From contig CM039509.1 in the NCBI GenBank assembly GCA_022432975.1, positions 8,525,075 through 8,589,074 on the forward strand: a DNA stretch of 64,000 bases, in the 5' to 3' direction. Positions within the stretch are counted from its first letter, which is position 1, and every line of letters starts with the position of its first letter. The position numbers and the translations under genes were made by a program. Positions 1 to 64,000 of the stretch are shown here, piece after piece. A model generated the notes under the pieces. The model searched no databases. It saw only the letters and a program-made list of their open reading frames with translations, and was not told the DNA's origin. Source of the DNA: Begonia masoniana (taxonomy: Eukaryota; Streptophyta; Magnoliopsida; Cucurbitales; Begoniaceae).

Positions 1-570
1 GCGTGCGTCCGCCTGATGTCGATGTTTTGGCCTATGGCCCAGTGTGCTCGGAGTCCATGAGAGGCTCTATTTTCACCGAACATCTATTTAAATTGCATAA
101 CTGTATTTTTATTAAATCTATGCATAATATTATATGACTGCCGGAAATAAACTCTACCCCTATTGAGTTTAGTCGACTCACCCCAAACGACTACTATTTT
201 TCAGGATTCAGTAAAGGAGAATTTGATTATCGGCATGGGAACAATCACCTTGTAGAAATTTCCTATTTTAATAAATTTTTCTTGAGAATGTATCTTATAT
301 TTTTAAGGTAAGACACTACTGTGGATGTGGAAGTTCTATTGTAAGCTTTGTTCTGTTTAATTTACCATGTTACTTTATTGGATATATGTTATTACATCAT
401 CTGGTGTCACTTGTTGGACCTATTTATTTATCTGTCCAGGCCTTGACTTATCTTAATTGGTTAATATTCTGCTGCGTTTGGTGAAATTTGGTGTTAAGGG
501 TCGGACGATCTAGTCCTTTTCGGGTCGAGTCATTCCCCGTTCTGTTTCGGGTCCCCTTTGGGTCGTGACA
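1..570 (+). repeat. 5' LTR of element O (3' portion only)
   Basis: This stretch aligns along its whole length with 39671-40239 and ends in GGGTCGTGACA directly before a primer binding site, so it is the downstream end of the 5' LTR. It carries a hairpin at 164-180 (TGAGT/ACTCA arms) followed by a TTTTTCAG acceptor-like site, the same module seen in the other LTR families here. Confidence 0.85.
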
Positions 571-577
571 GAAAAGT

Positions 578-590
578 TGGTATCAGAGCC
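578..590 (+). other. Primer binding site of element O
   Basis: TGGTATCAGAGCC lies 7 bases after the 5' LTR end. It matches the canonical complement of the 3' end of initiator tRNA-Met used by plant LTR retrotransposons to prime minus-strand synthesis. Confidence 0.9.
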
Positions 591-1874
591 AGGTTCCCAT
601 CTTGAAAAGTGACACTCGTAAGATAGATGATGTGATGATATACAAGAATTATTATTGTAACTAAGGACGTGTTCTAGTAGTATTGAAAAGTTTTCAGATT
701 TCAATCATGCCTCCAAGGGACGCACATTGGGTATGTGCATATATGGCTACATAGCAATTTATTAGTCTGAGAGTGCCACTAAATGTTGATAGAAAATTTA
801 AGGATCGTATAATTTCTTCGAAAGATTTAAGTATTTTTTTTACTCTTAAGTATTTGAGCATAAGTTGTGAAATTTATTGTAAAAGTTTCTTAAAGGATTT
901 GGATATGTTAATCCCCTAATGTTTAAGGATAAATTGAACTCAATGGTTGATGAGTGTGACTTTATGAGATGATATAGCGCTATTGATTTTGTATGGTCAG
1001 AAAAGGGATTTCCCATATTTTCTGAAGAATATTTATGGACTTTTTCGGAATCGATTGCCCATTAGAGACTATGGCTTGAATATCATTTGTGATGACAAGC
1101 AAGATGTGAAATTGATATAGTATGATTATCATGTATCATAATTTGGTTAAAGAGATTGGTACATGATGGAGTTAATGAAAACGATAGAACTTAAAGCAAG
1201 TTGTTAAGATGATGTTGGACGTAGATAAGTCATGATTTGATTTAAGGGAACCTTTCAATTTTTGGAAAATCACGCCACAGTGATGAACTGGCTTATTCTA
1301 TTATATATATGGAATATTCAAGGTGTTAAGTTTGACTTTTGAAATTGCTTGACTAAGGATGATACAAGAAATGATTCGAAATAGCCAAAAATTAAAAAAA
1401 TTTGTAAGAGCCAAAGAAGAGGGTTTTTGGCCATGCCTAAGTGTTGATTGGGCCTAAAGACAAGATTATTTTGTTTCGATGCTATGATTTAACATTTTTA
1501 GTATTTGTGACATCATTAGGTCTAATGATATAGTACTTTTGTAGTGTCACACGTGAGAAAATTTATGGTGGTGAAATGTCGATGGTAGAATGTTAAAGAC
1601 TTCATATAAGTTTGGTTGTTAAATTGTTGGTTAAGTAGAAACAAAAATTTGTTGTATACAAAAATGAGACTCCTCTATTGGTAAGCAACAAGTTGTTGTG
1701 GGTACAACATGATTAAATAATGATTTTTGTTAGGGTTTAATTGAGTGGACATTGAAAATTGAATCACGTGTATGAGATTTTTTCTTTTAGCGATGGACAT
1801 TTGTTATTTGAGATTGAATATTCTGATATGTCTTAAGGATATGACAGAGTTTACACCAACCACATGATTTAATA
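591..1874 (+). other. Decayed internal region of element O (gag side)
   Basis: No open frame of useful length. An ATG at 708 opens a gag-like start (MPPRD) that stops after 15 codons. The rest is AT-rich with many stops and is read as remnant gag/pol that resumes after the nested insertion at 31908. I recognise no domain here. Confidence 0.5.
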
Positions 1875-2223
1875 TGTAACGACCCTAACCTTGTACCAAA
1901 TTTTCCGTACCATATATATATATATTGTAACGCCCCAATTTAAAAATCCCCAAATTAAAACCCTAATTTTGAAAACCCTAGAATTTTCCCCAAATTGATT
2001 CTTAAAATCGAGCGTTAAATCAAAAATTTAAAACTTAAAACATATTAATTGAAAAACTTAAATATTACGGAAGCTTTGATAATTAATTTGTTTAAATATT
2101 GAAAACCACCGCATATTTAAAACATTTAATGAAACTTTATTTAATAATAAAATTCAACACAATGATTCAAATTCTCAAATTGAAATAAACTTTAAATATC
2201 TTTTGAAAGAAAATTAAAGCATA

Positions 2224-2370
2224 CTAGTTTAAATCATTTCCCTCAAAATCATCAATATGATCTTCGTCTGTATGCTCGCTTGCCACTGGAGGATTCTCAA
2301 TTGCAGCAATTTCTTCCTCAGACAAAAACTCACCTACATCACAAGTTAAAACAAAAGGTGAGAAAACTCA
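2224..2370 (-). other. LTR module of chromovirus A: hairpin, acceptor, acidic ORF exon
   Basis: On the minus strand, CTTAC is followed by a TGAG-TTTT-CTCA hairpin (2370-2359), then the acceptor-like GATGTAG (2340-2334), then an open frame to a TAG at 2226-2224. That frame encodes an acidic segment rich in Glu and Asp with a Pro-Pro pair. A GTAAGT donor lies upstream near 2780. Splicing in phase 1 would join an Ala-Arg-Asn-Pro tail to this exon. The same arrangement occurs in families X, W, V and Z. The sites and order are seen; splicing and translation are inferred. Confidence 0.5.
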
Positions 2371-3610
2371 GTAAGTGGAAATACGTGCAAAACTTTTACT
2401 TTTACTTTTACTTTTACCGAATCCTGTTAAGACTTAGCCATCTCATTGTCGTTCAGGCTTCGTCATCTTTTACTTTTAATTTTTAACGATCAAGCTCACC
2501 ATCTCACTGTCGTTCAGGCTTTTGCTATCACGTTAAAAACATATGCTCAAGCTCACCATCTCACTGTCGTTCAGGCTTTTGCTATCGCATTTCTTTTACT
2601 TTTTCATACACATGCAAATAACCTACCCATTTTATCTTTTAAACTATTCTATGTCGATATTCTAACATACGTGCGCAATCATCGAAAACGTGTAATAAAA
2701 TAAAACAATAATAAAATAATAAAAATAATATATATATAGCTTGTGATGTAGGGCCGTAGCCAAAACTTTGTATTTCACTTACTTGGATTCCGAGCAATTA
2801 GCGTTTAACGGGATTTTTCCAAAATTTCCAAAATAATACCCTGCTCAAATCAAATCTTTGATTTTAAATTCCTACTTAATAAATCCAATTTCAAAGTAAT
2901 TTGAGCAGAAGTTACTTACGTTATAAACTTAGGTCGGTTCGGATTGTTCGGATCGTTTTGGGTCTAATCGGACGGCTCCTAAATTTATCCTGCCCAAACC
3001 GAATATCAATATTAAATTCCCACTTGAATTATTCCAACTTTAAAAGGATTTGAGCAGAAATTCTTACCGTAAAAATCTTCGATCGGTTCGGTTAGAATCG
3101 GGTCGAAAATCGGGTCCGGTCCGGTTCGGGTGAACAGTACCGGGTCGGTCGTGAACAGTGCTCGGGTCGGTTGGGCTCACTGTTGGTTCGGTTTGGGTCA
3201 AAATAAGTGAACCAGTTCGGGTTGGTTCGTTGCTGGTCTGAGTTGTTTAATTGAACCGGTTCAGTTTTTCCTTAAAATTGAACCGCTGCTTCTCCTTCTT
3301 CGATTCTTCTGTCGATTTCTGCAGAGAGAGTGAGAGCCGAGAGTGAGGGAGAGAAACCGAGAGTTCGATAGAGGGAAAGAGTGAGACAGAGAGCATCGGA
3401 GGGGGAGACTTACTCCGAAGATGAGTTGTCGGTAGAGGCCGAGAGGCTTCGTCGGAGCTCGGCTGAGGGAATTTCGTCGCGTTGGAGGAGGCTAGCTGCG
3501 GTGGTCGGAGCTCGCTGCCTTGAAGACCGAGGTGAGTCTTCTTCCTTTATGAAGAACTCGAGAGGGAGAGGAGAGAGCTGTGGGGTGAATAATCCAACAC
3601 CTGAGCCCCT

Positions 3611-3623
3611 CAATTTATAGGGG
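3611..3623 (-). promoter_or_regulatory. TATA box of the chromovirus LTR
   Basis: The minus strand reads CCCCTATAAATTG, a clean plant TATA box. It is followed within about 100 bases by a C/T-rich leader that fits a 5' UTR. The same site is present in the other two LTR copies. Confidence 0.6.
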
Positions 3624-4002
3624 AAGGTTTGCCCCGCGCCCCTCCGTGAAATCCGAATCCGATCGGATTTTCCGAGCTGAATCTCAATCAGCTCGGATTT
3701 TCAGCAATTCCTTATTGTTCTCTCCTTTGTATCTGGACGTTTTTCCAGACTAAATGTAATCGGTTCAGCATCGGATTTCCAGCGAGAAATCCCACCGATT
3801 GCTGAAAATCTGATTATTTCCTGATTTGTTGCTTTGAAACCCGATTTTACTTCAGTTCTTGGACGGTATACAGACTAGGTTCGTTAGTTTTATTTTCCCC
3901 CAAAATCTGATTTTGAGTGATTGAAATCTGATTTGGGAATTTTCAATTTTAAACCCTAGAATCGAATTTGGAAATTTTGAATTAAATTTCTAATTGTTAC
4001 AA

Positions 4003-4014
4003 TCTTCCCTCCTT
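4003..4014 (-). other. Polypurine tract of chromovirus A
   Basis: The minus strand reads AAGGAGGGAAGA directly before the 3' LTR, the expected place for the plus-strand primer of an LTR retrotransposon. Confidence 0.85.
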
Positions 4015-4045
4015 AAAGAAATTTCGTCCTCGAAATTTAAAATGA

Positions 4046-5347
4046 TTACATAAATAACTCAGGATAAATCTTCTTCATTTCTTCTTGTCGTTCCCAAGTT
4101 GCATCCTCAATGTTCCGGTTCTTCCAAAACACTCTGACAAGTGTGACCTTCTTATTCCTTAGTTCTCTTTCTTCGACGTCTATAATTTGGGTTGGTCTTT
4201 CTTCATATGATAGATCAGGGTTGATTGCGAAGTCAAGAGATCTCGATGGCAAGACATGCGAGGGGTCTGAAACATACTTCTTCAACATCGAGACATGGAA
4301 GACGTTGTGCACGTGCTTGAATGAATCTGGTAAGTCCAACTGGTAAGCAACTTTTCCTATCCTTCTTGTGATCTCAAATGGGCCTGTAAATCTTGGGCTT
4401 AGTTTCCCTTTCTTTCCAAAGCGCATAACACCTCTCATTGGCGAGATTTTTAAGAAAACTTGATCTCCCACAGCAAACTCTAACTTTCTTCGTCTCCTAT
4501 CAGCATAACTCTTCTGTCTACTCTGAGCCGTGAGAATTCTCTTTCGGATTACTGTAAGGATCTCAGCGGTCTGTCTTAAAATATCTGGCCCAACAAGTAC
4601 TCCTTCGCCCACTTCATCCCAATGCACGGGAGATCTGTATTTTCTACCATACAGAGCTTCATAAGGCGCCATCCCAATCGAAGCTTGGTAACTGTTGTTG
4701 TAGGCGAACTCCACCAATGGCAAATTCTTACTCCAATTTCCTTGAAAGTCAATAGCACATGCCCGTAACATATCCTCCAAGGTTTGAATCGTCCTTTCTG
4801 ATTGTCCATCTGTCTGAGGGTGGAAAGCTGTACTGAAGTTCAACTGAGTACCCATAGCCTTCTGCATACTCTTCCAAAATTTCGAGGTAAAACGAGGATC
4901 TCGATCAGATACGATAGAAACAGGCGTACCATGCAGTCTGATAATCTCTTGAACATAAAGCTGAGCATACTGATCCAAGGTATAGGTAGTCTTTACAGGA
5001 AGGAAGTGTGCTGATTTGGTCAATCGATCCACTATCACCCAAATGGAGTCGTGACCCTTAAGCGTCTTAGGAAGTCCCACTACAAAGTCCATAGTAATAT
5101 GCTCCCATTTCCATTGAGGCATCATAAGTGGTTGCAATGTACCAGCAGGTCGTTGATGTTTCGCCTTGACTTGCTGACAAGTAAGACACTTCTCCACAAA
5201 TTTGGCTACATCCACCTTCATCCCACGCCACCAATAGTGCTGCTTCAAATCCCGATACATTTTTGTTGATCCAGGATGTACCGAGTAAGGGGTTGTGCTT
5301 CCTTTAATATAGTCTCTTTTAATTCCGCATCGTCCGGTACACACCAT
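4046..5347 (-). pseudogene. Integrase with C-terminal chromodomain, chromovirus A
   Basis: An open frame of 433 codons covers most of the integrase part of pol. It shows the zinc-binding CLTC pair, the DDE core (Asp in TMDFV, Asp in VSDRDPRF, Glu in DGQSERTIQ) and a long C-terminal region ending in a chromodomain-like stretch (VRVFWKNRNIEDATWE, then YPELF). In this family the enzyme inserts the cDNA, and the chromodomain is thought to steer insertion to particular chromatin. The preceding RNase H frame joins only through a frameshift near 5300 that copy B also has, so that break is ancestral and not a local read error. The first ~25 codons before HPGSTKMYRDL are probably out of frame with the true protein. 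Confidence 0.85.
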
Positions 5348-6260
5348 CTCTTCTTGAATTGGATAATCCCACTATCAGACACAGAAAATTCAGAAACTTT
5401 TCCTGTCTCCAAATCACTTCTAACTTGCAAATATAAGCATCTCCCTGTTGTTTCTCCTTTATCTGCTCAAGCAAACTTGGCTGAAGTGTCATAGCAGACA
5501 ATCTCTCAAGTAGCCCAAACGGCACAACTTCGATGTTAGATCTATGCATCTCCTCGGTTAACTGTTCTGGAATCAGACGCAATGAAGAAATTTGAGATGA
5601 TGCCCTTCTACTCAAAGCATCAGCTACGACATTAGCTTTACCAGGGTGATAAATAATTTCGCAATCATAGTCCTTTACTAGCTCCAACCATCTGCGTTGT
5701 CTCATGTTCAGATCCTTCTGGGTTAGAAAGTATTTCAGGCTCTTGTGATCCGTATAAATCTCGCACTGTTCTCCATAAAGATAATGCCTCCAAATCTTTA
5801 AAGCGTGAACTACCGCTGCAAGCTCCAAATCATGAGTTGGGTAGTTCTTCTCATGTTCCTTCAACTGTCTCAAGGCATAGGCGACCACTTTTCCTTCTTG
5901 CATAAGGACACATCCCAAACCATACTTCGAAGCGTCACTATAAACCACAAATTTTCCTGATCCTGATGGGATAGTGAGTATGGGTGCTGAGACTAACCTC
6001 TTCTTCAACTCTTGAAAACTTTGCTCGCATTCATCAGTCCATAAATACTTGGCTCCTTTCTTTGTTAGCTTCGTAAGTGGGTTGGCCAAAGTTGAAAAAC
6101 CTTCTACGAATCTCCGATAATAACCCGCAAGACCAAGGAAACTTCTAATTTCAGATGCATTCTTTGGTTGAGGCCATTTACTCACAGCTTCAATCTTTGC
6201 TGGGTCCACTGCTACGCCCTCCTTTGAAATAATGTGGCCAAGAAAAGTCACCTTCTCCAT
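5319..6260 (-). pseudogene. RT C-terminal part and RNase H, chromovirus A
   Basis: The frame begins inside the RT thumb/connection ([22 protein letters not shown]) and contains RNase H ([15 protein letters not shown], the Glu in [13 protein letters not shown], and [10 protein letters not shown]) up to the tether ([15 protein letters not shown]). It then goes out of frame near 5432, where TTT in copy B is TT here. It joins the upstream RT frame only across two one-base losses near 6374 and 6400, also in homopolymers and absent from copy B. Confidence 0.82.
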
Positions 6261-6384
6261 CCAAAACTCACTCTTGGAGAACTTTGCATATAACTTCTCA
6301 CGCCTTAAGGTAGATAGAATAATCTTTAAATGTTCTTCATGCTCCTCCTTGCTCTTCGAGTAAATAAGGATATCGTCATAAAGA

Positions 6385-7242
6385 CTATAACAAAATCATC
6401 CAAAAGGTCTTGAATGTCCGATTTATAAGATCCATAAATGCAGCTGGTGCATTACTTAATCCGAACGGCATAACTCGAAACTCATAGTGACCATATCTGG
6501 TACGAAACGTTGTCTTGAACACGTCGTCCTCCTTAATTCTCAATTGATGATATCCAGACCTTAAATCAACTTTCGAGAAAACTGCTGCTCCCTTCAACTG
6601 ATCGAATAAGTCATCGATTCTTGGCAGTGGATATTTGTTCTTGATAGTGACTTTGTTGAGCTCTCTGTAGTCGATACACATTCTCATCGATCCGTCCTTT
6701 TTCTTCACAAATAAAACCGGAGCTCCCCAGGGTGAGAAACTCGGTTGAATAAATCCTTTCTCCAGCAAATCGTCAAGTTGAGTCTTTAATTCCTTTAATT
6801 CACTTGGCGCCATTCTATAAGGAGCTTTAGAGATCGGCGCCGTTCCAGGTAACAGCTCAATACCAAATTCCACATCTCTTGCAGGTGGTAACATAGTCAG
6901 GTCATCAAGAAAGACATCAGGAAATTCCTTAACTATCGGTACTATATCCAATGTCGTTGCTCCTCCAGGTTCAGTACATGTAACACTGGCTAGAAATCCA
7001 ATGCATCCAGAATTTAATAAATTCCGAGCTCGCATAGCTGAAATTACTGTAACTCTTGAACCTTTAGAATCCCCATAGAAAGAAAACGGCTCTTTTCCAG
7101 GTAGTTGGAAATTTATCATCTTCTTGCGACAATCAATAGTTGCATAGTGATTAGTAAGCCAATCCATTCCAAGGATAACATCGTAATCATACATTGCCAA
7201 GATAATTAAATCAACTTCCAGTTGATTTTTCCCAATACACAC
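6385..7242 (-). pseudogene. Reverse transcriptase core, chromovirus A
   Basis: This frame holds the post-protease region ([15 protein letters not shown], the second flap typical of gypsy protease) and the RT fingers and palm: [25 protein letters not shown], then [20 protein letters not shown], then [14 protein letters not shown]. The FIDD catalytic motif lies just past the frameshift near 6400 and can be read in copy B. The apparent start at 7242 is not a real initiation site: the frame continues upstream as part of gag-pol, separated by an in-frame UGA visible in copy B at 15738-15740. Confidence 0.82.
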
Positions 7243-7880
7243 CTCACACCTTCAAATAATAGAATCGGCAAACATAACCTTGCCGAAGGTGTAGCTACTC
7301 CCATATTACACTCTAGAGGTTCTACTTTAATGTCAAACTTCTTAGCATGCTCAAAGGATATAAATGAATGCGTAGCTCCAGAATCAAATAATGTGCTAGA
7401 AGAAATGCCAGAAATAAATATCGAACCTGTCACCACAGATGCATTTCCTTCAGCTTCATCCTTGGTCATGGCAAAAACTCTAGCAGCTGTCTTGGGTTGC
7501 TCCCGAGCATTCTTTGGGCAGTTGCTGATATAATGTCCAGGTTGGCCGCATTTGAAACAAGTGTTGGCTTGAACACGACACTCTCCGAAATGTGGCTTCT
7601 TGCATGTAGGATATAAAGGTGCATTTGTTGTCGTAGGTTCCTTCTTCACAAACTTGGAAGATCCTCCAGCAAACTTAGAAGGTCCTCCAACAGGTCCACT
7701 GTTCATAGGTAGCTTAAATCCAGTTGTTTGTTGTGGTGGAATTCTACCTCGTACAGCTTGAGTCGCGTGACTATATCTCCTTCTCAATTCCTGGGCTTTA
7801 ATAACATCTTTCTCTCCTTGCTCTGCAGCCAGTGATTTCTCCACAACAAACGCGAATGAAGAATTCTTGGAAGTAATCAG
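7206..7880 (-). pseudogene. Nucleocapsid zinc knuckle and protease, chromovirus A
   Basis: The frame continues gag after an in-frame UGA. A CCHC zinc knuckle (CFKCGQPGHYISNC, CX2CX4HX4C) lies about residues 96-109 counted from 7844, preceded by a partial CXXPHXGEC element. The aspartic protease active site LFDSGATHSF is about 55 residues further on. The frame then breaks near 7283, where copy A has CC and copy B has CCC, giving a 15-residue nonsense tail. The roles are genome binding and polyprotein cleavage. Confidence 0.82.
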
Positions 7881-8519
7881 TCAGATGTCCTTGAGTATCT
7901 CCGCCCTTAGTCCTTGGATAAATCGCTTCACCTTCATAGTCTCGTTACCAGCAATGTGTGGGACATAACGAGATAATCGCTCAAATTTATGTAGATATTC
8001 CATAACGCTTCCAGTCTGCTTGAGAGCCATAAATTCTTCAGCTTTTGCATCCATCATTGCGTCCGTAAAATATTTCTCATTGAACAGCTCTTGAAACTTC
8101 TCCCAAGACATAGTAGCAACTGAATGCATCGCCTTAACAGAGTCCCACCAATAACGTGCATCCATCCGAAACATAGAAGATGCACATAGAACCTTCTCTT
8201 CCTCAGCAATTTTGGCGTTCTCAAAGATTTCGCCTATAGTCCTGATCCAATCATCTGCTGCGGCCATATCAGCTAAATTTCCATAAAAACTTGGAGGGTC
8301 CAAACGTCGAAATCTGTCGAAATCCATATCTCCATGCCGAGGCCTATTAGGAGCTTGGGCCTGCATATTCGCCGCTTGAGCTGCGGCAGTGGCTGCCTGA
8401 GCTGCCGCATTAGCTGCTTGCGACAGTTGTTCATTTTGTCTGGCTTGCATCTCCATCATATCCATCATCCGATCTAGTAAAGCATCCCGATCATTTCTAT
8501 CTCCTCTACGATTGGCCAT
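7881..8519 (-). pseudogene. Gag (capsid part), chromovirus A
   Basis: An ATG at 8519 opens 212 codons with an Ala/Gln-rich N-terminal coiled-coil-like stretch and the plant retrotransposon gag core (RRLDPPSFYGNLADMAAADDW, then YWWDSV, then FQELFNEKYF, then FIQGLRAEI). It ends at an in-frame UGA (7883-7881), after which the frame continues into the zinc knuckle. Copy B has the same UGA. A CGA-to-TGA change by cytosine deamination would explain it; programmed readthrough is the alternative but less likely because the stop sits within Gag. Confidence 0.85.
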
Positions 8520-8709
8520 AGTCTACATCACAATGATCTTATTTTAAGAAAATCTATCTTATATATTTATTTTTGAAATGTACTACAATATTACCTAACA
8601 TACTTTTATCAAAATACAAAATTTAATATCGACTTACTTGCTGATTGACAATCTTCCAGGTGCACGTGAGCATACAGAGTAGTTTACAGAATCATTTTAT
8701 AAACCTTGT

Positions 8710-8721
8710 CGCTCTGATACC
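8710..8721 (-). other. Primer binding site, chromovirus A
   Basis: The minus strand reads TGGTATCAGAGC three bases from the LTR boundary at 8725, the usual initiator tRNA-Met primer site. It fixes the element's orientation. Confidence 0.92.
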
Positions 8722-8724
8722 AAA

Positions 8725-10664
8725 TTGTAACGCCCCAATTTAAAAATCCCCAAATTAAAACCCTAATTTTGAAAACCCTAGAATTTTCCCCAAATTGATT
8801 CTTGAAATCGAGCGTTAAATCAAAAATTTAAAATTTAAAACATATTAATTAAAAAACTTAAATATTACGGAAGCTTTGATAATTAATTTGTTTAAATATT
8901 GAAAACCACCGCATATTTAAAACATTTAATGAAACTTTATTTAATAATAAAATTCAACACAATGATTCAAATTCTCAAATTGAAATAAACTTTAAATATC
9001 TTTTGAAAGAAAATTAAAGCATACTAGTTTAAATCATTTCCCTCAAAATCATCAATATGATCTTCGTCTGTATGCTCGTTTGCCACTGGAGGATTCTCAA
9101 TTGCAGCAATTTCTTCCTCAGACAAAAACTCACCTACATCACAAGTTAAAACAAAAGGTGAGAAAACTCAGTAAGTGGAAATACGTGCAAAACTTTTACT
9201 TTTACTTTTACTTTTACCGAATCCTGTTAAGACTTAGCCATCTCATTGTCGTTCAAGCTTGGTCATCTTTTACTTTTAATTTTTAACGATCATGCTCACC
9301 ATCTCACTGTCGTTCAGGCTTTTGCTATCACGTTAAAAACATATGCTCAAGCTCACCATCTCACTGTCGTTCAGGCTTTTGCTATCGCATTTCTTTACTT
9401 TTCATACACATGCAAATAACCTACCCATTTTATCTTTTAAACTATTCTATGTCGATATTCTAACATACGTGCGCAATCATCGAAAACGTGTAATAAAAAT
9501 AAAACAATGATAAAATAATAAAAATAATATATATAGCTTGTGATGTAGGGCCGTAGCCAAAACTTTGTATTTCACTTACTTGGATTCCGAGCAATTAGCG
9601 TTTAACGGGATTTTTCCAAAATTTCCAAAATAATACCCTGCTCAAATCAAATCTTTGATTTTAAATTCCTACTTAATAAATCCAATTTCAAAGTAATTTG
9701 AGCAGAAGTTACTTACGTTATAAACTTAGGTCGGCTCGGATTGTTCGGATCGTTTTGGGTCTAATCGGACGGCTCCTAAATTTATCCTGCCCAAACCGAA
9801 TATCAATATTAAATTCCCACTTGAATTATTCCAACTTTAAAAGGATTTGAGCAGAAATTCTTACCGTAAAAATCTTCGATCGGTTCGGTTAGAATCGGGT
9901 CGAAAATCGGGTCCGGTCCGGTCCGGGTGAACAGTACCGGGTCGGTCGTGAACAGTGCTCGGGTCGGTTGGGCTCACTGTTGGTTCGGTTTGGGTCAAAA
10001 TAAGTGAACCAGTTCGGGTTGGTTCGTTGCTGGTCTGAGTTGTTTAATTGAACCGGTTCAGTTTTTCCTTAAAATTGAACCGCTGCTTCTCCTTCTTCGA
10101 TTCTTCTGTCGATTTCTGCAGAGAGAGTGAGAGCCGAGAGTGAGGGAGAGAAACCGAGAGTTCGATAGAGGGAAAGAGTGAGACAGAGAGCATCGGAGGG
10201 GGAGACTTACTCCGAAGATGAGTTGTCGGTGGAGGCCGAGAGGCTTCGTCGGAGCTCGGCTGAGGGAATTTCGTCGCGTCAGAGGAGGCTAGCTGCGGTG
10301 GTCGGAGCTCGCTGCCTTGAAGACCGAGGTGAGTATTCTTCCTTTATGAAGAACTCGAGAGGGAGAGGAGAGAGCTGTGGGGTGAATAATCCAACACCCG
10401 AGCCCTCAATTTATAGGGGAAGGTTTGCCCCGCGCCCCTCCGTGAAATCCGAATCCGATCGGATTTTCCGAGCTGAATCTCAATCAGCTCGGATTTTCAG
10501 CAATTCCTTATTGTTCTCTCCTTTGTATCTGGACGTTTTTCCAGACTAAATGTAATTGGTTCAGCATCGATTTCCAGCGAGAAATCCCACCGATTGCTGA
10601 AAATCTGATTATTCCTGATTGTTGCTTTGAAACTTGATTTTACTTCAGTTCTTGGACGGCATAC
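8725..10664 (-). repeat. 5' LTR of chromovirus A, truncated
   Basis: Matches 1926-3866 closely and then ends within CTTGGACGGCATACA, where the sequence turns into an ATAC/TATG microsatellite. The missing ~135 bases are the U3 terminus. Its module hairpin is at 9159-9170. Confidence 0.88.
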
Positions 10665-11014
10665 ATATATGTATGTATATATATACATACATGTATGTAT
10701 CTATATGTATCATACATATACATACATACATGTATGTATGTATATACATACATACATGACATACATACATACATACATACATGTATGTATGTATATACAT
10801 ACATACATACATACATACATACATACATGTATGTAGTGTATAGATATATAATGTATACATATATATATATACATACATACATGTATGTCTGATGTATGTA
10901 CATGTATGTAGTATTAGTAATATCGATACTACATGTATGTTACATGTATGTATGTATATACATACATACATACATACATACATGTATGTATGTATATACA
11001 TATATGTATATACA

Positions 11015-11099
<85 letters not shown>

Positions 11100-11369
11100 G
11101 TATATACATACATACATACATGTATGTATGTATATACATATATGTATATACATATATGTATATACATATATGTACATATATGTATATACATATATGATAC
11201 ATATATATGTATATACATATATGTATATACATATATGTATATACATATATGTACATATATATGTATATACATATATGATACATATATATGTATATACATA
11301 CATACATGTATGTATGTATATACATATATGTATATATATATATTTATATATTTATATATATATGTATAT
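10665..11369. repeat. ATAC/TATG and AT microsatellite 1
   Basis: About 700 bases of alternating purine-pyrimidine tracts (ATACATAC, TATGTATG, long AT runs), with many self-complementary stretches. A closely similar tract at 19148-19902 occupies the same place in copy B. Long reading frames here encode only Tyr/Ile/Met/His repeats and are not genes. Confidence 0.95.
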
Positions 11370-12650
11370 CCTCATAGTGATGCGGAAGAGAACAGAACAA
11401 ATTAAAATTAAAAACTAAACTTATTATTATCTACAGAAGGAGTAGAAGTATGAGCAATATAAGAATTTATATTAACAAGAGTTATAAAACTTACAAGTAG
11501 GAGGATACAAACCGAGAGAGTTTTTCAGATGAGAAGGCAAACTCTAAAAACTTCAGAAGAAATGAAAACGAAAGCTCCTTTATATAGAGGAGGAGCGTAC
11601 AAACAAACAAAAACTAAATCGTCATGAATGACGAATTGAAACACTCAACACTAGCTAGTGGAGCTAGTGGATGTACTATTCGTGCTAGTGGAAGCACTAT
11701 TGAATTAGTGGATGCACTGTTTGGGTCCACTATTATTGAAATGTCTGATACCAGGCTGACTTTGGAAATGGTGGAAACTCATGAGCTGGATTCCACTCTA
11801 ATCACTTAATAGCTTCAATTTACCACGAGAACCTTCGGTAATTGAAAATTATTTCGTAGGGTCCATTCGGAAGGAGGTCTTGGAATAGGACTTAGAAATT
11901 GTTGACGAAAAGTCCTTTGGGCCACCAGTCATTAGGTATGGATTGGATTCTTTCGAGAATTGACCCATGACTCATATGCCTCGGGGGTCATTAGCCTTCT
12001 TCTGGCAAGATCATTTTTGTATTCAGCATAATCATCATGATTTTTATTATGCTTTTGCACCACTTATTCTCTTTTTGCACCATCTTCGATATTTTCGGAG
12101 ACTTTTAGCAACATTAGCTTTGATTTGATCCAAAGCTTCTTGGACCACTCTATTGGGCCTAGGATGAGCACCAGGCAAGGTCTCCAACGAGCTAACTGCT
12201 GGAGAGGTGGAATATAGACATAACTTCTATCATGATATTTGGAAATGGGGAAAGGTCTACCCCAAGGGATTCAAGGAACGAGTGCATCAGCTCGTTCCTG
12301 TTGGAGATAGCAGCATCCCATGGGTCAAGATGAGCTTGTTGTTGATGATGGACTGCTTCTATTTGCATATTTTCTATAATGGATTTTCAGCATCCCAATG
12401 AGCCATTTATAGAATCTTCTTCTTCCCTTTAGTAAGGGAATATCGATATTGGGAACAATCGATAGAGAATTAAAAAGATCCTCTTCAGTTGGAATAATAT
12501 CCTCTGGATTTGAGATTCGCCGGGTAACACCTGAAGGCGATGTGATCCTGAATGCATAGAGAAATCAGAATCAGAGTTAGAAAGATCTTCGTCTTCGTCA
12601 TCAGAATCATCATAACATTGGCTTTTTAAAGAAGCCAAAGTTTTATGTGA
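11370..12650 (-). mobile_element. Endogenous pararetrovirus fragment (copy 1): promoter, ORF4 and ORF3 end
   Basis: This is a second copy of 19903-21190: viral intergenic promoter, the small ORF4 and the C-terminal acidic end of ORF3 (12429-12638). It differs from the other copy mainly by one-base shortenings of homopolymers (TTTT to TTT near 11820, GGG to GG near 11840, CC to C near 12175), which break ORF4. It stops at 12650 inside ORF3, joined directly to the integrase region of chromovirus B at a shared TGTGAC-TTCTT sequence. Confidence 0.82.
11577..11634 (-). promoter_or_regulatory. Duplicate viral promoter core (TATA plus as-1-like site)
   Basis: The minus strand reads TCGTCATTCATGACGA (11634-11619) and then CTATATAAAGG (11587-11577), the same pair as in the main EPRV copy. 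From here transcription would run leftward into microsatellite 1 and the chromovirus LTR. Confidence 0.5.
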
Positions 12651-13834
12651 CGTTCTTATTCCTTATTCTCTTTCTTCGACTTCTATAATTTGGGGTTGTC
12701 TTTTCCTCATATGTATATCAGGTTTTGATTGCGAAGTCAGAGATCTCGAGGCAGACATCGCGGGGTCTGAAACATACGTCTTCAACATCGAGACATGGAA
12801 TACTTGTGCACGTGCTTGCATGAATCTGGTATTCCAACTGGTAGCAACTTTTTCCTATCCTTCTGTGATTCTCAAATGGCCTGTAATCGTGGGCTTAGTT
12901 TTCCCTTTCTTTCCAAGCGCTCACACCTCTCATTGGCGAGATTTTTTAAGAAAACTTGATCTCCCCAGTCAAACTCTAACTTCTTCGTCTCCTATCAGCA
13001 TACTCTTCGCTGGTCTACTCTGAGCCGTGAGCATTCTCTTTCGGATACTGTAAGGATCTCCGCGTTCCTGTCTAAAATTAGCTGGTCCCAACAAGTACCT
13101 CCTTCGCCCCACTTCACCCAATGCACGGAGATCTGTATTTTCACCATACAAGCGTCATAGGCGCCATCCATCGCAGCTTGTTAACTGTTGTTGTAGGCGA
13201 CTCCACCAAGGCAAATTTCTACTCCAATTCCTTGAAATCAATCGCACATGCCCGTAACATATCCTCCAAGGTTTGAATCGTCCTTTCTGATTGTCCATCT
13301 GTCTAGGGTGGAAAGCTGTACTGAAGTTCAAATGAGTACCCATAGCCTTCTGCATACTCTTCCAAAATTTCGAGGTAAAACGAGGATCTCGATCAGATAC
13401 GATAGAACAGGCGTACCATGCAGTCTGATAATCTCTTGAACATAAAGCTGAGCATACTGATCCAAGGTATAGGTAGTCTTTACAGGAAGGAAGTGTGCTG
13501 ATTTGGTCAATCGATCCACTATCACCCAAATGGAGTCGTGACCCTTAAGCGTCTTCGGAAGTCCCACTACAAAGTCCATAGTACTATGCTCCCATTTCCA
13601 TTGAGGCATCATAAGTGGTTGCAATGTACCAGCAGGTCGTTGATGTTTCGCCTTGACTTGCTGACAAGTAAGACACTTCTCCACAATGTTGGCTACATCC
13701 ACCTTCATCCCACGCCACCAATAGTGCTGCTTCAAATCCCGATACATTTTTGTTGATCCAGGATGTACCGAGTAAGGGGTTGTGCTTCCTTTAATATAGT
13801 CTCTTTTAATTCCGCATCGTCCGGTACACACCAT
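12651..13834 (-). pseudogene. Integrase region of chromovirus B, heavily frameshifted at its left end
   Basis: From 13834 to 13328 the frame reads the integrase zinc region and the first catalytic Asp (TMDFVVGLPKTL). It is lost near 13405 by a one-base deletion in GAAAC. From 13320 down to 12651 there are many one-base losses and gains relative to copy A (for example near 12690, 12750, 12830, 12985 and 13150), far more than elsewhere in the copy. The chromodomain itself is missing beyond the junction. Confidence 0.75.
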
Positions 13835-14576
13835 CTCTTCTTGAATTGGATAATCCCACTATCAGACACAGAAAATTCAGAAACTTTTCCTGTCTCCAAA
13901 TCACTTCTAACTTTGCAAATATAAGCATCTCCCTGTTGTTTCTCCTTTATCTGCTCAAGCAAACTTGGCTGAAGTGTCATAGCAGACAATCTCTCAAGTA
14001 GCCCAAACGGCACAACTTCGATGTTAGATCTATGCATCTCCTCGGTTAACTGTTCTGGAATCAGGACGCAATGAAGAAATTTGAGATGATGCCCTTCTAC
14101 TCAAAGCATCAGCTACGACATTAGCTTTACCAGGGTGATAATAATTTCGCAATCATAGTCCTTACTAGCTCCAACCATCTGCGTTGTCTCATGTTCAGAT
14201 CCTTCTGGGTTAGAAAGTATTTCAGGCTCTTGTGATCCGTATAAATCTCGCACTGTTCTCCATAAAGATAATGCCTCCAAATCTTTAAAGCGTGAACTAC
14301 CGCTGCAAGCTCCAAATCATGAGTTGGGTAGTTCTTCTCATGTTCCTTCAACTGTCTCAAGGCATAGGCGACCACTTTTCCTTCTTGCATAAGGACACAT
14401 CCCAAACCATACTTCGAAGCGTCACTATAAACCACAAATTTTCCTGATCCTGATGGGATAGTGAGTATGGGTGCTGAGACTAACCTCTTCTTCAACTCTT
14501 GAAAACTTTGCTCGCATTCATCAGTCCATAAATACTTGGCTCCTTTCTTTGTTAGCTTCGTAAGTGGGTTGGCCAA
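13732..14576 (-). pseudogene. RNase H and tether, chromovirus B
   Basis: Two overlapping pieces. 14576-14127 holds RNase H ([23 protein letters not shown]). 14037-13732 holds the linker up to the shared frameshift before integrase. Breaks lie near 14140 (one A lost) and 14065 (one base gained) relative to copy A. Confidence 0.78.
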
Positions 14577-15195
14577 AGTTGAAAACCTCTACGAATCTCC
14601 GATAATAACCCGCAAGACCAAGGAAACTTCTAATTTCAGATGCATTCTTTGGTTGAGGCCATTTACTCACAGCTTCAATCTTTGCTGGGTCCACTGCTAC
14701 GCCCTCCTTTGAAATAATGTGGCCAAGAAAAGTCACCTTCTCCATCCAAAACTCACTCTTGGAGAACTTTGCATATAACTTCTCACGCCTTAAGGTAGAT
14801 AGAATAATCTTTAAATGTTCTTCATGCTCCTCCTTGCTCTTCGAGTAAATAAGGATATCGTCAATAAAGACTATAACAAAATCATCCAAAAAGGTCTTGA
14901 ATGTCCGATTTATAAGATCCATAAATGCAGCTGGTGCATTACTTAATCCGAACGGCATAACTCGAAACTCATAGTGACCATATCTGGTACGAAACGTTGT
15001 CTTGAACACGTCGTCCTCCTTAATTCTCAATTGATGATATCCAGACCTTAAATCAACTTTCGAGAAAACTGCTGCTCCCTTCAACTGATCGAATAAGTCA
15101 TCGATTCTTGGCAGTGGATATTTGTTCTTGATAGTGACTTTGTTGAGCTCTCTGTAGTCGATACACATTCTCATCGATCCGTCCTTTTTCTTCAC
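14521..15195 (-). pseudogene. Reverse transcriptase palm with FIDD motif, chromovirus B
   Basis: Here the RT reads through where copy A is broken: [24 protein letters not shown] and the catalytic [11 protein letters not shown] (in place of the commoner YXDD), followed by the thumb ([14 protein letters not shown]). The frame is lost near 14583, where two bases are missing relative to copy A, and near 15213, where CCCC in copy A is CCC. Confidence 0.82.
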
Positions 15196-15728
15196 AAATA
15201 AAACCGGAGCTCCCAGGGTGAGAAACTCGGTTGAATAAATCCTTTCTCCAGCAAATCGTCAAGTTGAGTCTTTAATTCCTTTAATTCACTTGGCGCCATT
15301 CTATAAGGAGCTTTAGAGATCGGCGCCGTTCCAGGTAACAGCTCAATACCAAATTCCACATCTCTTGCAGGTGGTAACATAGTCAGGTCATCAAGAAAGA
15401 CATCAGGAAATTCCTTAACTATCGGTACTATATCCAATGTCGTTGCTCCTCCAGGTTCAGTACATGTAACACTGGCTAGAAATCCAATGCATCCAGAATT
15501 TAATAAATTCCGAGCTCGCATAGCTGAAATTACTGTAACTCTTGAACCTTTAGAATCCCCATAGAAAGAAAACGGCTCTTTTCCAGGTAGTTGGAAATTT
15601 ATCATCTTCTTGCGACAATCAATAGTTGCATAGTGATTAGTAAGCCAATCCATTCCAAGGATAACATCGTAATCATACATTGCCAAGATAATTAAATCAA
15701 CTTCCAGTTGATTTTTCCCAATACACAC
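15192..15728 (-). pseudogene. Protease C-terminal part and RT fingers, chromovirus B
   Basis: Continues the gag-pol frame three codons after an in-frame UGA at 15740-15738, showing that the UGA, not a frameshift, separates it from the protease. It contains the LGMDWL protease flap and the RT N-terminal motif [10 protein letters not shown], then breaks at 15213. Confidence 0.78.
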
Positions 15729-15737
15729 CTCACACCT

Positions 15738-16367
15738 TCAAATAATAGAATCGGCAAACATAACCTTGCCCGAAGGTGTAGCTACTCCCATATTACACTC
15801 TAGAGGTTCTACTTTAATGTCAAACTTCTTAGCATGCTCAAAGGATATAAATGAATGCGTAGCTCCAGAATCAAATAATGTGCTAGAAGAAATGCCAGAA
15901 ATAAATATCGAACCTGTCACCACAGATGCATTTCCTTCAGCTTCATCCTTGGTCATGGCAAAAACTCTAGCAGCTGTCTTGGGTTGCTCCCGAGCATTCT
16001 TTGGGCAGTTGCTGATATAATGTCCAGGTTGGCCGCATTTGAAACAAGTGTTGGCTTGAACACGACACTCTCCGAAATGTGGCTTCTTGCATGTAGGATA
16101 TAAAGGTGCATTTGTTGTCGTAGGTTCCTTCTTCACAAACTTGGAAGATCCTCCAGCAAACTTAGAAGGTCCTCCAACAGGTCCACTGTTCATAGGTAGC
16201 TTAAATCCAGTTGTTTGTTGTGGTGGAATTCTACCTCGTACAGCTTGAGTCGCGTGACTATATCTCCTTCTCAATTCCTGGGCTTTAATAACATCTTTCT
16301 CTCCTTGCTCTGCAGCCAGTGATTTCTCCACAACAAACGCGAATGAAGAATTCTTGGAAGTAATCAG
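15738..16367 (-). pseudogene. Zinc knuckle and protease, chromovirus B
   Basis: Same content as 7206-7880 in copy A (CFKCGQPGHYISNC, LFDSGATHSF) but with CCC where copy A has CC, so the frame stays correct to the in-frame UGA at 15740-15738. Both UGA codons of this element fit CGA-to-TGA deamination. Confidence 0.82.
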
Positions 16368-17006
16368 TCAGATGTCCTTGAGTATCTCCGCCCTTAGTCC
16401 TTGGATAAATCGCTTCACCTTCATAGTCTCGTTACCAGCAATGTGTGGGACATAACGAGATAATCGCTCAAATTTATGTAGATATTCCATAACGCTTCCA
16501 GTCTGCTTGAGAGCCATAAATTCTTCAGCTTTTGCATCCATCATTGCGTCCGTAAAATATTTCTCATTGAACAGCTCTTGAAACTTCTCCCAAGACATAG
16601 TAGCAACTGAATGCATCGCCTTAACAGAGTCCCACCAATAACGTGCATCCATCCGAAACATAGAAGATGCACATAGAACCTTCTCTTCCTCAGCAATTTT
16701 GGCGTTCTCAAAGATTTCGCCTATAGTCCTGATCCAATCATCTGCTGCGGCCATATCAGCTAAATTTCCATAAAAACTTGGAGGGTCCAAACGTCGAAAT
16801 CTGTCGAAATCCATATCTCCATGCCGAGGCCTATTAGGAGCTTGGGCCTGCATATTCGCCGCTTGAGCTGCGGCAGTGGCTGCCTGAGCTGCCGCATTAG
16901 CTGCTTGCGACAGTTGTTCATTTTGTCTGGCTTGCATCTCCATCATATCCATCATCCGATCTAGTAAAGCATCCCGATCATTTCTATCTCCTCTACGATT
17001 GGCCAT
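16368..17006 (-). pseudogene. Gag (capsid part), chromovirus B
   Basis: Identical in protein sequence to the copy A gag piece (212 codons from an ATG at 17006) and closed by the same UGA. This degree of identity, compared with the error-rich left end of copy B, shows that the duplication is very recent or is an assembly effect. Confidence 0.85.
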
Positions 17007-17193
17007 AGTCTACATCACAATGATCTATTTAAGAAAATCTATCTTATATATTTATTTTGAATGTACTACAATATTACCTAACATACTTTTATCAAAATAC
17101 AAAATTTAATATCGACTTACTTGCTGATTGACAATCTTCCAGGTGCACGTGAGCATACAGAGTAGTTTACAGAATCATTTTATAAACCTTGTC

Positions 17194-17205
17194 GCTCTGA
17201 TACCA
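17194..17205 (-). other. Primer binding site, chromovirus B
   Basis: Minus-strand TGGTATCAGAGC, three bases from the LTR at 17209, as in copy A. Confidence 0.9.
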
Positions 17206-17208
17206 AAT

Positions 17209-19147
17209 TGTAACGCCCCAATTTAAAAATCCCCAAATTAAAACCCTAATTTTGAAAACCCTAGAATTTTCCCCAAATTGATTCTTGAAATCGAGCGTTA
17301 AATCAAAAATTTAAAATTTAAAACATATTAATTAAAAAACTTAAATATTACGGAAGCTTTGATAATTAATTTGTTTAAATATTGAAAACCACCGCATATT
17401 TAAAACATTTAATGAAACTTTATTTAATAATAAAATTCAACACAATGATTCAAATTCTCAAATTGAAATAAACTTTAAATATCTTTTGAAAGAAAATTAA
17501 AGCATACTAGTTTAAATCATTTCCCTCAAAATCATCAATATGATCTTCGTCTGTATGCTCGTTTGCCACTGGAGGATTCTCAATTGCAGCAATTTCTTCC
17601 TCAGACAAAAACTCACTACATCACAAGTTAAAACAAAAGGTGAGAAAACTCAGTAAGTGGAAATACGTGCAAAACTTTTACTTTTACTTTTACTTTTACC
17701 GAATCCTGTTAAGACTTAGCCATCTCATTGTCGTTCAAGCTTGGTCATCTTTTACTTTTAATTTTTAACGATCATGCTCACCATCTCACTGTCGTTCAGG
17801 CTTTTGCTATCACGTTAAAAACATATGCTCAAGCTCACCATCTCACTGTCGTTCAGGCTTTTGCTATCGCATTTCTTTTACTTTTTCATACACATGCAAA
17901 TAACCTACCCATTTTATCTTTTAAACTATTCTATGTCGATATTCTAACATACGTGCGCAATCATCGAAAACGTGTAATAAAAATAAAACAATGATAAAAT
18001 AATAAAAATAATATATATAGCTTGTGATGTAGGGCCGTAGCCAAAACTTTGTATTTCACTTACTTGGATTCCGAGCAATTAGCGTTTTAACGGGGGATTT
18101 TTCCAAAATTTCCAAATAATACCCTGCTCAAATCAAATCTTTGATTTTAAATTCCTACTTAATAAATCCAATTTCAAAGTAATTTGAGCAGAAGTTACTT
18201 ACGTTATAAACTTAGGTCGGCTCGGATTGTTCGGATCGTTTTGGGTCTAATCGGACGGCTCCTAAATTTATCCTGCCCAAACCGAATATCAATATTAAAT
18301 TCCCACTTGAATTATTCCAACTTTAAAAGGATTTGAGCAGAAATTCTTACCGTAAAAATCTTCGATCGGTTCGGTTAGAATCGGGTCGAAAATCGGGTCC
18401 GGTCCGGTCCGGGTGAACAGTACCGGGTCGGTCGTGAACAGTGCTCGGGTCGGTTGGGCTCACTGTTGGTTCGGTTTGGGTCAAAATAAGTGAACCAGTT
18501 CGGGTGGTTCGTTGCTGGTCTGAGTTGTTTAATTGAACCGGTTCAGTTTTTCCTTAAATTGAACCGCTGCTTCTCCTTCTTCGATTCTTCTGTCGATTTC
18601 TGCAGAGAGAGTGAGAGCCGAGAGTGAGGGAGAGAAACCGAGAGTTCGATAGAGGGAAAGAGTGAGACAGAGAGCATCGGAGGGGGAGACTTACTCCGAA
18701 GATGAGTTGTCGGTGGAGGCCGAGAGGCTTCGTCGGAGCTCGGCTGAGGGAATTTCGTCGCGTCAGAGGAGGCTAGCTGCGGTGGTCGGAGCTCGCTGCC
18801 TTGAAGACCGAGGTGAGTATTCTTCCTTTATGAAGAACTCGAGAGGGAGAGGAGAGAGCTGTGGGGTGAATAATCCAACACCCGAGCCCTCAATTTATAG
18901 GGGAAGGTTTGCCCCGCGCCCCTCCGTGAAATCCGAATCCGATCGGATTTTCCGAGCTGAATCTCAATCAGCTCGGATTTTCAGCAATTCCTTATTGTTC
19001 TCTCCTTTGTATCTGGACGTTTTTCCAGACTAAATGTAATTGGTTCAGCATCGGATTTCCAGCGAGAAATCCCACCGATTGCTGAAAATCTGATTATTTC
19101 CTGATTTGTTGCTTTGAAACTTGATTTTACTTCAGTTCTTGGACGGC
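17209..19147 (-). repeat. LTR of chromovirus B, truncated at the same point as in A
   Basis: Nearly identical to 8725-10664, including the break after CTTGGACGGCATACA. The module hairpin is at 17641-17652. Confidence 0.88.
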
Positions 19148-19588
19148 ATACATATATGTATGTATATATATACATACATGTATGTATCTATATGTATCAT
19201 ACATATACATACATACATGTATGTATGTATATACATACATACATGACATACATACATACATACATACATGTATGTATGTATATACATACATACATACATA
19301 CATACATACATACATGTATGTATGTATAGATATATAATGTATATACATATATATATATACATACATACATGTATGTATGTATGTATGTACATGTATGTAT
19401 GTATGTATGTATATACATACATACATGTATGTATGTATGTATGTATGTCATGTATGTATGTATATACATACATACATGTATGTATGTATATGTATGATAC
19501 ATATAGATACATACATATATGTATGTATATATATACATACATATATGTATGATACATATGTATATATATATATATTTATATACATATG

Positions 19589-19620
<32 letters not shown>

Positions 19621-19902
19621 TATTTATATATTTATATATATATGTATATACATATATGATACATATATATATATATATATATATATGTATCATATATGTA
19701 TATACATATATATATAAATATATAAATATATATATATACATATATATATATATACATATATGTACATATATGTATATACATATATGTACATATATATGTA
19801 TATACATATATGATACATATATATGTATATACATCTATGATACATATATATGTATATATATGTATATATATATATTTATATATTTATATATATATGTATA
19901 TA
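19148..19902. repeat. ATAC/TATG and AT microsatellite 2
   Basis: A tract of about 750 bases like microsatellite 1 but differing in internal AT-run arrangement. It joins the chromovirus LTR to the left end of the EPRV. AT-rich simple repeats are known neighbours of integrated Caulimoviridae. Confidence 0.93.
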
Positions 19903-20112
19903 CATCATATTGATGCGGAAGAGAGGAAACAGAACAAATTAAAATTAAAAACTAACTTATTATTATCTACAGAAGGAGTAGAAGTATGAGCAATATAAGA
20001 ATTTATATTAACAAGAGTTATAAAACTTACAAGTAGGAGGATACAAACCGAGAGAGTTTTTCAGATGAGAAGGCAAACTCTAAAAACTTCAGAAGAAATG
20101 AAAACGAAAGCT

Positions 20113-20170
20113 CCTTTATATAGAGGAGGAGCGTACAAACAAACAAAAACTAAATCGTCATGAATGACGA
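20113..20170 (-). promoter_or_regulatory. Viral pregenomic RNA promoter core
   Basis: On the minus strand a near-palindrome TCGTCATTCATGACGA (20170-20155) with two TGACG cores in inverted orientation lies about 33 bases before CTATATAAAGG (20123-20113). TGACG pairs upstream of a TATA box are the as-1 element of the CaMV 35S promoter, bound by TGA-type bZIP factors. The spacing here is shorter than in 35S. A transcript would start near 20085. Confidence 0.6.
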
Positions 20171-20470
20171 ATTGAAACACTCAACACTAGCTAGTGGAGC
20201 TAGTGGATGTACTATTCGTGCTAGTGGAAGCACTATTTGAATTAGTGGATGCACTGTTTGGGTCCACTATTATTGGAAATGTCTGATACCAGGCTGACTT
20301 TGGAAATGGTGGAAACTCATGAGCTGGATTCCACTCTAATCACTTAATAGCTTCAATTTTACCACGAGAACCTTCGGGTAATTGAAAATTATTTCGTAGG
20401 GTCCATTCGGAAGGAGGTCTTGGAATAGGACTTAGAAATTGTTGACGAAAAGTCCTTTGGCCACCAGTCA
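20171..20470 (-). other. Viral intergenic region between ORF4 and promoter
   Basis: No open frame. It contains several copies of a GTGCTAGTGGA-like direct repeat on the plus strand (20195-20260), probably upstream promoter sequence. Nothing else is recognised. Confidence 0.45.
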
Positions 20471-20950
20471 TTAGGTATGGATTGGATTCTTTCGAGAATT
20501 GACCCATGACTCATATGCCTCGGGGGTCATTAGCCTTCTTCTGGCAAGATCATTTTTGTATTCAGCATAATCATCATGATTTTTATTATGCTTTTTGCAC
20601 CACTTATTTCTCTTTTTGCACCATCTTCGATATTTTCGGAGACTTTTAGCAACATTAGCTTTGATTTGATCCAAAGCTTCTTGGACCACTCTATTGGGCC
20701 TAGGATGAGCACCAGGCCAAGGTCTCCAACGAGCTAACTGCTGGAGAGGTGGAATATAGACATAACTTCTATCATGATATTTGGAAATGGGGAAAGGTCT
20801 ACCCCAAGGGATTCAAGGAACGAGTGCATCAGCTCGTTCCTGTTGGAGAATAGCAGCATCCCATGGGTCAAGATGAGCTTGTTGTTGATGATGGACTGCT
20901 TCTATTTGCATATTTTCTATAATGGCATTTTCAGCATCCCAATGAGCCAT
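20471..20950 (-). pseudogene. EPRV ORF4, small basic protein with in-frame UGA
   Basis: The ATG at 20950 follows the ORF3 stop with no spacing (TAAATG), as in polycistronic caulimovirid RNAs. The frame is 160 codons including the terminal stop, with one internal UGA at 20815-20813 (codon 46). The N-terminal half is rich in His, Gln and Trp. The C-terminal half is strongly basic, with Cys residues (RRWCKKRNKWCKKHNKNH). I know no named homologue. A nucleic-acid-binding role is only a guess from charge. It also exists in the duplicated fragment near 12410-11940, with more breaks. Confidence 0.5.
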
Positions 20951-22270
20951 TTATAGAATCTTCTTCTTCCCTTTAGTAAGGGAATATCGATATTGGGAAC
21001 AATCGATAAGAGAATTAAAAAGATCCTCTTCAGTTGGAATAATATCCTCTGGATTTTGAGATTCGCCGGGTAACACCTGAAGGCGATGTGATCCTGAATG
21101 CATAGAGAAATCAGAATCAGAGTTAGAAAGATCTTCGTCTTCGTCATCAGAATCATCAAACATTTGGCTTTTTAAAGACTCCAAAAGTTTAATGTGACGT
21201 TCTTCTTTGGACAGTGTTGGAAACTGTAATTTGATTGCTTTGCGCATTTGTTTTACTGTATGCACAGATTCTTTGTGTGATTGATTGGATATGTTGGTAG
21301 CAACTTTTGCTTTGTTGACCTTAATAGCTTCAACAACTTTGGAATAGCACTGGTCCGTGTCATAACGGGACCACCATTTGACAAAAAAGTTCCTTTGTAG
21401 CTCAGGGATATCAAGATGATCTGTATCCAACTCAAGATTCCATTGCCAAATCCAATTAATTTGGAATTCAGTAAAGAACCATAACAGAGCTTTGCCTTTG
21501 AACATAAATCTTTTATCTTGGAAATCTGGATGAGAATCAAACCAGGGTTGGAATTGATCTTGAATCTTTTTTGGTAAGATAGCAAATTCAGGAGAGTGAT
21601 TTTGCCACCAGTGTAAGAACCAGTTTGGAAATTGATCTTCAGTCTTGAGAATCTCTGGATTCATAGTAAAAAACCATGAATGATTTCTCTTGGGATTTTG
21701 ATAATAAAACATATGAGACCAAGCCTGAACATAGTCCCAATAGTTGTAAGTTTGAGAACTGTTTTTGGTAGTTGTAGTTCTTGGGTTGAAAACATTCAAA
21801 CCCCATTCCTGCGGATGAATGACTCTGATAATGTAACACTTAGAATGAGTCATTGTACTTTTGATATTTCCCTCTTCAACATAATGATGCTGAATTTGGA
21901 CAGAATTTGTATCGAGCAGAATTGTTTCATAGTAAAATCGAAGCTTTCCCTCGGTAATTAGATAATGCTGGCTTCCCATATATCGCTCTTTGAAAAACCA
22001 AGCATCTTTGTGATTGAGAACAATATCTCTATTGGAAAGTGTGAGTAAAGACTCAGCCACTGATTTTTTGATAAGAGGGGGTCCACTCTCAAGCAGGACC
22101 TCTTTGGCAGTTTTCTTTGCATTGTCCTTATCCGGTTGCGCGGATGAGGTTTCCCCTAAAGTGGGAAATTCTTTTTGAAAATTGGAATTGGAAATACGAT
22201 GGGTATTGGGAAAACCAATACCGCGACCTCGAGGTCTCCCTCTAGGTCTACCCCTCACTGGGGTGAACAT
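20951..22270 (-). CDS. EPRV ORF3, uncharacterised 439-residue protein
   Basis: An ATG at 22270 overlaps the end of the polyprotein frame by 23 bases, and the stop touches the ORF4 ATG. The N-terminus is Arg/Gly-rich (VRGRPRGRPRGRG), often RNA-binding. The centre is unusually rich in Trp, Phe and Tyr (WSHMFYYQNPKRNHSWFFTM, then FPNWFLHWWQNHSPEF). The C-terminus is a Ser/Asp/Glu stretch (DDSDDEDEDLSNSDSD). I have the impression that Trp-rich ORFs like this sit after RT in endogenous caulimovirids, but its function is unknown to me. By position it could correspond to the translation transactivator/inclusion-body protein of other genera. The frame is intact here. Confidence 0.72.
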   Translation of the reverse strand: MFTPVRGRPRGRPRGRGIGFPNTHRISNSNFQKEFPTLGETSSAQPDKDNAKKTAKEVLLESGPPLIKKSVAESLLTLSNRDIVLNHKDAWFFKERYMGSQHYLITEGKLRFYYETILLDTNSVQIQHHYVEEGNIKSTMTHSKCYIIRVIHPQEWGLNVFNPRTTTTKNSSQTYNYWDYVQAWSHMFYYQNPKRNHSWFFTMNPEILKTEDQFPNWFLHWWQNHSPEFAILPKKIQDQFQPWFDSHPDFQDKRFMFKGKALLWFFTEFQINWIWQWNLELDTDHLDIPELQRNFFVKWWSRYDTDQCYSKVVEAIKVNKAKVATNISNQSHKESVHTVKQMRKAIKLQFPTLSKEERHIKLLESLKSQMFDDSDDEDEDLSNSDSDFSMHSGSHRLQVLPGESQNPEDIIPTEEDLFNSLIDCSQYRYSLTKGKKKIL

Positions 22271-25200
22271 CCTGCAAGAATTCTCTGGTTAGAAAATCAG
22301 GAAGAGAATTATCAATACCTTTGATATATTCGATAGTAAAATCGAAAGCAGATAACTCAGATTGCCATCTGGCAAATATTTGTTTGGAAACTAGATGTTT
22401 AACATCTTTTGTTAAAATCTATTTTGCAGAAGAACAATCAACTCTTAAAACAAAACGTTTATTGAGTAAATCATCTTGAAATTTGGTAATACATTTGACA
22501 ATTGATAAAACTTCTTTTTTTACAGTAGAATAATTTTGTTGAACTGGTTTCCAAGCACCTGAAGTAAATCTAACCAGCTCTTCCTTGGAAGTATTAGGGT
22601 TTAATTGTTTTAGAATACCGCCATAACCTTTGTCAGAGGCATCTGTTTCTACAATTTTGTCCCATTCGGAATTTGAAAGTGCTAAACATGGTAATGTTTG
22701 AGCTTTGACCTTTACCTTTCGAACTGCTACAGTATGGACAGGTGTCCATGGCGAAGGATTTTTTCTTAATCTTTGATATAAAATTGCAGTATCCTGGGCT
22801 AAATTAGGATAAAAATCACCCAAGTAATTTAGACTGCCCAGAAATCTTTGTAATTGTTTTTTGTCAGTAATTTCATCAGGAAATTTAGAAGCAAATTCAA
22901 TACTTCTTTGAATTGGAATGATGGTACCTTGATGCACATTATGACCAAGGAATCTTACAGTAGTTTGGAAAAGTTTAAGTTTAGGAGCTGAAACAACTAA
23001 ACCATTTGTTTTCATAGCCTCTTTAATAATTCGCAGATGTCTAAAATGTTGGTCAATTGAATTGGAAAAGACAAGTATATCATCTATGTAGACGATACAA
23101 AACTTAGAATATTTGGAAAATATATCATTCATTATATGTTGGAATTCAGAAGGGGCATTTTTGAGACCAAATGGCATTACATTCCATTCGTAATGACCAA
23201 AAGGAACTACAAAAGCAGTTTTGTAACGGTCTTCTTTGGCAATTTGAATTTGCCAGTAACCAGATTTGAGATCGAATTTAGAAAAGATTAGAGCAGATTG
23301 TAATCTGTCTAACAAATCTTTTTTGTTTGGAATTGGATATCTTATCCATTGGAGAACATTATTCAAAGGTTTGTAATTGATTACAAGACGAGGAACTCCT
23401 CGTTCTTTCTCCGCATTTTTATTGACATAAAAAACTGTGCAACTCCAAGGAGATTGGCTGGGCTGAATTAGCTTTTTCTCTAATAAACTTTGAATTTCTT
23501 CTTGGCATAATTTGAGATATTCCTGTTTCATTTGACTTGGACGAGCCTTTGTAGGAATAAGATTTTCTTCAAAGTTTGGAATGTAGGGTAAAGAAACTAT
23601 ATGTCGTTTTCTTTCCCAGAAAGCATTTGGAACAGTATGACAAACTTCAGTTTGAAATTGATTTTCAATAACTCTGATTTTTGAAGAAATTTGAAGATCT
23701 TTTAATTGTTCTTCAATTTTGAAAGAGTTAATTTCTGATTTGAGAAAATTCAATTGCTGAGTTTTAATTTGAGAAAAGTTTTTTAATTCATTTATTATCT
23801 TAACCACAGGGTCAGATACAAATGGATAAAGAACTTGAGTATTTTGGACAGTAGCCATAATGCCACTTTCATTGATAGTGATTGGCATTATCTGTTGGAG
23901 AAAAGGATTCCCTAGAATCACTTTGTGATTTAGATCTTTGACAAGAAGAAAAGTTGTTGGTAAACAACTTTGTTCATTGCAAATAGTTACATTGGATAAT
24001 TTGAATTTAACAAAAAGTTTACTGCTACCTGCAGTAATCAATGTTTGAGAAGTTTTTTCGAAATACTTAGTAGGAATGAATCCTTCTTGAATACAATTGA
24101 CGTCTGCTCCACTATCCACAAGAGCAGTGATATTGGAAATTTGGTATTCCTTTTGAATGAGTAAAGAAATCTCAACATACCATTTCTGACTTAGAATATG
24201 ACTAATATGATTGAGATTTTCAGCTTGGAAAGGAATAGAATGATCCATTGTGTTGGAAAGTGATTCTTCTATCCGACTAATTTTGGCATCAGAAATTAAT
24301 TGATTATTTCTGAGAATTTTGATTTCTTCTTTAAGATGATTGACTTCTTTTTGTAAATCTTGGAGAGTAACAGGAGTAATTTTTTGCCTCTGATCGATCC
24401 TAGAAAAGACTTCCTGCATAGTATAATATCTAGGTTTGAGAATAGACTCAGGAACAGTCTGTTCATTTGAAACTGGTTGGGACTGATTGATCATTTGGGA
24501 AACAATTTTCATTCTAAAATCAGGGTCAGGAATTTGATCAATGTTTTTTAGAATATCCTCTTGTACTTGTGAAAGCACATTAATTGATAATTTGGAAATT
24601 TGATTGCAACATTTGTTGATGCAATGTGCTTCGGAAGATGATGATGAGGATATATCATCATGACTTGGAAAACTTTCTTCTGTATCAGAAGATGCTAAAA
24701 AGAGTTTGGAAAGTTGATTTCGTGTTTGTTCATCATGAACTAACTCGTTTAACTTTTTAGCTTTGAAACATTTGTTTGCATAATGTCCTAGTTGTCCACA
24801 TTTGAAACATTTAATTTTAGATTTATGAGTTTTTTGGGATTTTCTCTTTTTCTTTGGAAAAGAAGGTTTAGGAATGTTTGACCATTCTTTAGTCTTAAGC
24901 TTTCTTTTGGCTTTTTGATAATTTTTATAATTTGGAGATTTATGATGTTTGGCTTTATCCTTTTTTCTCTTAGGATATTGGATTGGCATATCAAAAGCAA
25001 ATTGTTGACAGAATTCACCTATCTCTTGTTTGCCTGTGATATTTTGTTTCTTGATTTGATATTGTAACTTCATGTCGTTACATAAGTTGATACCTGTTTG
25101 AAGACAAATACTAACAAGATGGCCATAGGTTAAATCATTCCAGGGAATATTGTGACCATTTTGGGTAGTACTTAAAGCTTGTTTGACACGTTCGGCAAAT

Positions 25201-26636
25201 TGAGGAGGTAATCCCTCAATAAATTTGGATTTCCAATAAGGAGCATTGGCATCAGGTCTTTGGAAGACTTTGGTAATGAAAACATCTTTATACCAACGGA
25301 AGTTGGTTAAAGCTCCACATTTGAGATTTTGTAATAATTCGGTGCCTCGTTCAAGACGCTGATCAACCGAACCAACAAAATAGTAGATGATGGATTGGAT
25401 GAGTGTATAAACACTATCCTGCTGAGGTTGGGAAGTAGATGGCTGTTCAATTTTAACAGCATTGAGAATTTCTTCTCTTTGAACTTGAGTGAGAATGTTA
25501 TCCCACCATCCTTTGAGACTGCCAATGAAACCACTAATGATAAAAATGGCAATATCTTTGTCACTATTATGGGATGCACGACAAATACTGGCATACATCA
25601 TCATTTTGTGAAGTACCTCGTAAATTTGATATTCAGATAAACCATCTATGTTCCATTCATAAATAGTTTTGGCTGAATAGGCAGTTTGACTTTTGAAGAA
25701 ATTTTCTTCCCAAAGCATATCAGGAGGAGTGGGTCTTGGATAATAGACACGACGGAAAGTATCTCCACCTAAATTGTCTTTGTATTTGATTCGATTTAGG
25801 GATAAATTTTGGACATTTGATGAAGAGTTGTCAAGCAAAGGATCTTCATACTTTGGAAAAGTAATTTGCATTTGGTGAATTTCTTCAAGATCAGAATCAG
25901 TACTAGACTCACTAGAAGATTCAGAAAAAAATTCATTATATTTGGTAATGGGAGATAAGTTAACAGTTTTTAATCTTTTAACTAATTCATCCATAAATTC
26001 GTTATCCTTATTGGGATTTTTGAAATTAAAATTGGATAAGAATATTGGAGGCTTTAGATCAGGTTGACTAATAGCTAAAGCTTTGGAAGATGAAGCTTCC
26101 TTAGAATCCTGGGATTTGGGAAGTTCTTTTGGAATTTCTTTTTGTAGTTTATCCAATTGTTTCTCAATTCTTTGAAGTTGGTTGCCAACTGTGTTGAGAT
26201 TTATATTTGTATAATTCAGTTGTTTATGAATGGTGGATTCGATAATGACCTCTTTGTCTTTGGAAGAAGTATCTACTAAAGGGATTGCTTCAATAGTAGA
26301 ACTTTTATCTTGGCTGATTAACTGAATAGGTTCGAAAGGAGGATGGACCGACTTAACATCTCCTGTTTTAGTATGCCAATTGATTAGAAAATTGTCATAT
26401 TGATCTAATACATCAATAGACGAAGTGTAGTTGGGAATATAGTATTCCCAATACCATTTTGGAAAAAACATAAAAGTTTGTTCTTTTTGAAGATAAGAGT
26501 AAAAGTGTTCTTTGATGATTTGGAAAGGATTCCCAGCATGCTGGTGATGAATCCATTGGCGAAATAAAGAATTGGAAGATTTTTGGTAATCTTGATTAAT
26601 AATATCTCTAATTAAAGATCCTGGAGAAAAATCCAT
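22248..26636 (-). pseudogene. EPRV capsid-protease-RT-RNase H polyprotein with amber codon
   Basis: A frame of 1405 codons from 26636 reaches TAG at 22421-22419, then continues in frame to TAG at 22250-22248. Order seen: N-terminal capsid-like region with coiled-coil and Ser/Asp-rich parts; Lys-rich segment; CCHC knuckle CFKCGQLGHYANKC near residue 610; aspartic protease ALVDSGADVNC near 836; RT with SKFDLKSGYWQI and catalytic YIDDILVFS near 1180; RNase H with Asp in VETDASDKGYGG, Glu in KKEVLSIV and Asp in LRVDCSS near 1400. The amber codon follows that last Asp by four residues and removes the RNase H C-terminus. Whether it is one mutation or a leaky stop cannot be decided here. Confidence 0.88.
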
Positions 26637-27688
26637 TAGAGATTAAATTGCATTTCCGATGCAGTTGGAGAATCATCCTTTTTGTTATCTTCTTGACCAA
26701 ATGTAGGATGTTTGTAAATTCCATGAGGAATTTGTTCTTTGGAAACCTGAATCTCTTCAATGTTTAGAGATTGAGGTAATTGGGAAGATCCAGAAATTGA
26801 ATTCCTGGAACTAGAATTCTCTATTGGCTTGAAGGGAGAGAAACTAGATCGATTTGACATACTCCTAGATAAAGAAATTCTTTTAGAAATTTCAGGAGTA
26901 AATTGGATTTGAATTTCTCCATCCTCTGTTTGAATAATTTGATCAATTTGAGAATTGATACTTGATCTTGGAAGGATGGCTCGAGGAATTGTTGTTGGAA
27001 AAGTAACTTCTTCCCAGTCGATGAGACGAGGAATAGCTATGTTTGTAGATAATAGATTACTTTCTATTACCATGGTTTTGCCAGGAATTTCTCGAATGAT
27101 GGCATTTGGACACAAAGTGTTCATTAATTTGTAATTAATACGGTAGATGACCGCAATGGTTTCTGATCCTGGAAGAAAATCATAACCATGAGTTTGAATA
27201 TTCAAGGTGATAGCCTCAAATAAATTGGGATCTGTCAAAGACAGATTAAGATTTGGATATACATTGAAGTATATTGGACCATGACATAAACTTGTTTGAA
27301 TAACTCCCATGAGAGAGTTTTTCCAATTTTGATTTCTAGCGTCTCTTAGATTAGCTAGAATACTGGCATTTAAACCTGGAAGGGTTAAAGGTTTAAAAGC
27401 AATTTGAATTAATCCGATGTGGATGTACTTGAATTTTTTGAAGTATTTTTGGATATCTTTTAAACTTAGAAGTTTAATAGTTTTGTCATTGGAATCTAAA
27501 CAAATAGTTTGTTCAGAAATTTTGATAGCATGTTTGAAAAGGAATTCAAAAGTTCCTACTTTGTAAATTTCTTTGGTTTCTATTACAGGAATAGACCATT
27601 GATTTAGCAAAGAGTTTTGAGAGATTTCTACTATTTGTTCATTCTTAGTAGAATTTGAAGATATATTGGTAAGATCAGAAAAATTCAT
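26636..27688 (-). CDS. EPRV movement protein (30K superfamily)
   Basis: A frame of 350 codons upstream of the polyprotein, overlapping it by one base as TAATG, a typical stop-restart arrangement. It shows the caulimovirid movement protein core: YIHIGLIQIAFKPLTLPGL, then NLRDARNQNW, then LTDPNLFEAITLNIQTHGYD with the conserved Asp and Gly of the 30K fold. These proteins form tubules through plasmodesmata for cell-to-cell spread. A Ser-rich C-terminal tail follows. No break is seen in this copy. Confidence 0.85.
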   Translation of the reverse strand: MNFSDLTNISSNSTKNEQIVEISQNSLLNQWSIPVIETKEIYKVGTFEFLFKHAIKISEQTICLDSNDKTIKLLSLKDIQKYFKKFKYIHIGLIQIAFKPLTLPGLNASILANLRDARNQNWKNSLMGVIQTSLCHGPIYFNVYPNLNLSLTDPNLFEAITLNIQTHGYDFLPGSETIAVIYRINYKLMNTLCPNAIIREIPGKTMVIESNLLSTNIAIPRLIDWEEVTFPTTIPRAILPRSSINSQIDQIIQTEDGEIQIQFTPEISKRISLSRSMSNRSSFSPFKPIENSSSRNSISGSSQLPQSLNIEEIQVSKEQIPHGIYKHPTFGQEDNKKDDSPTASEMQFNL

Positions 27689-28254
27689 TTTAGAAAATAG
27701 TTAATTCATTTATGCAAAAAGCAAATCTTTTCTAAGTTTAATCTTAGGATGTTAATTTGAAATGATATAATAATCCTTATTGATGATCATTTTTTCTCGT
27801 ATTGAATTATTGAAATACCTTATTGAGTTATTAATCACTCCTTATTGTTTCAATACTTCTCCTTATGTAGACTGTGAATTACCCATATCAATACAACCAT
27901 CTCAAAGAGAATAATGTCATAATACTTTAGTAATCAATCCTCAAATATCTCGTAAATGGGTGTAAAAGCCTAAACGCCAAACCACGGCTAAAACGGCAAC
28001 AACCCCGACGAGAATCCAGAAGATAAAGTCTAAAGTATCATAATCATTTAGTATTGATATTGCACACAGATATACACAAGAATAGATAAAGAAGCTTATT
28101 GGAGAAATCAAATCATCATATTGGTAAATCAACTCATCTTATTGAGAAAAATAAATCACCGTATTGGTTATTATTCATATCAAATTAAAATAATAAGATT
28201 ACTCTTCGAACTGATTGCTTAGTTCATAAATGAACTAACAATATTCTAACCTAA
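27689..28254 (-). other. EPRV leader with a small membrane-type ORF
   Basis: Untranslated leader between primer site and movement protein. It has short repeats of the type AAATCATCATATTGG and a 63-codon ATG frame at 28132-27941 ending in a hydrophobic segment (FIFWILVGVVAVLAVVW) and a basic tail. Caulimovirid leaders usually carry several short ORFs that regulate ribosome shunting. This one is unusual in looking like a single-pass membrane peptide. It may be chance. Confidence 0.4.
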
Positions 28255-28268
28255 TGGCTCTGATACCA
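28255..28268 (-). other. EPRV tRNA-Met primer binding site
   Basis: The minus strand reads TGGTATCAGAGCCA, the standard 14-base match to initiator tRNA-Met that marks position 1 of a caulimovirid genome. Confidence 0.9.
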
Positions 28269-29208
28269 TATTGCTCTTTTTTGTTTGGAATTGGATATCT
28301 TATCCATTGGAGAACATTATTCAAAGGTTTGTAATTGATTACAAGACGAGGAACTCCTCGTTCTTTCTCCGCATTTTTATTGACATAAAAAGCTGTGCAA
28401 CTCCAAGGAGATTGGCTGGGCTGAATTAGCTTTTTCTCTAATAAACTTTGAATTTCTTCTTGGCATAATTTGAGATATTCATGTTTCATTTGACTTGGAC
28501 GAGCCTTTGTAGGAATAAGATTTTCTTCAAAGTTTGGAATGTAGGGTAAAGAAACTATATGTCGTTTTCTTTCCCAGAAAGCATTTGGAACAGTATGACA
28601 AACTTCAGTTTGAAATTGATTTTCAATAACTCTGATTTTTGAAGAAATTTGAAGATCTTTTAATTGTTCTTCAATTTTGAAAGAGTTAATTTCTGATTTG
28701 AGAAAATTCAATTGCTGAGTTTTAATTTGAGAAAAGTTTTTTAATTCATTTATTATCTTAACCATAGGGTCAAATACAAATGGATAAAGAACTTGAGTAT
28801 TTTGGACAGTAGCCATAATGCCACTTTCATTGATAGTGATTGGCATTATCTGTTGGAGAAAAGGATTCCCTAGAATCACTTTGTGATTTAGATCTTTGAC
28901 AAGAAGAAAAGTTGTTGGTAAACAACTTTGTTCATTGCAAATAGTTACATTGGATAATTTGAATTTGACAAAAAGTTTACTGCTACCTGCAGTAATCAAT
29001 GTTTGAGAAGTTTTTTCGAAATACTTAGTAGGAATGAATCCTTCTTGAATACAATTGACGTCTGCTCCACTATCCACAAGAGCAGTGATATTGGAAATTT
29101 GGTATTCCTTTTGAATGAGTAAAGAAATCTCAACATACCATTTCTGACTTAGAATATGACTAATATGATTGAGATTTTCAGCTTGGAAAGGAATAGAATG
29201 ATCCATTG
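28269..29208 (-). mobile_element. Second EPRV fragment (protease to RT start)
   Basis: Minus-strand copy of 23320-24253: protease (DSGADVNC) into the RT N-terminus, 323 codons counting the fused tail. It differs from the main copy at only a handful of bases (for example near 28391, 28483, 28765, 28772 and 28967), under 1%. It is fused at 28268/28269 directly to the primer-site end of the main copy and cut at 29208 by microsatellite 3. It is evidence of a rearranged or concatenated viral insertion. Confidence 0.85.
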
Positions 29209-29376
29209 TGTTGATATATATATATATGTATGTATATATATGTATATATATGTATGTATATATATGTATATATATGTATGTATATATGTATATATATTAT
29301 ATATATATATATATATGTATATATATTTATATATATATATATATGTATATATATTTTATATATATATATATATATA
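29209..29376. repeat. AT/TATG microsatellite 3
   Basis: About 170 bases of ATATGTATAT repeats between the EPRV fragment and the resumed family X LTR. The left counterpart is the short AT run at 1911-1925. Confidence 0.92.
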
Positions 29377-31902
29377 TTTAAACTTTTTACCTGACGTTTG
29401 AGCGGAAATAAAACTTTAAAATCAGAATCGGGATTGAAACTAAAATCGTTGAAGTCTAAGTTGTTAAACCATTTAAATTAAACTTAAAACAATTTAAATA
29501 AAACCATTAAAATTAAATGAAAACAATCGGCAGAGGAGAAGGGGGCAAAAACGGCAAAAGCCGTGTAAAACATTGTGGCGATCGATCGCCCAAAACAGGC
29601 GATCGATCGCCAGAAGCGATCTTCGCATGGCGAACCATCGCCCCTTAGGCGATCGCTCGATTGCCTAGCGATCGCCTCCCAGGCGATCCGTGATCGCCGT
29701 GTAACCATCGAGGGGCAATCGATCGCCAGAAACCAGGCGATCGATCACCACACGCTCTGGAAATCTTCTAGAGCGTGGTTCCTCCTGGTAACCGATCGCC
29801 ACCTCCTGGCGATTGGTCGCCATCCACGCTGCCTCCTCACCTCTTCTTTCTCTTCTTCTCCTTTTCTTCATTTACTTTACTCTTTTCCTTCTCTTAATTC
29901 ATGCACTTAACGTAAATACCTATTTAAACTCAAAACACAACTAAAACACTTCACATTACACTTCATTTCATCGACCAAATAAGCGACTCAAACACGTTTA
30001 AAACATAACCTAGTTTCGTAAAAATAAACCGCGTGGTTCGGTTTAAAAACTGAATGATTCCCCTAATATCAAACATTTACAAAATACATTTTTGAAACGT
30101 TTTAAAACTCACAACGTAACTTACCCACTATACAGAACCAAACACCCAAAAATGTTCTATCTGTACGCTTTCTACTCAAAACATCTATAAATACCTACAT
30201 CCCCACCGGTCATGAAACGCCTTGACTGCGCCAACGCACTCCCGCGACCATCCTCCGTCAACCACATCACTCGTCAGGTGGAGGGATCTCGTCCTCACCT
30301 ATGTCGAAGTCACCTACACTATACAGACACCTATGAGATAAAAATCTCAGCAAGCTCTCGTAAATGTAAATGCATGCTGTGCATATGAATTCAGAAATCA
30401 TGCAGCATTTTCTTTATCTTTACTCTGTGGGTGTCACCGAGATCTCAGCCTTCTAACCAGAGAGAACACATCCAGCGGTCGGACTACTCTTTCCAGCTAG
30501 AAGAGGGGGGTACACGCTTACAACGCGTACAGCCGTGTCTGAGCCCCATCTCGCATGACCTATAACTGTATGAGTATGTGTTAAATGCGGTATTGTGACA
30601 CACCCCTTCGTGCCTACACAATAGATCAATAGCCCCTCTCCAGGCCGCATTACCGTTTTCTTTAAAACATCGTGCGAAAATTCATTTTCTATGTTCTTTT
30701 AAAACAAGTGATGCGTGAATAGTTCAATATGACATGAAGTAAACATACATGATTCGTACCATCGAGACAATAAAGCAATTAAAAACCTAACCTGTACAGA
30801 ACTAATCCTAACTACCCAACCAAAACAAATTTAACATATGCGTCACCAAAACTCCTCGAGACGACCTCGACGTACGGTGTAGGCCAATCAGCCAGAGAAG
30901 ATCACGAGAACTTACCTCGTGTCTGATGCAATCCAAGCTCCGTCCACGAGCGTTCACCTAGAGCAATTTCACCAAATTGTCATTAAAACGAGTTTAAACT
31001 ATTAAACGTCCAAATTTAACGAAACCTTAACTAAGGAAATTTCTTAAAGTTCCAACTAAATTAATCGAGGCATTTTCATCCTTCAAATAACGCTCAATTC
31101 CTCGAAATTACTATCAACGAGTTTTCCCCCAAAACTTGGAAATTGTTAAATCTCTAACATTCATCCTAAATCGATTAACTTTATCCAATAACGCTCAATA
31201 TGTTCATAATATTCGCAAATACGGTAGTGCTATTGATTTTGAACCCTAAATCGCATTTTTAACGAAACCTAAACGAAACCCTAACTATCAAACGCTTGTA
31301 AAATCGAAATACAACGTTCCAAAAGCATAGAATCACACCTAGGGTTACGAGAGGAGGAAGAAACGTGAAGAAAACGAGACAATCGGAGAGCTTGATCGCC
31401 GGAAATGGAGGACGTCGTGAAGGGGAAGGAGATCGCCGAAAGAGAGAGAAGAGGAAATAGGAGGGAAAATCGTGAAGTCTTTGAGGAGAGGAGAGAAAAT
31501 TATGTTTTTAATAAATTGGCTTGGCAAATTACCATTTTGCCCTTCTTTTGTTTTCTATTTGTTTCGTCCCTCGTTTCTTTAATTGACCGGCGATTCGGTT
31601 TCTCCAAATTTCCTTAATTTACCAATAACTCAAACTTATCATTTGGGATTTATTAAAACTGTCCGTTTGCAAATCAGACCACGTTTACTATTTTTACTAA
31701 AACGTCCTTTATATTACAAGAAACGTAATTTCTCGAAATATAACGTTATTACTCCGAAAAATCCCGTAAATTTCTTAAAATTTCTATTAATCGTTATGAT
31801 CGAAATGACGCTTTCTTTTCGTAAAACGGGTTTGATGTGACATATTTACCAAAAATATCATTTATATTAAAATAATAATAATCCGTACAGCCGGATATTA
31901 CA
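29377..31902 (-). repeat. Main part of family X solo LTR copy 1
   Basis: Resumes family X (GTTTGAGCGGAAATAAA matches 53131 onward). It holds GCGATCGATCGCC-type palindromes at 29577-29830 and the module: exon 3 acidic frame near 30267-30312, hairpin TGAGAT-AAAA-ATCTCA at 30334-30349, GTAAGT donor near 30913 and a CCTAG-GTGTG donor near 31340 (minus strand). Ends GGATATTACA. No protein domain. Confidence 0.75.
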
Positions 31903-31907
31903 TAATA

Positions 31908-33828
31908 TCTACTCATTTTGATTCTCTATTGCTCAAACTTCCATTGCTACTTTTGTGATGATTTAAGTTGGGTTGAGTGAGCTCAAAGCCTAGTCGACTA
32001 AGTCACTGTGTAATGATTATATTTGTTAAAGTGCAACATATGAGGATGTTAGTGTAATTATTAGGGAGTGTGATGCTCCTTTCGTTGCGAGTTTAATTGT
32101 CAGTGTTAGTTACTCTTTTTTAAAAATTAAGGAGATATTTGATAAACAGATGGACTCATGTATTTCACTTTGAATAATTTAATATGACATTTTAGTGGAT
32201 CTATCTCAGTTTATAGCAGTGTTGGATTGATAATGTTTGAAATGAAGAGTTCTGTTAACCTTAAAGGTTAGAACACCGATTGGGGGTAGCACTAAAGTTG
32301 ACAATGATCGATAGTCTTTGATAAAAGTGATTTATTAGATGCACGAGTTGTACACTTGGATGTGTAATAATGTCATTTGGCTGAGTTAATGCATTTTGAA
32401 AGCTGAGGTTGCAAAAGTGAACTTACCCCACTTATGGATGGTTGTTAGTTGTAATCGTCTTCTGTTGATGCTAATATAAAGTTATTAGGGAGATGTGAAA
32501 TTTAAATTAGTCTTTATGCCATTAGGGTTTATATATTCTTCTCGCGACATGATTTGATTATTGGGTTAAGGAAATAGTTTTTATTATGGAAATTGATTGT
32601 AATCTTACTTTGAAATATAATTTTAGAATGACAATGTTATGGCGAGTGTTTTTAGTAGACATTCGAAAGATTTTATTTCTTTGTCCAATACTAGAGTTAG
32701 AATAAAGTTTTCAAAGATAGTTCGTGTATATATATTAATGGGAACTTCTACTCGTCCACTACACATTAAAGAAGTGCTCGACTTAATTATGAGTTTTACA
32801 AAATGTTTCATCAGTTGAGTATGTGATAAGGGAAAGTTGCGTTGATGCATTTATGAGGTTTAAAAAGCATAACTATGAGGTCTAAAAGTATTGGTGATGT
32901 AGTCAATTTGTGATAGATTTGCATGGAGTTGAATGTAGTCAATATGTTGTTTGACTCTACTTATCAATAGTTTGGGATTGAATATTCAGCATACTAGATT
33001 ATTCAAGCTCACGTATTTTGGAGTGAAAGTTAGATGAAGTTGTGATGAATTTTGTTACCCTTGATGGAGACTAGCAGGGACATGTTGATTCGTGTTTCAC
33101 TTAGTGTTATATTTTATAGAAATTCAAAGTTTTTGTCTAAGTTTTGGAAAACCATATCGAGGGTTTTGAGCAATGAAATTAAATTGAGTTTAATACATCA
33201 CCTTAAGGTCAATGGATCGAAAGACACTTCACTCTTGAAGATATATTGAGAACTTGTGATTTGAGTCTTAGTTATAATTTTTGAATCATTTACCAGATAC
33301 AAAGTTTCTGTTGCTATAGAGATAGCATGAGGATAGTTTCGAGGTGCTAAAAGAACTATGCAAACTTTTAGAGGTGAAATGTGTTGTTTGAAACCCATGG
33401 TTTTGTGTTTCTGAAAGTCAGGATGTTGTTTTGGTGTGAAGATAAGTTGGTTATGAGTACATTAGAATATTTGAGGTTTCGAATGGATTTGTTAAATAGC
33501 AAACAGGGTGGAATTGCTCTTGCAGCTCAATATGTTTAATATGCTCATGTATTAATATTGAGTATATATATTTCAAATCTAGTACGTGTCATAACCATGA
33601 TGGGGATTCTTATTTAAGAGGATTATTAGTATGTATAGCACGCTAAATGATTTTGGAGTAGTGAGATCAAAATTTTAGGCATCAAAAGAATTTATTAGTT
33701 CAAATTCAGTATCATACAAAAAGAGAAGCCACCTGGGAACTTGAATCGGAGATGAAAATAAAGTATCCTCAACTGTTTAATGATGATTCAATAGTTTATC
33801 TAAATTTCGAGGGCGAAATTTCATTAAG
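31908..33828 (+). pseudogene. Decayed pol end of element O
   Basis: AT-rich remnant with stops in all frames. The only recognisable piece is near 33700-33770, where one frame reads QYHTKREATWELESEMKIKY, the chromodomain-like C-terminus of Tekay-type integrases. Between 31908 and 33690 nothing can be assigned with confidence. Confidence 0.55.
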
Positions 33829-33838
33829 TAGGGGAGAA
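33829..33838 (+). other. Polypurine tract of element O
   Basis: TAGGGGAGAA immediately before TGTGAAACCC, the 3' LTR start. Confidence 0.8.
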
Positions 33839-35473
33839 TGTGAAACCCAGCATTTGTTTTGGAGGAGAAGAATGTAATTTTCTTTCTTCTCACATGCCAC
33901 GTATACAACCATTAACTTACCTTTAAAACCCTTATGAAAATGCTTCAGCATAAACGTTTTTACCTGCTGAGAGTGCCGTGCGCAGAGGAGCGAGAAGGAA
34001 TCGGCCGGCGACGATTTGGTTTCCGATTCCAACGATTTTTGTTTCAAAACACTCCTTGTCTTCTTCTCTTCAACCTTTGTAAAACAAATTGGAGGTTCGA
34101 CCCTGTGCTCGAAAATTGGTGAGTGATTTCCCCTTCATTCTATTGTTTTCTTCCTGCAGTTTTCAGTTGGATAATAATGACTGTTGGGTTATTTCCAAAA
34201 TTTGTTTGATTAAAAATCTTCGCTGGTTAAGTCTCTTGATTAAGTGTTGCTCTATTGTTAAATTATAGGACTTTAGCTCTCTGTATATTGTTAAATTATA
34301 GGATTTTAGCTCTCTTTACAGAGGAAGAAATTTTGGAGGACTCAAGATTTGTAACTGTGTTGGGGGTTTAATTAGAGAGTTGGAAATTTTAAACTTTTGG
34401 GGTAAGAACCCAAAACTTATATTTTGTTTCCCTTGTTCTTTTCGGTTGGAGAAATTTATGGATGCATTGTGACGACCCCAACCCGGTCAGGGCCGCCACG
34501 GACTATCCATGATGTAATCTTGACTTTAAACCCTCGTATCTTCACGTGCAAATTTTTTCATTTTTACTTAACACTCTAAAACCAACCTCAATCGACCCTA
34601 ATTAACCTAGCGTTAACTTAAACATGACGAGCATAAATTAGTTAACTTTTAAATCATTGAAACGAGATAAAAACCCTTTTTTGGAAAAATGTCGACTCAG
34701 TTTTTACGCCCTTAAAATCCTTTAAAATACATGCGGATCGCTCGTAAAATACGTTTAAAAAGTATCGGAAAAGGTCTGGTTAAAACGTGTTTTGAAAAGT
34801 CGAAATTTGAAAAAAAAAACGATTTGGGGACAAATGGGGCTCGCTGGGCGCCGCGCGCCCCCATGTGCCCGGCCGCGATCGATCGCGCCCCGGGCCTGAC
34901 CGATCGGGCCGATTCGGGCTTTCTTCATCCAAATACACCCCGGCCACGACCGATCGCTCCCCGGGCCCGAGCGATCGGCCCGGCTTGGGTCTTTCTCGCC
35001 CAAAAACACCTAAAAACACTCATTTTGACCCTTTTTGACTTTTCCCCATATTTCTTCCTATTTTCCCGAATCTAATACCTCCAAATCACTTGAAAGTTTA
35101 CCCACACATTCCCGACACTCTTGACTCTACCTCCCATAAAAATCTTAAACAAAAACCGACTTAAAACAGAGTGCAAAACATATCCAAAAACATATCTAAA
35201 ATTCACGAAAACTGACCGCGTGGATCGTTTTAAAACACGAGCATATCCTTACAATTTCAATACCTATAATCGTTAAATCAATCCAACACAATCCTCAACA
35301 TAATATTAAACTTAAGGGCGGAACCTCCTATAATATCATCAAAAGAAAACGTCTTTTAAGTCATTCTAAACAACACTATTTCGAGCCCACAACCATTATG
35401 TCATTTCCAAAATATCAACTCCACTAAACATCATAGCCAAAACACGTTTCGTCACCACAAAATACAATGGAGC

Positions 35474-37646
35474 TGTAACGCCCCGAGTTATCTAAACCCG
35501 GTTTGCTACTCAACACACTGAACCGAACCATGACGACTTGATACTAAATTTAAAAATATTTCACTCGACAATCAAAATTTAACATTTTCCAAAACTCGAT
35601 GTATTTTAAAACTTGCAGCGGAAATCAATCGAACATCAATGAAGTTAAATAATCTGTGAAAACATTTCAAAATAATTGTTGGGAGTGTTAAGAATAATGG
35701 GCCAAAAATATAAAGCTTTAAAAATGTGGAATACCCATGAAATTGCAGAAGTCAAACACATCTGCCGACGACAAAGTCAACACAAGGAGCAGAAATAGAA
35801 AATAGGAGGCCTCTACCGATGACAAACGACAAAACTTCGGTTATATCAACCGGTCAGAAAACGACAAACACTACCTACATCTTCCGATGACGTCAGCCGG
35901 AAGATATACAAACAGGACAAATCTCGGTAGACTGCATCTACCGATAGCTAGGCGACAAAACTTGCTACTTACATCTACCGATGACGTCAGCCGGGGGATT
36001 CCTTCCTCCAGCATCTGCCGATCGCTAGACGACAACTCGCAACTTATATCTACCGATGACGTCAGCCGGATGACTCCTTCATCCAACATCTGCCGATCGC
36101 TAGACGACAAAACTTACCACTTTCATCTACCGATGACGTCAGCCGGATGACTCCTTCATCCAACATCTGCCGATCGCTAGACGACAAAACTTACCACTTT
36201 CATCTACCGATGACGTCAGCCGGATGACTCCTTCATCCAACATCTGCCGATAGACTTCAGAACAGTAATTCTGCTGTATTCCAAGAAAGCTCTGACTATC
36301 AAAGGATTTAAGCATTTTACTAAGACCAATCAGAGACAGATCAAATCATTGCATCACTCAAATCCAGTAGAAAACAGTATTTTCAAAACCCAACAGAACA
36401 CTAATATCAAAGATTCTCAGAATGTATTCAAAGTTTTGAAAACACTACTATCATAAAATTTTCAGAAAAAGAAACATCTATACTGAACTAGTTACTCCCA
36501 ACTCAACACCTGCAGTCATGGATTAAACTGCCTCAACAGATGGCCAAACCGATGCCTGAAAATGCTCCTCCAACCAGCCTGGTCCTCTTATCGGTCGGTA
36601 AACACACCTTCAGTAACTTCTTCACCTACATCACAAACTCATCTATTAGCCTAATGCTAAGCAAGTAGAGCAATGAATGAAATGAATTAATGAAACAAAA
36701 TTTCCCTAAACATGCATTCTCTACTTTCTCATCTCAGTTGTATTCAAATTTGTTCTCTGTGGATCCCTCTGTACGATGGGAAAGTGGATCAGTCATTCCC
36801 CAAAGCATACATCCTCTGATCTCAATTAAGGAGCGGATTAATTCCCTTAACAGTTAACTGGTCTGATCCCCCTGTAGGATTGGGAAGTGGATCACTTTTC
36901 CCAAAACCTCAATCCTCTGTTCTCAATTAAGGGGCGGATTAATCCCCCTTAACAGTTGTTCTGATCATCATGCTCACATTTACCATGCGTTTCATGTAAA
37001 TTCATTTTCGTAATCTTTCAAAACATGATGCATGACAATTGGAAATAAACATACAAACATACATAAATCCTACTGTTTGTGATGTAGGCCCGAAGGCACA
37101 AACAAACTCTACTTACCTGGCTCCCTGGAAATCGCTCGGTTAAATGCTACTTCAGAAGCTCGCTCACCTAAAATCATAATAGTACATATATCAAACTTTC
37201 ACTAAACTTCACAGAATCAATACAGGAGTTTGAGGAACCAAATTTGAAACCCCACAACTCGGGTATTCTCAATAGTCGCTCAGCCCGAACCTACTCTAAA
37301 TCACAACATTCCTCGAAACTCCTCACATTGTACTCCCTCAGCTATCTAACTACTAAAATCGCAAGAAAACAAGGAGGGCTTACCTAGGTTGAAGGAGAAT
37401 CGGGCAGGAGAATCGCCTAGAGATTTCTGCCGTTCGAGCTGAAGACCGAAAGGGAAAGAAAATGAGTAGTTGTGGCGGCTACTCTAAACTTTTTGCCTTA
37501 AATACCTTATCCACTTTCAAATTTGCCAATTACCCTTACTTACTCATTCTTCAACCTAACCTACATTATACTAAAATTTCATTCATCGATTATACTTAAT
37601 AGATTTATCTGTTATTTTAAATTTTTAATTAAAGTCGGGTGTTACA
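35474..37646 (-). mobile_element. Solo LTR, family V (inside W)
   Basis: A 2173-bp insertion with ends TGTAACGCCCC and CGGGTGTTACA and the duplication GGAGC at 35469-35473 and 37647-37651. On the minus strand: donor CCTAG-GTAAGC near 37390, middle exon 37167-37117, hairpin TTAGC-ATTAG-GCTAA at 36660-36646, acceptor GATGTAG, and acidic exon 36625-36588 (GEEVTEGVFTDR). The region past the module carries a tandem array. Confidence 0.87.
35870..36250. repeat. 77-bp tandem array with five TGACGTCA sites
   Basis: The last units are near-perfect 77-bp repeats and the earlier ones are degenerate. Each carries the palindrome TGACGTCA (35888, 35982, 36057, 36134 and 36211), a consensus for TGA/CRE-type bZIP factors, and most carry CATCTGCCGATCGCTAG. 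Confidence 0.85.
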
Positions 37647-40239
37647 GGAGCACACCCACGGATTCCCTTGCCTAGCCAAAACACGTTCCGTCACCACGAG
37701 CACCACCATCAACCATCTACACGTGATCATCAGGAGGGGGTTCCTCACCTTCGTTCTCGTCACCTACATCATACGATAAACACATTAAGCCTAATGCTTA
37801 GTAAGGAGGTGTACTAAAACATTAAAATACACAATGCATGGTCTTTCAAAATACGTTCGTTTTTCATTCATTTACTTTACATAACATATACATATATATC
37901 ATTAGGCATGAGTAGGCACAGGCACACCCCGTCTACCCTGTAGACCAAATACTTGCCCTGAGTTGCCATTAACGTATCATTGTGCCTTGAGTTGCCATTA
38001 GCGTGCCCTGTGCCCTACTCATCCTTCATCATTACTTGAAAACGTGCATGCAATAACATTTCATTAAACCTTAAATGAGAAAACATGATGCATGAAAAAG
38101 TGCTCCAAACAATCATCAATCATTTCTTAACGTACATAAACGAGCCTAACACATAAACGAACCTATCCGACCACAAATAAGAAACACCCTAGGCTACCCG
38201 ACTACTTAGAACCCAAAATCGTGAAAACATCATTAAGACATTAATTCCTAACATCGACAAAATGTAGGGCTTTAAGAGCCAGAAATCTAACACCACTTAC
38301 CTGGAGTCCTAGCTATGTCGAGCACCGTCCTTTGAGAGCTTGGGTTACCTAAGGCATTTTCATAACACGTTATTAGTATCGACTCTATATTATAAAAAAT
38401 CAAAACTAAACGAAACCCCGAGCTAAGACGATTTTCCCAAAAACTCTTATTCACTTCTTTTGGGCATTTCGTCGAGCACAATGCGCTCACCAATAACTCC
38501 ATTAATGGTGTTTTCTTCAAACTCAACCACCCAAAATTGACCAAAAATCCAACCTATATCCATCGATAACCAAAATTTCACCTAACTATCATCAATAGTC
38601 GTAAATACACCGTCAAATGGCACTAATTTAAACATCATAACGATTTCTAACCAAAATCAGAGATTTCCAACAAAACCCTAAACCGAAATCCACCTAAAAA
38701 CCACAACTAAACAAGCCCAAAGCATAAAACTTACCTAGATTGTCGATTTGGAGAAGAAAACTCGAAGAGAAACTCGCCAAAAATCGGAACTTGAGTTATT
38801 GAGGGAGGGAGAGGAGAAGGAAATCGTGAGGAGAGCTTCACGTGGAGGAGGAGAGAAATGAGAAGAAAAGGAGGCGTTTTAGGTTTTATAAAAATTTGAC
38901 TTCCTAATTTACCATTTTGCCCTTAGTTCAATTCCTTTAATTCGTTCACTATTCCTCTATCAGTTTGGTTTCCCAAAACTCCCTTATTCCTCCAAATATT
39001 CCAACTTATTCTTAGGATTCTAACGAGACTAACCGTTCGCAAATTGGACTTTGTTTACTATTTTTATGAATTAAAACACTGTAGGGCTAAAAACGGAACT
39101 CTAACGTTACACTATGGATATGGGTTTCTAAAAATTTACTTATTCGTCTAAAAATCCCCATAAATCCCTAGGACACTAATAACACCTCTTGCTCGTTAGA
39201 CGGACCTATATTTCTTATTTACGAAAATACCCTTGGAGCGGAAACCCGAAAAACTCGGGTGTTACATGCATAGTACATTTGGATGGTAAAGAGTGGTTAA
39301 TGAGGAGATTTTAACCCAAAGTTCAATTTCTATTTTCTTAAGAACCAACTTGCTAAATTAAAAGTTTGGACTTTTAGATCATTGATTATTGAGACTTGGA
39401 ATTATCGGATTCTGACATGTTGTAAGTGCACTTGAGATAGGGGTTTATTTTATTTTCGGTTAAGTATTATTTTTAATTCATTAATTAAATTCATTTATCT
39501 AGCATAAATTGTTTATTAAATTTTATGCTACTATTTCTTTCACACATTTATCAACTACATTATCTTATCATTGATAAAAAAAATGGTGTGGTTTTAACCA
39601 GAAGTAATAGGATAGCTGAAGAGTCGTGTCCTTGGGCGCAAAACCCTAAACTTGATCAGGGTAATTATGGCATGCGACTGCCTGATGTCGATGTTTTGGC
39701 CTATGGCCCAGTGTGCTCGGAGTCCATGAGAGACTCCATTTTCACCGAACATCTATTTAAATTGCATAACTGCATTTTTATTAAATCTATGCATAATATT
39801 ATATGACTGCTGGAAATAAACTCTACCCCTATTGAGTTTAGTCGACTCACCCCAAATGACTACTATTTTTCAGGATTCAGTAAAGGAGAATTTGATTATC
39901 GGCACAGGAACAATCACCTTGTAGAAATTTCCTATTTTAATAAATTTTTTTTGAGGATATATCTTATATTTTTAAGGTAAGACACTACTGTGGATGTGTA
40001 AGTTCTATTGTAAGCTTTGTTCTATTTAATTTACCATGTTACTTTATTGGATATATGTTATTACATCATCTGATGTCACTTGTTGGACCTGTTTATTTAT
40101 CTGTCCAGGCCTTGACTTATCTTAATTGGTTAATATTCTGCTGCGTTTGGTGAAATTTGGTGTTAAGGGTCGGACGATCTAGTCCTTTTCGGGCCGGGTC
40201 GTTCCCCATTCTGTTTCGGGTCCCCTTTGGGTCTTGACA

Positions 40240-40429
40240 AAAGCGATGGATAAGAGGAAGGATTTCTATCTCTCTTCACTTTCGACTCTCCGTTGTAAAT
40301 TGTCAAACTAGTGTTTTGTAGAAGGGTCGACCGAAGTGTACAGGTGTCGACCCCAAGGGCGTTAAGCTTGAGAAGTGTCGACTAGTCAGTTGAAGTGTCG
40401 ACGGAAGTTGCGAAGGTTTGTTCCAGCTG
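40240..40429 (+). other. Upstream flank of NPF7-like gene remnant
   Basis: Between element O and the first recognisable exon. It contains four GTCGAC sites in a loose AAGTGTCGAC repeat and no convincing coding similarity. Probably intron or the decayed 5' part of the exon. Confidence 0.4.
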
Positions 40430-40511
40430 ATTCTGATGATCTGTATGAGGTTGAAGGGTCAGGATATTCCATTAAAGGATGTAGGAAGATTCTCCATAGC
40501 AATGATTTTAA
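40430..40511 (+). pseudogene. NPF7-like nitrate/peptide transporter, exon remnant
   Basis: Reads PADSDDLYEVEG, then IKGCRKILHSNDFK, the loop region of plant NRT1/PTR family 7 transporters that precedes WRLCTVTQVEEVK. It ends at a GTAAGT donor. The next exon resumes in phase after a 71-base intron (40512-40582, ending GGTAG). The exon's 5' boundary is not resolved, and the N-terminal half of the protein (first six membrane helices) is not found in the window. Confidence 0.72.
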
Positions 40512-40582
40512 GTAAGTAGACAATATTGTCTTCAATCTCAGCAAAAAGAAGCTGTTTTCTTATCTCTGATCTGTTTTGGTAG

Positions 40583-41118
40583 GTTTCTGGACAAAGCTGC
40601 AACAATGGCGGAAAATGAGAAGAAATGTGAGAAGGATCCATGGAGGTTATGCACGGTAACTCAAGTAGAAGAAGTCAAATGCATTCTTAGAATGTTACCC
40701 ATTTGGCTTTGCACCATAATCTACTCCGTCATCTTGACTCAAATGGCTTCCCTATTTGTAGAACAAGGAGCTGTAATGAAATCAAAGGTAGGAAATTTTC
40801 ACATTCCGGCGGCCAGCATGTCAGTATTTAACATTTTGACCGTCCTAACCTTCATCGGAATCTACCGGAAAATCATAGTCCCGTTAGCCGGACGATTGAG
40901 CCAAAACCCGAAAGGCCTAACGGAGGTCCAAAGAATGGGAACTGGCATTGTCATCGGACTACTGGCCATGATTGCAGCAGGGTTTACAGAGCTCGAGAGA
41001 CTAAGCCACGCCAGCCATGGTCGAAAAACAAGCTCTCTTAGTATATTCTGGCAAGTCCCTCAATATGTTCTAGTTGGAGCCTCTGAAGTTTTCATGTACG
41101 TGGGTCAATTAGAGTTCT
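40583..41118 (+). pseudogene. NPF7-like transporter, last exon, first part
   Basis: Continues FLDKAAT, then DPWRLCTVTQVEEVKCILR, then LPIWLCTIIYSVILTQMASL, then FWQVPQYVLVGASEVFMYVG, covering about helices 7-10 of an NRT1/PTR (proton-coupled nitrate or peptide) transporter; the nearest family I recognise is NPF7. The frame is cut in GQLEF by a Cassandra TRIM and stops one codon later. Without the insertion, the exon would run on in frame into 44562-44809. Function of this allele is therefore lost, unless a haplotype without the insertion exists. Confidence 0.85.
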
Positions 41119-41413
41119 TGTGACGACCCGACTTTCAACGTATGCGGTGGAACCACCCATGCTCCGCGGATCCTCATAGGACGTATGTGCCCGGTTGGGG
41201 CCGGAGTATGAGTTAAAACTCCGCGGATCCCAGAGGGTAGGGCTGGAGGGTTCAACGAAAACTCCGCGGATCCCAGAGGGTTAGGCCTGAGGATTCGGTC
41301 GTTGAAAGTGAGGTCATTACAAACCCACATCGCTTGGGGGAGTACATGGAAATGAAACATATGTAAGAGATCCCTCCCAACATAGCAAGACGCGTTTTGG
41401 AGCACAATTGACA

Positions 41414-41495
41414 ACGGATCCCATAAGAACTCCGAAGTTAAAAGTGCTTCAGTGAGAGCAATTCCAGGTTGGGTGACCTTCCGGGAAGTGTTCTC
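41414..41495 (+). ncRNA. 5S rRNA-derived domain, Cassandra 1 5' LTR
   Basis: GGATCCCATAAGAACTCCGA, then AGTTAAAAGTGCTTCAG, then GGTTGGGTGACC and GGGAAGTG follow the 3' two-thirds of plant 5S rRNA, including pol III box A and box C regions. Box A is changed from GTTAAGCGTGC to GTTAAAAGTGC. This is not a real rRNA gene. Confidence 0.8.
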
Positions 41496-41625
41496 GCCAA
41501 ACAAAGTCGTGAGGAGAGGATCCGGGAAGTGTTCTCGCCAAACAAAGTCGTGAGGAGAGGATATTGGGCTGCGGCCTAATCCCCAAAGCGGACAATATCT
41601 TGCTGGGAAGAGGGGTCGTTACAAA

Positions 41626-41638
41626 TGGTATCAGAGCC
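41626..41638 (+). other. Primer binding site, Cassandra 1
   Basis: TGGTATCAGAGCC two bases after the 5' LTR. Confidence 0.88.
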
Positions 41639-41982
41639 TGTACCCAACCGAAAATGTGGCCAACGAGGACGTTGGGCCCCCGAGGGGGGGTGATTGTGAC
41701 GACCCAACTTTCAACGTATGTGGTGCATGCTCCACGGATCCTCAGAGGACGTATGTGCCCGGTTGGGGCCAGAGTATGGGTTAAAACTCTGCGGATTCCA
41801 GAGGGTTGGGCCGAAGGGTTCAACGAAAACTCCGCGGATCCCAGAGGGTTGGGCCGGAGGATTCGGTCGTTGAAAGTGGGGTCATTACAAACCCACATCG
41901 CTTGGGGAAGTACATGGAAATGAAACATATGTAAGAGATCCCTCCCAACATAGCAAGACGCGTTTTGGAGCACAATTGACAA

Positions 41983-42064
41983 TGGATCCCATAAGAACTC
42001 CGAAGTTAAAAGTGCTTCGGCGAGAGCAATTCCAGGTTAGGTGACCTTCCGGGAAGTGTTCTCG
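41983..42064 (+). ncRNA. 5S rRNA-derived domain, Cassandra 1 3' LTR
   Basis: Same domain as in the 5' LTR, with GCTTCGGCGAGAG closer to true 5S. The hAT element lies 17 bases beyond it. Confidence 0.78.
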
Positions 42065-42854
42065 CCAAACAAAGCCGTGAGTAGAGATGTTAAACGAGCG
42101 AGCTGCTCGCCAGCTCGCTCGCTCGACTCATTACTGTAGCGAGCCGAGCTTGGCTCAGCTCGCTACAGTAACGAGCGAGTTTGGCTCGAGTCACACAGGC
42201 GAGTCGAGTCGAGCTCGGACATCCCGGCTCGCGAGCCCGTCAATGACCGGGCTCGACGAGCTAGCTCGCGAGCTGGCTCGTCAAGCCTAGCTCGGGCCCT
42301 GGCCTGAGCGGCGAGCGCTGAGCCCTCTCCGACGCGGCGACGCTCGACAATCGACAATCTTCGACTCTTCGATGTCTCGGTCCAGCTCAACTCCGATGCC
42401 CAGGTTGGAGCACTGACAGCACTCTCCGACGCTCGACAGAAGGCAGAGCCCAGAGGTGATAAATCGAAACTAAATGGTTGAATTGAAGCTGAATGGCGAA
42501 TGCTGATTGACTTTGACGTACCGCCACCGTGTATGTTAAAATTTTGGGGAAGAAAACTGAAAAGAAATGTGAATCATAGCCAATTGATCAGCTATAATTG
42601 TAATGAAATAACAAATAAATATATTACAATAACAATTAACAAATACAATAACATTTAACAATTAACAAATAACAAATAACAGACTCACACTCACAGCCAC
42701 AGACATGGCCGATTGATTAGCTATTTATGAGCGATTGATCGGCTCTTGCTCGTTCAAAGATAGTTCAAAGCTAGTGTCGACACCTCTGATGTAACAGGTC
42801 GACACCTAAAAAAAATCATTTTATTCAACTCACAGTTCGTAATAGTGAAAAGTC

Positions 42855-43060
42855 GCCACAGGGGCGAACAATCACCCAAAATCCAGTGCATGGGGCGATT
42901 ACTCGCCCCTGTGGGGCGAAGAATCGCCCACACTGTTCATGTGAACAGTGCAGCACTGTTCACATGAACAGTAGTACTGTTCACGTGAACAGTAAAAGTT
43001 ACTGTTCATGTGAACAGTAAAAGTTACTGTTCATGTGAACAGTAAAATTTTACTAAAATT
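42855..43060. repeat. Palindrome array inside the hAT element
   Basis: Five copies of an 18-base palindrome close to ACTGTTCACGTGAACAGT in about 130 bases, the last ones spaced by AAAAGTT. It is preceded by GGGCGA...TCGCCC motifs. Strong hairpin potential. Confidence 0.85.
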
Positions 43061-43409
43061 TTTTGTTAAAAATTTTAATTAAATTTTACTCAAGTTTTTT
43101 ACTAAGTTTTAAAAAAGAAAGTTTATATATTTTGAGTTATTTTAAAGATATATAGTATTTTTAAAGTATTTTTACGAACAATCAAATTAGTGACGTCTGA
43201 ATTACCGATGTAGATAATAGGTAAAATTCTACTTATTTGATATTGAAAAATGCTATGTCATATTAGTAAATTATTTGTATTTTTATTAGTAAGAAAATAC
43301 AAAGTATTAATATATTTTTTGATTTTTTAAAATTATTTTATGATACTTTAAATGAATGTTCAGAAATTTATTATCTCACTTCTCATCTTGTTGTCCTAAT
43401 TTTTATAAA

Positions 43410-43782
43410 TTTAACGACTAATTTTGCACAATATCGACATATAGATGAATTTAGAGATATATTTAATAAAATAGAAACAAAATTTAAAAAATATTGACTT
43501 GATATTCTTCCTATTTTTTGTTATGCGTGTATAATAGATCCTAAATATAAGTTAAGAGGAGTATATCTCATTGTTAATCAAATTTTTAATAATTTACAAA
43601 CTTCTTCTTTATTTTCTATGGATCTAATAACACATAGAATTACTAATTTGTATTCTTCTTATGAATCTAAATATTTTAATGTTAGTCATTCACGTGTTTC
43701 TTCACATGTTAGCTCAAGTAGTGGTGGCGGAAATATTGTATATTCACAATTTGGTATTCATGAAATATCGGATTTTGAATGA
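43410..43782 (+). pseudogene. hAT transposase C-terminal fragment
   Basis: One frame reads DEFRDIFNKIETKFKKY, a TGA in place of an expected Trp, LDILPIFCYACIIDPKYKLR, a Ser-rich stretch and a stop at 43780-43782. The ILDPRYKL-like motif and the preceding KF-K-YW block are the RNase H-like (DUF4413-type) part of plant hAT transposases. The dimerisation domain and BED finger are not found. Confidence 0.7.
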
Positions 43783-44561
43783 GAATAAGTGACTCTTTTC
43801 CTCTCAAACTTTGAATGCTTGATCTATTTTTTACAATCATTCTTTAATCAAAGGTTAGTCCTCAAATTGATTTTCAATTTGGGTGGAGATTGAGACTCCA
43901 ATTGTTGTCAAGTCCGTGGTTGCTCGGTGACTCTTATTCCTCACATTTTCTAAGACATTAGAGAGGTAAGAAGAGTGGAGCCAACCAAGCCTTGTGCCGT
44001 TGTAAGTTTCTTAGAAAAATTATATTCATCATAAATTACAAATTTCACTTTACTCTATTTTGTATATATTTGTTTTCTTCTATTTTTTATAATTAAATGT
44101 CATTTTTGTATTAATTAAAGATTTTTATTATTTACATTTTACACAACTAAGTATTTATTATATTTCATCATTAATATAATAAATATTTATTATAATTTTA
44201 ATACAAAAAATATTAATGAAATATATAATATATAAAATAATTTTATTAATGTAAGTTCGGCTCGTTAAGCTCGGCTCGTTACGCTCGTTGGGCCCGCTCG
44301 GCTCGGCTCGTTAGACTCGTTGCTCGCGAGCCGGCTCGGGTTGAAAATTTTTAGGGTCAGCTCGTTAGGCTCGGCTCGTTAAGCTCGGTAGGCTCGTTAG
44401 GCTCGGCTCGTTTGACTCGACAGGCTCGGTGAGCCGGGTCCGTCTCAGCTCGGCTCAGCTCGACTCGCTCGTTTAACATCTCTAGCCGTGAGGGGAGGAT
44501 ATTGGGCTGCGGCCTAATCCCCAGAGCGGACAATATCTTGCTGGGAAGAGGGGTTGTTACA

Positions 44562-44809
44562 TCTTCAATGGCCAAGCTCCAGACGGTATAAAAAGCTTTG
44601 GAAGCTCCCTTTGCATGGCTTCCATTTCTCTGTGGAATTTCGTCAGTAACTTGCTGGTCCACGTAGTTATGGCCATGACGGAAGACGGCCAAGAACCAGG
44701 TTGGATTCCGGCTGATCTTAACCAAGGCCATATGGACAGATTTTACTTTCTCATAGCAGGGCTCACTGCCATTGATTTAGTTGTTTATGTGTTATGTGCG
44801 AGGTGGTAG
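44562..44809 (+). pseudogene. NPF7-like transporter, last exon, C-terminal part
   Basis: Resumes in frame after the Cassandra/hAT insertion: FNGQAPDGIKSFGSSLCMAS, then LWNFVSNLLVHVVMAM, then PGWIPADLNQGHMDRFYFL, then IDLVVYVLCARW and TAG at 44807-44809. This is the conserved end of NRT1/PTR proteins (helices 11-12). There are no other breaks, so the insertion is the only visible lesion in the C-terminal half. Confidence 0.85.
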
Positions 44810-45188
44810 AAGTCGCGTTTTACAGTGGGGTACCTTTTCATCCTATTGAATTTGCATAAGATTTTTAAGTTTATTCATTGTATTTAATCTGTCTTCTCCA
44901 CGAGCTGATAGAATTGAATTAATCGCTGCAGAAATGTAATTTATCCGAACGCCGGGTGTCGGTTCTCTTCAGGTTGGTAGGTTTAACGGCGATTCTCTAT
45001 TTTCTTTTCTTTTCAAAAGTAAAAGCTTTTTTTGACTTTTAGAAGCAGATGTCGTAATTTATTGATTTACTTCTTCTACTGTTAACTTCAGCGTTCTAAT
45101 ATTTTTCACTGCTAAGATTCTCTGTTTCTGGGTGTTGGGTCTACAGTGAAACTATTTTTGAGATTTTATGAACAAAACTAATGTGAAA
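44810..45188 (+). other. Intergenic: NPF7 3' flank and DUF1635-like 5' flank
   Basis: AT- and CT-rich spacer without ORFs, presumed to hold the first gene's 3' UTR and the second gene's promoter/5' UTR. No clear TATA box seen. Confidence 0.5.
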
Positions 45189-45249
45189 ATGGTTGACAAT
45201 TTGCAGAATGTTGATGAGCTGAAGGAGAAGCTTCTATACAGGACGCTTG
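45189..45249 (+). pseudogene. DUF1635-like coiled-coil protein, first 20 codons
   Basis: ATG at 45189 opens MVDNLQNVDELKEKLLYRTL, which runs into a Cassandra TRIM at 45250. Removing the TRIM and one copy of GCTTG continues the frame without shift into LELVSFKIEAIEEIRK at 46101. The combined N-terminus resembles plant DUF1635 proteins (EELR-KLLYTTLELE... type), whose function is unknown. Confidence 0.7.
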
Positions 45250-45470
45250 TGTGATGACCCGAATCTGTAAGTCCCGAATCTGTACTGGTACGATGGCTGC
45301 ACGAACCGGAACCCGGATGGCGGTACGTCCGCGCGGGCAAGCCGGAAGGTGACAGGTCGTAAAGAGGGGGTCGTCACAATCCCACAGCGCTTGGGGAAGT
45401 ATGTGGAAATGAAACATATGTAAGAGATCCCTCTCAAGATAGCAAGACGCGTTTTGGAGCACAATTGGCA

Positions 45471-45552
45471 ACGGATCCCATAAGAACTCCGAAGTTAAGC
45501 GTGCTTCGGCGAGAGTAATTTCAGGTTGGGTGACCTTTCGGGAAGTGCTCTC
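45471..45552 (+). ncRNA. 5S rRNA-derived domain, Cassandra 2 5' LTR
   Basis: GGATCCCATAAGAACTCCGA, then AGTTAAGCGTGCTTCGGCGA, then GGTTGGGTGACC: box A is intact (GTTAAGCGTGCTTCGGC) and box C near-intact. It could still bind TFIIIA and pol III factors. Confidence 0.82.
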
Positions 45553-45932
45553 GTCAAACAAAGCCGTGAGGGGAGGATATTGGGCTGCGGCCCAATCCCC
45601 GGAGCGGACAATATCTTGCTGGGATGGGGGGTCGTTACAAATGGTATCAAAGCCTGTACCCAACCGGAATTGTGGCCAACGAGGACGTTGGGCCCCCCAA
45701 GGGGGGGTGATTGTGATGACCCGAATCTGTAAGTCCCGAATCTGTACTGGTACGATGGCTGCACGAACCGGAACCCGGATGGCGGTACGTCCGCGCGGGC
45801 AAGCCGGAAGGTGACAGGTCGTAAAGAGGGGGTCGTCACAATCCCACAGCGCTTGGGGAAGTATGTGGAAATGAAACATATGTAAGAGATCCCTCCCAAG
45901 ATAGCAAGACGCGTTTTGGAGCACAATTGGCA

Positions 45933-46013
45933 ACGGATCCCATAAGAACTCCGAAGTTAAGCGTGCTTCGGCGAGAGTAATTTCAGGTTGGGTGACCTCC
46001 TGGGAAGTTCTCG
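45933..46013 (+). ncRNA. 5S rRNA-derived domain, Cassandra 2 3' LTR
   Basis: As in the 5' LTR, but with GGGTGACCTCCTGGGAAGT, matching the genuine plant 5S box C more closely than the other three copies here. Confidence 0.84.
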
Positions 46014-46099
46014 CCAAACAAAGCCGTGAGGGGAGGATATTGGGCTGCGGCCCAATCCCCGGAGCGGACAATATCTTGCTGGGATGAGGGGTCGTTACA

Positions 46100-46269
46100 G
46101 CTTGAGCTAGTATCGTTCAAAATAGAAGCAATTGAGGAGATTAGAAAGATCGAAGAAAACGTGAAGAATCTGCAAGAACTTCTGAAAATGGCGTGTAATG
46201 AAAGAGATGAAGCAAGAACTCAGCTCCAGATTCTCATAGAAAGACTTCTCTGCTCGAACAGTGATAAAT
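46100..46269 (+). pseudogene. DUF1635-like coiled-coil protein, middle part
   Basis: Continues LELVSFKIEAIEEIRKIEEN, then VKNLQELLKMACNERDEART, then QLQILIERLLCSNSDK, a clear heptad-type coiled coil and the conserved core of DUF1635 (EEIRK-EE-V--LL-LLK-AC-ERDEA--QLQ). It is cut in codon TGG by family X solo LTR copy 2. Confidence 0.72.
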
Positions 46270-49009
46270 TGTGACGACCCTAACACTGTACCCAATTTTC
46301 CGTACTATTTTTTTTTATACTTAATACTTTAAACCTTTTAATCGTATCGGAAGTAAAACCGTTAAATCTATCTTTTAAAACCATTTAAAAAAACTTAAAC
46401 CAAATTATAAAACAATTAAAATAAAAGAAAACATGTCTCAGGGCAAAAGGGGAAGTTCCCCTTGAAAATGAAGGGCGATCGATCGCCCCTCCCAGTGGCG
46501 ATCGATCGCCCATCTATAGAATTTAGGGGCGATCAATCGCCCCTCATAGTGGCGATTGATCGCCCCATTATAAATGGGGGGCGATCGAACGCCCCTCGTA
46601 TGGGCGATCGATCGCCCCACTCTCTGGAAAAATTCCAGAGAGTGGCGATCGTCTGCCGATCAATGGTGATCGATCGGCAGGTCCTCTGGAATTTTCATTC
46701 CAGAGGCCACTTCCTCCTGATTTTACTTTCTCCCTTGCACACTTAACAAATTCTTCGTTCAATCCTTCAATAAACATACTAAACATCCTAACATAAACTC
46801 GTTCATAAGCTCACTTATTCTTCCTTTCGTCAACCACCAAATAAACGATTTAAAGCATACCCTAGAACGTATTTGAAAACATAGTAGAGTTTCATAAAAA
46901 CGAACTGCATGGTTTGGTTTAAAAACTAAGCGTTTCCTCCTGTTAAAAATCACCAAGCAATTCATCAACCAATTAAAATAGCGGTTTAACAAAACGTTTT
47001 ATAAAAACATGTTTATTAAAACATTGAATATCAAAATATAAACCTATCAACTATCCAGAACCAAACACCCTAAAATGTCTCTATACAACCATCAGCCCGA
47101 CAATTCCCAAAAACCCTCAAAACACCTAACCATGAGTCCCAAGGGTCAAAATATGCCTCGACTGCGCCAGCGCACTCCCGCAATCATCCTCCATCAACTG
47201 CATCACTCCTCAGGTGGAGGAATATCGTTCTCACCTATGTCGAAGTCACCTACACCATACAGACACACTATGAGATAAAAATCTCAGTAAGCTCTACGTA
47301 AATGCAATGCGTACTGTGCATATGAGTTCGTAAATCATGCCTCGACTGCGCCAGCGCACTCCCGCAATCATCCTCCGTCAACTGCATCACTCCTCAGGTG
47401 GAGGGATCTCGTCCTCACCTATGTCGAAGTCACCTACACTATACAGACACACTATGAGATAAAAATCTCAGTAAGCTCTACGTAAATGCAATGCGTGCTA
47501 TGCATATGAGTTCGTAAATCATGCATCATCTTCATTATCTTTACTCTAGTTGTCACCGAGATCTCAACCCCCTAACCAGAGATGGCACATCCAGCGGTCG
47601 GACTACCTTTTCCAGCTAGAGGAGGGGGGTATACGCTTACAACACGTACAGCCGTGCCTGAGCCCCATCTCGCATGACCTATAACTGTATGAGTACATAT
47701 TAGATGCGGTATTGTGACAGACCCCTTCGTGCCTACACAATAGATCAATAGCCCCTCTCCAGGCCGCATCGCCATTTTCTTTAAAACATTATGCAGAAAT
47801 TCATTTTCTATCCATAATTTAAAACCGTGATGCATAAACAGTTACGTACTTAAAGTAAAGAAACAACATATATACCATCAAGATAATAAAAGCTATTAAA
47901 AGCATATCCTATCTAACTACCCAACCAAAACAATTTAAAACCAAAAGCGTCACCAAAATTTCTCGAGACGACCTCGATGTACGGTGTAGGCCAATCGGCC
48001 AGAGAAGATCACGAGAACTTACCTCGTGTCCGTTGCAATCCAAGCTCCGTCCACGAGCGTTGTTTACCTAAGGCAATTTCACAATTTGTCATTAAAACGA
48101 GTTTAAACTATTAAACGTCCAAATTTAACGAAACCTTAACTAAGGAAATTCCTTAAAGTTCTAACTTAGCTCTTTGAAACATTTTATCGAGCACCTTGAG
48201 CTCGTTATTCATACAACTTCATTAATGAGATTTCTAAGTTTTTTTTTTTTCAACAACCCAAAATTCACCTTAACGTCCATTAATTCGCCCAACTACTTCC
48301 AATGTCATTTAATACGTTCACTAAGGTTATAAATAGGGCAACTCTAGCTATTTCTAAGATTACTCAACTATTTCGCGAAAAACCCTAAACAAATCATAAT
48401 CGTTTAAACTTCGTAAAAATCGAAATAAACTTTCCTAAAACCTTAGAATCATACCTAGGGTTGCGAGAGGAGGAAGAAACATGAAGGATCGAGACGATCG
48501 GAAAGGAAAACGGAGGTCGGCGTGAGAAATCGCCGGAGGAAGAAAATGACGCCGTTGAAGCTTCTGGAGAACGATTTTTCAGAAATGAAAAATCGATAAA
48601 GGCATTTGCCTTTAATAAAAATTGAATGTTTCAAATGACTATTTTGCCCTTCAACTGATTTTCTATTTGTTTCGTCTTTCATTTCGTTAATTAACTAACG
48701 ATTCGGTCTCTCCAAATTCTCTTATTTCACCATTAAGTCCAACTCATTACTAGGGTTCTATTAAAACTGTCCGTTTGCAATTTGGACCTTATTTACTATT
48801 TTTACCAAAGTATTCTTTATATTACGATAAATGTAATTTTCGTAAAATTAGCGTTACGACTCCTAAAATTCCCGAAATTATCTTAAAATTTATATTAATT
48901 ATTAGGATCGTAATAATGCTTTCTGTTCGCGAAACGGACCTGATTTGACATATTTACAAAAATACTATCATATATTAAAATATTAATTTCCGTACCGCTG
49001 GGTATTACA
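46270..49009 (-). mobile_element. Solo LTR, family X copy 2
   Basis: 2740 bp, ends TGTGACGACCCTAA and GGGTATTACA, target duplication TAAAT (46265-46269 and 49010-49014). GATCGATC palindromes lie at 46468-46690. It has an internal tandem duplication (about 47155-47334 and 47335-47514) that doubles the hairpin (47271-47286 and 47455-47470) and the acidic exon. Donor, middle exon and acceptor sites are as in copy 4. No proteins. Confidence 0.88.
47155..47514. repeat. 180-bp tandem duplication of the LTR module
   Basis: Two adjacent near-identical copies starting GCCTCGACTGCGCCAGCGCA, each including acceptor, acidic exon (minus strand) and hairpin. Confidence 0.85.
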
Positions 49010-49014
49010 TAAAT

Positions 49015-49070
49015 GGCGCAGTGGGAGAGCGATTTTGGTAATGGGTTTTGATCGAAATTCAAAGTCTCGC
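49015..49070 (+). pseudogene. DUF1635-like gene, small piece between solo LTRs
   Basis: Fifty-odd host bases remain between family X copies 2 and 3. In frame with the previous piece they read WRSGRAILVMGFDRNSK. A GTAATG at 49038 could be a splice donor. If not spliced, the frame ends at TGA soon after 51638. Confidence 0.5.
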
Positions 49071-50023
49071 TGTAACACTCGGATTTACGGGATTTTTGTA
49101 ATATATGTGAATAATGGTATTTTTGTAATTATGTCGAATTAAGTCAGTTTTGTGAAAAGAAAGCGTTGTTACGATCGTAATAATTAATATGGATTTTAAG
49201 AAAATTTTGGGAATTTTAGGAGTTTAACGCTAATTTTACGAGAATTACGTTTCTCGTAATATAATAAACGTTGTGGTAAAAATAGTAAACGAGGTCCGAT
49301 TTGCGAACGGACAGTTTTAATAAAGCCCTGATAATAAGTAGGGTTTATTGGCGAAATAAGAAAATTTGGAGAAACCGAATCGTCGGTTAATTAACGAAAC
49401 AAAAGACGAATCAAATAGAAAATCAAAGGAAGGGCAAAATGGTAATTTGCCAAGTAACAATTTAATTAAAATCACAAGTTTTCTTCTCCAGCAACACTCC
49501 GCGACTTTTCTTCTCTGTGATTTTCCTCCGCGGCGATTTTCTCCTTCTCCTCTCACGGCGTTCTCCATTCCGACGACCAACGCTCTCCGATCGACCTCCG
49601 ATTCTTCACGTTTTCTTTTCCAATCCCGACCCTATATACGATTCTAAGGTTTTAGGAAGGTTTATTTCGATTTTTACAGAGTTTAAACGATTAGGGTTTC
49701 GTTTAGGGTTTTGCGAAAAACGTGATTTAGGGTTTGAAATCGATAGATTTACCGTATTTGTGAATATAATGGACGTGTTGAGCGTTATTGGACGAAGTTA
49801 ACCTATTTAAGACAAATGTTAGGGATTTATGAATTTTCAGATTTTTGAAAAAATTCGTTAATGGTGATTTCGAGGTATCGAGCGTTAATTGTTTGTAAAA
49901 AAATGCCTCGATTAGTTAAGTTAGAATTTTAGAAATAAGGATTTCGTTAATTTGGACGTTAATGGTTCAAATGCGTTTTAACGATAACTATTGCGAATTT
50001 GCTTAGGTGAACAACGCTCGTGG

Positions 50024-50694
50024 ATGGAGCTTGAAGTTCAACGCGCACGAGGTAAGTTCTCGTGACTTACTATGGCCAATAGGCCTACACCGTATATCGA
50101 AGTCGCATCGAGGGTTATTGTGGAATTGTTTGTTTAAACGCTTTAGTTGGGTAGTTAGGATTAGTTTTTTTATAGGATATGCTTTTAATTGCTTTTATTG
50201 TCTCGATGGTACGTATGATGTATGTTTACTTTAAGCACGTAATTGTCCATGCATCACGGTTTTCAATTATGCATAAAAAATAAATTTCCGCACTATGTTT
50301 TAAAGAAAATGGCGATGTGACCCGAAAGGGGGCTATTGACCTATTGTGAAGGCTGAGAAAGGCCGGTCACAATACCGCATCTAATAAGAACCCATGTATG
50401 TTTATGGTCATGCGAGGTGGGGCTCAAGTATGGTTGTACGTATGTAAGCATGTACCCCCTTCCACTAGGTGGAAAGGGTTGTCCAACCGTCGGATGTGGC
50501 CTCTCCATTTACCGGGTTGAGATCTCGGTGACAACCTATGTAATTATAAGAAAATGTTGCATGATTTATGAACTCATACGCACAACATGCACTTGCATTT
50601 ACAAAACTTGCTGAGCCTTTAGCTCATAGATTGTCTGTATGGTGTAGGTGATCTTGACATAGGTGAGGACGAGATCCCTCCTCCCGAGGAATGA
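50024..50694 (+). CDS. Predicted spliced 24-residue acidic micro-ORF in family X LTR
   Basis: ATG at 50024 opens nine codons (MELEVQRAR) to a GAG-GTAAGT donor at 50051/50052. A 596-base intron ends at GTGTAG (50647). The second part completes Gly in phase 1 and reads DLDIGEDEIPPPEE to TGA at 50692-50694. The same exon in other X copies reads DFDIGEDEIPPPDE, DFDIGENDIPPPEE and DYEAGEDDVPPPDG, so changes are conservative while flanks drift. Only this copy has ATG; the others have ACG at that codon, so translation start is uncertain and a longer upstream-exon frame is possible. Predicted, not proven. Confidence 0.4.
50612..50625 (+). other. Module hairpin, family X copy 3
   Basis: TGAGC-CTTT-AGCTCA type hairpin preceded by CTTGC, about 22 bases before the acceptor. 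Its arms differ from those of other families in a compensating way. Confidence 0.6.
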
Positions 50695-51637
50695 TGCAGT
50701 TGAAGTAGGATGGCCCGTGGGAGTGTGCTGGGCAGTCGATGCGCCTTTTGACCAGTGGGGATGGACGTAAGTATTTTGGGGATACGATAGTTAGATCATA
50801 GGAGAAATCGTATAGATTGACCATATTAGGATGCTTGGGATCTGGTTAGTTGATAGGTTTATGTTTTATGTTTTGAAAACCTATTTTATAAACTGTTTTG
50901 AAAAGTATTTTATCGATGATATACTGGAACTGCTGGATGATTTATATTATAGGGATACGTTCGATTTTTAAATGGATCCACGCAGTTTGTTTTCGTGAAA
51001 ATATATTTCATGTTAAATACGTTTTGAGTCGGTTTGAGTGAGGTTATGGGAGATGTACGAGTATTGGGCAATTTTATGTTGAAACGTATGGTTGTGATGT
51101 AGGTAGAATTGGGTTGATGAAATTTGTAAAGTTGTGTGCTAGGTGTATGTGTATGCAGAGAAAAGAAAGAAAGAAGTGAAGAAAAGAAAAAAGAGGAAGA
51201 GGCAGAGAACCTACCAATCGATCGCCATCGATCGGCAGGGTGATATCCGCTCTCTGGATTTTCCAGAGAGCGGGGCGATCGATCGCCCATATGTGGGGCG
51301 ATTGATTGCCCCTTATTTGTAATTGGGCGATCGATCGCCACAATGAGGGGCGATCGATCGCCCCTCAATTTTGCAAATGGGCGATCGATCGCCCCTCAAT
51401 TTTATGGGACAATTGTCCCTTTTGTCCATGCTTTTGGCCGATGGATTTATTTATTCTATGGTTTTAATTTTATTGTTTTGTAAATTGTTTTAGTGGTTTT
51501 ATTTAAATGGTTTCTAAATAGTTTTCAAACGATTTTACGATTTAGTCTACGATTTAAATTCCGCTCAAAAGTTACGAAATTTATAAAAAAATTTGTACGA
51601 GAAATTAAGGGCATAGTGTTAGGGTCGCTACACTCGC

Positions 51638-52079
51638 TGCCATTGATTGAAAATGCAGGAATTTGAAAGGGCTCTAATGGCGGAAATGGAATTGAGCGAG
51701 GGAGAGAGAGAAAGAGAGAAGAGTATTTTTGGAAGTAAAATAAGGCACGTGACGAAAACGTGCTATTTTAACGGAAAATATGACGGTAGGGGCCATATTG
51801 CCCATTATCAATATATTAAGGTTGTTTTTGCCTACTATCCGAGTTTACGGTGTAAATTGCCTATTTCACTTAGTTATAGGGGCAAAATTGCATTTTACCC
51901 TATTTTTAAAAAGGGAAATAACTGCTTTAGACATCAAAGTATACGTTTTTTTCAATTCAAACTTTAAAGTATCAAATTTGACGATCCAAACTTTAAAGTA
52001 TTGATAACCTAACAAAACAAACTTTGGCGGACGTCCTATGACCGTCTGTTCTCGAATTTTATCGTAGAACTGACGGACT
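51638..52079 (+). other. Flank of the DUF1635-like gene, no recognised gene
   Basis: Starts with the gene's continuation (GCCATTGATTGA, in-frame stop). A frame from 51653 reads MQEFERALMAEMELSEGERE, then loses coding character. The rest is AT-rich. I see no further exon of DUF1635 and no element ends. Confidence 0.4.
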
Positions 52080-53040
52080 CTTAAAAATAGAGTCTGTCCG
52101 TTCTAGAGAACGGACGGACTCTGGGAGGGTGGTGACCGTCCTCTCTTAAAATTAGGAAGAGAACGGACGGTCACCATCCTCCAAAGGTGCGTCCTTTCTT
52201 TAAAATCTGGCTAGAGCAGACAGTCATCACTCTCCAAGAATACGTCCTATCTCCGCACACCATCATTAGCCTCATTTTATAATTTAATTTTACAAAAATA
52301 TCAAACAATATTGGAATTAATCGCAAATTTTATCACATGTTCATTATATTATGAAAAAATAATATGGAAATTTTCATGATTTTATAGCATTTGTATGATT
52401 TATTATAATTGTTTTATGTATATTTTATAAAATAATTTACTAAAATTACAATAACTCGTACAAGTGTTAGAAAATCACGAAAAGTTTCAGATTATTTTTT
52501 CATGATGTGGTGAATATGTGATAAATTTTTTAAGTAAATCCAAGATCTTTTACTGAACGATACTAAACGATATTGGATTTATTAAAAAAAATTTAAAACA
52601 TAGTAAACAATATTGGATTTATTTAAAACTTTTATCTGATATTTACAACGTAATGAGAAGATAATTTGAAACTTTTTGTGATTTTCTAACACTTGTACGA
52701 GTTATTGTATGAGAAGATAATCTGAAAAGCTTCGTGATTTTCTAACACTTGTACGCGTTATTGTAATTGTAGTGAATTATTTTATAAAATATACATAAAA
52801 CAATTATAATAAATCATACAAATATTATAAAATCATAAAAATTTTCATATTATTTTTCCATAATATAATGAACATGTGATAAAATTTCGATTAAATCCAA
52901 TGTTGATTGATATTTTTGTAAAATTAATTTATAAAATGAGGTTAATGGTGGTGTGCGGAGATAGGCCGTACTCTTGGAGAGTGATGACCATTTGCTCTCG
53001 CCAGATTTTAAAGAAAGGACGCACCTTTGGAGGGTGGTGA
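52080..53040. mobile_element. Large fold-back (inverted-repeat) element
   Basis: The arm at about 52165-52560 (CACCATCCTCCAAAGGTGCG, then CCTCATTTTATAA) is mirrored by about 52620-53040 (TTATAAAATGAGG, then CGCACCTTTGGAGGGTGGTGA). Smaller hairpins sit in the left end (GTCCGTTC-TAGA-GAACGGAC near 52098). No ORF. It resembles a MULE/MITE-type fold-back. The right end continues beyond the family X copy 4 insertion at 53041, so true termini and target duplication cannot be seen. Confidence 0.7.
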
Positions 53041-55174
53041 TGTGACGACCCTAAAACTGTACCCATTTTTCCCGTAATATATATTTTTTTTATACCTACT
53101 TATTTATACTTAAGCTTTAACCTAAACGTTCGAGCGGAAATTAAACTTTAAAATCGAAATTGGAACCGAAATTGTTATAGTCGTTTAGAAAACCATTTAA
53201 AACAAATCTTAAAACAATTTATAAAACAATTTAAAACTGTTAAAAGAAAACTTAATAAAAGTTTAAAACAATCGAAGCAGTGAAAACCAACAAAAACAAG
53301 AGCAGAAACGGGCAATCGCCCAAAAATAAAGCGGCGATCGCGGGTTTTGCCAGCGATTGCCTGGGTGAAGCGATCACAGATCGCGGCGACAACACGAGGG
53401 GCAATCGATCGCCCATTTCGAGCGATCGATCGCCACTCGCTCTGGAAATTTATTTCCAGAGCGCTCGGCGATTCGCCCAGCGATCGCCTAAACATAATGG
53501 GCGATCGATCACCCATTTCGGGCGATCGATCGCCAATCGCTCTGGAAATTTCTTTCCAGAGCGCTTGGCTTCCCCCCTTTTCTTTCCTCTTTCCTTTTCT
53601 TTTTCCTGATTCCCTGCACACACATCTAACTCAACTTCTTTAACACATTTTCACTTACATCAATACACTTCACAATTCCTTTAATAAATTTCATCCAAAA
53701 CAACGACTCAAAACACGTTTTAAAACATAACCTAATTTCATAAAAACAAACCGCGTGGATATGTTTAAAAACTGAACATTTCCTTAATACCCAACATTTA
53801 CAAAATATATTTCCAAAACGTTTAAAAACTCAAAACATAACCTATCCACTATCCAAAGCCAAACATCATAAAATGTTTCTAACTGTACAATAATTCATAA
53901 CCAACCCAATTCGCCCAAAAACCTCAAAATACCTAACCGTTACCCCCACGGGTCAACATATGCGTTGACTGCTCATGCACACCACCGCAACCGTTCTTCT
54001 TCAACCATCTTGTCCATCGGGTGGAGGAACGTCGTCCTCACCTGCCTCGTAATCACCTACACCATACAGACACACTATGAGATAAAAATCTCAGCAAGTT
54101 CCGTAAATGCAATGCATGCTGTGCGTATGAATTTCAGAAATCATGCAATATTTTCTTATCATTACGTCACAAACAGAATGTTACCGAGGTCTCAGCCTAT
54201 TAGATAGATAGGACACATCCCGCGGTCGGACTGCCCTCTTCACCTACCGGGGGGTGTACACGCTAGTACCTATAACAGCCGTGCCTGAGCCCCACCTCGC
54301 CTAACAAGATAACAGATTACATGGATTCATTACATTCGTTCATTTCATTTTCTTAAACACGTGCAGAAATTTGTTTTCATGCTATTTTAAAATACGTGAT
54401 GCATGAACAGTTATAGGCATAAAATAAACAAACATCATACATACCATCAAGACTATAAAAAGCATAATCTATAAAAGAACTAACCCTATCTACCCAACCA
54501 AAGCATATAAACAAACAACTCTTCAGAGATCCTCGACGCGACATCGACATACGGTGTAGGCCACTTGGCCTAGTAAGTCACGAGAACTTACCTCGTGCGC
54601 GCTGAACTTCGAGCTCCGTCTAAGAGCATCGTTTGTCTAAGGCAAAACACAACAATTGTCGTTAAAACAAGATTTAAACCGTTAAACGTTCAAATTTAAC
54701 GAAACCTTAACTAAGGAAATTTTTCCTAAAAATCTAACTTGACTCTTTGAGACATTTTATCGAGCAATTCGTGCTCGTGGATTTCTAAACTCCATTGACG
54801 GAAATTTCCCAAACCTCAAGTATCCGTTTTTCAACCTAAACGCCGCATACACTCTAGATTTCGTCCAATAACGTTTAATACGTTCAATATACTCACTAAT
54901 ACGTCAAACCTATAAATTTCTAACTTTAAACTACGTTTTTCACAAAACCTAAACGAAACCCTAACCGCTAAACTCCGTGAAAACCGGACTATAACGCTCC
55001 AAAAGCATATAATCATACCTAGGGTTGAGTTTGGGGAAGAAAACGTGAAGAACGAAGGACGAACGGAGGAGGAATGAACGTCGGAAATGGGGAATCGCCG
55101 TGAAGCTTCGTCGGAGGAATGAAATCGCAGGGGAGAGGAGAAAATGGCGTGGAGAAGAAGAAAGACATGTGTTT
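53041..55174 (-). mobile_element. Family X LTR copy 4, interrupted on the right
   Basis: Begins TGTGACGACCCTAAAACTG inside the fold-back and runs to 55174, where family Z sequence starts; its last few hundred bases are not in the window. GATCGATC palindromes 53300-53560. Minus-strand module: donor CCTAG-GTATGA at 55019/55018, middle exon 54636-54592 (TELEVQRAR), hairpin TGAGAT-TTTT-ATCTCA at 54093-54078, acceptor GTGTAG, acidic exon 54056-54001 (GDYEAGEDDVPPPDG). Confidence 0.82.
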
Positions 55175-57001
55175 TGTAACACCCGACATTTTGGCCATGT
55201 AATAATCTATTGAATTATTGTATGGATTTAAATTGCCATAAATACAATAACTATTTTATTGTAAATTTTGGAGCATTTAGTGTGGGGAGAACCAAACTAA
55301 TGTGTAACTAAACTAAACACTAAGTTTAAAATGCATGGAAGGGTAAATCGTGGAGAAATTAAGGTTGGTGGGAGATAGCTAATGGTTGAGTGACATCTGG
55401 CAACTTGTTGAAGAAGCTAAGTTCCTCCTTCTACGTGAAACCCTCTTCATTTCACTTCTCTGCTCTCTCTCCATTCTCTTCTCGGCATTCTCTCTTCCAG
55501 TCGACAATCAGCCATCGAAGCTACTTCGATCTCCTCGGCTCCTTTCTGTTTTTCTACTAGGGTAAGCATCTTTTAAATGCTAACAAGTTTGGACAAGTTT
55601 TAAGTGAGTTTTGGTTGGAGTGAAGGATTGTGATACTTTGGTAAAACTCACTGTTTTTGGATGAAAACACACGGATTTGTTTTCTAAGGGTTTGAATGAG
55701 TTGGAACAAATTCTTCTAAATTATTTGTTAGCATTTGCAGCTTGTTTATTTTCTGAACGTGCATGTACAGGTTCAAGCATTTCCGAGACGTTCAGGACTA
55801 TCAACTCTGCAGCAACAGGTAAGTTCATATCCGTAGGCTGGCCCTTAAGGCCCTACATCTCGGAGGTACTAGGTTTTACATTCTGTTGGCTGGTTTCGGG
55901 TAGAAGGGTTAGAGTTAAGTTCTGTGGTTTCTGTTGTTTTATCTTCTTGTTCTCTGCTGTATCAACTGTAAGCACTGTAAATGTCCATGCATATACGATT
56001 TTCTGAAAGATCATGCAAAACTGTTTTCTGTACACGGTTTTGAAGTTAAGCAAGATAAAATCTGACTGAAATGTACCGGTTAAGTGCGAGACGGGGACTG
56101 GCCTCCTGATCTGTTTCTGTACTGTACTGTATTACTGTTTGTGCCTGATAGTGCACCCACTGTTCTCCAGTTCCCCTATAAGCCCCACTTATATCCCTCT
56201 GCCACTAAAACGTAATGTTCTATACTGTCACTGTATTTCTGAAAACCGCATGCATAGCATTTTGCATCACCACATATTTGTTATGTTCTTACTGAGTTTT
56301 AGACTCATACGTGAACTCCCTGATGTAGGTACTGAGCCTGAAAATGAGGACTTTATGTCTCAGTTTGATGAATAGGTGGCTGGTGGTTTGAGCTCTTGGG
56401 GGTGGTTGCTGAAGCTAGACAAAAATTCTGTCCTGAGGTTTAAATTTTTAAAGCATAGTCTATATCTGTAAAGTTTTCTGAAAATTCTGGCTTTGTTGTA
56501 AAAACTCTGTAAAAACTTCCGTTTTGGGAAAGTCAACAAATATATGTTAGGTTCTGTACTGATCCTCAGATTTTAAAACAATGTACAGATTTTGATGTCT
56601 AAGTTTTAAAAACTACTGTATTTGACAGTTGAATTTAGGTTCTGAATATTCTGGAATTGTTTGGGATATTATTTGTTAGCTTGTGTATGGATGACTTCGG
56701 GTTTTAGAGTTATCCATGCCGTCTGTTTTCTTGAAAATCCTGTCGTGTTCCTTTAAACATGTGTTCAAGTTATGTTTTTAAATCAGTCTCTGAAGTTTGA
56801 AGTTTTTATGCCTTCTGTTGTGCTCGAGAACCACGTTTTGAATTGGTATGAGAATCTGAGTCTTTCATGTTTTCTGTTTTTCTGCTCTCTGTTGGTAAGT
56901 CTTCCTGTTAAAAGCTGTCAAACCTTGTCTTTAAAACTATGTCTTCCGATTACATCCACCTGTGAACTCAATTCTGTTTGTGGTTCACATCCACCGGTTA
57001 T
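55175..57001 (+). mobile_element. Family Z LTR copy 1, interrupted on the right
   Basis: Starts TGTAACACCCGACATTTTGG inside family X copy 4 and is the reverse-oriented relative of the solo LTR at 61764-63633. It is cut at 57001 by the LARD. Sense plus: pyrimidine-rich leader 55430-55550, donor CTAGGGTAAGC near 55560, middle exon 55771-55818, donor CAG-GTAAGT, hairpin TGAGT-TTTAG-ACTCA at 56293-56306, acceptor GATGTAG 56322-56328, acidic exon 56329-56375 (GTEPENEDFMSQFDE). Confidence 0.8.
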
Positions 57002-58406
57002 TGTAGGATCGAGATTGTCTAAGAGGGGGTGAATTAGACCTTTTTAATTTCTAAATATCTCTTAAGCTAACAGCAAGCAAACAATTAGTAAAAGTAAAAA
57101 GAGAGAGAAAGAAAAAACCAACACAGAAGTTTTTACGTGGTTCGGCTCAGCCTAGCCTACATCCACGCTTCAAGGTTCACCCCTTGAAGATCCTTAACCT
57201 TCTCCTCGAGAATAATCAGATCGGAATTCCGGGCTCCGATCAACTGCCTTTACAATACATGATTATACTTTGCGGGCGATAATCCACAGCCTTTACAGAT
57301 TTTGAATAAGTAAAAATATATGTCACAGTCTAAACTCTCTCACGGAATAAATCTCAAGTTTTGAATCTGAGAGGAGAGTAGATAGAGTTACAGAGTATGA
57401 ATGATTTCGCAAGTTAGGGCTTAGTAATTCAAATTGCAAAAGTTGTATCTTTGTGCTCTAACCTCGGCTTAAATACTCTGTCTTCAGAATCGGCTTGACT
57501 TCAATGCTCCTTATCCAATAATAGAAACCTTGTTACCGTTGGAGCAGCTTTCGTACAATTTCAGGTAGCCGTTGCCGTCTGTAGTTGCAAGTCGTCGTCG
57601 CCATTAAAGATTTTGAGTTAATGCTGAAAACGACGTCACTGTAGCTTCGCGGCTATTTTAAATTCTAGCGGAAGATCACCGGATGAAGAAGCTTTAAACA
57701 ATCGGCAGGTGAAGCTTGAAAGTTATCGGCATGTGAAGCTTTAACACTGTCGGTATGTGTAGCTTGAAATGTTATCGGCAGATGCACCTTAAGATTCTAT
57801 CGGCAGAAGTATCTTGAAAGCCCATCGGCAGAAGCATCTTGAAAGGCCATCGGCAGGAGCAAGTCTTGAGCTTCATCGGCATGAGCAGCTTGAGCTTCAT
57901 CGGCAGATGTAACTTAAACTTCATCGGCATGAGCAATTTGAGCTTCATCGGCAGATGTAACTTAAACTTCATCGGCATGAGCAACTTGAGCTTCATCGGC
58001 AGATGTAACTTAAACTTCATCGGCATGAGCAATTTGAGCTTCATCGGCAGATGTAACTTAAACTTCATCGGCATGAGCAACTTGAGCTTCATCGGCAGAT
58101 GTAACTTAAACTTCATCGGCATGAGCAATTTGAGCTTCATCGGCAGATGTAACTTAAACTTCATCTGTATGAGCAAGTCTTGAGCTTCATCAGCCAAAAC
58201 ACGTCTTGTACTCTATCGGCAGATGCCTTGTACACTCAACCAATATTATTAGACACTAAAATACCATTTTCAAGGGTATTTCCAAAGGATTAAAAATCAA
58301 AGGCATAATTCAATAATCTCATTTTATAAACATGATCAAATTACATATTTATCATTAAATACATCATCAAAAACAAGTTTAGACTTAAAACCCATTTAAG
58401 TCAACA
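57002..58406 (-). repeat. 3' LTR of the LARD-like element
   Basis: Contains the sequence GTGGTTCGGCTCAGCC common in plant LTRs with a spliced leader, and toward its end (sense-strand 5' part) ATCGGCA repeats from 57690 onward. The plus-strand start includes GTCTAAGAGGGGGTGAATTA, often seen at ends of plant LTR elements. Confidence 0.7.
57690..58190. repeat. 24/48-bp tandem array in the LARD LTR
   Basis: From about 57889 to 58165 a 48-bp unit (two diverged 24-bp halves, cores CTTCATCGGCAGATGTAACT and CTTCATCGGCATGAGCAA) repeats five to six times almost perfectly. Looser 24-bp versions extend left to 57690. Translated frames (MKFKLHLP/MKLKLLMP) are by-products. Confidence 0.88.
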
Positions 58407-58420
58407 ATCTCTCCCTTTTT
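58407..58420 (-). other. Polypurine tract of the LARD-like element
   Basis: The minus strand reads AAAAAGGGAGAGAT adjoining the LTR boundary at 58406. Confidence 0.7.
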
Positions 58421-58730
58421 GATGATGACAAAATATAAATTTGATTAAGTAATTATTCTCCCCCATAATCCTAGCTCCCCCATAGTAAGTGCATATTATC
58501 CATAAACATGCATATATCCAGATTGCCAAAATATGCAAGCACAAAAAAAAAAAAAAAAAACATAGTAACTAATTCCATATGCATATCCAAATATAAATCA
58601 AATGTATTCTCTCCCATTGACATTATCAAAAACAAGCAATTAGAAAAAAAAGGTTTAAAACAAAGCAGAAAAACCAGCAGAGTAATTGCATTAGAAAATC
58701 AAGAAATGTGTATACAAGAAATCAAGACTG
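58421..58730 (-). other. LARD 3' untranslated stretch
   Basis: AT-rich, with an A18-type homopolymer near 58543 and no coding potential recognised. Confidence 0.5.
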
Positions 58731-59144
58731 TTATTTAAAGAAAGCTACAAAATGTGACCAAAAAGCTTGGCTAATCCAAGCAGGCACTTCACAGTTTGAA
58801 TTAAGATAAGCATCTACAAGTGCTGGAAGTGAGTGAATATCTACAGTGAGAGGAGGCTGATAAGGCACGAGTGTCAGGCATGGAGTAGTCACTGGCTGAG
58901 GTGTAGCAGATGGAGAGGGGCCTTGATACACCACCATGTCCATACATGGAGGAGTGTCGACAGGAGGAGCAGCAGTAGACGCATCAGGAGGAGAGAATGC
59001 AAATTCAGTCTCCTGAAGATCCAGTGTCGTGAAACGCACATCTTCATAAACTGCAGGCCGGGAAAAGGGAAGAAAAAGATCTTCATAGCAAGCCGCTGGA
59101 ACACTGACTGAACTAGATGGTTCGGGTTCAGGGACAGGTTTCAA
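58731..59144 (-). pseudogene. LARD ORF, C-terminal Pro/Ser-rich part
   Basis: A 137-codon frame, low complexity and rich in Pro, Ser and Val (KPVPEPEPSSSVSVPAACYE, then PPVDTPPCMDMVVYQGPSPS), ending NCEVPAWISQAFWSHFVAFF. It overlaps the preceding frame by four bases at a +1 shift, so it is probably the continuation of one protein after a frameshift. Not recognised as a known domain. Confidence 0.5.
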
Positions 59145-59350
59145 GGCTTCATTCGCCTATCAGCATCCACTTTCAGAGACAACAAACCAAGACCGGTATC
59201 TAAATCCTTGCTCATGTCATTTCGAGTCTTGGCTAGCTTGGCATCAAGTGATTGTTCAATCCTACTTTCAAGGGAACTGAGAGCAGTCTCAAGGCGGGCA
59301 ATGGAAGACTGCAGATCAAGACTTTTCCTCACGTTGTACCTCTCCTTTGA
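59141..59350 (-). pseudogene. LARD ORF, coiled-coil part
   Basis: Reads VRKSLDLQSSIARLETALSS, then LESRIEQSLDAKLAKTRNDM with Leu/Ile heptads, the coiled coil that typically follows the Pro-rich linker in such plant ORFs. It is separated from the N-terminal domain by the 17-bp array. Confidence 0.5.
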
Positions 59351-59478
59351 TATGTCTTTAGAGGAGCAGAGGAACTGATGAATGAAAGAATGATGAGACG
59401 TGACTAGTGTCGTAGTTACAGCTAGTGGGCTGTTGGACTGGAAGAGGGTGTGGAACAGTGGAGGAGAGGTGAACTGGT

Positions 59479-61298
59479 GAAGAGGTTGGACTGGCGAAGA
59501 GGTTGGACTGGCGAAGAGGGTTGGACTGGCGAAGAGGTTGGACTGGCGAAGAGGTTGGACTGGCGAAGAGGTTGGACTGGCGAAGAGGTTGGACTGGCGA
59601 AGAGGTTGGACTGGCGAAGAGGTTGGACTGGCGAAGAGGTTGGACTGGCGAAGAGGTTGGACTGGCGAAGAGGTTGGACTGGCGAAGAGGTTGGACTGGC
59701 GAAGAGGTTGGACTGGCGAAGAGGTTGGACTGGCGAAGAGGTTGGACTGGCGAAGAGGTTGGACTGGCGAAGAGGTTGGACTGGCGAAGAGGTTGGACTG
59801 GCGAAGAGGTTGGACTGGCGAAGAGGTTGGACTGGCGAAGAGGTTGGACTGGCGAAGAGGTTGGACTGGCGAAGAGGTTGGACTGGCGAAGAGGTTGGAC
59901 TGGCGAAGAGGTTGGACTGGCGAAGAGGTTGGACTGGCGAAGAGGTTGGACTGGCGAAGAGGTTGGACTGGCGAAGAGGTTGGACTGGCGAAGAGGTTGG
60001 ACTGGCGAAGAGGTTGGACTGGCGAAGAGGTTGGACTGGCGAAGAGGTTGGACTGGCGAAGAGGTTGGACTGGCGAAGAGGTTGGACTGGCGAAGAGGTT
60101 GGACTGGCGAAGAGGTTGGACTGGCGAAGAGGTTGGACTGGCGAAGAGGTTGGACTGGCGAAGAGGTTGGACTGGCGAAGAGGTTGGACTGGCGAAGAGG
60201 TTGGACTGGCGAAGAGGTTGGACTGGCGAAGAGGTTGGACTGGCGAAGAGGTTGGACTGGCGAAGAGGTTGGACTGGCGAAGAGGTTGGACTGGCGAAGA
60301 GGTTGGACTGGCGAAGAGGTTGGACTGGCGAAGAGGTTGGACTGGCGAAGAGGTTGGACTGGCGAAGAGGTTGGACTGGCGAAGAGGTTGGACTGGCGAA
60401 GAGGTTGGACTGGCGAAGAGGTTGGACTGGCGAAGAGGTTGGACTGGCGAAGAGGTTGGACTGGCGAAGAGGTTGGACTGGCGAAGAGGTTGGACTGGCG
60501 AAGAGGTTGGACTGGCGAAGAGGTTGGACTGGCGAAGAGGTTGGACTGGCGAAGAGGTTGGACTGGCGAAGAGGTTGGACTGGCGAAGAGGTTGGACTGG
60601 CGAAGAGGTTGGACTGGCGAAGAGGTTGGACTGGCGAAGAGGTTGGACTGGCGAAGAGGTTGGACTGGCGAAGAGGTTGGACTGGCGAAGAGGTTGGACT
60701 GGCGAAGAGGTTGGACTGGCGAAGAGGTTGGACTGGCGAAGAGGTTGGACTGGCGAAGAGGTTGGACTGGCGAAGAGGTTGGACTGGCGAAGAGGTTGGA
60801 CTGGCGAAGAGGTTGGACTGGCGAAGAGGTTGGACTGGCGAAGAGGTTGGACTGGCGAAGAGGTTGGACTGGCGAAGAGGTTGGACTGGCGAAGAGGTTG
60901 GACTGGCGAAGAGGTTGGACTGGCGAAGAGGTTGGACTGGCGAAGAGGTTGGACTGGCGAAGAGGTTGGACTGGCGAAGAGGTTGGACTGGCGAAGAGGT
61001 TGGACTGGCGAAGAGGTTGGACTGGCGAAGAGGTTGGACTGGCGAAGAGGTTGGACTGGCGAAGAGGTTGGACTGGCGAAGAGGTTGGACTGGCGAAGAG
61101 GTTGGACTGGCGAAGAGGTTGGACTGGCGAAGAGGTTGGACTGGCGAAGAGGTTGGACTGGCGAAGAGGTTGGACTGGCGAAGAGGTTGGACTGGCGAAG
61201 AGGTTGGACTGGCGAAGAGGTTGGACTGGCGAAGAGGTTGGACTGGCGAAGAGGTTGGACTGGCGAAGAGGTTGGACTGGCGAAGAGGTTGGACTGGC
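59479..61298. repeat. 17-bp minisatellite, about 107 copies, open in all six frames
   Basis: The unit GAAGAGGTTGGACTGGC repeats without a visible substitution from 59479 to 61298. One unit near 59515-59525 has an extra G, making 1820 bases. A degenerate unit precedes it (59462-59478). Because 17 is not a multiple of 3 and no frame contains a stop, every frame of a strand yields the same 17-residue repeat: EEVGLAKRLDWRRGWTG on plus and RQSNLFASPTSSPVQPL on minus. It lies in the linker of the LARD ORF (minus strand). The apparent 600-residue plus-strand proteins are by-products. Confidence 0.95.
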
Positions 61299-61366
61299 GA
61301 AATTGCGTCTCAAATGTTTGCATTTTAATGATCAGGAGTTTGGTTGGGATCCAAAAGCAATGTTCT

Positions 61367-61763
61367 TTAAAAATCTTGACCCTCAGCAGTACCAAAGAAA
61401 GGAGGCTCAGTGCCAGACACAAACTTGTAAGGGCAGCTATCTAAATGCGGGACCTCCAGAAGAGCATTGATAAACTGAGGTGTAATCTCTATGTGCTTGT
61501 TATACACATAGCTCCTAATAATGGATAAATCAGAAGTGAAAACTATATTGGCATAGAACATCCTAATTGCTTCCGGGTAATAATAAGAATCTACATCAAA
61601 CAGTCCTATCAACCCGAGGTCCGTCAAGGGTTCGACAATATTCAGGCCAGCTAAGTCGTCAAAGTAAATACCTCGACTGGGAATAAGAGACTTATGCTTA
61701 TAATCGTCATGGTACCGTAGCTCAGCAGCTTTAGTGAGGAAAAACAGAGATGGAAAATCCTTT
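61367..61763 (-). pseudogene. LARD ORF, conserved plant-transposon-protein domain
   Basis: Continues in frame from 63634 once the solo LTR and one CCTTT are removed: DFPSLFFLTKAAELRYHDDY, then GIYFDDLAGLNIVEPLTDLG, then YYPEAIRMFYANIVFTSDLS, then SYVYNKHIEITPQFINALLE. The G-hydrophobic-YPEAIR-FYAN and IT---IN-LLEVP pattern is that of the putative plant transposon protein family (Transposase_32 in Pfam, as I recall it), found in LARD-type elements; its biochemical role is unknown. The frame stops at TAA 61369-61367 shortly before the minisatellite. Confidence 0.68.
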
Positions 61764-63633
61764 TGTGACGGCCCAAAACCGGACCCGATCGGGATCCAAG
61801 AACCGAGCCGTCACTCCGGGACATTTACAGAAAACGGGGACAACTATATTTTTTTTTTCGACTTTTTAAAACTCACGGACATTTAAAAAGGATGACATAA
61901 AATAAAGTAAAAGTGAAATAAATAAACATAAACTGTAAATCATACAGTGGAAGACTTACAGTAGATGACAAGGGTGGATGACAGGGGTGGATGACAGAAT
62001 TGACTGGGGCGGATGACTGGGGCGGATGACTGGGGTTGGATGACTGAATTGACTTTGACTGGGGCCGATGACTGGGGCGGATGACTGGGGGTGGATGACA
62101 GAATTGACTTTGACTGGGGCGGATGACTGGGGCGGATGACTGAATTGACTTTGACTGGGGCGGATGACTGGGGCGGATGACTAAGGCATATAACTGGGCG
62201 GATGACTGAATTGACTTTGACTGGGGCGGATGACTGAATTGACTGGGGCGGATGACTAAGGCATATAACTGGGCGGATGACTAAGGCATATAACTAGGCG
62301 GATGACTGAATTGACTTTGACTGGGGCAGATGACAGAATTGACTGGGGCGGATGACTAAGGCATATAACTGGGCGGATGACTAAGGCATATAACTGGGCG
62401 GATGACTAAATTTAACAGGATGACATATATACAGAAAACATAAGAACAGAAGGCACGAAACTTCAAATTTTACTAAACAAAATTTACTAAAAACCCGATT
62501 CAAAACATAGTTTTAAAAAAACATACTTGACAACATGACAGAGATTCGAGAAAACAAACTGCATGGATAGCTCTAAAACTCGAGACAATCCATGCACACA
62601 CTAACAGAGAAAACTCAAGGCAGTTCCAGAATATTTCAAAATATACATTCAACTGTCAAACAGAAGTTTTAAAGAAAAACATCAACACAGATTTTATACC
62701 TCGTTTTGAAGATCCCAAAACTTTTACAGAACTTGACATACACTTCAAACGTTTTAAAACCCCAAAACAACTTGTACAAAACTTGACATAACTTTACATA
62801 AAACACATTCTCACAGGAATGACATTTGTCTGACTGCAGCAACCATCCCGTGAGCTCCTCCCGCCAACTACATCAACTCATCAGTTTGAGGTTCAAGCTT
62901 CTCATCTGGAGGATCCGTACCTACAACAGGGAGTTCAACTATGAGCCTAGAGCTCAGCAAGAACATACAATGCAGAGTGATGAACGTGCTATGCATGAAT
63001 CTTTTTCAAATACGTGAACATTAACCTAGTACCTTCGTATTGTAGGGCCTTAAGGGCCAAACCTATACGTATGAACTTACCTGTGGTCCGAAATGCAGCA
63101 AACTTGATCGCACGAGCACTGTGGTTCACGAACCTATAGCATGCATAAACGGACATTAACCCTAAACATCACGAAACTAGCAAATAAATAAACTAAAAAT
63201 CGTTTTCTATCTAAGATGATTACCTTAGACCGAAAAGCAGGAGGAAAATCAGAGAAGGAAGAAACTCCTTGCGTTGGTTTTCCTTAACCGAAAGAGAGAA
63301 GCAGAGAGGAAAATGAGAGAGAGCAGAGAGGGAAATGTCTCACGTAGGAGGAAGAGAAGGAAATGGGATACATGGCTTGACTTCTTCCACAAGTTTGCCA
63401 AGTGTCAATCATCCATTTGATTTCTCCCACCAACCTTAATTTCTTCCTAATTTGCCCTTCCATTAGTTTTTATCTAAAACATTATTTAGTTAATCGATTC
63501 GGTCTCACGAATCACCCTCGTTCGATTAAACACATCAACAATTTTATTAAAAACAATCATTGCATTAATATCGGAGAAATTCCGCTTACATATTCGGGGA
63601 ATTATTACATAGGCAAAAATGCCGGGTGTTACA
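61764..63633 (-). mobile_element. Solo LTR, family Z copy 2
   Basis: 1870 bp, ends TGTGACGGCCC and CGGGTGTTACA, target duplication CCTTT (61759-61763 and 63634-63638). Minus-strand module: donor CTAAG-GTAATC near 63227, middle exon 63133-63081 ending KFAAFRTT, donor CAG-GTAAGT, hairpin TGAGC-TCTAG-GCTCA at 62956-62942, acceptor GTTGTAG, acidic exon 62920-62868 (GTDPPDEKLEPQTDELM). Confidence 0.88.
61970..62405. repeat. GGATGACTGGGGC tandem array
   Basis: Interleaved units of about 13 bases (GGATGACTGGGGC), longer ones with GAATTGACTTTGACT, and ones with TAAGGCATATAACT, all around a GGATGACT core. It sits in the 3' third of the LTR in sense direction, as the palindromes of families X and V do. 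Confidence 0.88.
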
Positions 63634-63724
63634 CCTTTGCCCCTGGAATCTCACGAGGAGGTCGAGCTGAGACTTTGGCCTTCTTCTTGGCCGGTTGTGG
63701 AACTGCGCGAGATGATGAAGACAT
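63634..63724 (-). pseudogene. LARD ORF, N-terminus
   Basis: ATG at 63724-63722 opens MSSSSRAVPQPAKKKAKVSA, then RPPREIPGAK, a Ser-rich then Lys-rich (nuclear-localisation-like) start, interrupted by solo LTR Z copy 2. The frame is preserved across the insertion. Confidence 0.62.
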
Positions 63725-64000
63725 TGACGAGGATGAAAAACCTAGAGAGAGCGAGAGAGGTTTCTGGCTGAAGACTTTCTGAAAGAGCGCGAAAATGTGA
63801 AGCGTCTTTGAAAAGAAGCAGAGTTTAAATGAAAAAAGGGCATCGCCCGATGAGATGAAGTCACACGTGTAGGACAGGTTAACCCGATGGGTAACACGTG
63901 TCGGTAGATTAAGGAATTCATCTTCCGATGCCTTCAGAGAGTATGAATCTGCCGATACCTACTGGTAGACATCCGATGCCTATTGAAGAACACAGCATCT
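63725..64000 (-). other. LARD 5' untranslated region (partial)
   Basis: No ORF of note. The end (63895-64000) carries diverged TGCCGAT/ATCGGCA units like those in the LARD LTR, suggesting the 5' LTR or its neighbourhood starts near or beyond the window edge. Confidence 0.45.

Follow-up and report, generated by a model that had tools for sequence, protein, structure and literature searches.

Long LTRs make up a large part of many plant genomes, and to our knowledge no function is generally accepted for most of their sequence outside the promoter. A 64,000-nt stretch of Begonia masoniana DNA (contig CM039509.1; hereafter the window) raises the question of whether part of such an LTR is a split gene. 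An earlier note, made from the letters alone, had proposed that LTR transcripts of this stretch are spliced and may encode a small acidic, Pro-rich protein, conserved in four copies of one LTR family and in a second family. The best reading of the present analysis, which we hold with belief and doubt in about equal measure, is a spliceable LTR module whose phase-1 acidic exon 3 is selected as codons. The family names X, W, N, V and T used below are labels of this analysis.

Four copies of family X and their predicted exon layout

The LTR in question, copy A of family X, lies at 49071..51632 on the plus strand. In agreement with its earlier placement, it is a complete solo LTR, bounded by TG..CA and by perfect CTCGC duplications (TSD) on both sides (49066-49070 and 51633-51637). 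Its predicted exon 2 (50007..50051, 45 nt) is followed by a GTAAGT donor, which together with an intronic hairpin, GGCC-AATA-GGCC, and the motif TACA occupies 50052..50089. The 3′ end of the intron (50607..50647) consists of CTTGC, the hairpin TGAGC-CTTTA-GCTCA and a GTGTAG acceptor. Exon 3 then starts at 50648 with the acidic frame G|DLDIGEDEIPPPEE*, the peptide spanning 50650-50691 and the stop codon ending at 50694.

Searching the window with copy A by BLAST returned three more X copies, all on the minus strand, and X copies are ~70-79% identical to each other in the aligned pieces. Copy B (46270..49009) is a solo LTR with the TSD ATTTA, exon 2 at 48067-48023 and exon 3 from 47433. A 184-bp tandem duplication (47149-47524) doubles its acceptor and exon 3, the duplicated exon 3 starting at 47249, so that copy B carries two exon-3 copies, DFDIGEDEIPPPEE and DFDIGENDIPPPEE (the latter from 47247 down). 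In copy C (29440..31902, 3′ end provisional), exon 2 (30957-30916) measures 42 nt, 3 nt less than in the other X copies, and exon 3 (30313-30267) encodes DFDIGEDEIPPPDE, with the stop ending at 30267. Copy D (53041..55174) has lost its 5′ end at 55175, where the LTR of family V copy V1 begins; its exon 2 (54636-54592) contains an in-frame TAG, and its exon 3 (54056-54001) encodes DYEAGEDDVPPPDGQDG, with the stop ending at 54001. An exon-1 donor, CTAG|GT, is present in copies B, C and D and absent from copy A. Tandem GGCGATCGATCGCC-type palindromes occur in the 3′ part of X LTRs, at 51272-51394 and 46466-46617.

The architecture described for family X in the earlier note is borne out: a CACGAG|GTAAGT donor, a GTGTAG|GTGA acceptor and a phase-1 join are present in all four copies, with introns of 596 (A), 589 (B), 602 (C) and 535 nt (D). 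Some of its details hold for part of the family only. The middle-exon peptide, given as TELEVQRAR or MELEVQRAR, is of this type in copies A and D, but copy B reads TELGLQRTR and copy C TELGLHQTR. Likewise, the methionine of exon 2 has an ATG in copy A (50024) alone; the codon is ACG in the other three copies, with the TAG of copy D immediately upstream of it. The statement that the flanks drift proved wrong on the upstream side, where conservation in the X alignment peaks in a 45-nt window beginning at 50607, in the intron end. Exon 3 ranks below it, at 375 of 1187 windows.

A module shared by five LTR families

Family W is represented by a solo LTR on the minus strand (34468..39266, TSD ATGCA) with exon 2 at 38348-38301 and exon 3 at 37763-37717, encoding DENEGEEPPPDDHV. 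The acidic W peptide that had been reported is thus present, but the junction 37117/36625, also ascribed to W, belongs to a second solo LTR nested within and interrupting it. This LTR, of family N (35474..37646, minus strand, TSD GCTCC), has exon 2 at 37167-37117 and exon 3 at 36625-36588; its peptide, EEVTEGVFTDR, is devoid of PPP. Family V, which lies outside the earlier finding, turned up when the window was scanned with the donor pattern described below. Its copy V1 (55175..57017, plus strand, with 57017 as a provisional 3′ end) has exon 2 at 55771-55818 and exon 3 at 56329-56375 (TEPENEDFMSQFDE), and its copy V2, a solo LTR (61764..63633, minus strand, TSD AAAGG), has exon 2 at 63133-63081 and exon 3 at 62920-62868 (TDPPDEKLEPQTDELM). 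Identical 5-bp TSDs together with TG..CA ends were found in all five solo LTRs tested, namely A (CTCGC), B (ATTTA), W (ATGCA), N (GCTCC) and V2 (AAAGG); copies C, D and V1, each with one end lost or provisional, were left out of this test. No internal gag-pol region adjoining the X, W, N or V LTRs was found in the window.

The fifth family, T, comes with its element. T has three LTR copies in the window, all on the minus strand, and carries Retrotrans_gag, Ty3_capsid, Integrase_H2C2 and SH3_Tf2-1 domains, which place it with Ty3/gypsy elements. Its reading frames are broken. TGGTATCAGAGC follows the LTR and is presumably a tRNA-Met primer site; the lineage may be that of Tekay-type chromoviruses. 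No Chromo domain was detected at E 1e-3 in T at 4049-5347. The T gag has five relatives in the protein database, four of them from Diospyros lotus, and the best-scoring one is 40% identical. A search for further copies of the element via gag and integrase in viral contigs, together with a genome-contig search, confirmed none. T lies in two tandem units of ~8.5 kb (4142-12660 and 12646-21207) that share 97% identity; in both of them an AT-rich microsatellite adjoins an LTR.

The order of features in the T LTR is the same as in X, W and N. In the 5′ LTR (8724..10665), a stretch from 10380 to 9580 ends at the donor, an intron extends over 9579-9134, and exon 3 (9133-9024) encodes EFLSEEEIAAIENPPVANEHTDEDHIDDFEGNDLN, placing the acidic frame upstream of gag. 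In the second copy (T1, 1924..3872), exon 3 lies at 2333-2224; in the third (T3, 17207..19152), the exon 3 region lies at 17616-17507 and the acceptor is short of one G. A single AUG (10193, in a possible small intron) occurs in the 801 nt between the presumed start and the donor at 9580; the 446-nt intron that follows contains 14. The T leader (8519..8638, minus strand) contains another donor, CAGCAA|GTAAGT, whose last exon base is 8638, and a candidate acceptor, TTGTGATGTAG|ACT ATG, which shares the GTGATGTAG sequence and lies 3 nt upstream of the gag AUG (8519). A splice from 9580 to 8522 would make gag the first AUG after 10193 and join the AUG-poor leader directly to gag, and joining 9580 to 9133 would include the acidic frame.

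An exon 3 with an acidic peptide is accordingly seen in LTRs of five families: X (four copies), W, N, V (two copies) and T. The stretch is strongly acidic when read in one frame, and in no other. The module around it, and its sharing between the families, are what the sequences show. Behind the GTAAGT donor, a hairpin of 3-5 bp and TACA at +31 to +37 occur at 11 of 11 sites. The corresponding donor-hairpin-TACA pattern matches the window 11 times, always at an LTR exon-2 donor, whereas 100 Markov sequences averaged 0.01 matches; since the pattern was devised with X, W, N and T already in view, family V is its sole independent find. Upstream of the acceptor, CTTRC and a 4-6 bp hairpin are present at 12 of 12 sites, the hairpin lying 20-25 nt before the acceptor. 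Its stems differ on both sides between families (TGAGC/GCTCA, TAAGC/GCTTA, TTAGC/GCTAA and TGAG/CTCA). In a MAFFT alignment, 88% of the cells of this hairpin are paired versus 22-54% with a slid partner; four cells have changed on both sides, and the covariation score was reached by none of 500 shuffles, while two other measures were ordinary (reached by 71 and 114 of 500). For the donor block RNAalifold predicted no base pair, and the donor hairpin therefore rests on inspection.

Models of the conserved blocks, R1 and R2, match 12 and 11 LTR sites, as is expected by construction for their members; the next match of R1 has an E of 2.4 and R2 has none elsewhere. When one family was left out at a time, the 3′ block refound W (4.6e-6), N (1.9e-5), T (0.006), V1 (0.01) and V2 (0.13). 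With family X left out, it refound copies A (1.6e-5) and D (0.007); copies B (0.27) and C (0.26) scored no better than the best non-LTR match of that run (0.21). The 5′ block refound W, N, T, V1 and V2 (E over the two blocks 4.6e-6 to 0.13) and did not refind X.

Between families, resemblance is largely confined to these blocks: at E 1e-5, BLAST with copy A matched W in two short pieces only and gave no match to N, V or T. This bears on the reading that the peptides are mere remnants of one ancestral LTR, shared by ancestry and free of selection. The ~70-79% identity among X copies, with exon 3 of average conservation, would fit such a history; yet between families, where only short blocks are alike, acidity, phase and stop persist, and we regard ancestry as a very unlikely explanation.

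By an approximate splice-site scoring matrix, the donors are strong (X 10.7, W and N 11.8, T 8.2) and the exon-3 acceptors only fair (X and N 7.2; W, T and V2 6.3-6.4; V1 5.1). By the same matrix, the exon-2 acceptors of X_A (4.4) and W (3.5) are poor and the acceptor before the T gag scores 5.4. Within these LTRs, certain unrelated AG sites outscore these acceptors. Transcription starts were assumed, TATA-like motifs being seen only in D, W, N and T. The sample consists of the copies within one 64-kb window and, because the families share ancestry in this block, the family counts are not fully independent. Taken as they stand, the sequences make a conserved intron in the LTRs of five families likely.

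Exon 3, exon 2 and the start codon

The strongest sign of codon selection in exon 3 is the phase lock of its GA dinucleotides. Across X_B, W, N, T, V1 and V2, these fall into codon phases 43:2:5, compared with 20.3 +/- 3.4 in phase in stop-free dinucleotide shuffles, the maximum of 3000 being 32. Without X, 36 of 42 remain in phase. The 48 nt after the stop give 5:7:9; the lock ends at the stop codon. For N alone, the phase is not significant (P 0.097). Acidity singles out the same sites: among the 145 AG|GT sites of the window that are followed by a phase-1 ORF of 11-40 codons, the LTR sites, 11 in number, occupy all but one of the 12 highest acidity ranks; the exception lies inside exon 3 of X_D, and the remaining sites have acidic fractions of 0.28 or less. 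T3 is missing from this set because its acceptor lost a G.

Within family X, 10 of 16 parsimony changes in exon 3 fall at codon position 3 (p 0.016, with ((B,C),(A,D)) assumed as the tree), a bias that 38 of 1014 overlapping windows equal in some phase. A dN/dS-type comparison, which the earlier note had suggested as a check on peptide constraint, gave ratios for X exon 3 from 0.05 (A-B) to 0.89 (A-D), based on few changes. A search for relatives of the peptides in the protein database (11 and 23 candidates) gave none at E 10 or better. Taken as a whole, the observation is beyond chance, chiefly by cross-family evidence new to this analysis. It is moderately likely that exon 3 is translated as an acidic peptide.

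Exon 2 behaves differently. Changes are spread over its codon positions as 5:5:6, with no bias, and its GA dinucleotides over the phases as 8:4:11, with no lock; its nucleotide count is divisible by three in X, W, N and V1 and not in V2 (53 nt) or T (58 nt). The proposed constraint on a peptide is supported for exon 3, which is phase-locked, acidic and closed by its stop across families, but not for exon 2, where there is no codon signal.

Nor is there a general start codon. In X_C, X_D, W, N, T and V2, the spliced frame lacks an opening AUG; V2 has an in-frame AUG only as its last codon and V1 only inside exon 3. The in-frame ATG of X_A lies in exon 2 and that of X_B in exon 1, the other copies having ACG at these positions. 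Stops in T, V1 and X_D would force any start into exon 2. An in-frame near-cognate ACG is found in exon 2 of X, W, T and V1, and none in exon 2 of N and V2. AUGs are in fact scarce upstream of the donor: exons 1 and 2 together contain one versus 8.4 expected (P 0.0005) when each family is entered with one row (X_C, W, N, T) and V with two (V1, V2), exon 1 being taken as a fixed 120 nt and T as its whole 801-nt leader. All nine rows give 4 versus 9.9 expected (P 0.0135). The shortage comes mostly from T (P 0.015 for T alone), AUGs are not enriched in the V1 and V2 introns, and with exon 3 added the depletion is weak (P 0.022 with one row per family, 0.06 with all rows). With neither an in-frame AUG nor codon constraint in every exon, the whole split gene as a conserved protein, as it had been conceived, is not supported, and a plain AUG-started split gene was rejected because no AUG opens the spliced frame in most copies.

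Might the peptide instead be read without splicing, from an AUG upstream of the supposed acceptor? An in-frame AUG opens such a frame in four of 12 rows (V1, V2, W and X_C). In V1 (56278-56375) and V2 (62971-62868), an AUG-started frame, MFLLSxRLI..., crosses the acceptor and continues into the acidic peptide, and W has a shorter read-through frame, MCLSYDV.... In the other eight rows (X_A, X_B twice, X_D, N and T three times), a stop within 12 codons shuts the unspliced frame a little upstream of the acceptor, and that frame has no AUG. An unspliced small ORF was rejected as a general reading since it is closed in these rows, and we consider it highly improbable, slightly more so than shared ancestry.

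A missing AUG and a silent exon 2 are also what would be expected if the acidity of exon 3 were a by-product. The LTR would then provide a spliced non-coding leader, and a purine-rich splicing enhancer with a TGAGGA-like core would open exon 3 and make it GA-rich. The GA-rich core sits at a similar place in exon 3 across families, and the intron end is better conserved than exon 3, both in keeping with such an enhancer. An enhancer, however, has no need for one GA codon phase over 11-35 codons, and with the shared core removed the phases are still 32:2:4, the lock stopping at the stop codon. This explanation appears unlikely, if still worth keeping in mind.

A further way to dispense with an AUG would be to use exon 3 of the 3′ LTR as a 3′-terminal exon, joined to a gag-pol donor or to a read-in transcript, to which it would add an acidic tail; the LTR itself would need no start. 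Such an arrangement would account for the coding signal in exon 3 but not exon 2 as well as for the missing AUG, and splicing at the end of Gag is on record for BARE1 (PMC3735527). Against it, the phase-1 donors of T that have a long upstream open frame are weak (7.0-7.4, by the approximate matrix), the T frames are broken and X, W, N and V are without an internal part here. We rate it as improbable.

Possible roles, known systems and neighbouring features

Returning to the module with a codon-selected exon 3, we infer that RNA is spliced at these sites and that exon 3 is translated. The presumed transcribed part of the LTR would comprise an AUG-poor leader, the GTAAGT donor, the small hairpin and TACA, followed by an intron of 0.16-0.6 kb with its second hairpin 20-25 nt upstream of an xTGTAG acceptor; exon 3 would then open an acidic, mostly proline-bearing phase-1 frame of 11-35 codons. 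Speculatively, translation might start at a near-cognate codon of exon 2 (ACG; ATG in copy A), and the product might be either a micropeptide or an upstream frame whose acidic, proline-bearing nascent chain tunes translation.

The shared intron and phase-locked acidic frame would give this part of the LTR a concrete, testable role, and the module suggests a route to the gag AUG through a 1.9-kb leader. It is further predicted that a solo LTR may remain the source of a short spliced RNA with the peptide, which annotation would miss because it is without an AUG.

A more elaborate proposal, in our view improbable, is that an old spliced non-AUG upstream frame persists in a group of plant Ty3-type LTRs, that ribosomes are slowed or made to abort by its acidic, proline-bearing nascent chain, that the leader thereby sets Gag translation against packaging of the RNA, and that the two intron hairpins control the splice. 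In yeast and human-factor systems, nascent chains rich in D/E early on abort translation, according to a study in which Arabidopsis displays no proteome bias (PMC9718836); because of the latter, such an effect in plants is possible rather than established.

The MMTV superantigen is LTR-encoded, by a large AUG-started frame of an animal retrovirus; it resembles the present case in having its reading frame inside the LTR and differs in size and in its AUG start. Further parallels come from plants. For Diaspora, a soybean Ty3-gypsy element, five donors were predicted within its long LTR, along with two acceptors around the gag start codon, much like T, but the predictions are of medium confidence and its lineage is tRNA-Asp-primed (PMC1142308). 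In barley, BARE1 keeps separate RNA pools for translation and replication and has an alternatively spliced intron, and it illustrates how an element with an RNA intermediate can retain an intron; in contrast to the LTR intron considered here, that of BARE1, 104 nt long, is located where gag ends, and Gag is the only product of the spliced RNA (PMC3735527). Nanopore data from triticale likewise contain introns in GAG RNAs (PMC7765848).

That a plant solo LTR can join in a splice, as proposed here, is exemplified by rice MIKKI with its BAJIE solo LTR. MIKKI differs in being one domesticated locus that acts as a microRNA decoy, and the accessible part of its report mentions no LTR-wide peptide (PMC5599236). 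The noncanonical ACG start of the plant GGP uORF, which regulates its gene, is comparable to the candidate ACG in LTR exon 2, except that GGP is a host gene and that the LTR start and any regulation by it are putative (PMC12371167). An acidic LTR exon was described in none of the matches listed in the open-access literature.

The window also holds several other features. An endogenous caulimovirus-like insert (20951-29206) has long frames with a coat domain, protease, RT and RNase H, and it contains a 939-bp duplication (23317-24255 and 28275-29213). Two 5S rRNA-like copies lie 462 bp apart at 45451-46025; the Rfam search gave two 5S rRNA matches and nothing else. Between 59465 and 61301, a 17-bp unit is repeated in 108 near-perfect copies, with long open frames on both strands, and a fragment of a POT/PTR-type transporter gene is located at 40605-41123.
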